Below, one piece after another: positions 1 through 43,639 of a stretch of 43,639 nucleotides of DNA. Below the pieces are notes generated by a model, which ran no database searches, was not told where the DNA came from, and was given only the letters and a program-made list of their open reading frames with translations. The number at the start of each line of letters is the position of its first letter. The first letter of the stretch is position 1. This DNA is from Eubacteriales bacterium (GTDB taxonomy: Bacteria > Bacillota > Clostridia > Peptostreptococcales > Anaerovoracaceae). The stretch is taken from the NCBI GenBank assembly GCA_028692535.1, contig JAQUXD010000003.1:1-43639 (forward strand), written 5' to 3'. Both the position numbers and the translations under genes were made by a program.

Positions 1-925
1 CTCTTGAAAGCGTAAACAGTATGCACAGGCATGCCGCGCCGACCGCGAAGAATGAAGCGATCTTCCACTTTGTCGCCTTGCAGTAATACATCATGGCTGC
101 CAGCATGGGCGCCGCCATGACGATCAAAGAACCGAAGACATTCGGACTTCCCGTCAAAGAAAACACCCTCGTTCGGACACCCATTTCCGTCTGACTCACC
201 CAGCTTGCCGGGATCTCAACACCCACAATGTACTGATAGATCCCGTGAAAGCTCAAGAGTAGAACGGTCATGGCAAAAGCGCCGTAGAGCGCCGCTGCGT
301 CCTTCCGATCCTCCAACAGGCGCAGGATCAGAAAAAACCAAACCATGTACTGCACCTGCGCGCGATATCCCGCAAGTGCCACCGCAGGAAACGGTCGATT
401 CAGCATCATCAGGAGAAGCCCGATCGCCATGAACAACAAAATGGAAGCTTCCAGCATATTCCCCCGGGCAAAGCTGTTGTTCCCGACGCGCATCCCACGC
501 CGCAGAACCAAAAGAACCCCTGCAGCGATGAACAATTCTTCCCATATTGAAGCGACCGCTGTCAGACCCAGTACATCTCGCAGCGCATACTCAATGGGCA
601 GGTAAAGCGCAAACAGCATCAGAAACCAACGATGAAAGGGAATCCTGCAAATTTGTGAAACGATCAGACTGTTCCGAGCGACGTTGTTAGGCAGTCGACC
701 GGAAGCGGTGATGAGCCGTGCTGAGATGCTGGTCTCCCAAAATTCGCCCAACGTCCACAGCAACTGCTGAATTTTTTTCAGCACACGCTGATAGCCGGAT
801 CGATCCGCAGGGTCTTCCGCTTCGCAAAAGGCCTCCCAGATACGCTTGGTTCCGGAGTGAAGATATCCCAACTCCATCGCAGACGGAAATCGGTTTAAAA
901 TACTGTTTTCGATCATTGCTTTCAT
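1..925 (-). CDS. O-antigen ligase/polymerase-like multi-pass membrane protein (partial, continues beyond window start)
   Basis: Manual minus-strand translation from the CAT at 923-925 (MKAMIENSILNRFPSAMELGYLHSGTKRIWEAF...) stays open to position 1. It contains several hydrophobic segments and a GVRTRVFSLTGSPNVFGSLIVMAAPM motif typical of Wzy/O-antigen ligase family proteins. It is not in the supplied ORF list because it is truncated. Confidence 0.7.
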   Translation of the reverse strand, partial: MKAMIENSILNRFPSAMELGYLHSGTKRIWEAFCEAEDPADRSGYQRVLKKIQQLLWTLGEFWETSISARLITASGRLPNNVARNSLIVSQICRIPFHRWFLMLFALYLPIEYALRDVLGLTAVASIWEELFIAAGVLLVLRRGMRVGNNSFARGNMLEASILLFMAIGLLLMMLNRPFPAVALAGYRAQVQYMVWFFLILRLLEDRKDAAALYGAFAMTVLLLSFHGIYQYIVGVEIPASWVSQTEMGVRTRVFSLTGSPNVFGSLIVMAAPMLAAMMYYCKATKWKIASFFAVGAACLCILFTLSR

Positions 926-937
926 CAGAACGCCCTC

Positions 938-1474
938 TTACATGATATCGCTCATGCCCTCAGGCGGATTGTATTCGCCCATTTCAACATAGCGGATCGT
1001 GCCGATGGATTCGAAGGTCTGGGTTTTGACGATGTAAGTCCTTCCGGCCCGAAGCTCCTGACTGCCGATCTTAGGGCTGGCCGTACCCTTCGGGACAGTG
1101 GCCCGAATCAGAACAACGATGGTCTTTTTCGTGGGGTCTTTGGCATCTACGATACGACCGTCTGCTGTGATTGCCTGCATCCAGTAATCTTCCAGCCACA
1201 GGTCTTCCACCGTGCCTTCTAAGTATTCGTTCCCGGAAACCAGCCTTTCTCCGGCCAGATCCTGACGGATCGCTTCCTCAAAGATCCTGGGCGCAGCTCC
1301 GATGATAGCGACTTCAGCATAGCAGTCCACCTTTTCGGATACAACATCCGTCACCTTAGCGCCAAGCAGCTGGACGGCAATGGCTCCGATCACGGCGATC
1401 ACAGCGATCACGGCAATCAGATCCACTACGTTGATCAACCCCAGCAGCTTCCCTTTTTCATCGATTAATTTCAT
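938..1474 (-). CDS. DUF4330 domain-containing protein
   Basis: 178 aa; N-terminus MKLIDEKGKLLGLINVVDLIAVIAVIAVIGA (single TM helix) is characteristic of DUF4330 proteins found in surface polysaccharide loci. Confidence 0.8.
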   Translation of the reverse strand: MKLIDEKGKLLGLINVVDLIAVIAVIAVIGAIAVQLLGAKVTDVVSEKVDCYAEVAIIGAAPRIFEEAIRQDLAGERLVSGNEYLEGTVEDLWLEDYWMQAITADGRIVDAKDPTKKTIVVLIRATVPKGTASPKIGSQELRAGRTYIVKTQTFESIGTIRYVEMGEYNPPEGMSDIM

Positions 1475-1492
1475 GTTCCCCTCCGTTGATTA

Positions 1493-2656
1493 CTATTCAA
1501 TCCAACCTAATATACTGCGCATCGCCCGAAGTCGCTCCTCCCAGGAGCAGCTTCTGGCAAGACGCATGCGTTCCGCTCTTCTCGGGTCGTCCGGCGATTC
1601 ACCGGCAGCCTCTCTGCACTTTTCAATAAATTCTTCGGTATCCTCAGCCAGGTAGATGCAATCGGCATATGCTTTGACCTGCAGCGGGACCGGAGTACTC
1701 ACCACCGGCTTTCCCGTTGCCAGGTATTCGTAAAACTTCAAAGGACTGACATCCTTAGAAAGTTCATTGTGGGCAAAGACATTCATGCACACATGAAATG
1801 GCAGCATGATCCGGGGCAACTGATCCTGGGGCACGAGTCCTCGACATTCCACATTGGGATATTCCCTCAGCCAGGAAAGATCGACCCCCGGCAGAGATCT
1901 CCCCACCAGTACAACCTTACCGTCGGGAAACGCTCCGGAAACGGCCCGGATGCAGTCGTAATCGATACATTCCTGAAGCATCCCCACGAACCCGAAGGTC
2001 AACGGGCGCTCCGCCTGCGGTGTCCATTCCGCCACAGAAGAAAACAGTTCGTAGTCCACACCGTTTGGAATCAAATGCGTGTTGGGATTCAGGGCGGACA
2101 ACCGGTCGTATAGTCCCTGCGCGGTAGCAAACACCGTTCCGGCCTTTCGGGCCAGATCCTCTTCCATGCTGTCCACCACACGGGGATCGATCATTCCGGG
2201 ATAGGCCGAATGCCTGTCTACACAATCGTAAATCGTCCGTTTCCAAAGCGCTTCGGCATCCATCCCCAGCAAGCCGGCCAGAGGAGCGATTAAATCTGCT
2301 GTCGAGGGAGAATAGCACCAAAGGTAAAAATCGTGACCGAAATTATTTTCTTTCAGCAAGCCCTTCAGATACACCGCCAGTTTTTTCTGATTGTAGCGGT
2401 TCAGCCCCCGCAGTTTGTTATAAAACGGAAGCACCGGCGGCGAAGCGTAGACCTTCAAGTGGTTCCTTTTGAGCACGCCGCCCTGCAGATAAGCGTGCAA
2501 TCGGTCACGCGCGTGGGGATCCTTGAGCGGAGCGATGAGCGTGACCGGCGGGTCCACGTACAGGACCTGCGCATCTGTCATCCGGTTCATGACATTCTGT
2601 TTTCGGGTGGGGATCGGATCGTAATTGGAAGTGGAGAGGCACAGGATCTTTCTCAT
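1493..2656 (-). CDS. Glycosyltransferase (GT-B fold, GT1/GT4-like)
   Basis: 387 aa; contains NGVDYELF, FGFVGMLQECIDYDCI and SPLKFYEYLATGKPVVSTPVP motifs. Overlaps the upstream gene by 4 bp. Confidence 0.85.
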   Translation of the reverse strand: MRKILCLSTSNYDPIPTRKQNVMNRMTDAQVLYVDPPVTLIAPLKDPHARDRLHAYLQGGVLKRNHLKVYASPPVLPFYNKLRGLNRYNQKKLAVYLKGLLKENNFGHDFYLWCYSPSTADLIAPLAGLLGMDAEALWKRTIYDCVDRHSAYPGMIDPRVVDSMEEDLARKAGTVFATAQGLYDRLSALNPNTHLIPNGVDYELFSSVAEWTPQAERPLTFGFVGMLQECIDYDCIRAVSGAFPDGKVVLVGRSLPGVDLSWLREYPNVECRGLVPQDQLPRIMLPFHVCMNVFAHNELSKDVSPLKFYEYLATGKPVVSTPVPLQVKAYADCIYLAEDTEEFIEKCREAAGESPDDPRRAERMRLARSCSWEERLRAMRSILGWIE

Positions 2657-4857
2657 GCGCGCCTCCTTTCCTGTGACAGCAGTTTTGCTGCCGCAAGCCC
2701 GTTGGATCGCTCCATCTCCTGCAGTCGTTTGCGCACAGCATCCCCCAACCGCTCATTTTCCTGTTCCATCATGGTGTCGATATGCCGGCAGAGCACCTCC
2801 GCCCGCAGACCTGTGAGCGAAACGCAGGCCGTCGATCCGATATCCTTGATAAAGCTATCCACTTTGACATCGTAGGAGATCCCCACCACCGGAGCGCCTC
2901 CTGCCGTGGCAAAAATCAGCGAGTGCAGCCTCATGCCCAGCACCAGCTTCATGGATCCCAACATTCCGATCAGATCCTCTACCGGATGTTGCTGCCGACA
3001 AACATAGTGGGGCGCTGACAGCATCAATGACACCTTCTCACCCACAGGCATATCCTTGGGCATCTCGATGGGCAGAAACACCGGTGTCAGACCGTAGGTG
3101 TCCCAGGCGTATTCTGCGGCTTTTGCCACTTCATCCGGTCGGGTAAACGTCTCCCATGCCCGCAGGCAAAAACCGATTTTGGGAATATCGGAAGGGATCC
3201 CTTCTCGTTCAAACGCTCTGCGCACACCCTCGGGACCGGCATGCTTCAGATTGACTGCGGGATCTGCGGCCAGAATGATTTCCGGTTTGATAACCCCCAT
3301 CTCCCGAAGGAGTTCCAAGGATACGCTGTCACGAAGGGTAATGATATCCGCGGTAGCATTCAGGACTCTCCCGGCAATCCGCCGGTTGCGCGGTCTGGAA
3401 ATGGGCCCGATCCCGCAGCCGTACATCACGATCCTGCAGCCGAAACGCCGGGCGGCCCACAGTGTAAACAGATAGAAATACAGCGAACGGCTGGAGGTGA
3501 CATCTTGGATCAGACTTCCTCCGCCGTTGACAAAAAGCCTTGCTTTTCGCAAGCTCTTTAAAAATGCTGGAACATTGAATATATAATAGCTTCCGACTCT
3601 TTCCTTCTGCCGGGTCTCGCCCGGATTCCGGGACATGACCTGAAATGGCATATCCTGATCGATCGCCCGCAGCTGGGTGAGAATGGCGCGCAGAATCGCT
3701 TCGTCGCCCGCATTCCCTCTTCCGTAGGCGCCGCAGAGGACCGCTCCGGTTCGTGTGCCGGCTGCCTTTCTTCGCAGGACCGTCTGGTAGATTTGCTGCT
3801 GATCCTGCTTCATCTTTTCCAGAGAAAACGCGTCGGAAGCCTTTTTGAAGAGATTATCCGCCAATTTTTCCCGGAGATCCGCGTCTTTGGCCAATTGCAA
3901 AATATATCCGGCAAAGGTTTCCACATCTCCCGGCTCAAAGAGGTAGCCGGTCACTTCGTGCTGGATCAAAGAAGGAATACCGCCTACGTTAGTGGCGATG
4001 GCAGGACAGTGTTGGTAAGCGCCCTCCAGCAGAGAGTACGGAAACGTCTCGGACAGAGACGCCAGCACATTGATATCGATTTCCGAAAAGTAGGTTTTGA
4101 TATCCTCGACCCAGCCTTCAAAGACTGTCACGTGATCGATGCCCAGTTGTCTGGTCATTTTCTTAAGAACGCTGGCATCCTCGCCTGTTCCCGCGATGGA
4201 CAGCCGAAGCCGGGGTTCCTTTTCGTAGGCCCGGGCAAAAGCCCGGATGACCGTGCCGATATCCTTGATCGGCGTCAGCCTGGCGGCGATCCCCACACGG
4301 ATCACATCCTCGGGTTGACGGGCGGGGCGGCCTTCCTTTTTTGCCAGGGAAAAATCCAGCCCGTTGTATACGGTAAAAATACTCTGCGGGTCGAAGCCCC
4401 GCTGGATCAGCAGCTCCTGCATGCGGTCGGCCACCGCCACGTAATAGTCCATCCTGCGAAGGGCGTATGCATTGATCAGGCCATAAGTATATTGCTTGAG
4501 CGGCATCCCCAGATAGTCCAATCGGGGGTCGGAATGGACGGTGGTCATGACAGGGACGCCCTTGAACTTCTTGACGAGAATACCCAGCATATTAGCCTTG
4601 GCTCCATGGCAGTGGATCACATCGGGCGCGAAGGCGTCCACCTGAGACAACGCCATTTTAAATGCATGGAACGTCCCCAGGCCGCTTTCCACCTCCAGGG
4701 TGTCGATCCCCATTTCCCGAGCCTCCTGGGATAAAACACCCCGACGGAAACTGATAAGCCGCAGCGTATTTTCTTCGGCGAGTTCCCTGGCCAGGGAAAG
4801 TATATGGGTTTTTCCACCCCCGATATCCCCTCCGGCGGCAAAGAGCATAATCCTCAT
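2653..4857 (-). CDS. Bifunctional fusion: N-terminal GT4 glycosyltransferase and C-terminal CsaB-type polysaccharide pyruvyl transferase
   Basis: 734 aa in one frame. N-terminal half has GT4 motifs (GGGKTHILSLARELAE, NGLDFSLAKKEGR, LLEGAYQHCPAIATNVGG). C-terminal half starts near GAVLCGAYGRGNAGDEAILRAI and has CsaB/PssM motifs (FVNGGGSLIQD, MYGCGIGPI, GMRLHSLIFATAGGAPVVGISYDVKV). Confidence 0.88.
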   Translation of the reverse strand: MRIMLFAAGGDIGGGKTHILSLARELAEENTLRLISFRRGVLSQEAREMGIDTLEVESGLGTFHAFKMALSQVDAFAPDVIHCHGAKANMLGILVKKFKGVPVMTTVHSDPRLDYLGMPLKQYTYGLINAYALRRMDYYVAVADRMQELLIQRGFDPQSIFTVYNGLDFSLAKKEGRPARQPEDVIRVGIAARLTPIKDIGTVIRAFARAYEKEPRLRLSIAGTGEDASVLKKMTRQLGIDHVTVFEGWVEDIKTYFSEIDINVLASLSETFPYSLLEGAYQHCPAIATNVGGIPSLIQHEVTGYLFEPGDVETFAGYILQLAKDADLREKLADNLFKKASDAFSLEKMKQDQQQIYQTVLRRKAAGTRTGAVLCGAYGRGNAGDEAILRAILTQLRAIDQDMPFQVMSRNPGETRQKERVGSYYIFNVPAFLKSLRKARLFVNGGGSLIQDVTSSRSLYFYLFTLWAARRFGCRIVMYGCGIGPISRPRNRRIAGRVLNATADIITLRDSVSLELLREMGVIKPEIILAADPAVNLKHAGPEGVRRAFEREGIPSDIPKIGFCLRAWETFTRPDEVAKAAEYAWDTYGLTPVFLPIEMPKDMPVGEKVSLMLSAPHYVCRQQHPVEDLIGMLGSMKLVLGMRLHSLIFATAGGAPVVGISYDVKVDSFIKDIGSTACVSLTGLRAEVLCRHIDTMMEQENERLGDAVRKRLQEMERSNGLAAAKLLSQERRRA

Positions 4858-4866
4858 AGTATTCCT

Positions 4867-7800
4867 TTAGTTCAGCTCGGATATGATTTTTGCGATTTGG
4901 GCACGGGTCACATTCCCGGCGGGATCCAGTTTCCCGTTGAAACCCGTAATGACGCCCTGCCCCACCAGCGTGCTGACATAAGGCAGCGCCCAGGACGCAA
5001 CGAGATGCGCATCTGTGAAGTTCATTTCCGCTCGGGCGTATCCTTTTTCCTGAATTCTCCCGATCACCGTCATCACTTCCTGTCTGGAAATGGGTCCTGC
5101 GGGATCGAAATTGACCTTGTTGCTGCCCGACACAGCCTTCCCGGCCATAAAGCCTTGCGCCAAAGCTGCCCGCACCGAATTTTGCGCCCAATCCTGGATC
5201 TGGGATGTGTCTGCAAACGTCAGCTTGGTATCCTTGTATTTCTCGGGGTCGATGCCAAGCCAGCGAACCATGACGGCTGCAAACTCCTGCCGTGTCATGG
5301 TCTTGTTCGGGTCATAGATCCGCTTTTCCCCCGAAAGCCGTCCGGTAATAATATTTTGCCTGTAGAGATACTCCGCAAAAGGCGTTGCCCAATGGGTCTC
5401 GGACATATCGTCAAACGCTTGCTCCAAGACGAAATCCTCATCGTCTGAAACCGTGGCAACGGCAAAACCGAGCCGTCCGATATTCCCGCTCTGATCCGTC
5501 GCCCGAATGAGCACCCGGTGTTCATAGCCGTCACCGTCTGGCAGGAGAACCGAGAGACTCTTGTTGCCTTCATTATAATCAAAGGCAATCGGATCTCCGT
5601 CGTAGGTGACCGTGATGTCGGACTTGGACAAACCGCTGTCCAGTTCATCCGCAACCGTTCCGACCAAAACAGAGGCTGCCACATCGGCACGAATCACCGG
5701 TGGTTTGTCGTCCAGATAGTAGCCGAATCCGGCCATCATCTGATCCATGTAGACCGTCCCGCTACCCTGTGTACTCGGGATTCCTCGGATCGAAAGCCCG
5801 TCCAGACTCGTCACACCTTTGGGAAGATGCACATATGCCAGTTTCCATCCCTGATGGTTCAATTCCGTCAGCGTGACGCTCTGACGCTCCTGGTCTGCTG
5901 TGACCGAAAGCTGCAAAACTTCGTTGGATCCGTTCCCGTAGACCCAGGCGCTGATCATCGTAGGATTTTTATCCGTAAACGATTGCGCCAACGGAAGCAT
6001 CAGCTCCTCCGGAACACCGATTGCGCCTTCCGTGGTGACCGCAGCGTTACGAAGGTCATATGCATAGGTCAGCTCCAGACTCTTTTTGCCATTGTGAACA
6101 TAAACCGGATTGGACTGGACAGCGGCGCGCAGACCTCCGTATGTCCCGGGCGTCAGCGAGAGCGCATCCTCATCCTCGAAATTTTCCAACGCTTTTCCCT
6201 CTGTGACCACCGTCACTTTTACGGAGTCACTCTTGCCGCCGGCAGTCGCCGTTACGATGCCGGTCCCCAGTTCCGTAGTCGTAGCCGTGAACAGGCCTTT
6301 TTCGTCAATCGCGCCGATGGTTCCTTCCACCGACCATGTGTAGGCGGATGGATCGGACACCAGCTTCAACATCCTATACGTTGCTTCCGCTGACAATTGA
6401 ACTGTTTCGCCTGCGGCAACGGACAGCAATTCAGGAACATCCGCGTCGGTATCCGGAACAACGAGGGAGACGCTGTCCGGAGAAGCGACCACAGAAACCG
6501 ATGCCGATCCGCCGGTCTTTCCGTAGCGCGCGCTTACACTTCCGGTAAGCGCCTGCGTGCCGGCGGTGAACACGCCCTGCTCTGATATCGTGCCCAGATT
6601 TTTTGAGCTGAGACTATAGGTAACACCTGATGCAGGCGCTTTCACATAGTAGTAGTTCGCATCGCTGGCGCGCAGCTCCAGTGCCATCTGTGAACCTGCC
6701 AGAATATGTGTATCATAGGGATACAAGTGTAAGTGACGAACCGAATCGGAGGGTGTTGCATTGTTTTGAAAAAGCAAATAATTGCCACATCGCCGCAGAG
6801 ATGTGCCCGAACTCTGATTCACCTGGGCCCGGTCCTCATAACCCGGGTAGGTGGCAAACAGCATCGTGGAATCTCCGCCGTCCAGATTCGCAGCGTCAAG
6901 GCATCCCAGCTCCTCCATTCTCGCAGCCAGTTCCGCAAAGGTCATGCCCATGGAATGATCGCTTTGACGGCCATCCACCGTATACAGCACGACCGATCCG
7001 TCTTCGCGGATCCCGATGGCTGTTCTGGGCGCACGCCCCGTGTCGGTGAAAGAAGCGATCTGCCCGTCGGTGATCAGCCGCTTTTCCACACCGACGGCCT
7101 GAACGACATCGTGCCACCGCGTATCCGTTAAGAAATCGATCACGATAGAATCGCCGATATTCATATTCTTCATTTGAGTCAGCGCCGACACATAGGGACA
7201 CTCGGCCGCGACGGAGAGCACCAGCTGGCCGTCCTGCAGTGCCAGCTTCTCTGTGCCGTCGAATGTGGCGGAAACCGTTCCCTGGAGCATTTCTCCCGGA
7301 GCCGCTTCCCCTGATTCCAGGTCGATGATCACATTTCGTGTCGGAAAAGCCGCTTCGTTGGTCGGCCCGAAATCCGACGAATAGAGGATCACACCGTTGC
7401 TCGGTGTAAGCGGCTTGTTGAATATCACATTGTTGAAAACGCCATCCGTATTCAGGTTCTTGATATTCACGGAAAGACCCATTCGACCGATCATCGCAGT
7501 TCCGTCTTCCATAAATCCGATGGTTTCAAAGGTACTGTGTTCACCCGTGCGAAGAATGCCGTCCTTGATCACAGCGCCCAGAGAAACACCGGTCGCCATG
7601 GTAAAATAGTCTCCGTTTGAAGCCCCAACGATCCTGCGGCCGGCCGCTTCTTCGATCTCATAGATCCGGGAAATACCCGCTGCGCCGTAGACATCATTTC
7701 CATACGAAACAAAGGGCGTGATATCATTTCCCGGTTCGTACACCATATAGTTTTCTGCGGTTTTAGCGGAATTGGCACTGTTGAAATAAATCCCCTGAAA

Positions 7801-7950
7801 CAGTGTCATCTGATCATTGATGACAAGGGTAGCGCTTCGCAGCTCGTTGAAACCCGATGCTCCGTAAATCGATGCCGGCAGGCCTGTAATCATCATGGCC
7901 ATCGCCAGCACAAGACTGATCCCCTTGTTCAATATTCTCTTTTCTCTCAT
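4867..7950 (-). CDS. Secreted phosphodiester glycosidase (NAGPA-like) with Ig-like repeats and C-terminal SLH domains
   Basis: 1027 aa; signal peptide MREKRILNKGISLVLAMAMMITGLPASIYGA. NAGPA/phosphodiester glycosidase core (APRTAIGIREDGSVVLYTVDGR, ANLDGGDSTMLFA). Ig-like repeats follow, then about three SLH motifs (WATPFAEYLYRQNIITG, WAQNSVRAALAQGFMAG, WALPYVSTLVGQGVITGFNG). Confidence 0.9.
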   Translation of the reverse strand: MREKRILNKGISLVLAMAMMITGLPASIYGASGFNELRSATLVINDQMTLFQGIYFNSANSAKTAENYMVYEPGNDITPFVSYGNDVYGAAGISRIYEIEEAAGRRIVGASNGDYFTMATGVSLGAVIKDGILRTGEHSTFETIGFMEDGTAMIGRMGLSVNIKNLNTDGVFNNVIFNKPLTPSNGVILYSSDFGPTNEAAFPTRNVIIDLESGEAAPGEMLQGTVSATFDGTEKLALQDGQLVLSVAAECPYVSALTQMKNMNIGDSIVIDFLTDTRWHDVVQAVGVEKRLITDGQIASFTDTGRAPRTAIGIREDGSVVLYTVDGRQSDHSMGMTFAELAARMEELGCLDAANLDGGDSTMLFATYPGYEDRAQVNQSSGTSLRRCGNYLLFQNNATPSDSVRHLHLYPYDTHILAGSQMALELRASDANYYYVKAPASGVTYSLSSKNLGTISEQGVFTAGTQALTGSVSARYGKTGGSASVSVVASPDSVSLVVPDTDADVPELLSVAAGETVQLSAEATYRMLKLVSDPSAYTWSVEGTIGAIDEKGLFTATTTELGTGIVTATAGGKSDSVKVTVVTEGKALENFEDEDALSLTPGTYGGLRAAVQSNPVYVHNGKKSLELTYAYDLRNAAVTTEGAIGVPEELMLPLAQSFTDKNPTMISAWVYGNGSNEVLQLSVTADQERQSVTLTELNHQGWKLAYVHLPKGVTSLDGLSIRGIPSTQGSGTVYMDQMMAGFGYYLDDKPPVIRADVAASVLVGTVADELDSGLSKSDITVTYDGDPIAFDYNEGNKSLSVLLPDGDGYEHRVLIRATDQSGNIGRLGFAVATVSDDEDFVLEQAFDDMSETHWATPFAEYLYRQNIITGRLSGEKRIYDPNKTMTRQEFAAVMVRWLGIDPEKYKDTKLTFADTSQIQDWAQNSVRAALAQGFMAGKAVSGSNKVNFDPAGPISRQEVMTVIGRIQEKGYARAEMNFTDAHLVASWALPYVSTLVGQGVITGFNGKLDPAGNVTRAQIAKIISELN

Positions 7951-8001
7951 GAATCCCTTTCCCCCTGAATGGCAGATTGGAATATCTGCCGTACTTCTGC
8001 T

Positions 8002-8439
8002 TTACATTATCGTGTATGTGCCTTTGACCATCACCCAGCTTCGGGTTTCGCAGTACAGACCGCGCCCGTCATCCTTGGGCACCAGCAGCAAATGATTGAA
8101 TGAAACCGCATTCCCGGTCTTCAAGTCTTTGCCGGCTGTCAGGTCCGAGATTCCGTCGATCCCGTTGTCGATGGCCGTGGCTTTCCCTCCGCGCAGGATC
8201 AGTTCGGTGCCGGCTCCACCGATCAGCTTAACACCCGCGCTCACTTCCACTACCTGAAAACTCCCGGACTGCGGTGCGTCGGACAGGGAGGCAAACAGTT
8301 CGTCTACGTAGCTTTTGGTCACGACCGGATCTGCGGCAGTGCCTGCGCCGCTTTCAGCGCCGAAAACGCCGGTGCCGTGGAGCACCATACTCAGTGCGAC
8401 CAGAAGAATCAACGCCCCTGTACTTGCTTTTTTAACCAT
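8002..8439 (-). CDS. Small secreted protein of unknown function
   Basis: About 145 aa from MVKKASTGALILLVALSMVLHGTGVFGA (signal peptide). RBS AAGGAG lies upstream of the chosen ATG. The track ORF extends to 8505 but the extra N-terminus crosses the RBS and leader. Only 51 bp upstream of the SLH gene. Confidence 0.75.
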   Translation of the reverse strand: MVKKASTGALILLVALSMVLHGTGVFGAESGAGTAADPVVTKSYVDELFASLSDAPQSGSFQVVEVSAGVKLIGGAGTELILRGGKATAIDNGIDGISDLTAGKDLKTGNAVSFNHLLLVPKDDGRGLYCETRSWVMVKGTYTIM

Positions 8440-8493
8440 TTCCATCTCCTTCTTAATCTGCTGCCGCACACCATATTTTGTGTTGCCCTCATG

Positions 8494-8528
8494 AAAAACG
8501 GGCATATATCGTTATTATATATGCCCGT
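8494..8528 (-). terminator. Rho-independent terminator downstream of nnrD-like gene (also overlaps a promoter)
   Basis: Perfect 12-bp inverted repeat ACGGGCATATAT-cgttatt-ATATATGCCCGT (8498-8528), followed on the minus strand by TTTTT. Confidence 0.75.
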
Positions 8529-8542
8529 ATTCCCGGTGTCAA
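8514..8542 (-). promoter_or_regulatory. Consensus sigma-A promoter for the surface locus
   Basis: Minus strand TTGACA (8537-8542), 17-bp spacer, TATAAT (8514-8519). Exact consensus hexamers and spacing. Confidence 0.8.
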
Positions 8543-8561
8543 CGAAATGGGGTCCGACAGT

Positions 8562-9413
8562 CTAACGTCCGACCACATCCAAAAGCGCTCTCGGAATCGC
8601 GGAGAGGATATCTCCTGCGATCAAGCTGTATTGGCCCAGGCCCTCGCAAGCCAGATCGCCGGCCAAACCGTGTATAAACACGCCGGCGACGGCAGATGAA
8701 CATACTGCCGGATCTCTTCGTTTCATCTGCGCCGCAAATGCGGCAATGACACCCGTCAGCACGTCGCCGGCTCCGGCGGTGGCCATACCCGGGTTTCCCG
8801 TAGTATTCACATACAGTTCTCCGTTCGGATCTGACACCAGTGTGTCGGCGCCTTTCAGCACGCAGCAAACCTTGTTTGTGCGAGCCAGACCCAGAACTGC
8901 CGCTTCTCTGTCGGCGACCACGTCGCCCGGTTCGATTCGAAGCAGACGGGCTGCCTCTCCTTCGTGAGGCGTGATGATGATCCCTTTTCCCGCTCCTTTC
9001 AGCGGGAGCTGAAAAGCAGCTGCCGCGTTCAATGCGTCCGCGTCGATCACTGTGATTCCCGTGTGATTGTCCAGCACCAAAGACAGCAGCCGCGCCGTTT
9101 CAGGTGTCACCCTTAGCCCGGGCCCGATGGCCACGGCATCGTTTCGTCTTAGTTCTTCGACGGGAAGGTCCCGGCTGCAGCACATGGCTTCCGGAACACA
9201 GCAGTGAATCACCGGGAAGTATGCAGGATCGCAAGACACCGTCACCAGCCCTGCGCCGCTTCGCAGCGCAGCCTTTGCGCACAGTACAGCGGCGCCCATC
9301 ATTCCCGCGCTCCCGGCTACGATCAGCACGCGCCCGTAATCACCCTTGTGAGATTCTCTTGCACGCGCAGGAAGCCATTCCCGGATCCTGTCGGCAGTAA
9401 TCGGTGTCAACAT
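8562..9413 (-). CDS. nnrD: ADP-dependent NAD(P)H-hydrate dehydratase (YjeF C-terminal/carbohydrate kinase family)
   Basis: 283 aa; GRVLIVAGSAGMMGAAVLCAKAALRSGAGLVTV, ITPHEGEAARLL and NTTGNPGMATAGAGDVLTGVIAA motifs. No epimerase domain. Confidence 0.9.
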   Translation of the reverse strand: MLTPITADRIREWLPARARESHKGDYGRVLIVAGSAGMMGAAVLCAKAALRSGAGLVTVSCDPAYFPVIHCCVPEAMCCSRDLPVEELRRNDAVAIGPGLRVTPETARLLSLVLDNHTGITVIDADALNAAAAFQLPLKGAGKGIIITPHEGEAARLLRIEPGDVVADREAAVLGLARTNKVCCVLKGADTLVSDPNGELYVNTTGNPGMATAGAGDVLTGVIAAFAAQMKRRDPAVCSSAVAGVFIHGLAGDLACEGLGQYSLIAGDILSAIPRALLDVVGR

Positions 9414-9483
9414 ATCGTATTCTCCTTAAAATGCAGAGCGGCAGGATCTGCTCCCGCCGCTCCGATTTTCTATCCGTCCGTTT

Positions 9484-10830
9484 TTAGACATACCCTTGTG
9501 CGGTCATTGCCTCGGCCACTTTCAGGAAACCGGCGATGTTGGCGCCGGCCACCAGGTTGTAGCCAAAACCGTATTCCTTCGATGCAGCTTCCGCGTTGTC
9601 ATGAATGTTCTTCATGATGGTCTCGAGCTGCTCGTAAACCTCTTCTCTCTTCATGGGCATTTTGCGGGAGTTCTGGCTCATTTCTATGGCAGAACAGGCA
9701 ACACCGCCGGCATTGGCCGCCTTGGCCGGTCCGACGGTGACTCCGTTGGCCATAAGGTATTCCAACGCCTCGTTGGTCGTAGGCATATTGGCGCCTTCGC
9801 AGTAATATTTGCATCCGCTGGCAACGATCTGCTTGGCGTGCTCCATGTGAACATCGTTCTGCATGGCACAGGGGATATACAGATCCGCTTTGACGCCCCA
9901 GGGTTTTTCGCCGGGGAAGAATTTGGAGCCGGGGAACTTGTCTGCGTAGGGCTTGCAGATGTTTTTACCGCTGTTGCGCAGTTCCAGCATGAAGTCGACT
10001 TTCTCACCGGAAATGCCGGCTTCGTCCAGAATGTACCCATCCGGACCGGAGAAGGCCAGCAGTTTGGCACCCAGTTCGTTCAGCTTGATAGCCGTGCCCC
10101 AGGCCACATTGCCGAATCCGGAAATGACCACAGTTTTCCCTTCCAGCTTATCGCCGCAGGCTTCCAGCATGTTGCGGGCAAAAAATACGATGCCGTAACC
10201 CGTAGCTTCCGTTCTTCCGGGAAGACCGCCGTAGACGATGCCCTTCCCTGTGATGACGCCGCCGTCAAATTTAGTGGTAAGGCGCTTGTACTGGCCGTAG
10301 AGATAGCCGATTTCTCTGGCGCCGACACCCAGATCGCCTGCGGGCACATCGATCTCCGGACCGATGTGGCGATAGAGTTCTGTCATGAAGGACTGGCAGA
10401 AGCGCATGATTTCTCCGTCAGACTTCCCGTTGGGATCAAAATCGGAACCGCCCTTGGCGCCGCCGATCGGAAGGCCTGTGAGCGCATTCTTAAAAATCTG
10501 CTCAAAGCCCAAGAATTTCATGATGCCGGGATATACGCTGGGAGCAAAACGAAGTCCGCCTTTATAGGGGCCTAATGCGCTGTTGAACTGATAACGATAT
10601 CCTCTGTTGACCTGAACTTTGCCCTTGTCATCCACCCAGGTGACGCGGAACGAAATGCCTCTTTCCGGTTCGATCAGCCGCTCGATCATGCCGGATTCGA
10701 CCAGATCAGGACGTTTCTGCAGGACAGGTTCCAACGAGGACAATACCTCTTCGATGGTTTGCAGAAATTCCGGCTCACCGGGATTTCTTTTCTGGGCGAT
10801 TTCGATATACTGATCTACAATTCTTCCCAT
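9484..10830 (-). CDS. gdhA: NADP-specific glutamate dehydrogenase
   Basis: 448 aa; PYKGGLRFAPSVYPGIMKFLGFEQIFKNALTGLPIGGAKGGSDFDPNGKSDGEIMRFCQSFM is diagnostic of hexameric GDH. Confidence 0.97.
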   Translation of the reverse strand: MGRIVDQYIEIAQKRNPGEPEFLQTIEEVLSSLEPVLQKRPDLVESGMIERLIEPERGISFRVTWVDDKGKVQVNRGYRYQFNSALGPYKGGLRFAPSVYPGIMKFLGFEQIFKNALTGLPIGGAKGGSDFDPNGKSDGEIMRFCQSFMTELYRHIGPEIDVPAGDLGVGAREIGYLYGQYKRLTTKFDGGVITGKGIVYGGLPGRTEATGYGIVFFARNMLEACGDKLEGKTVVISGFGNVAWGTAIKLNELGAKLLAFSGPDGYILDEAGISGEKVDFMLELRNSGKNICKPYADKFPGSKFFPGEKPWGVKADLYIPCAMQNDVHMEHAKQIVASGCKYYCEGANMPTTNEALEYLMANGVTVGPAKAANAGGVACSAIEMSQNSRKMPMKREEVYEQLETIMKNIHDNAEAASKEYGFGYNLVAGANIAGFLKVAEAMTAQGYV

Positions 10831-11017
10831 TTTTCTCCTCTTTCCTATATCATCAGATCTTCACGTAACAATACGGCAGTTTTGCCTGCCACTCTCTTTG
10901 TTAATAATAGCACAAAGGGTTTTTGCCCACAACAAACCCCTTGAAAAACCTAATTCTTTTGGCATATTCCGATATGACAAATATTATTCGCCATCCTTTC
11001 CATATTAAAATAATTTG

Positions 11018-11046
11018 TTGACAAAATTGCGCCGTGGGAGTATTAA
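11018..11046 (+). promoter_or_regulatory. Putative sigma-A promoter of SPFH gene
   Basis: TTGACA at 11018-11023, 17 bp, then TATTAA at 11041-11046; an additional TATAAT lies at 11047-11052. Confidence 0.45.
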
Positions 11047-11107
11047 TATAATATCTTTGTGATATTGTTTTGATATTATTATCGCTTTTTATTGTATAGG
11101 AGGTCAA

Positions 11108-12157
11108 ATGACAATGGAAAACCCGGTCGTACAAATCAAAGATGCAGAACAGGAAAAGCTTCTGCATCCCGTCAACGGCATGCTGATGCTGATTATGAAC
11201 ATTATGCTGATGGCCGCATCGCTTTTCGCAGGACTGGCTTGCTTCTCCATGGCATGGCGCAGCGGGTTCTTTATCTTGATGGGACTTATATGCATGACTT
11301 ATCTGGCAGTTGTCGGCCCGTTCCTGTTCAAAGGGCTGAAAATCGTCAATCCCAACGAAGCTGTCGTTCTGACGCTGTTCGGTCATTACATCGGAAGCAT
11401 CAAAGATCCGGGGTTCTACTATGTGAATCCTTTTGCCTCGGTATTCAACCCCACCGCCGGATCTTCGCTGGACGCAGAGGCGCTGGCATCAGCCGTTTCG
11501 GGCGCCGCGCACAGCGGCACAAGCAGCAAGAGAGAAACCGGCAAGCCCACGGTCAAAGGCAAACGGATCTCACTGAAGGCCATGACGCTCAATAACGCAA
11601 AGCAAAAGGTCAATGATGTGCTGGGAAACCCCATCGACATCGGCGTGGTTGTGATCTGGAAGGTGCGCGACACAGCCAAAGCTGTCTTTAATGTGGATAA
11701 TTACCTGGAGTACGTATCCATACAGACCGACTCGGCGTTGCGCAACGTGGCCAGGCTTTATCCCTACGACATCGCCGGCGATGGAGAGGAAGGCGACGAA
11801 ATGTCTCTTCGCGGGTCCAGTCAGGCCGTGTCAAAAAAGCTCGAAGAGGAAATTCAGGCTCGCGTAGCCATCGCAGGCATCGATGTGCTGGAAGCCCGAA
11901 TCACCCATCTGGCCTACGCACAGGAAATCGCAGCCGCCATGCTTCAAAGACAGCAGGCTTCAGCCATCATCGATGCCAGGAAAATGATTGTCGAAGGTGC
12001 CGTAGGCATGGTTGAAATGGCATTGGATATGCTTTCAGAAAAAGACATGGTCACGCTGGACGAAGAGCGGAAGGCGGCCATGGTCAGCAATTTGCTGGTC
12101 GTTCTGTGCGGGAACAAGGATGCGCAGCCCATCGTAAACAGCGGATCTATTTATTAA
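11108..12157 (+). CDS. SPFH (stomatin/prohibitin/flotillin, band 7) domain membrane protein
   Basis: 349 aa; two N-terminal TM segments, NPNEAVVLTLFGHYIGSIKDPGFYYVNPF, and ARITHLAYAQEIAAAMLQRQQASAIIDARKMIVEGAVGMV (band 7). AGGAGG just upstream; start could be 11108 or 11114. Confidence 0.9.
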   Translation: MTMENPVVQIKDAEQEKLLHPVNGMLMLIMNIMLMAASLFAGLACFSMAWRSGFFILMGLICMTYLAVVGPFLFKGLKIVNPNEAVVLTLFGHYIGSIKDPGFYYVNPFASVFNPTAGSSLDAEALASAVSGAAHSGTSSKRETGKPTVKGKRISLKAMTLNNAKQKVNDVLGNPIDIGVVVIWKVRDTAKAVFNVDNYLEYVSIQTDSALRNVARLYPYDIAGDGEEGDEMSLRGSSQAVSKKLEEEIQARVAIAGIDVLEARITHLAYAQEIAAAMLQRQQASAIIDARKMIVEGAVGMVEMALDMLSEKDMVTLDEERKAAMVSNLLVVLCGNKDAQPIVNSGSIY

Positions 12158-12197
12158 ACGTACGGTCAAGCGACGCAAGGAGAAAGGAGAGAACGAT

Positions 12198-12377
12198 ATG
12201 CCGAAGGAAACGACTGCAAACTCGGATAAGAAACAGCTTCTCCTTCGTTTGTCTCCCGGTCTTTGGAAAGAGTTGGCAGCCTGGGCCGATGATGACTTCA
12301 GATCCATCAACAGTCAGATCGAATATCTTCTGACAGAATGTGTGAGGCAGCGCAAAAAAGGCACTCCCAAAGCCTGA
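12198..12377 (+). CDS. Small ribbon-helix-helix (Arc-like) protein
   Basis: 59 aa read directly from the sequence: MPKETTANSDKKQLLLRLSPGLWKELAAWADDDFRSINSQIEYLLTECVRQRKKGTPKA. RBS-like AGAAAGGAGA upstream; follows the SPFH gene on the same strand. Confidence 0.75.
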   Translation: MPKETTANSDKKQLLLRLSPGLWKELAAWADDDFRSINSQIEYLLTECVRQRKKGTPKA

Positions 12378-12432
12378 TCCCGCTTCGCCTCTGTCAACTG
12401 CGGCCGATGATGCCGGAACTGGGAGGGATATT

Positions 12433-12657
12433 ATGAACAAAGAAGAAAAATGGAACGCTTACGATTCTGAAACACGGAAAGACGGCAGTTGGGACGGAAG
12501 ATTCTATATCGCCGTCAAAACGACCGGAATCTTTTGCCTTCCGTCTTGTAAAGCACGTCCGCCGCTGCGCAAGAACATCGAATTGCTGGACTCCGTGGAC
12601 GAGTGCCTGACAGCCGGGTATCGTCCCTGCAAGCGCTGTCATCCGGATCGTGCATGA
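12433..12657 (+). CDS. Stand-alone Ada-type metal-binding domain protein
   Basis: 74 aa; TGIFCLPSCKARPPLRKNIELLDSVDECLTAGYRPCKRCHPDRA matches the Ada N-terminal Zn-binding domain with all four Cys (CxxxC...CxxC). GGGAGG upstream. Confidence 0.88.
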   Translation: MNKEEKWNAYDSETRKDGSWDGRFYIAVKTTGIFCLPSCKARPPLRKNIELLDSVDECLTAGYRPCKRCHPDRA

Positions 12658-12660
12658 TAC

Positions 12661-12700
12661 AACCCGCAAAAAACGGGCTAAGGCCCGTTTTTTGTGGGTT
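12661..12700. terminator. Bidirectional Rho-independent terminator between convergent genes
   Basis: AACCCGCAAAAAACGGGC-taag-GCCCGTTTTTTGTGGGTT: 18-bp stem with one G.U wobble and A/T tracts in both orientations. Confidence 0.85.
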
Positions 12701-12743
12701 ATTGATACTTCGAAGAGATCGAAGAAGTATCTACATCCTTTGA

Positions 12744-13670
12744 TCAGCGATCTTCGCGGAAATAGGGGCGACTCATGTTCGCCGGTCCCAGATTGCCTTT
12801 TCCGCTCTTGCGCGTCGACAGAATCACGATAAGAATGGTGGCCAGATAGGGGATCATGTCCACAAGATACTGCGAAAACGAAAATCCCATGGCCTGAAGC
12901 CGCAAACCAAGGATCGACAATCCGCCAAAGAGCATGGCTGCAAAAAAAGCCTTGAGCGGATTCCAGGAAGCAAAGATCACCAGCGCTACAGCAATCCATC
13001 CTCTGCCGGCGACCACGTCCACCTGCCAGATCGGGATACGAACGATGGACAGGTACGCGCCACCCAAGCCGCACAAAGCTCCGCCAATCAGGATGTGGGT
13101 ATATTTGTACAGATTCACGTTTATGCCGGACGCATCGGCAGCAGCTGTGTTCTCCCCTACTGCTACCAGATTTAGTCCGAGGCGGGTCCTATATAAATAA
13201 ACCGCTGAAAAAATACAGATGATATATCCGAAATACACAAACAGATCCTGTCGAAATAGGATCGGTCCCACATAAGGGATGTCGGCCAAAACACCTGCTG
13301 CCCGCTTGGCGAAAAATGCGGAAACCTCGGCAGGGACCGTCGAACCCAGCATGGGCTGCCCCACGAAACTGGCAACTCCTGTGCCGAATATCGTCAACGT
13401 CAATCCGGTGACCGTCTGATTGGCCCGCAGCGTTACCGTGAGAATAGCATAAATCAAAGCGCCCCCGGCTCCGGCCAACCCTGCGCCGAGCAATGCCGCG
13501 TAGGGATTCTGCGTGCTCATAGCCGTGGCAAAGCCAGCGATGGCGCCCAGCAGCATCATTCCCTCTACGCCCAGGTTCAGACTGCCGGACCGTTCGGTAA
13601 TGATCTCGCCGATGATGGCAAACAGCAACGGTGTTCCCGCTACGATGCAGGTTGCAAGAAAGGATTGCAT
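12744..13670 (-). CDS. BMP-family nucleoside ABC transporter permease (NupQ/YufQ-like)
   Basis: 308 aa; TPLLFAIIGEIITERSGSLNLGVEGMMLLGA is typical of this permease family. Confidence 0.9.
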   Translation of the reverse strand: MQSFLATCIVAGTPLLFAIIGEIITERSGSLNLGVEGMMLLGAIAGFATAMSTQNPYAALLGAGLAGAGGALIYAILTVTLRANQTVTGLTLTIFGTGVASFVGQPMLGSTVPAEVSAFFAKRAAGVLADIPYVGPILFRQDLFVYFGYIICIFSAVYLYRTRLGLNLVAVGENTAAADASGINVNLYKYTHILIGGALCGLGGAYLSIVRIPIWQVDVVAGRGWIAVALVIFASWNPLKAFFAAMLFGGLSILGLRLQAMGFSFSQYLVDMIPYLATILIVILSTRKSGKGNLGPANMSRPYFREDR

Positions 13671-14746
13671 TAGGCCACCTCCTTCTGAAGCTGCGGAACT
13701 CGACCGATCTTATACTGGAGGAAAAATTCACTGCCCAGCACAAAAAACAGGATCGTTCCCTGAACAATGCTGGACACAGAACTCGGCACATTCATGGCGA
13801 TCTGGATATAAGCGCCTCCTTGGATGAGCATCGCAAAAACGATACAAACCAGCAGGATCGCCGCGGAGTTGAGCCGCGCCAGCCATGCGGTAATGATGGC
13901 CGTAAAACCATAGTTGTTGGCAATGCTGTAGACCAGGCTCTTTTCAATGGCCGAGGCCTGGATCATCCCTACAAGACCGCACATCCCGCCGGACAGCAAC
14001 ATGGCTGTGATGATGATGTTGCTGATGTTCATTCCCGCATAACGGGCGGTTTCCACGCTCTGACCCACCACGGATATTTCATATCCCTTTTTTGTTTTAC
14101 TGATGAACACATGTACAACTATCACCAGAACCAATGCGATGATCCAGCCGATGTGAAGACCAAACACATTGGGCAGGATCGCGTTTTCGGAAAACATGGC
14201 GATTTTCGGGAAGCCCTGAGCGGCAGGATCGATCCAGGGACCATACTGAAGATACATGACAAACTTGATGGCGATGTAATTGAGCATCAGCGTAAAAATC
14301 GTCTCGTTGGTGCCCAGCTTTGCTTTGAATATCGCCGGGATAAAAGCCCACAGGCCACCGGCAACGATTGCCGCCATAGCCATAACCAGGAGCATGACCG
14401 GCTTTGGCGTGGTCTGGCCCAGGTTCAAGGCGACAAAGGTCGCAGCAGCCGCGCCCAGCGTGATCTGCCCTTCCGCTCCGATATTCCAGAATTTCATTCG
14501 GAAGGCCACCGATATGCCCAAAGACGCAATACATAAAGGGATCGCTTTGATCAACGTCTGCTTGATCCGCATCTGCGTCCCCACAGATCCCACAACAAGA
14601 GATTTGAATATCTCAAATGGATCGAGTCCGAAAAAAAGCATAATCACACCGGCAAAGACAATGGATAACACGACGGCCAGGACCCGAACCGCATATTCTT
14701 TTTTACGAGGCATAACATCCCGTTTGGTCACCCTTAAAGCGATCAT
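13670..14746 (-). CDS. BMP-family nucleoside ABC transporter permease (NupP/YufP-like)
   Basis: 358 aa; IASLGISVAFRMKFWNIGAEGQITLGAAAATFVAL motif; overlaps neighbouring genes. Confidence 0.9.
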   Translation of the reverse strand: MIALRVTKRDVMPRKKEYAVRVLAVVLSIVFAGVIMLFFGLDPFEIFKSLVVGSVGTQMRIKQTLIKAIPLCIASLGISVAFRMKFWNIGAEGQITLGAAAATFVALNLGQTTPKPVMLLVMAMAAIVAGGLWAFIPAIFKAKLGTNETIFTLMLNYIAIKFVMYLQYGPWIDPAAQGFPKIAMFSENAILPNVFGLHIGWIIALVLVIVVHVFISKTKKGYEISVVGQSVETARYAGMNISNIIITAMLLSGGMCGLVGMIQASAIEKSLVYSIANNYGFTAIITAWLARLNSAAILLVCIVFAMLIQGGAYIQIAMNVPSSVSSIVQGTILFFVLGSEFFLQYKIGRVPQLQKEVA

Positions 14747-16275
14747 TGCGCGTTCACCTCCACTTCTTTTCTGCGTCCTGTCATCAGCAGGCCGATCTCC
14801 TCCTTCGTCACGCCGGAAGGATCCACGATTCCGGTCACCTCGCCGTGGCAGAGGACCAGGATCCGGTCACAAAGGTCCATGAGCACATCCAGATCTTCGC
14901 CGACGAACAATACCCCCACGCCCTTTTCCTTTTGTTCATTCAACATGTCGTAAATTTTATAAGATGCCCCGATGTCAAGGCCTCTTACCGCATAGGCAGT
15001 AATAAGCACCTTCGGTGAAGAATCGATCTCCCGTCCCAGCAACACCTTCTGAATATTTCCGCCGGAGAGCTGCTGGACCGAGGTGTAAATGCTGGGTGTT
15101 TGGATATCCAGTTCCCGCACGATCTTCTTTGCCTTTTCCGTACACTCTTCCTTTTGGATCAATAGCCCCGGCTGATTCTGATAATCCTTCAGAATGATGT
15201 TGGAAACGATATCCATGCTCCCCACCAGGCCCATGCCCAGCCTGTCTTCGGGAATAAAGCCCATGCGAATACCCAGTTGAATGATGTCCCTGGGCGTCTT
15301 TCCCACCAGGTTGTCCCCTTCGAAGAAGATCCGCCCTTTGTCCGGCCGGATCAATCCGGCGATGGATTCGCACAATTCCTTCTGGCCGCTGTTGGCCACG
15401 CCGGCTACACCCAGGATCTCGTATTTCCGAAGCTCGAAGCTGACTTCAGACAACGCTTTCTTTCCCTCGCTGTCCAGCACCGTCACTTCGTCCATTTCCA
15501 GAAGCACCTGCCGCCGGTCCGCATCGATAGACTTCTTGGTGATTTGAAGGTCTACTTTCTTTCCCACCATCATCTCGATCAGGTTGGGAATATCCACGTC
15601 CATCGTATTGACCGTGCCGATAGAGGATCCTTTCCGCAAAACAGTCACCCGGTCGGAAATTTCCATGACCTCGTTAAGCTTATGCGTGATGATCACAACG
15701 GCACAACCCTGCTGTTTCATGTTGCGAATGATACGAAACAGCTTCTTGATCTCCTGTGGCGTCAATACCGCCGTGGGCTCGTCCATAATGAGGATCCGCG
15801 CGCCCCGATATAACACTTTGAGGATCTCCAGCGTCTGCTTTTCGCCCACAGACATATCGCAGACGCACTTGTCCGGATCGATGTCCAATCCGTATCGATC
15901 CGACAATTCGCGGATCTTGTGTGACAAGGATTTCGTTCGAAGCATAAACCCTACGGGCTGGCCGATGAGGATGTTTTCCGTCGCCGTCATCACATCCACC
16001 AGATTAAAATGCTGGTAGATCATCCCGATCCCCCGCCGAATGGCATCCTTGGGAGACGAAAAACGAACCGGCTCTCCGTAGAGGCGGATCATCCCGCTGT
16101 CCGGCGTGTATATGCCTGACAACATGTTCATCAACGTGGATTTTCCGGCGCCGTTTTCGCCCAGGATCGCGTGGACCTCGCCTTGCGAGACATCCAGATA
16201 CACATCCTTGTTTGCCTGGATCGGACCAAAGGACTTGGATATGCCCATCATTTCTATTGCTGTGGTTTTTTCCAC
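14743..16275 (-). CDS. BMP-family nucleoside ABC transporter ATP-binding protein (two NBDs, NupO/YufO-like)
   Basis: 510 aa; Walker A GENGAGKSTLMNMLSG, MSVGEKQTLEILKVLYRGARILIMDEPTAVLTPQE, second LSGGNIQKVLLGREI. Confidence 0.95.
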   Translation of the reverse strand: MEKTTAIEMMGISKSFGPIQANKDVYLDVSQGEVHAILGENGAGKSTLMNMLSGIYTPDSGMIRLYGEPVRFSSPKDAIRRGIGMIYQHFNLVDVMTATENILIGQPVGFMLRTKSLSHKIRELSDRYGLDIDPDKCVCDMSVGEKQTLEILKVLYRGARILIMDEPTAVLTPQEIKKLFRIIRNMKQQGCAVVIITHKLNEVMEISDRVTVLRKGSSIGTVNTMDVDIPNLIEMMVGKKVDLQITKKSIDADRRQVLLEMDEVTVLDSEGKKALSEVSFELRKYEILGVAGVANSGQKELCESIAGLIRPDKGRIFFEGDNLVGKTPRDIIQLGIRMGFIPEDRLGMGLVGSMDIVSNIILKDYQNQPGLLIQKEECTEKAKKIVRELDIQTPSIYTSVQQLSGGNIQKVLLGREIDSSPKVLITAYAVRGLDIGASYKIYDMLNEQKEKGVGVLFVGEDLDVLMDLCDRILVLCHGEVTGIVDPSGVTKEEIGLLMTGRRKEVEVNAQ

Positions 16276-16361
16276 CTGTATCCTCCCTCGGAGAAAAATA
16301 GGGAAAGTCCAAAGGACTCCCCCTATCCTCCTTGTATGTTCACCTTACGCAGAGAGGTGTC

Positions 16362-17456
16362 TTATTTTGCGCCTTTGACCAGCTGGCCGATGGCCCAGAT
16401 CTGGCCTCTGTCCAAGGATTGTCCTTCTTCGCAGAGGACAGTTCCGTCGGCGTTTTCGATATATCCTGAGAACGGAGCAAAGGTTCCGGCAACCATTTCG
16501 GCTTTCTTCGCCTCGACAAGCTGCTGGACTTCGGCCGGAACCAGATCGCTCATAGGCGCCAGGGCGATATAGCCGGTCGCCATGGTTCCGTAATAGCTTT
16601 CGGGTTTAAACGTTCCGGCCAGAATATTTTCCACAGCATAAATGTAATATGCATCGTGGTGCCAGATCGGCGCGGTCAGGTATGCATTCGGTGCGGCGGG
16701 ATTGGCTAAGTTGTAGCCGATCGCATAAGCGCCGGCATCCTGCGCGGCAAGCTGGGGACCGGTGGAGTCGCTGTGCTGCGTAATAATATCGCAACCCTCT
16801 GCCAGAAGCTGTTCCGCGGCTGCCAGTTCTTTTTCGGGATCTCCCCAGGAACCGATGTATACGACACTCACTTCCACGTCCGGATTGACAGACTGGGCGC
16901 CGAGTGTATAGGCATTGATGCCGATCATCACTTCAGTATAGGGCATGGCACCCACATAACCGAGTTTGTTGCTCTCAGTCATGGAGCCTGCGACCATGCC
17001 TGCCAGATATCTGGCTTCGTCGATGGAACCAAAGAAATTGTCAAAGTTGGTCTCGTTCGCCATGTACCCCGAAAAATGGAGGAAGTACTTGTCGTCGTAA
17101 TCTCCGCTGTTGGCCAGCTGGTCCAAAGCTTCCATAAATCCGAAAGAAGCTCCGACGATCACGTCGCAGCCCTGATCCAGAAGATTCTGGCCCGCAGTCA
17201 AGGATGCCTGCGTATCGCTGTCATTGACGTTTTCAATATACTTGAAATCTACTTTTCCTTCGAAGTGCTCCTTCATTCTTACGGCACCCTCATAATGAGC
17301 CTGCGTATAGCCGCCGTCATTGATGGGTCCGATAAAGATGAAGCCGACTGTGAGTTCAGGCTCAGTGACTTCCGGTTGTTCTTCTCCGCCGCCGCAGGCA
17401 GCAAAAGATCCCAGGGCCAGAGCAAGAATCAGTACCAGTGCGAAAATCTTTTTCAT
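16362..17456 (-). CDS. BMP family substrate-binding lipoprotein
   Basis: 364 aa; lipobox LALGSFAACGGG; GFIFIGPINDGGYTQAHYEG typical of Bmp/NupN family. Confidence 0.93.
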   Translation of the reverse strand: MKKIFALVLILALALGSFAACGGGEEQPEVTEPELTVGFIFIGPINDGGYTQAHYEGAVRMKEHFEGKVDFKYIENVNDSDTQASLTAGQNLLDQGCDVIVGASFGFMEALDQLANSGDYDDKYFLHFSGYMANETNFDNFFGSIDEARYLAGMVAGSMTESNKLGYVGAMPYTEVMIGINAYTLGAQSVNPDVEVSVVYIGSWGDPEKELAAAEQLLAEGCDIITQHSDSTGPQLAAQDAGAYAIGYNLANPAAPNAYLTAPIWHHDAYYIYAVENILAGTFKPESYYGTMATGYIALAPMSDLVPAEVQQLVEAKKAEMVAGTFAPFSGYIENADGTVLCEEGQSLDRGQIWAIGQLVKGAK

Positions 17457-17488
17457 AGTTCCGTTTCTCCTTTTTCTCTGAAGTGATG

Positions 17489-18067
17489 TTATATAAATTC
17501 TATGTTACCGTCCGTGATGGACCGAATAACCGCAAGGGATTCCACAAGGTAGCCGGCCTCTTTTAGCTTGCCGCTGCCGCCCTGGAATTGTTTTTCGATC
17601 ACGACGCCGATCCCCGCCACGGCGGCTCCGGCATTTTTCACCAGTCTCGTGAGGCCCATTGCCGATTCTCCGTAAGCCAGAAAATCATCAATAATAAGAA
17701 TTCTGTCTGTCGGCTGCAAATACTTCCTGGACACCCGAATCGTAGACACGGTCTCCTTGGTAAAGGATTTCACGTCCGTGCTGTACACGCCCTCCACCAT
17801 GGTGTTGGGCGCTGCCTTTTTCGCAAAGACGACCGGAAGATACCCCATGGCTCTGGAAACAGCGCAAGCCACCGGGATCCCGGAGCTCTCCACGGTCAGG
17901 ATCTTTGTGACCGAGTGCCCGGCAAACCGCCCGGCCAGCTCCCGACCGATCTCATCCATGAGCGCCACGTCGATCTGGTGATTTAAAAAAGAGTCCACTT
18001 TCAGAACTCCTCTTCCTATTCCCTGACCTTCCCGCACGATGCGTTCTATGAGTGCCTCCATCGGCAT
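17489..18067 (-). CDS. xpt: Xanthine phosphoribosyltransferase
   Basis: 192 aa; MEALIERIVREGQGIGRGVLKVDSFLNHQIDVALM and PRPP motif ILIIDDFLAYGESAMGL. Confidence 0.93.
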   Translation of the reverse strand: MPMEALIERIVREGQGIGRGVLKVDSFLNHQIDVALMDEIGRELAGRFAGHSVTKILTVESSGIPVACAVSRAMGYLPVVFAKKAAPNTMVEGVYSTDVKSFTKETVSTIRVSRKYLQPTDRILIIDDFLAYGESAMGLTRLVKNAGAAVAGIGVVIEKQFQGGSGKLKEAGYLVESLAVIRSITDGNIEFI

Positions 18068-18111
18068 ATCTTCTCCCGTTTTCCAAAAACAATCGTAATC
18101 AGTACGTTATA

Positions 18112-18139
18112 ATTATATGCGCTTTGACCGGAATGTAAA
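18112..18139 (-). promoter_or_regulatory. Putative sigma-A promoter of xpt and the BMP transporter genes
   Basis: Minus strand TTTACA (18134-18139), 16 bp, TATAAT (18112-18117). Confidence 0.6.
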
Positions 18140-18173
18140 GATTATTCAAAGAAATATGCCATTGCTTCCAAGA

Positions 18174-18211
18174 TAAAAAAAAGAATGTTCGAATATATCC
18201 GAACATTCTTT
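18174..18211 (-). terminator. Rho-independent terminator of the lemA-DUF2207 unit
   Basis: Minus strand AAAGAATGTTCGG-atatat-TCGAACATTCTTT followed by a T run; 33 bp after the DUF2207 stop. Confidence 0.8.
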
Positions 18212-18243
18212 ATTCATCTTGACCTTATTGTTCAGGCAAGATC

Positions 18244-19977
18244 CTACCAGGCTCCGCCGCCGCCGCCGCCGAAGCCGCCGCCGCTGAAGCCGCCGCCGAT
18301 GGAGCCGCCGCCACCGAAACTGCTCTTGTCCGCAGGCGGTGTCGTAGGCAGCGCAGTTGCAATCGTATTGATGCTGTTCATCAAATAAAGCATGTGGAAG
18401 GTGCCCATATTGCCCGAGTACCAAGTGGGTGGCGGCACATCCAGTCCTTCGAAATTGCGCATCCATTCATCGGTCAGGCCGAAGACATAAGCATAGGGAA
18501 GCACGTTGTAAAAATACTGGGGATCTCCGTTGACCAGCGTTTTGATCCGATCCAGATCCGCTACTTTGATAAAGTTTTTGAAACCTTTCAAACGCCCCAT
18601 CAGTTCGGCGCTGTATTCGGTCCGCTTCCTCATAAATATCGTGGACAGAAGAGAAATCACAAAAGAGGCCAGCGCCGCCAGGAGTACAATGCCTTGGATC
18701 TCCGGCGCCAGTACGGCAACCCCCAATGCGACGAAGACGGCAGCAACGGGGACCAGTGTCAGGAGACAGCCGGCGCCTGTTGCGATCATCGAACTGGTGT
18801 GATAGACGTGTTTCTTGCTGTTTTTAGTAAAATGGCTGGCCAAAAAGTCCTGGCTTGTCTTGAAGGTGTCCCCGAATTCAGCCGGGATCTCCTTTGTATT
18901 AATGGGATCGCCAAAGGAGAACAAACCGTCGAAAAACACTTTTTGATACTGTGGCGCGCTCTGAGGCAGATCCGCAAGCTTGTGCAGTTCATAGGCTTCC
19001 ACATCTTTTCCGAAAAGTTTTTTCTCCGGCTCCAGCCGTCGGATCTCCAGATAGCCGTGTTGCGCAAAATACGGAATCAGTGAAAGGATGTCTTTTGTAT
19101 TGGCCGTACCGTTTAATATATAGCCCACCTCTGCGGGAGACAAATCATCCGGCGGATAGAATTCCACCACGGGGATCACTTTCCTGTCCTTTCCGTAGCG
19201 GAAAAACAGCACCAATGCGACAAGGGCCGCCGCCACGCTGGCAATACCCGCGATCACAGCGATCCAAACATCCGTGCGTTCTCCGGCAAAATACCCTTCC
19301 GGCAGAAGGATACGGAGCGTAACGCCCTCATATGCCGACAGGGAACGATCCAGGGAACCGGTAATGACATTCCCGCTTCTGGACCAGGTAACTTCGCCTG
19401 TCTGCCCGCTGCCCACAGAGCCGATGATCCACTCCATCCGGGACTCGTCAAAATCCTGAGGCATTTCGATCCGAAAAGACGCTTGTTCGATGGCGGTTTC
19501 CCATCCGGTGGGGATCAGATCCCAGTAGACCTGATCGAATTCCGCTACGCCGTCGTCATAAGCTTCGGCTTCGTAGCGCAATGTGTAGATCTGCCGACCC
19601 GTGAGAGTCTGATCCGCGCTGCCCAGACGCACAACAACATTATCACCCTCAAAACTCTGCTGGACAAGCACATCTCCGGCATCCACATTTCCAATGTGCA
19701 ACCGGCCGTTGATGCTCTTTAATTCTCCGTTCTCATCCCGAAAGAACACTTCACCGCCGGTCGTAATGTAGCGATAAATACCATGGGCCGGGCTACGAAA
19801 ATCCACGGTGATGATCTCCTGTACCGTGTACGTATTATTCTCGTGAACGGTCAGGTCCACTTGGTAATTCAAGGTGTCGTACTGAATGCTTTGGCCCGCG
19901 GCACACAGCGGCAGGCTCAGCAGCAGGCCGAGACAGACAGAAATCAGCACCAGCGCTTTTTTTCTGTTTTTAATCAT
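18244..19977 (-). CDS. DUF2207 domain-containing membrane protein with Gly-rich C-terminus
   Basis: Start chosen at MIKNRKKALVLISVCLGLLLSLPLCAAGQSIQYDTLNYQVDLTVHENNTYTVQEIITVDF (signal peptide plus DUF2207). The track ORF to 20199 overlaps lemA out of frame. C-terminus GGGGSIGGGFSGGGFGGGGGGAW. Confidence 0.88.
   Translation of the reverse strand: MIKNRKKALVLISVCLGLLLSLPLCAAGQSIQYDTLNYQVDLTVHENNTYTVQEIITVDFRSPAHGIYRYITTGGEVFFRDENGELKSINGRLHIGNVDAGDVLVQQSFEGDNVVVRLGSADQTLTGRQIYTLRYEAEAYDDGVAEFDQVYWDLIPTGWETAIEQASFRIEMPQDFDESRMEWIIGSVGSGQTGEVTWSRSGNVITGSLDRSLSAYEGVTLRILLPEGYFAGERTDVWIAVIAGIASVAAALVALVLFFRYGKDRKVIPVVEFYPPDDLSPAEVGYILNGTANTKDILSLIPYFAQHGYLEIRRLEPEKKLFGKDVEAYELHKLADLPQSAPQYQKVFFDGLFSFGDPINTKEIPAEFGDTFKTSQDFLASHFTKNSKKHVYHTSSMIATGAGCLLTLVPVAAVFVALGVAVLAPEIQGIVLLAALASFVISLLSTIFMRKRTEYSAELMGRLKGFKNFIKVADLDRIKTLVNGDPQYFYNVLPYAYVFGLTDEWMRNFEGLDVPPPTWYSGNMGTFHMLYLMNSINTIATALPTTPPADKSSFGGGGSIGGGFSGGGFGGGGGGAW
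18248..18314. repeat. GCC/GGC-rich low-complexity coding repeat (poly-Gly tail)
   Basis: ccgccgccgccgccgaagccgccgccgctgaagccgccgccgatggagccgccgcc; encodes the Gly-rich C-terminus of the DUF2207 protein. Confidence 0.85.
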
Positions 19978-19996
19978 GGATTCTCCCCCGGGCCGA

Positions 19997-20548
19997 TTAA
20001 AAGCTGACAGATACGTTGGCGCGCTCTTCTTCCGAACCAACTTCAAACATGGGTTGTTTCGTAAATCCGAAAGGACCTGCCAGCATATTGCCGGGAAAGA
20101 CCTGGATCCTGGTATTGAACAGCTTGACCACTGCGTTGTAGTATTTCCTGGAACTGGCGATCTCGCTCTCCACACCGGACAATTCCTGCTGCAGGGCAAG
20201 GAAATTCTGGTTCGCCTTCAGATCCGGATAGTTCTCCGCTACGGCAAACAGGGATTTGAGCGCAGATTGCAGCCCCGCCTCCTGGCTGAACCGTTCTTCT
20301 GCCGAGGTTGCCTGGATCGTACGGCTCCTGGCATCGGTCAGGGCCTGAAGCGTTTCCTTTTCGTGGGACGCATAGCCTTTTACCGTTTCCACCAGATTCG
20401 GGATCAGGTCGTAGCGCTTTTTCATGTATACATCCATCGTTGCAAACGCTTCTTCCACGCCGTTGCGAAGCTTGATGGATCCGTTGTAGAACGTGAGCAC
20501 GTAAAGACCCACCAGGGCAGCGATACCCAGAATTATATAGATGACCAT
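19997..20548 (-). CDS. lemA: LemA family protein
   Basis: 183 aa; YNGSIKLRNGVEEAFATMDVYMKKRYDLIPNLVETVKGYASHEKETL is diagnostic. Confidence 0.96.
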   Translation of the reverse strand: MVIYIILGIAALVGLYVLTFYNGSIKLRNGVEEAFATMDVYMKKRYDLIPNLVETVKGYASHEKETLQALTDARSRTIQATSAEERFSQEAGLQSALKSLFAVAENYPDLKANQNFLALQQELSGVESEIASSRKYYNAVVKLFNTRIQVFPGNMLAGPFGFTKQPMFEVGSEEERANVSVSF

Positions 20549-20600
20549 TCTTATCCTCCTTGTGACAATGCTTCATTCTTGTGCAAATTGCAGTGAGATG

Positions 20601-20609
20601 ATTATATCA
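20601..20609 (-). promoter_or_regulatory. Putative extended -10 promoter of lemA
   Basis: Minus strand TGATATAAT (TGnTATAAT), upstream of lemA; no clear -35. Confidence 0.45.
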
Positions 20610-20636
20610 TATGCGCAACAGAATAGTAGCGTTCTG

Positions 20637-21302
20637 CTAAATTTTCCAATCGACGGCGCCCATCCCCTTCGCTTCCAGAAAAGCGTTGGCTTTGGAAAAG
20701 TGGCGGCAGCCGAAAAACCCGTTGTACGCCGACAGCGGACTGGGATGCGCCGCCTCCAGGATCAGATGTGCCGGATTGGTGATCAGCGCCTTTTTGGCCC
20801 GTGCGTTGGCGCCCCAAAGAAAAAATACCAACGGTCTCTCTCGTTCGTTCAGACATCGAATCACCTGATCGGTGAAGGTCTCCCACCCTTTACCCTTGTG
20901 GGAATTGGGAGATCCTTCGCGCACGGTCAGGACCGCATTGAGCATCAAAACGCCCTGCCGTGCCCATTGGATCAGATGGCCGTCCGCAGGAGGGTCCACA
21001 CCCAGATCCGCTTGCAACTCCTTAAAAATATTCACAAGAGAGGGTGGTTTGGGAACGCCCGGCTGAACAGAAAAACACATCCCATGGGCCTGCCCGGGAC
21101 CGTGGTAGGGATCCTGCCCCAAAATCACGACCTTTGCATCGCCGCGGGACGTGGCCTTGAGCGCATTGAAAATGTCATACATATCCGGATGGATCCTGTG
21201 CGCGGCATATTCACTTTTCAGGAACGCCCGAAGCTTGTGATAGTAATCCTTGTCGAATTCTTCTCCGAGAAGCGTATCCCAGTCATTCCCCAGATGGACC
21301 AT
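20637..21302 (-). CDS. ung: Uracil-DNA glycosylase
   Basis: 221 aa; [22 protein letters not shown] and [22 protein letters not shown] motifs. Confidence 0.98.
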
Positions 21303-22224
21303 CGTCCTCGCTCACCTCCCGGATAAAATCCCTGATATCTCCATACACAGCCGCCTGACCTTTTTCATTGAGGATCTCATGGCGCATGTCCTCATATAAG
21401 CGCAAAGCGACCCGGTCATGGCCGGACTGTCGCAGCCGTTCATATACCTCTGCCGGCCCCTTTCCGTAATGTCCCACGGGATCCATCAGCCCGGAGGCCA
21501 GAAGCATCGGAAGGTCTGCCGGCACTTTGCCGGCCCAGTCTTTTCCGGATACCCGGTCCAGCAGGGTGAACAGGTCCTGAAATCCGGCCAGGGTGAACAC
21601 AAATCCGCACTGCGGGTCTTGAACATAGGAGTCACTTACCTTTTGATCGCTGGAAAGCCACTCGTACAGGTTGGCCGGCGAACCGATCTTCCGGTTGTTG
21701 CCGCCAAAGGCCATGGTGTGGATAAAAGAGCTCCTGTGCCGGTCGCCGTAGCGCATCCGCAGCAGTTTGACCAACGAGATCCCCGGACGATTCATCGGAT
21801 TGCGCCCGGCAGTTCCTGTGATGATCGCGCCGCTCAACCCTTGCGCATAACGGGTCAAGTACTCCCTCAGCACGAACGAACCCATGCTGTGGCCCAGAAT
21901 AAAGTAAGGGACGTCGGGGTAGCCTGCCTGGACCGACTCCCGCATACGTTGCACGTCTTCCACCAAATACAGCCATCCGTTTTCGGCGCCGAAGTACCCG
22001 TAATCCTCCGGATCGGCGCTGCTTCCATGTCCCGCATGGTCGTGCCCCGCAACCAAGATACCCTGTTCCGCCAGATACGCGGCAAAGCCCTCATATCTTA
22101 AAAAATACTCGCTCATGCCGTGGACGATCTGAAGGACCGCAGACGGTTCTCCCTGGATCTTTGTACGATAACAATGGATCGTGCTCTTCCCGTCCGAGCC
22201 GGGAAAGCTGCTTTCGATCATCAT
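21283..22224 (-). CDS. Alpha/beta hydrolase (monoacylglycerol lipase/lysophospholipase-like)
   Basis: [10 protein letters not shown] and [15 protein letters not shown] (nucleophile elbow) motifs. Start [12 protein letters not shown] chosen because an AGGAG RBS lies just upstream and the ATG overlaps the pncB stop. Confidence 0.88.
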
Positions 22225-23645
22225 ATGTGCTCCTCGAGCAAGCGGCTCTTCAATTCCCACAGCGGAACGGAAAGATCCACGTAGTAGCGGTGCGGGTTCT
22301 CAAAACGAAGGATTTCTTCCCACATCTCGGAGATGTTTTGCAGACAGTAGGCGCGAATATCTTTGACATCCGGAGAATCGTAAACAAGCTCCCCCTTTAT
22401 GAAGATCGGAACGAGAAGCTCCCGGGCTTCGAAGTTTTTCAATTTTTTATACTTTTTGGTCGAATACGGATCTACAATGGCATAATCATCTCCACTCGGA
22501 AGCGCTTCGTCCGCCAGGGCGATCACGTCGGCAAAAGCTTGCCCTGTACCCTTGTCGAAAAGGCGGTAGACTTTCTTGAAGCCGGGATTCGTAATTTTTT
22601 CCACGTTTTCCGACACCTTTATTTTGGGAACGATTGCGCCTTCCCGTTCAGTAGCCACCAACTTATATACCCCTCCGAACACCGGTTCGGCTTTGGCGGT
22701 GATCATCCGCTCGCCCACGCCGAAGGAATCGATGCAAGCGCCCTGGGAAAGCATATCCCGGATCAAAAACTCGTCCAACGAATTGGAAATCACGATCTTG
22801 CAGTCGGGATATCCCGCTTCGTCCAGCATTTTTCGCGCATTCTTTGTGAGATAGGTGACGTCGCCCGAATCGATGCGGATGGCCTTGCCGGCGGGCTTGC
22901 ATTTGTCAAAAACCCGAATCGCGTTGGGGATTCCGGATTTAAGCACATCATAAGTATCCACCAGAAGCGTACAGTTTTCAGGATAGAGCTGGGCATATCG
23001 CTCGAAAGCCTCGTATTCCGAGTCGAACAGCTGGACCCAGCTATGCGCCATGGTCCCCATGGCCGGGATGCCGTACCGCTGCTCCACGATCGTGCAGGAC
23101 GTGCCGGCGCAACCCCCGATATATGCTGCCCGCGCCCCCAGGATCGATGCGCTGGCGCCGTGAGCCCGTCGGGCTCCGAACTCCATAACGCTACGTCCGC
23201 CGGCAGATCGCACGATGCGATTGGCCTTCGTTGCAATCAAACTCTGGTGATTGATCAAAAGGAGCGCCATGGTTTCGATGAACTGGGCCTGGATCACCGG
23301 GCCCCGAACGGTCAGAATAGGTTCCCCCGGAAAGATCGGTGTGCCCTCGGGCACTGCCCACACATCACAGGAGAAATGAAACGTTTTCAAATAATCCAGA
23401 AACCGTTCGTCAAAAATGTTGCGGCTTCTGAGATGGCTGATATCCGCCTCCGTAAAGGTCAGCTCCTGCAGATAATCGATGAACGACTGCAGCCCGGCCA
23501 TGATGGCCAACCCTCCTTCCTCGGGATTTTTGCGGTAAAACAGATCGAAATAGGCGATCCGGTCTCCTTCTCCGTGCAAACAGTAACCGTTGGCCATGGT
23601 CAACTCATAGAAATCGGTGAGCATGGTCAGATTTTCTCCATTCAT
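22221..23645 (-). CDS. pncB: Nicotinate phosphoribosyltransferase
   Basis: 474 aa; [46 protein letters not shown] motifs. Confidence 0.95.
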
Positions 23646-26500
23646 GATTTTCCCTCTCTCTGCAGAATGCGGCTGAGATATTCCCCTGTATAGGAGGCCG
23701 GAACCTGCGCTACGTCCTCCGGGGTACCTGCGGCTACGATGCGGCCGCCACGGTCTCCGCCGTCGGGGCCCAGGTCGATGATGTGATCCGCAGTCTTGAT
23801 CACATCCAGATTATGCTCGATGACCACAACGGTATTGCCGGCATCCGTCAGTCGGGACAACACCGTGATCAGCTTGTCCACATCGGCGAAATGAAGGCCG
23901 GTGGTCGGTTCGTCCAGTATGTATAGGGTATTTCCGGTGCTTCGCCGGGCCAGTTCGCTGGCCAGTTTGACCCGTTGAGCTTCTCCGCCGGACAGCTGCG
24001 TGGACGGCTGTCCCAATTTAATGTATCCCAGGCCGACTTCCTGCAATGTCTTGATGTGTCTGCAGATCGAGGGGATATTCTCGAAGAACGGCAATGCTTC
24101 ATCCACCGTCATGTCCAGAACATCGAAAATGCTCTTCCCTTTATATTTGACCTCCAGCGTTTCCCTGTTGTACCTCTTTCCTTTGCACACCTCGCAGGGA
24201 ACGTACACATCGGGCAAGAAGTTCATCTCGATCTTAATGATCCCGTCTCCCTTGCAGGCTTCGCAGCGGCCGCCCGAAACGTTGAAGCTGAACCGGCCTT
24301 TCTGATATCCCCGCAGTTTGGCCTCGGAGGTTTGGGCAAACAGATCCCGAATCGATGTGAACACACCGGTATACGTGGCCGGATTGCTTCGCGGCGTCCT
24401 GCCGATGGGGGACTGATCGATGTTGATGACCTTGTCGATGTTTTCGATCCCGGAGATCTCTTCATATTTTCCGGGGCGATCCTTGGCGCGATACATTTTT
24501 TCAGCCAAGGCTTTGTACAGGATCTCGTTGATCAGACTGCTTTTGCCCGATCCCGAAACACCTGTTATGCAGACCATTTCCCCCAGGGGAATCGTCACAT
24601 CGATATGCTGCAGATTATTCTCGTGCGCGTCGCGTATGGTCAGCGCTTTCCCGTTTCCTTCTCTCCGCCGGGCCGGAACATCGATTTTCAGCTGCCCGGA
24701 AAGGTACTGCCCCGTAATGGACTCCGGACAGGCCTTGATATCCTCCAAGCTCCCCTGGGCCACCAGATATCCTCCTTCGATCCCCGCCCCCGGACCGATG
24801 TCGATGATCTGGTCCGCCGCCATCATGGTCTCCTCGTCGTGCTCCACCACGATCAGGGTGTTGCCCAGATCCGTCAGCTCCCGCAGGGCCTGCAGCAGTT
24901 TGGCATTGTCTTTTTGATGCAGACCAATGCTGGGCTCGTCCAGAATATACAGAACGCCCACCAACGAGGAGCCGATTTGCGTCGCCAGACGGATGCGCTG
25001 GGCCTCTCCCCCGGAAAGGGAAGCCGAAGCTCTGGACAAGGTCAGATAATCCAGGCCTACATCCCGCAAAAATGCCAGACGGGCTCGGATTTCCTTCAGC
25101 ACCATCCGTGCGATCGTTCGATGTTTTTCGGACAGCTGCCCCGCCAGACCACTCATAAAATCCAGCGCTTTAACGATGGAAAGGTCCGTCAGATCTGCGA
25201 TATTCATATCGGCCACGGTAACAGCCAAAATCTCCGGTTTGAGCCTTTTCCCCTGACAGACATCGCAGGGAGTAATACTCATATATTTTTCCAGTTTCTC
25301 TTTGATATAGTCCGAATTTGTGTATTCGTAGCGCCGCTGCAGGTTGTGGATGACCCCCTCGAAAGTATCGCTTCGGCTGGAAGAATTGCCGGTGGTCCGG
25401 CTGATATAAGTATATTTCAGTTTACGTCCCTTCGTGCCGTAAAACAATTCCTTCTTAAATTTCTCCGGGAGATCTTTATAAGGAAGCGATACATCTATGC
25501 CATGATCATCGGCCAAGGCCTGAATCAGCTGCCGGTAAAAGCCCGAGTATTCCAGAGAAGCAAAAACATTGGTCAAAGCGCCCTCGAAGAGAGACAGTTC
25601 CGAGTCGTTCACCACCAGATTCGGATCGATTTTCTGGATAAATCCCAGTCCGTGGCATTCGGGGCATGCGCCGAAAGGAGAATTGAAGGAAAAACTTCTG
25701 GGCTCCATCTCTTCTAAGCTGACGCCGTGCTCGGGACAGGCCAGCTTTGTACTGAACATCAATTCGGCAGTATCGCCCCGGTATTCCGTCAGGGCTTCCA
25801 CGAGACCATCCCCGTGGGACAGGGCCAGCTCGATACTTTCCGAAAGCCGGCCTTCCTGACCCTCCCGGATGACGATTCTGTCCACAACGATTTCGATGGT
25901 GTGCTGAAACGTCTTTTCCAACTGGATCGCCTCGTCGCTCAAGTCCCGGATCTCTCCGTCGATGCGAACGCGCACGAAACCTTCCCGCCGGATCCGGTTC
26001 AGGACTTTTTCGTGCTCCCCTTTTCGTTTCCTCACCACAGGCGCCAGCAGCGTCACTTTCGTTCCTTCGTCCATGGCCATGAACTGCTCCACGATCTGGT
26101 CCACGCTCTGAGAACTGATTTCCCGGCCGCATACAGGACAATGGGGAATGCCGATCCTGGCGTACATCAGCCGCAGATAATCGTAGATTTCCGTGACGGT
26201 GCCCACAGTGGACCGGGGGTTCTTGCTGGTGGTTTTCTGGTCGATGGAAATGGCAGGAGACAGCCCTTCGATGGATTCCACATCCGGCTTGTCCAGCTGG
26301 CCCAAAAATTGCCGGGCATAGGCGGAAAGGCTTTCCACATATCGCCTCTGTCCTTCGGCATAAATTGTATCAAACGCCAGAGAAGACTTGCCGGAACCGG
26401 ACAAGCCAGTCAGCACCACAAGCCGGTCTCTGGGAATCGTAACGTCGATTCCTTTTAAGTTATTCTCCTTTGCGCCCCGTATCACGAGATCTTTTTGCAT
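23642..26500 (-). CDS. uvrA: Excinuclease ABC subunit A
   Basis: 952 aa; [37 protein letters not shown] and [11 protein letters not shown] motifs. Confidence 0.99.
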
Positions 26501-26525
26501 GTATGTTGAAATCCTTCCGTATGAT

Positions 26526-28514
26526 TTATAATGTGGAGCGAAGCTCCAAAAGCCGGTCCCTTAAGATTGCCGCGCGCTCGAACTGCAAGGCTTTGGCAGC
26601 TTCCTTCATTTCTTTTTCCAATTTACCGGCGTAATCTGCCTTTTCCTTGCGCGTCAGCTCCAACAGGCTTCTGCCGTTGTAGCTGTCGATATCCTCTTCC
26701 ACTTTTTGTGTTACCTCGATCGCGCTTCTCACCGCCTTCTCGATGCTGGTGGGCGTGATCCCGTGGGCGCTGTTGTACGCCTCCTGGATCCCGCGCCTTC
26801 TTTCGGTTTCCGAGATGGCGGCTGCCATGGCCGGACTGATACTGTCGGCATACATCAACACCCTGCCTCTGGCATTTCGGGCTGCTCGGCCTACAGTCTG
26901 GATCAACGACGTCTCTGTTCTCAGGAAACCCTGTTTGTCGGCATCCAATATGGCCACCAAGGACACTTCGGGCAAATCCAGCCCTTCCCGGAGGAGATTG
27001 ATGCCGACCAACACGTCAAAGACACCCAGACGCAGATCCCGAATGATATCCAGCCTTTCCAGCGTTTCGACTTCGGAATGGAGATATCGAACCTTCAATC
27101 CGGCGCTCTTCAAATAGTCTGTTAGACTTTCCGACATTTTCTTCGTCAGAGTCGTCACCAGAACCCGATACCCCGCCTCCGTCTCTTTATGGATTTCCCC
27201 GATCAAATGGTCGATCTGACCTTCGCTGGGCACCACCTGGATCGGCGGGTCCAAAAGTCCTGTGGGGCGGATCACCTGCTCCGCATCGATGCCCTCGGAA
27301 CGCTCCTTCTCGTAGGCAGCCGGCGTTGCGCTGATGTACAGTATCTGCTTTACTTTTTCTTCGAATTCCTCAAAGCGCATCGGGCGATTATCCATGGCCG
27401 AAGGAAGACGGAATCCGTATTCCACCAAAGAGGATTTACGAGAACGATCGCCCGCATACATGGCCTTGAGCTGGGGGATCATCGCATGAGATTCATCGAT
27501 AACGATCAAAAAATCATCCGGAAAGTAGTCCAGCAGCGTATAAGGTCTGGATCCCGGCGGATTCCCCACCAGATGTCTGGAATAGTTTTCGATCCCTTTG
27601 CACGTGCCGATCTCCCGAAGCATTTCCAAATCGTATCGGGTTCGCTGCTCCAACCGCTGGGCTTCCAGCAGCTTTCCGCGCTCCCGGAACCATTGGAGTC
27701 GTTCTTCCAGTTCGGCCTCGATGGTCACCAGCGCCCGCTCCATATTTTCTTTGGAGGTCACGTAATGAGAGGCCGGAAAAATCGAAATGTGTTTTCGTAT
27801 GCCGGTGATTTCGCCGGTCAGAGGGTTCATTTCTTTGATCGATTCGATTTCATCTCCGAAGAGCTCCACCCGGACCGCTTGATCCGAACCGGCCGGAATG
27901 ATATCGATCACATCGCCCCGCACACGAAACGTCCCGCGTTCGAATCCCACATCGCTTCTCGAAAACTGGATATCCACCAGCTTCCGAAGGATCTCATTGC
28001 GACTTTTCTGCATGCCGGGCCGCAGGGACAGCGTCTGGTTTTCATAATCCACCGGACTGCCCAACCCGTAGATACATGAAACAGATGCTACGATGATCAC
28101 ATCCCGGCGTTCCGCCAGCGCCGCTGTGGCCGAATAGCGGAGACGATCGATTTCTTCGTTGGTGTCCGAATCCTTCTCTATATAGGTATCTGTGGATGGC
28201 ACATAGGCTTCGGGCTGATAATAGTCATAATAACTGACAAAATATTCTACGGCGTTTTCCGGAAAAAAATCCTGGAATTCGCCGCAGAGCTGAGCCGCCA
28301 GTGTCTTGTTGTGGGAGATGACGATGGTGGGTTTTTGGATCTGCTGGATCACATTGGCCACAGTAAACGTCTTTCCGGACCCGGTAACGCCAAGCAATGT
28401 CTGATGCTTTTTGCCGTTTCGCAGACCTTTCACCAAACGCGTTACGGCATCCGGCTGATCCCCGGTCATGCTGTAGGGCGCACTCAGTTTGAATTCTCCG
28501 TTTTTTTCCGCCAT
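26526..28514 (-). CDS. uvrB: Excinuclease ABC subunit B
   Basis: 662 aa; [47 protein letters not shown] motifs. Confidence 0.99.
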
Positions 28515-28521
28515 TTCACCC

Positions 28522-28767
28522 TCAGTCCGTCAGAATCTCGTAAAGTCGAGGAGCTTGTTCCTTCGATACGTGTTCCGGCACAGAAAGGACCCGCACCGCC
28601 AGCCTTGAGGTTCCAAAGCATATTTCGATCCGGTCTCCGGGCTTCACTTCCGCCCCCGGTTTGGCGGGTCTGTCGTTGAGCAGGATGCGTTCCTGTGTGC
28701 ACGCGTCGTGGGCAACCGTCCTGCGCTTGATCAATCTTGCAATTTTTAAGTATTTATCGATTCTCAT
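28522..28767 (-). CDS. rqcP: S4-domain RNA-binding protein (RqcP/YabO-like)
   Basis: 81 aa; [49 protein letters not shown]; synteny next to hup and mazG. Confidence 0.9.
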
Positions 28768-28780
28768 TTTTTCATCCGAA

Positions 28781-28809
28781 AAAGAAAAGGGGCAACCGAA
28801 GTTGCCCCT
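28781..28809 (-). terminator. Rho-independent terminator of hup
   Basis: Minus strand AGGGGCAAC-ttcg-GTTGCCCCT followed by TTTCTTT. Confidence 0.85.
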
Positions 28810-28821
28810 GCATATTGTCGC

Positions 28822-29103
28822 TTATTTCTTGTTCACAGCGTCTTTGAAAGCCTTGCCGGCCTTAAACACAGGCGCCTTGGAAGCAGCAATCTGTACAACT
28901 TCGCCGGGCTTTTGGGGGTTTCTGCCCGTTCTGGCTTTTCTGTTTCTGATTTCAAATGTGCCAAATCCGATCATCTGTACTTTTTCTTCCTTCTTGAGCG
29001 CGCCTTCTACGGATTCCATAAATGCATTGATCGTGGCTTCTGTATCTTTCTTTGTCAATCCGGTCTTTTCGGCTATGGTTGCAACCAATTCAGCTTTGTT
29101 CAT
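28822..29103 (-). CDS. hup: HU family DNA-binding protein
   Basis: 93 aa; MNKAELVATIAEKTGLTKKDTEATINAFMESVEGALKKEEKVQMIGFGTFEIRNRKARTGRNPQ. Confidence 0.98.
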   Translation of the reverse strand: MNKAELVATIAEKTGLTKKDTEATINAFMESVEGALKKEEKVQMIGFGTFEIRNRKARTGRNPQKPGEVVQIAASKAPVFKAGKAFKDAVNKK

Positions 29104-29132
29104 TTCTTACCTCCTGCATCTGCCTTGCGGCA

Positions 29133-29981
29133 CTATAACTGTTCCTTCGATTTTGCTATTTCCCACAATTCATCCATCTCGGCCAGCGACATGTCGTTCA
29201 ACGAACGCCCTTGTCGGCGGGCTTGATCTTCCACTTGGGAAAAACGACGGATAAATCTTTCTGATGTTAAGTTGAGCGCTTCTTCCGGGTCAATGTCCAA
29301 GAATCTGGTTACATTCACCGCAGCAAACAACAAATCGCCGGCCTCGTGCCGCATGTGCTCTTTGTCCTGTTGTTCGCAGGCTTCTTCCAGCTCCAGGAGC
29401 TCTTCCCTGACTTTTAGGAAGGCTTCGCTTACATCGTCCCAGTCGAACCCTGCGCGTCTGGCTTTCGCCTGGATCTTTTCGCTGCGCAACAGCGCCGGCA
29501 GGTGTCTTGGGATTTTTTTCATACTTTCGGTTTCGGAACTTGCGTTCTTCTCACCCTGTTTCACATTCTCCCATAATTCATATACATTGTCAACCGATAT
29601 CCCACAATTCTGTGGGGTTTCGGCGGTTTTTTTATCAAACACATGTGGATGTCTGCGAAGCATTTTCTCGGAAACTGCGTCCGCCACATCCCGCAGTGAA
29701 AATGACCCGCTCTCTTCAGCAATCTGAGCATGCATCACCACCTGCAGCAACACATCACCCAATTCTTCTTTCAAATTTTCCGTGTTCTCCGTCTCGATGG
29801 CCTCCACCACCTCGTAGGCCTCTTCAATCATTCCCCGGATCAGGCTCTGATGTGTCTGCTCCCTGTCCCAGGGACATCCCTGCGGGCTGCGCAGGATTCG
29901 GATGATTTCCGTCAGCCGACGCATCGCTTCGATCTCGCTTTCGCTGCTCTTGCGCAATGGATCATACATCTCAGTCGCCAC
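29133..29981 (-). CDS. mazG: Nucleoside triphosphate pyrophosphohydrolase MazG
   Basis: 282 aa; LRSPQGCPWDREQTHQSLIRGMIEEAYEVVEAIE and ELGDVLLQVVMHAQIAEE motifs. Confidence 0.96.
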   Translation of the reverse strand: MATEMYDPLRKSSESEIEAMRRLTEIIRILRSPQGCPWDREQTHQSLIRGMIEEAYEVVEAIETENTENLKEELGDVLLQVVMHAQIAEESGSFSLRDVADAVSEKMLRRHPHVFDKKTAETPQNCGISVDNVYELWENVKQGEKNASSETESMKKIPRHLPALLRSEKIQAKARRAGFDWDDVSEAFLKVREELLELEEACEQQDKEHMRHEAGDLLFAAVNVTRFLDIDPEEALNLTSERFIRRFSQVEDQARRQGRSLNDMSLAEMDELWEIAKSKEQL

Positions 29982-31590
29982 TCCTTCCTTTTCTCATCCA
30001 GCGCACCAGCCGATCTCCTTTTGGCATCATGGAGATTTCTTCCATGGTTACGGCCTGCGTCTTTAGAATCATGAAGCAATAAACCGCTACACCCGCGGCG
30101 ATCGCAAGGAGCGTGGCAAGAGAATTCCCCAAAGATTCGGCCGTCAACCGATGAATGACCGCCACGATCCCACCCATGACGGATGCCGAAAGCAAAGGCT
30201 TGAAGAATGTCAGATTCCCGTCGATCCTGGTTTTGGTATATTTACGAACGGCCATAAGGTTCAAGGCCGCTGCCACCAGGTATGCGGCCACGGTACCCAG
30301 CGCCGCGCCCCGAACATTGATCGATGGGACCCCCGTAAGCAGATACGTGACAATGATTTTTACCAAAGCGCCCAAAAACAAATTTCGAACAGGGATCAAC
30401 TGCTTGCCCACGCCCTGAAGAACGCCGGTCAGCGTCTGAACCGTTGCCAAAAAAACGATGCCTACAGCCAGAATCGCCAGACAGGAAGCGGCATTGACAG
30501 CGCTCTCCTTTTGAAGCGGATACAAAAGCAGCATGATGGGTTCGGCCAGTACAGTCATACCCATGGCGCAGGGAATGCTCAGCAATAGGGCAAAGCGAAG
30601 ACCCAGGGCGATGTTCCGCTGCATGAATCCATGCTGCTCCCTCCGATATGCCGAAGCCACTACCGGAACCAAACTCATGGCTACGGCCTGCGTAAGTACC
30701 TGGGGGAAATTGATCAGAGGCGCTGCCATGCCGGTCAACTGGCCGTACAGACCCCTGGCCAGATCGGAATCATAGCCGATCTCCACCAATCTGGATTTGA
30801 CGATGGCTGTATCGATGGCATTGATGATCGGCATGATCGAAGCGCCGATCGTAATGGGAACAGCGATCACCAGAAGACCCAGCAGGATCGCGCCGGTACT
30901 CTCGATCGGCGTACGGTCCGCATGTTCAAGGTCGCCGGTGATCTCCTTTTTATTTAACAAATACAAAATCAGGATCCCGATAAACCCGAAAATCCCGCCG
31001 GCTGTCGCTCCGAAGGACGCGCCGGCTGCAGAATACTGCAATCCTTTTGGCAGAAGATAGACAGCCAGACCCAAACCAACCGCCACCCGAAAAAGCTGCT
31101 CGATCACTTGAGACGCAGCTGTAGGGGTCATGTTTTGCCGCCCTTGAAAGTATCCCCGGAACGACGCCATGAGCGGTACAAAAAAAAGGGCCGGAGCAAT
31201 GGCTTTCATTGCGTAGACGGCTTCCGGCTCTTTGATCATGGCCGTGATATGCTTTGCGCCGAAAAAAAGGATCGAGGAGGAAGCGAGACCGATGGTCAGC
31301 AGGAGCAGGAAAGACAGTTTAAAAACCCTGTGCGCCTCGTAGGGCTGATCGATCGCATTGCGCTCTGCCACCATTCTGGAAATGGCAGTCGGTATACCCG
31401 CCGTCGCAATGGTGAGAAACAGCACATAAATCGGATAGGCGGTCTGGTAATAGCCCATGCCGTCGTCACCGATGATGTTTGTCAACGGGATCCGAAATGC
31501 GGCGCCCAGCACCTTGATCGTAAGGCCCGCCAGCCCAAGGATCAGCGCTCCCTTTACAAAAGTCTTATTCTTTTGAGCGTCCGAGGCCAT
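29971..31590 (-). CDS. Polysaccharide biosynthesis/lipid flippase (SpoVB/YabM/MurJ-like, MOP superfamily)
   Basis: 539 aa; GALILGLAGLTIKVLGAAFRIPLTNIIGDDGMGYYQTAYPIY; conserved position between mfd and mazG. Confidence 0.9.
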   Translation of the reverse strand: MASDAQKNKTFVKGALILGLAGLTIKVLGAAFRIPLTNIIGDDGMGYYQTAYPIYVLFLTIATAGIPTAISRMVAERNAIDQPYEAHRVFKLSFLLLLTIGLASSSILFFGAKHITAMIKEPEAVYAMKAIAPALFFVPLMASFRGYFQGRQNMTPTAASQVIEQLFRVAVGLGLAVYLLPKGLQYSAAGASFGATAGGIFGFIGILILYLLNKKEITGDLEHADRTPIESTGAILLGLLVIAVPITIGASIMPIINAIDTAIVKSRLVEIGYDSDLARGLYGQLTGMAAPLINFPQVLTQAVAMSLVPVVASAYRREQHGFMQRNIALGLRFALLLSIPCAMGMTVLAEPIMLLLYPLQKESAVNAASCLAILAVGIVFLATVQTLTGVLQGVGKQLIPVRNLFLGALVKIIVTYLLTGVPSINVRGAALGTVAAYLVAAALNLMAVRKYTKTRIDGNLTFFKPLLSASVMGGIVAVIHRLTAESLGNSLATLLAIAAGVAVYCFMILKTQAVTMEEISMMPKGDRLVRWMRKGRSGD

Positions 31591-31658
31591 CCAAGGCTCC
31601 TTTGCGACAGATTCGATAACGGTGATGCGGCTCTGATGCGAGCCGGTACAACGGAACT

Positions 31659-31687
31659 ATTATATCCGTAAACCGTCTGCGTTGCAA
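31659..31687 (-). promoter_or_regulatory. Putative sigma-A promoter of the spoVB-like/mazG/hup unit
   Basis: Minus strand TTGCAA (31682-31687), 17 bp, TATAAT (31659-31664), in the mfd/spoVB-like intergenic region. Confidence 0.5.
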
Positions 31688-31703
31688 CGCGTCAGGCGAA
31701 GTA

Positions 31704-34700
31704 TCAATCATTTTCTTTTTCGGGCGCAGCCGCCATACGCTCCAGCAGGTCCAGCGTCTGGGCGATCACCGGCTCTTTTCTCCGCAGGATGGATAGCCTG
31801 GGTTCTACGCCGCCGAAGATGGTAAGACCGGGCCCGAACGCATCCAGAAGCGACGAGAGTATTTCAGGAGAAAGGACATTCTCTGCTTCAAACTGGAAAA
31901 CGAGGTTTTTATGCTGTAAGATGATGCGTCCGATGCCAAGAGCAGAAGCCATGGATCGGATCAGCGCCACATCCAACAGATTTTCCGCCTCCTTGGGCAG
32001 ATCTCCGAAACGATCCAGCAGTTCGTCCAGCATGTCGGATCGATCCTGAAGGTTTCGGATCAGGGCGATCCGCTTATACACCGAAAGCCTGGTCAGCTCA
32101 TCGGAAATATAAGTTTCCGGCAGATAGGCGGGAATAGACAATTCAATACTTGTATCGGCCTTGGGTCCGCTGTCCGGCACGGTTTTTCCCTGAAGCTCGT
32201 TCACGACTTCCTCCACCAGTTTGCAATACATCTCATAGCCGATGGACAACATATGCCCGGACTGCTCCGTGCCGAGGATATTTCCCGCGCCCCTCAGTTC
32301 CAAATCCCGCATAGCCACGTGGAAGCCTGCTCCGAACTCCGTAAACTCCCGGATGGCGCGAAGACGCTTTTCGGCGATTTCCGAAAGAACTTTATCCTTC
32401 CGATACACCAGATAAGCATAGGCCATACGATTGGAGCGGCCGACTCTGCCCCGAAGCTGATACAGCTGAGACAGTCCCAGACGGTCCGCGTCCATGATGA
32501 TGATGGTATTGGCATTGGGAATATCCAAACCGGATTCAATGATGGTGGTGGAGACCAGAACGTCGTACTCCCGATCCACAAATCCGATCATCACATCTTC
32601 AAGCTCACGTTCGCCCATCTGTCCGTGTCCTACAGCAATCCTCGCTTCGGGCACCCACTCGCCGAACTGTGCGGCGATCTTCCGGATTCCGCGTACCCGG
32701 TTGTACACCACATAGACCTGGCCGCCCCGGCCCATCTCCCGGCGAATGACATCCCGAAGCAGCAGATCGTCCTGTTCCATCACATAGGTTTGGACCGGAT
32801 AGCGATCTTCCGGCGGTTCCTCGATCACACTCATGTTTCTCACGCCGATCAGAGAAAGGTGGAGCGTTCTGGGAATCGGTGTTGCGGACAAGGTCAGCAC
32901 ATCCACACTTTCCTTTAGCTTTTTTATGACCTCCTTGTGCTGCACGCCGAATCGCTGTTCCTCGTCTACCACAAGAAGACCCAAGTCTTTGAAAACCACA
33001 TCGCCGGACAGGATCCGGTGCGTCCCGATTAAAAGATCGATCTCGCCGGTTTCCACCTGCTCGATGATCTTGTCCTGCTGTTTTTCGTTCCGAAAACGGG
33101 ACAGCATCTCCACACGAAACGGATAAGCCGAAAATCGCTGGGTCAGGGTATGGTAATGCTGATTGGCCAGCAAGGTGGTGGGCGCCAGGATCACGGCCTG
33201 TTTCCCGTGCTCCAGGCATTTGAAGATCGCCCGGGCCGCCACCTCCGTCTTGCCGTACCCCACATCTCCGCAGAGCAAGCGGTCCATGGCTTTGTCGCTT
33301 TGCATATCCTGTTTGATCTCCGCAGCGGCGTTGAGCTGATCGGCAGTCTCCTCAAACTCGAAAGCGTCTTCAAACTCCCGCTGCCAGGCAGAGTCCGCGC
33401 CGAAGGCATAGCCCGGAGCCTGTTCTCTTTTCGCCGCCAATTCCAGGAACTCCGCGGCCATTTCCGCAATGGCTTCCCGAGCTCGGGCTTTGACACGATG
33501 CCACTCCCCGCCGGACAGCCGATGGATGTGAGGTGTAAAACTGTCGCTGCCCACATATTTCTGGATGGAGCCCATCTGATCCACCGGAATATACAGCACA
33601 TCCTCGCCGGCGTAGCGAATTTTGAGATAATCCCGGATGCCTCCTTGGATCTCCAGCTTTTCGACACCCGTAAACTGTCCGATCCCGTGATTTTCGTGAA
33701 CGACATAGTCACCCTTTTGGATATCGGAAAAGGTCCTGATCTCCTGCCCTTTTTCCCGGTGTTGCCTGCGCCGCTGCTTCGTATGCGGAAAAATGTCCGC
33801 TTCGGAAATATACAGGATCTTCTCATCCGTGTATTCGAAGCCTCTGGACAAATCCCCCTGCCGGAGCGTTACACGGGCCAGCAAGCCGGATCGATCCAGG
33901 AATTCCTTCATGTTGGCCAGCCGCTCGGAGGATGAACAGACGACGGTCACATCGTAGCCCCGATCCACAAAGCGCGAGAGCTCTGTATCCAGCAATTCCA
34001 TATGACCGTTAAAGGAGGGCGCCTGACGCACCGATAGAGCGCGGATCTCATCCAGCCGCTCTACACCGGGAATCTGCTGTGTAAAGGGTGTGCAATAGTA
34101 GACATCGCACACAGCGCTCATGGCTGTCAAGGCGAGGTGGTCCTTGCTCTCCGGAAGAGAATGAAAGTCTTCGAGTGTGCCTTCTCCCCGTTCCAGGATT
34201 AACCTGCGGCTTTCTTCCGATTCCTTCTCGTAAAAGTCGAAAACTTCCCGAATCCGCACAGGATCATCGAACATCACAAATCCCGGGTCCGGAAGATATT
34301 CCCAAAGATGGTGGGGTTCCTGATAAAAATAGGAGATGTAATGTTCCAAATATTGGAGATTGACGCCTTCTTCGATACAATCGATCAGATGATCCCTTCG
34401 TTCCTTCAGCCGTCGGACCGCTTCCGGATCGCTCTGTCGGGGCAAGGCGTTCTGATAGGCTTGCCGTACGCGCTTGACAGCGGCCTCAAAAACTTGATCC
34501 TGACCGATGAGCAGTTGGGCAGGAAAGAGTTCAATGCGCTCCACATTCTGCAAAGACCGTTGCGTCTGGGCGTCGAACAGCCGAAGGGAATCTACATCCT
34601 CGTCGAACAATTCGATGCGAAAGGGATCCTCTCTCCCCGGCGGGAACACATCGACAATGTCACCCCGGGCCGCGAATTGTCCGGGAGATTCAACGATATC

Positions 34701-35123
34701 CGCCCGTTCGTAGCCCATGCGGGACAAGCGTCTGAGAAGCGCCTCCCGGTCGATGGTGGTCGAAAGAGAAAGATGGATCCTTTCGCTGCGGTAGACTTCT
34801 TTCGGCGGCAGTTTCTTCAGCGCGCCCAGGATGGGCGTCACGACAACACAAGGATCCCCGGCGCTCAATTTTTCCAGGATCCGGAGACGGGCGGCCAGTT
34901 CCGTAGGGCTTTTTGCTTCGTAGCGCAAAGCGCCCGGTTCCATGTCGGGCCATACGTACACCGGCACAGACGCAAAAAAGGACAGGTCTTGCGCCAATCG
35001 CTTCGCCCGGTTTTCTGACGGTGTAACGATCAGGCTCTGTCCTTGCTTCCCATCGGCCAAACGGGCTGCTGTCAGTGCGATTCTCGTATCGGAAATACCC
35101 GATAGATTGATGATTCTTCCCAT
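31704..35123 (-). CDS. mfd: Transcription-repair coupling factor
   Basis: About 1139 aa from MGRIINLSGISDTRIAL (the track ORF start at 35186 overlaps pth). RNAP-interaction and RecG-like helicase motifs LLCGDVGYGKTEVAARAIFK, LSATPIPRTLHLSLIGVRNMSVIEEPPEDRYPV. Confidence 0.98.
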   Translation of the reverse strand: MGRIINLSGISDTRIALTAARLADGKQGQSLIVTPSENRAKRLAQDLSFFASVPVYVWPDMEPGALRYEAKSPTELAARLRILEKLSAGDPCVVVTPILGALKKLPPKEVYRSERIHLSLSTTIDREALLRRLSRMGYERADIVESPGQFAARGDIVDVFPPGREDPFRIELFDEDVDSLRLFDAQTQRSLQNVERIELFPAQLLIGQDQVFEAAVKRVRQAYQNALPRQSDPEAVRRLKERRDHLIDCIEEGVNLQYLEHYISYFYQEPHHLWEYLPDPGFVMFDDPVRIREVFDFYEKESEESRRLILERGEGTLEDFHSLPESKDHLALTAMSAVCDVYYCTPFTQQIPGVERLDEIRALSVRQAPSFNGHMELLDTELSRFVDRGYDVTVVCSSSERLANMKEFLDRSGLLARVTLRQGDLSRGFEYTDEKILYISEADIFPHTKQRRRQHREKGQEIRTFSDIQKGDYVVHENHGIGQFTGVEKLEIQGGIRDYLKIRYAGEDVLYIPVDQMGSIQKYVGSDSFTPHIHRLSGGEWHRVKARAREAIAEMAAEFLELAAKREQAPGYAFGADSAWQREFEDAFEFEETADQLNAAAEIKQDMQSDKAMDRLLCGDVGYGKTEVAARAIFKCLEHGKQAVILAPTTLLANQHYHTLTQRFSAYPFRVEMLSRFRNEKQQDKIIEQVETGEIDLLIGTHRILSGDVVFKDLGLLVVDEEQRFGVQHKEVIKKLKESVDVLTLSATPIPRTLHLSLIGVRNMSVIEEPPEDRYPVQTYVMEQDDLLLRDVIRREMGRGGQVYVVYNRVRGIRKIAAQFGEWVPEARIAVGHGQMGERELEDVMIGFVDREYDVLVSTTIIESGLDIPNANTIIIMDADRLGLSQLYQLRGRVGRSNRMAYAYLVYRKDKVLSEIAEKRLRAIREFTEFGAGFHVAMRDLELRGAGNILGTEQSGHMLSIGYEMYCKLVEEVVNELQGKTVPDSGPKADTSIELSIPAYLPETYISDELTRLSVYKRIALIRNLQDRSDMLDELLDRFGDLPKEAENLLDVALIRSMASALGIGRIILQHKNLVFQFEAENVLSPEILSSLLDAFGPGLTIFGGVEPRLSILRRKEPVIAQTLDLLERMAAAPEKEND

Positions 35124-35125
35124 AG

Positions 35126-35731
35126 TTACGCTTCCGGTGATTCCTTTTCCCGATTTTCTCTGGCTTCCGGAGCACTGCCGCTCCACTGGCGCATCGCCTC
35201 GTCGATCCCTTGCCGAATAAACACCTCTCCGGCCCGTGCGGCCCGGGATACGGCCTGAGCAAGCAAAGGCTTTTCCTGCTGCGTATAATTCATCAGCACA
35301 TATTTTTCCAAAGGGATACAGCCGCTGTTTCCGATGCCGATACGGATGCGGGGAAAATCATCCCTGCCCAACTGAAAAATCACCGACCGCATTCCGTTAT
35401 GGGTGCCGGCGCTGCCGCTTCTGCGAATGCGAATCTCGCCCACAGGCAGGTCGATATCATCATAGATCACGAGAAGATCCTCCGGTTCCGCCTTGTAATA
35501 CTCCATCAGGGGCCGGATCGATTCACCGCTCAGGTTCATGTAGGTCTGAGGTTTGACCAGGATCACTTTCTCTCCGTCCAGAAATCCTTCGCCCAGAAGC
35601 GCTTTGTGTTTGATTTTTTTGATGGGGATCCCCAGATGCTCCGAAAGAAGATCCAGTGTCAGAAATCCCATGTTATGACGGGTTTGTTCGTATTCCCGTC
35701 CCGGGTTCCCCAATCCGCAGATGATAACCAT
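35126..35731 (-). CDS. pth: Peptidyl-tRNA hydrolase
   Basis: MVIICGLGNPGREYEQTRHNMGFLTLDLL ... GSAGTHNGMRSVIFQLG; start trimmed to MVIICGLGNPG. Confidence 0.96.
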   Translation of the reverse strand: MVIICGLGNPGREYEQTRHNMGFLTLDLLSEHLGIPIKKIKHKALLGEGFLDGEKVILVKPQTYMNLSGESIRPLMEYYKAEPEDLLVIYDDIDLPVGEIRIRRSGSAGTHNGMRSVIFQLGRDDFPRIRIGIGNSGCIPLEKYVLMNYTQQEKPLLAQAVSRAARAGEVFIRQGIDEAMRQWSGSAPEARENREKESPEA

Positions 35732-35779
35732 TTTGCCTTCCGTTAAATCCGGCGGCTCCAAAGAGCCGCCGCAAGCTGT

Positions 35780-36733
35780 TTATTCATCGAACAGTCGACT
35801 GATCGAGTCGTTGGTGAATATTCGTATCATCGCTTCGGCAAAGAGCGGCGCTACCGATAGTACCTTGATCTTGCTGAGCATCTTTTCCGGAGGAATGGGA
35901 ATGGTGTTCAGCAGGATCATCTCCTTGATGACGGATGCTTCGATCCGTTCCAGCGCAGGTCCGGATAGAATGGGATGTGTCGCTGCCGCATAGACATCCT
36001 TTGCGCCCATGGCGACCATGGCGTTGGCCGCGTTGCAGATCGTTCCGGCAGTATCGATCATATCATCCACAAGAATACAGTTCTTGCCTTCGATATCTCC
36101 GATGATGTTCATGATCTCCGACACGTTGGCTTTAGGTCTGCGCTTGTCGATGATCGCGATGGGTACATCAAACGGGTGCGCCATGCTGCGGGCCCTGGAA
36201 ACACTCCCGTGATCCGGGGACACGATCACCAGATCATCCAAGTCTTTCTCTCTGAAATACTTGACCAGGATCGGCATTCCTTTCAGGTGGTCCACCGGGA
36301 TGTTGAAGTATCCCTGGATTTGCGAAGCGTGGAGGTCCATGGTGACCACACGATCTGCGCCGGCCGTGCTGATGATATCCGCTACCAGCTTGGCCGTGAT
36401 CGGATCTCTCGCTTTTGCTTTACGATCCTGCCTGGCATAACCGTAATAGGGAACCACCGCGTTGATCCGTCCTGCGGAAGCACGCTTCACCGCATCGATC
36501 ATGATACAGAGTTCCATGAGATTGTCGTTGACCGGGTCGCAGGTCGGCTGAATGATGTAAGTATCCAGGCCCCGAACCGTTTCCCAGAGACTAACGGAGA
36601 CTTCTCCATCGCTGAATTTGCTTACTGTCGCCTTTCCCAGGGTCCTTCCCATGATTCCTGCTATTTCTTCTGCCAGCTCGGGATGTGCGTTCCCTGCGAA
36701 AATCTTGTAGTCGGCAAATACTCCGCTTTTCAT
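35780..36733 (-). CDS. prs: Ribose-phosphate pyrophosphokinase
   Basis: MKSGVFADYKIFAGNAHPELAEEIAG... GDIEGKNCILVDDMIDTAGTICNAA; start could extend to 36763. Confidence 0.97.
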   Translation of the reverse strand: MKSGVFADYKIFAGNAHPELAEEIAGIMGRTLGKATVSKFSDGEVSVSLWETVRGLDTYIIQPTCDPVNDNLMELCIMIDAVKRASAGRINAVVPYYGYARQDRKAKARDPITAKLVADIISTAGADRVVTMDLHASQIQGYFNIPVDHLKGMPILVKYFREKDLDDLVIVSPDHGSVSRARSMAHPFDVPIAIIDKRRPKANVSEIMNIIGDIEGKNCILVDDMIDTAGTICNAANAMVAMGAKDVYAAATHPILSGPALERIEASVIKEMILLNTIPIPPEKMLSKIKVLSVAPLFAEAMIRIFTNDSISRLFDE

Positions 36734-36780
36734 TTTTCTCTTTTTCCTCCGTTTTTCATTCACTCAGTTTTCTGTGACGG

Positions 36781-37512
36781 CTATTTTTTTTTCTTGTCCA
36801 GCAGGCCGCGCTTCTCGACCCAGCCGGGCACGTTTTCCTGACGGGCGCGTGCTACTGCCAGCGCGCCGGCGGGCACGTCTTTTGTCAGCGTGCTTCCGGC
36901 TGCCACATAAGCCTTTTCTCCCACGTTGATCGGAGAAATCAAGTTGGTGTTGCATCCGATAAAGGCCCGATCCGCCACAGCGGAACGGTGTTTGGTACTG
37001 CCGTCGTAATTCACGAAAACAACCCCGCAGCCCAAATTGATATTCTGTCCGAGATCCGCATCGCCCACATAGGTAAGGTGCGGCACTTTGGTTCCGTCGC
37101 CGATGACGGAGTTCTTGATTTCCACAAAGTCGCCGATCTTGACATTGTCACCGATTCTGCTGTCGGGGCGCAGATAAGCAAAGGGTCCGATCTTGCATTC
37201 GTTTCCGATCTCGCTTTCCACGATTTGAGAAGCCTGGATTTCCACGCCGTTTCCGATGACGCTGTCCACGATTCTGGTATTGGCGCCGATGATGCAATCG
37301 TTTCCGACAACCGTTTTTCCAGATAAAAGAACACCCGGATAAACGATGGTCCCCCCGCCGATGGTGACAGTATCGTCTATGTAGGTGTTTTCAGGATCGA
37401 TGAACTCCACGCCGTTTTGCACGTGCTCAAACACAATGACCAGTCTGCGTTCCCGCTTATTCTCGCATTCCGCCTTGAAGTCTTCCATGGTAATGTTTTC
37501 TCGTTTTTTCAT
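36781..37512 (-). CDS. GlmU-like left-handed beta-helix acetyltransferase lacking the N-terminal uridylyltransferase domain
   Basis: 243 aa; hexapeptide repeats and GlmU C-terminal signatures ([129 protein letters not shown]). No GT-A domain; lies at the canonical glmU position between spoVG and prs. Confidence 0.9.
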
Positions 37513-37544
37513 TACGTGCCTCCGTTTCTGAAACAGACACTAAG

Positions 37545-37553
37545 AGTATAGCA
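37545..37553 (-). promoter_or_regulatory. Putative extended -10 promoter of the glmU-like/prs unit
   Basis: Minus strand TGCTATACT (TGnTATACT), about 32 bp upstream of the start codon. Confidence 0.4.
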
Positions 37554-37628
37554 TCCTTTGTCTACCAACGCAAAGAAAAACGACATCCCAATGTATCGCT
37601 GAGCTGCCGTTCGTCTTTGTGCTCTGAA

Positions 37629-37911
37629 TTATTCCGAAGTTATTTCCGACGGGGGGGCCGCTTCGATCACTCTGTACTTCTCGAAGATCGCATCGGAAAT
37701 TTTCTTCCGCGTTTCTGCCAGCAGCGGATGCGCTACATCCTTGAATGTATCCCCCACTCTCTTGCTGGGCATCGCAACGAAGTACCCTTTTTCTCCCTCG
37801 ACGATTTTGATGTCATGCACTACGAATTCATCGTCGAAGGTGACGGAGGCAACAGCTTTCATCCTGCCGCCGTTGTCCATCGTGCGTATTCTTACATCGG
37901 TAATATCCATA
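37629..37911 (-). CDS. spoVG: Septation/global regulator SpoVG
   Basis: MDITDVRIRTMDNGGRMKAVASVTFDDEFVVHDIKIVEGEKGYFVAMPSKRVGDTFKDVAHPL; start trimmed from the track ORF. Confidence 0.97.
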
Positions 37912-37971
37912 CACACACCACCTCTCTGCAAGTCCAAAGCTTTACCGCTATGGGCGGTTACGGGTACTTTC

Positions 37972-37999
37972 ATTATATATCGATTTATAGAATATTCAA
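37972..37999 (-). promoter_or_regulatory. Putative sigma-A promoter of spoVG
   Basis: Minus strand TTGAAT (37994-37999), 16 bp, TATAAT (37972-37977). Confidence 0.55.
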
Positions 38000-38040
38000 G
38001 GTAAATATTTACATTTTTAGAAATCTTTCGGATTTACCGC

Positions 38041-38880
38041 TCAAACCGGTGTTTTCTCCCGAAACCAATCCTTTTCGATCTTCGGGTTCAGCCGAACGCC
38101 CGCCACTCCGTCGTTCTTTTCGTCCAAATCCAGCAGCAACAAGGGAAAGTAGTCGCCGATTTTCTTGCGGTGGTCCGATTCGGCAACAATCATCACGCCG
38201 ATGCCCACGGCATGGGCGTCGAATTCGCGCAGCATGTCCTGAATGCCTTTAATACTGCCGCCGCCACGCATAAAATCATCGATGATCAGCGCCTTTGCCC
38301 CCGGTTGGATGGCTCTCTTTGCCAAAGACATCTTCTGGATCCGATCGGCGGATCCGGAAAAATAGTTGATGCTCACCGTGGATCCCTCGGAAATCTTGCT
38401 TTCCCGGCGGAGCACGATCAGCGGAAGGCGCAACAGCTCCGCCGTAAAAGCGGCAATTGCAATGCCCTTTGTTTCCACCGTAACCACACAGGTTGCCTCC
38501 GATTCCGCGAAATGCCGCGCAAAAATCTCAGCGACGCCCCGGGCAATGTGGGGGTCGAACATGATGTCCGATGTATACAGGAAGCCGCTTCCCAGCACCC
38601 GGTCCGTTTCCAGGAACCGCCGCCGGATCTCCCGCAGCGTTTCCAGTGCTTTTTCTCCGGAAATGTGGGGCACATAGCGGACTCCGCCCCGGGCGCCTGT
38701 CGTTGTGGCCACCCTCCCGTAGCCGCCTTCGTCCACGGACTCCCGAATCGTCTTCATGTCTTGGCTGACACTGGATTTTGCACAGTCAAACAATGCGGCA
38801 AAATAGCCCAGAGAAAAATCTTTGTTGGGGTTTTTCGTCAGTATTTGAAGGATTCTGCAGATCCGCTCCGTTCGTTTCAT
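38041..38880 (-). CDS. purR: Pur operon repressor PurR (Firmicutes type)
   Basis: 279 aa; MKRTERICRILQILTKNPNKDFSLGYFAALFDCAKSSVSQD (wHTH) and PRT motif ALIIDDFMRGGGSIKGI. Confidence 0.97.
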   Translation of the reverse strand: MKRTERICRILQILTKNPNKDFSLGYFAALFDCAKSSVSQDMKTIRESVDEGGYGRVATTTGARGGVRYVPHISGEKALETLREIRRRFLETDRVLGSGFLYTSDIMFDPHIARGVAEIFARHFAESEATCVVTVETKGIAIAAFTAELLRLPLIVLRRESKISEGSTVSINYFSGSADRIQKMSLAKRAIQPGAKALIIDDFMRGGGSIKGIQDMLREFDAHAVGIGVMIVAESDHRKKIGDYFPLLLLDLDEKNDGVAGVRLNPKIEKDWFREKTPV

Positions 38881-40262
38881 TTTTGATCCGATCCCAATAT
38901 GATCTCTCCGACTCTGTATATGTCGCCTGCTCCCATGGTCATCACCATGTCGCCGTCCTCTGCTCTTTGAGATACAAAAGCAGCCATCTCCTGAAAGTCC
39001 GGAATGAAGAACACATCCTTTTCCGGGTGCATTTCTTTGATCTTGTCCGCCAAAGATTCCGCGCTGATCTGGTAGATATTCTTCTCCCGCGCTGCGTAGA
39101 TCTCTGCCAGAACCACCGCATCGGCAGCGCTGAGCGCTTCGGCAAACTCATTGAAAAGCGCTCTTGTCCGCGTATAGGTATGAGGCTGAAACAGGCACCA
39201 CAACCGCCGGTGGGGCACGTTTTGCGCTGCGGCCAGCGTGGCCCGTATCTCCGTGGGATGATGGGCATAGTCGTCCACGACGGTCACGCCGCCGGAGGTG
39301 ATGCCTTGAACGTCGAACCGGCGCCGCGTTCCCGTAAAAGTTTGAAGCGTTTCTTTCATATGCACCGGGGACACGCCCAGTTCGCAGCAGGTCGCAATGG
39401 CGGCAAGACTGTTGGCAACATTGTGCTCTCCGGGTACCGCCAGTTGGAGTGTATCCTGAAAAATGCCGTTCTGATACAGATCATAGGCCGGACAGCCTTT
39501 GCTGTCGAATCGGATATTTTTCGCGCAGAAGTCACTGGTCTCGTTAAAGCCGAAGCGGACCACCTTGCAGGGAAGGTCATGAACGGCCGCTTTGACAAAC
39601 GGATTGGCGTCGAAAGCCACGACGGTCCCTTCCTGCGGCACCAGCTCGGCGAAGGCCGTGAAAGAATCGGCGATGTGCTCAATGTCGCGAAAGTAGTCCA
39701 GGTGGTCCGAGTCGATGTTCAATATGACCTCGATCCGGGGCTTCAGGCTCAAGAAGCTGTCCATGTATTCACAGGCTTCCGTCACGAAGTACGCGCTGTT
39801 GCCCACTTTCACATTGCCCTTCAACTCGCTCAGGATGCCGCCCACAAGGATCGTGGGAGACAAGCCGGCGTTTTCGAGGATCAGGGAGATCATCGACGTG
39901 GTGGTCGTCTTTCCGTGGGTCCCGGATACGGCCACCGAAAGCGCATAGTCGGCCATGACGGCGCCCAGGGCTTCCGCCCGGCTCATCACGGCAATCCCTC
40001 TTTCTTTTGCGGCAGTCCATTCCGGATTTTCAGCGGATACCGCTGCGGAGTAAATCAGCAGATCCGTATCCTTCAGATTGGAAGCGTCATGACGGATATA
40101 CACCTGCGCGCCCAGAGATTCCAAATGCTTCGTCACGTCGCTTTCCTTGATGTCCGAGCCGGACACGGCGTAGCCCCGGCTCAATAGGATCTCGGCGATG
40201 GCCGACAGGCCGATGCCGCCGATGCCGACGCAATGGATGTGTTTGTATGAATTCAGGTTCAT
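38877..40262 (-). CDS. murC: UDP-N-acetylmuramate--L-alanine ligase
   Basis: 461 aa; IHCVGIGGIGLSAIAEILLSRGYAVSGSD, VSGTHGKTTTTSMI, DDYAHHPTEIRATL. Confidence 0.98.
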   Translation of the reverse strand: MNLNSYKHIHCVGIGGIGLSAIAEILLSRGYAVSGSDIKESDVTKHLESLGAQVYIRHDASNLKDTDLLIYSAAVSAENPEWTAAKERGIAVMSRAEALGAVMADYALSVAVSGTHGKTTTTSMISLILENAGLSPTILVGGILSELKGNVKVGNSAYFVTEACEYMDSFLSLKPRIEVILNIDSDHLDYFRDIEHIADSFTAFAELVPQEGTVVAFDANPFVKAAVHDLPCKVVRFGFNETSDFCAKNIRFDSKGCPAYDLYQNGIFQDTLQLAVPGEHNVANSLAAIATCCELGVSPVHMKETLQTFTGTRRRFDVQGITSGGVTVVDDYAHHPTEIRATLAAAQNVPHRRLWCLFQPHTYTRTRALFNEFAEALSAADAVVLAEIYAAREKNIYQISAESLADKIKEMHPEKDVFFIPDFQEMAAFVSQRAEDGDMVMTMGAGDIYRVGEIILGSDQK

Positions 40263-40273
40263 TCTGCTTCCTT

Positions 40274-41749
40274 CTACTTCAATGTATGCATAACGGTATC
40301 GGACATGGCTTCGGGGGCAACGGTACGCGTGTGCCGGACCGGACGTTCTTTCAAGTTTTGCAGGCCTGCGGGGACGGGCACGCCCGTCTTTTCCGCCAGC
40401 TGCAGGATGGCGGAAAATTCATCCTCCGCCACGGGCAGGCCCAGAGCCCGGCTTACGCTGCCCGCAAACTTGTAGGGGCTGGCCGTGGCGGTGATGACCG
40501 CAGGCGTATCGTCCCCCGTTTCCGCCAAATAGTCCTGATAGACTTTGTATGCGGCCGCCGTGTGGGTATCCATCAGATAGCCCTGCTCCCGGTAAAAGGA
40601 CCCGATGGCCGCCTCGATCTCTTCTTCTGTGGCAAACCCCCCATAGAACCGGTTCAAACCTTCTTTCGTCTTTCCGCCCACCTGATAGCGCTGCTCATTC
40701 TGCAGCGCCTGCATCCAGGCATCCACCGCAGCGCCGTCTTCGCCGGAAAGATCGTAGAGCAGCCTTTCCAGATTGCTGGATACGATAATATCCATCGAAG
40801 GCGCATTGGTCGTATACAGCGGACGGCGAGCGTCGTACACGCCGGTCCGGAAAAAGTCCGAAAGCACATTGTTGCGGTTGGAAGCACACAGGTAGCGACG
40901 GACGGGAACACCCATCTTCTCTGCATAGTATCCGGACAACAAGTTGCCGAAATTGCCCGAAGGCACCACGAGATTCACAGGGTCCCCGGCTTTGACTGCG
41001 CCGCTTTCCACCATACGGGCATAGGCCCAGACATAATAAGCGACCTGGGGGAGAAGGCGTCCGATGTTGATGGAATTGGCCGCCGTCAGCTTATATCCCT
41101 TCGCCAAAGCCTCCGCCGCAAAATTTTCGTCGTTCAGGATCTGCTTGACACCCCGCTGGGCATCATCGAAATTGCCCTCGATCCCCGCCACATGGGTGTT
41201 GCTTCCTTCTGCGGTCCGCATCTGCTGCTTTTGGACCGGGCTGACCCCTTCTTCCGGGAAAAAGACGATCACTTCGGTCCCGGGAACATCTTCAAAGCCT
41301 TTCAGTGCCGCAATACCGGTATCCCCGGAAGTGGCAGCCAGAATGGCGATCTTCTTGTCCTCTTTTTCCTTGCGGATCGATGCAGTGAGTAAATAGGGCA
41401 GCAAAGACAATGCCATATCTTTAAATGCCGCCGTTTTGCCGTGATAGAGCTCCAGAAAATGGACGTTGCCGGCCCGGACCAGCGGCGCGACCCGGGGATG
41501 CTCGAAAGTCTCTCCATAGGCCTTTCCTGTGTACTCTGCCAGCTCTTCCTGCGTAAAATCCGGCAAGAAGCAAGACAGGACAAGCTGTGCCACCTCTTTG
41601 TATTCCAGGCTTGCCAACTCCGTCCAGCTTTCTTTCAGTCGGGGAAAGCCCTCGGGCACATACAACCCCCGATCCTCGGCGATTCCTTTGATAATGGCCC
41701 GGGTTGCGCCGGTTTTCTCCGCCCGGCCTCTTGTGCTGATATATTTCAT
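40274..41749 (-). CDS. thrC: Threonine synthase
   Basis: 491 aa; MKYISTRG...RGLYVPEGFP, LYHGKTAAFKDMALSLLP (PLP lysine), LAATSGDTGIAALKGF. Confidence 0.97.
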   Translation of the reverse strand: MKYISTRGRAEKTGATRAIIKGIAEDRGLYVPEGFPRLKESWTELASLEYKEVAQLVLSCFLPDFTQEELAEYTGKAYGETFEHPRVAPLVRAGNVHFLELYHGKTAAFKDMALSLLPYLLTASIRKEKEDKKIAILAATSGDTGIAALKGFEDVPGTEVIVFFPEEGVSPVQKQQMRTAEGSNTHVAGIEGNFDDAQRGVKQILNDENFAAEALAKGYKLTAANSINIGRLLPQVAYYVWAYARMVESGAVKAGDPVNLVVPSGNFGNLLSGYYAEKMGVPVRRYLCASNRNNVLSDFFRTGVYDARRPLYTTNAPSMDIIVSSNLERLLYDLSGEDGAAVDAWMQALQNEQRYQVGGKTKEGLNRFYGGFATEEEIEAAIGSFYREQGYLMDTHTAAAYKVYQDYLAETGDDTPAVITATASPYKFAGSVSRALGLPVAEDEFSAILQLAEKTGVPVPAGLQNLKERPVRHTRTVAPEAMSDTVMHTLK

Positions 41750-41782
41750 ACGCGATGGTTCCTTTCGTTTCGGGATGCTTCT

Positions 41783-43438
41783 TTAATCGAACAGTCCGTG
41801 GGCTTCTGCGATCCGTCTGCGCACAGTTTGAGCGCCCATGATCTGCTGGATGGTCCACAGATCCGGAGAACTGGACCGGCCGGTGATCGCAATGCGGATC
41901 ACGTTGCTCACGTGGCCCACGTGGCCCTTGTACTGTTCGGGATTCTTCTTGTAGTCCTTCGGCTTGACGGCATAGCCCAGATCCGCGGTGATCTGACGGA
42001 TCTTTCCGAACCAGGTTTCGTTGTCGTCTGCTTCGTCGTAGGACGCCAGATACCTGCGCAGGATCTCCTTGATGTCTCCGGGGCTGCACTCACTGGGGAA
42101 GTCATCCCGGATCATAAAGTGCTCGTCGAAGAAGTAGCTGATAAACGCGAAAATCTGCCGGCCGTTGATCAAGTCTTTCCTGGGCTTCGGGCCGCCCCGG
42201 TCGATATCGAAGATCTTCAACAGCTTATCGCTGTTGTCCGCCATAAGCCCCGCCAGGCTCGGCTGGTATTCGCCGGCCCATCGGAGCATAAAGGCCAGGA
42301 TCTCTTCCGCAGTCTTGCGAGCCAACACGTCCTTGGATACGTCGTTGAGCTTGTTCAGATCAAAAAGCGTTCCGGAATTGCTCATCTTATCCGCCGTAAA
42401 GTCAAACGCGTCCAACGGCGCCTCGGGATCGGCCAGCCGCCATTCCTCATAATCGGAGTTCAGAATCGTCATCAGGTACTCCCGGACCGCTTCGGGGAAA
42501 TAGCCTTCCTTTTGATAATATTCCAATGAGAGCTCCGGATCCTTCCGTTTCGAAAGCTTCCGCTTTTGGCCGGTCTCTTCGTCTATTTTCATTAAAACGG
42601 TGTTGTGGCAGAAGATTGGATAGTCCCAGCCCAGCGCGTCGAAAAGCTGGACGTGGATCGGCAGCGAAGAGATCCATTCCTCGCCCCGCACCACATGAGT
42701 CGTCCGCATCAGATGGTCGTCCACCACGTGGGCAAAGTGATAGGTCGGCAAACCGGATTTTTTCAAAATGACCACATCCTGCTGATTTTCGGGCATGGAC
42801 ATCTCGCCGCGGATGGCGTCGGTCACAGTGAAATACTTCTCCGGACTGCCCTCGGAGCGAAACCGGACCACAAATTCCTGACCGTCGCCCAGCCTTTCCA
42901 CCACATCCTCGAAGCTCAGATCCCGGTGACGGGCATAGGGTCCGTAGATCCCCGGATTCAACTTGTCCCGTTCCTGGAGGCTGCGGATCTCCTCGATCTC
43001 CTCCTCGCTCATAAAGCAGGGATACGCCTTCCCCTCGGAGATCAAATGCTTCACAAAGCACTGGTAGATCTCTCCTCGGCGACTCTGATAATACGGACCG
43101 TAGTCTCCGACCTCGCCGGAAAAAGAAGCGCCTTCGTCAAAATCGATCCCGAAGTAGTGCAGCGCCGAAAGCAGCGCCGGCACAGCGCCTTCCACTTCCC
43201 TTTTTTCATCCGTATCTTCGATACGCAGGAAGCATACGCCCCCGCTGCGGTGGGCCAGCCTTTCGTCCGCCAGCGCGCCGTACAGATTGCCCAGATGGAT
43301 AAAGCCCGTGGGGCTCGGACCCAGCCGGGTCACCTTGGCGCCGGCAGGCAGATCCCGGGCCGGATAAAGAGCTTCGTATTCCTCCGGTGTCTTCTTACTA
43401 TTGGGGAAAAGCAAATTTGCTAATTTCGTGTGATCCAT
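41783..43438 (-). CDS. gltX: Glutamate--tRNA ligase
   Basis: 551 aa; class I signature RLGPSPTGFIHLGNLYGAL and KRKLSKRKDPE (KMSKS-like). Confidence 0.95.
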   Translation of the reverse strand: MDHTKLANLLFPNSKKTPEEYEALYPARDLPAGAKVTRLGPSPTGFIHLGNLYGALADERLAHRSGGVCFLRIEDTDEKREVEGAVPALLSALHYFGIDFDEGASFSGEVGDYGPYYQSRRGEIYQCFVKHLISEGKAYPCFMSEEEIEEIRSLQERDKLNPGIYGPYARHRDLSFEDVVERLGDGQEFVVRFRSEGSPEKYFTVTDAIRGEMSMPENQQDVVILKKSGLPTYHFAHVVDDHLMRTTHVVRGEEWISSLPIHVQLFDALGWDYPIFCHNTVLMKIDEETGQKRKLSKRKDPELSLEYYQKEGYFPEAVREYLMTILNSDYEEWRLADPEAPLDAFDFTADKMSNSGTLFDLNKLNDVSKDVLARKTAEEILAFMLRWAGEYQPSLAGLMADNSDKLLKIFDIDRGGPKPRKDLINGRQIFAFISYFFDEHFMIRDDFPSECSPGDIKEILRRYLASYDEADDNETWFGKIRQITADLGYAVKPKDYKKNPEQYKGHVGHVSNVIRIAITGRSSSPDLWTIQQIMGAQTVRRRIAEAHGLFD

Positions 43439-43512
43439 GGTATCGACCTTTCTGTTTATGATGTCCCGTACATTTTACCAAAAAAAACCCGCCTTGTAAC
43501 GGAAAATAGTCA

Positions 43513-43541
43513 TGGACAAGGACATTATTTGTTTGTATAAT
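43513..43541 (+). promoter_or_regulatory. Putative sigma-A promoter of tRNA-Glu
   Basis: TGGACA (43513-43518), 17 bp, TATAAT (43536-43541), about 24 bp upstream of the tRNA 5' end. Confidence 0.65.
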
Positions 43542-43564
43542 GTAAAATGTTCAAAAACATATGC

Positions 43565-43639
43565 GTCTCCTTGGTCAAGTGGTCAAGACGTCGCCCTCTC
43601 ACGGCGGAATCAGGGGTTCGACTCCCCTAGGAGATACCA
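43565..43639 (+). tRNA. tRNA-Glu, anticodon CTC
   Basis: GTCTCCTTGGTCAAGTGGTCAAGACGTCGCCCTCTCACGGCGGAATCAGGGGTTCGACTCCCCTAGGAGATACCA: cloverleaf with anticodon loop CTCTCAC (CTC), T-arm AGGGG-TTCGACT-CCCCT and encoded CCA. Confidence 0.95.

Follow-up and report, generated by a model that had tools for sequence, protein, structure and literature searches.

On the minus strand of the window (the whole stretch of DNA that was analysed, 43,639 nucleotides), positions 8494 to 8542 lie between a gene for an NAD(P)H-hydrate dehydratase of the nnrD type (8562..9413) and a cluster of genes for surface proteins. Farther upstream on the same strand is gdhA, which has its own hairpin past its stop codon (9464-9434). 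The first gene of the downstream unit (8002..8439) starts at 8439 after AAGGAG and encodes a protein of 145 amino acids with a signal-peptide-like N-terminus and no Pfam or NCBIfam match. It is followed, also on the minus strand, by a gene for a NAGPA phosphodiester glycosidase with SLH domains (4867..7950) and by one for a glycosyltransferase fused to a CsaB-type polysaccharide pyruvyl transferase (2653..4857; TIGR03609 at 239 bits, cut-off 213.1). These assignments agree with an earlier note on this DNA, which had placed the element between nnrD and an SLH/CsaB cluster. Among the neighbouring genes, no regulator gene adjoined the element.

The minus strand reads TTGACA at 8542-8537, a spacer of 17 nt, and TATAAT at 8519-8514, and thus matches the consensus at 12/12 positions. 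This site ranked best among the 20 promoter-like sites in positions 1-20000, and exact-consensus promoters occurred at a mean of only 0.01 per dinucleotide-shuffled window. The hexamers and their spacing are those of a sigma-A/sigma-70 promoter (TTGACA, 16 to 18 nt, TATAAT), and they are kept in four genomes of the genus. From the position of the -10 hexamer, transcription is predicted to start at about A8507 (8505..8508).

Interlaced with this promoter is a perfect inverted repeat, ACGGGCATATAT-N7-ATATATGCCCGT (8498..8528, minus strand), in which 12/12 positions pair. Its left arm spans 8528-8517, its loop of 7 nt 8516-8510, and its right arm 8509-8498, and the repeat can be extended to arms of 15 nt (93%). 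The final three bases of the 5' arm (TAT) and the initial three of the loop (AAT) together form the -10 hexamer (8514..8519). At the foot of the hairpin is a run of five T (8494..8498), the first of which also closes the right arm. The earlier note had described the consensus promoter, the repeat, loop, T-run and shared TATAAT, and its description was correct to the base. The window contains three perfect inverted repeats whose arms are 12 bp or longer and whose loops are 3 to 10 long, compared with a mean of 0.07 per dinucleotide-shuffled window; the other two are the hairpins 12667-12694 and 18180-18211. Neither the consensus promoter nor the perfect palindrome is expected by chance in the window. 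Pattern searches, which underlie all of the genome-wide statements made here, found exact TTGACA-N16..18-TATAAT 21 times in the 1.67-Mb genome. The 12-bp perfect repeat over the -10/start region at this locus was by far the longest among those 21 sites, the next being 9 and 8 bp.

Terminator-like features of the hairpin

The hairpin has the stable stem and GC-rich base of an intrinsic terminator. Five of the 12 bp in the stem are GC pairs, and those at the stem base adjoin the T-run, which is present beside the hairpin on one strand only. The folding energy was -14.9 kcal/mol for the 29-nt core and -19.1 kcal/mol (z -5.9) with flanks. The hairpin lies 33 nt past the nnrD stop codon and is the only one to pass the terminator screens in the interval from that stop to the surface gene. 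No Rfam family matched at the element. Intrinsic (Rho-independent) terminators of Bacillota likewise have a GC-rich stem base, a short loop and a U-run just past a stop codon. Unlike them, this element encodes in its 5' arm and loop a full-consensus -10 that is closely preceded by the -35 on the same strand.

Every one of the four genomes of the genus (G000 to G003) has at least four T after the GC base of the stem. Counted from the stem's last G, there are five in G000 and G002, six in G001 and four in G003, so that a terminator-like U-run is present throughout and is marginal in G003, where the four T are followed by an A. Using a d'Aubenton-type score, we obtained 3.2 for G000 and G002, -6.7 for G003 and 16.7 for G001; a good terminator elsewhere in the window scored 28.7. 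These values suggest that the strength of the putative terminator is only moderate, and poor in G003.

Conservation and distribution

The element is present in 4/4 genomes of the genus, once in each, before the same secreted-protein/NAGPA-SLH cluster. Conservation of the palindrome in relatives had been proposed in advance as a test that could refute the idea, and the palindrome withstood it, being found at the orthologous place in each of the four. The -35 region, the arms, the AAT and four T were invariant at 40/40 positions, made up of TTCGTTGACAC, which contains TTGACA (8537..8542), at 11/11, the 5' arm at 11/11, the AAT at 3/3, the 3' arm at 11/11 and TTTT at 4/4. The 11-bp core of the arms, CGGGCATATAT/ATATATGCCCG, was identical in G000 to G003. 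By comparison, only 1/8 positions of the free spacer and 3/14 of the stretch past the T-run were invariant, and within the loop the AAT of the -10 was kept but none of the other four bases (0/4). Fourfold-site identity in the gene after the element was 38/72 for G002, 32/69 for G003 and 20/56 for G001 (53, 46 and 36%), which implies that neutral sites are nearly randomised in G001. Because all 40 positions are kept while the spacer and loop vary and neutral sites approach saturation, the promoter and, separately, the palindrome are both under selection.

Neither a change nor a compensatory swap was seen among the 22 core arm bases in the four genomes; as the core arms do not vary, there are no compensatory changes to see. 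Control terminators vary or not: 18180-18211 is changed in G003 with its pairing kept, and the gdhA hairpin is changed in G001. The terminator at 28788-28809 (minus strand; AGGGGCAACTTCGGTTGCCCCT, with a UUCG loop) is invariant in 4/4 genomes.

In G001, nnrD is replaced after gdhA by an unrelated gene, which we read as encoding a putative metallo-beta-lactamase-fold protein, whereas the other three genomes have nnrD. The element is still intact there despite the new upstream gene and therefore belongs with the downstream cluster.

Using the protein encoded downstream of the element, we fetched orthologous loci from 60 other genomes. Orthologues of the 145-amino-acid protein were present in 31/61 genomes searched, its own included, and a reading of the flanking sequence indicated that the gene in relatives often follows nnrD or a MazF-like gene. 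The palindrome is single copy in its own genome. A search of the four genus genomes allowing up to 3 mismatches found no second copy, and neither did one that accepted weaker arms and let the spacing vary; a palindrome regulon was rejected for this reason. The element was absent from the other 347 genomes of the family that were examined. Other genera of the family yielded four 3-mismatch matches, which is the chance level, since a reversed control pattern gave a similar number; 0/4 lie before this locus and 3/4 are inside long open frames. A mobile or phage origin was rejected as well, because viral contigs held no copy of the palindrome and in genome_contigs it was absent from other species and present only in three MAGs of the genus.

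In L045 and L046, two relatives from the same taxonomic order, this gene also comes after a terminator-like hairpin and T-run, but the promoter-like site is a separate one some tens of bases farther on, so that the two functions exist there in unfused form. Judging from these two relatives, the genus seems to have merged two elements that stand apart in others.

Readings of the interlaced promoter and hairpin

We think it probable that the element is a genus-specific composite junction, in which an intrinsic terminator on the nnrD side is interlaced with a housekeeping-sigma promoter of the surface cluster. A single 45-base stretch in one genus of uncultured Clostridia appears to end one message and start the next. 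Polymerase arriving from upstream would transcribe both arms, and its RNA would fold the 12-bp hairpin with the GC-rich base beside the U-run, such that part of the upstream transcription would terminate just beyond the start site. Polymerase recruited at the promoter, presumably with sigma-A, would start in or just after the loop at about 8507, and its RNA would carry the right arm alone and elongate into the surface operon. Since a transcript from about 8507 would be without the 5' arm, the terminator hairpin could not refold, which supports what the earlier note had argued for a transcript starting at the element. This layout would insulate the surface operon from upstream transcription, leave the operon's own transcription unblocked and need no dedicated repressor. 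The moderate terminator scores and the short T-run of G003 count against the composite junction. In addition, the identity of all 22 arm bases exceeds what base pairing alone needs, and a conserved box in the 5'-UTR (ACAAAATATGGTG, 8469..8481, minus strand), whose spacing from the hairpin is constant in 4/4 genus genomes, is left unexplained.

Overlap of a terminator with the next promoter has a precedent in E. coli frd-ampC, where a terminator marks the overlap between one operon's end and the promoter of the following operon. That terminator is downstream of the ampC promoter and is an attenuator on ampC RNA. In contrast, the promoter of the element would start transcription inside the hairpin, and its own RNA would escape. 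The element is unusual in its layout, not in its principle. A shallow literature search turned up neither a useful paper containing the motif nor a clear precedent for the layout. If confirmed, the element would be a natural, conserved promoter-in-terminator, in which the stop hairpin can form in RNA arriving from upstream but not in RNA begun at the element. It would then offer a minimal directional insulator and a native template for testing terminator-to-promoter recycling, as well as a caution that palindromes at a -10 may not be operators. In E. coli, single-molecule work has shown that polymerase often remains on the DNA after intrinsic termination and can reinitiate nearby (PMC6978380), and terminators and promoters lie close together in both E. 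coli and B. subtilis (PMC11347151). The element shares this proximity, with a promoter less than 1000 bp from a terminator, so that released polymerase could reinitiate; here the distance is near zero, and reinitiation is speculation. It is very improbable that polymerase, after terminating at the hairpin, remains on the template a few tens of bases beyond the promoter and starts again there, so that upstream termination would feed expression of the surface cluster and not merely insulate it.

The earlier note had gone further and offered the palindrome as a repressor operator. In its stronger form, this reading makes the palindrome chiefly an operator over the -10 and start (about -22 to +10) that would switch the surface operon, with the T-run secondary; we regard it as doubtful, if worth serious consideration. 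Repressor operators that overlap a -10 have a palindrome centred between -10 and +1, and the element shares that position, with perfect symmetry centred at about -6 in a conserved palindrome that overlaps the promoter. A full-consensus promoter is also a plausible target for repression, and the 22 core arm bases stay invariant without a compensatory swap at near-saturated neutral divergence. Moreover, two other exact-consensus promoters of the genome (L010 and L012, 1501-1560 in each) have palindromes over the -10, without a long GC-based stem. L010 precedes a gene for an HTH-like protein that looks DNA binding and would be an ordinary operator case, L012 precedes one for a 210-amino-acid protein that may be a regulator, and both are candidate autoregulatory operators. 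However, the element differs from such operators in having a single site per genome, with none else at up to 3 mismatches, and no adjacent regulator gene; the next gene encodes a secreted protein, unlike the autoregulation suggested by L010. Both facts argue against a typical operator and lower its odds, and a distant regulator with a single target is possible. An operator has no need of a GC-rich base and T-run in terminator layout. Because identity of the arms is just as complete in the plain terminator at 28788-28809 (4/4 genomes), it is no proof of protein binding, and we rejected it as such after this control. Of the earlier interpretation, therefore, the interlaced promoter and terminator-like hairpin are supported and the repressor operator is not.

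The remaining readings would each dispense with part of the composite junction. Conservation of the -10 and -35, together with the modest terminator scores, would fit a promoter acting alone, with the hairpin a by-product of the sequence around the -10. Yet the 3' arm and the GC half of the 5' arm are invariant outside the hexamers while the adjoining spacer is not, and no other candidate terminator stands between the upstream and surface units, which makes this reading very improbable. It is still harder to believe that the terminator alone is functional and the promoter match accidental. A plain terminator hairpin would keep its arms too, but it would need neither TTCGTTGACAC nor the AAT of the loop, both of which are invariant while the remaining loop varies, and the rarity of the exact consensus in shuffled windows speaks against accident. 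Finally, the inverted repeats that flank part of the -10 could bring to mind an invertible, phase-variable promoter switch. The segment would be only 7 bp, the loop faces the same way in 4/4 genomes and no recombinase was found among the neighbouring genes examined, and the chance of such a switch is negligible.

Predicted leader and a separate terminator and promoter

The leader from the predicted start (about 8507) to the start codon at 8439 would be about 68 nt. As a regulon motif, the UTR box was rejected; it had one extra copy (L080), at the end of an unrelated long open frame. A hairpin at the 5' end of the transcript (GCCC/GGGC) is lost by sequence in G002 and G003. A short frame, MPVF...TKYGV (8440-8505, minus strand), begins with an AUG at the predicted start. 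Only in this genome does it continue in frame into the gene; the frame from the 8505 AUG ends at the gene's start codon in G002 and G003. A leader peptide from this AUG was also rejected, as MPVFHEGNTKYGV, MPVLHDFSTKYGV and MPVFCVRHTKCGG share residues, end differently and are without a ribosome site.

Elsewhere on the minus strand, 18068-18211 contains a strong terminator (18211-18180) followed by a separate near-consensus promoter (18139-18112), which is an ordinary arrangement. The gene after that promoter (17489-18067) is read as encoding a phosphoribosyltransferase.
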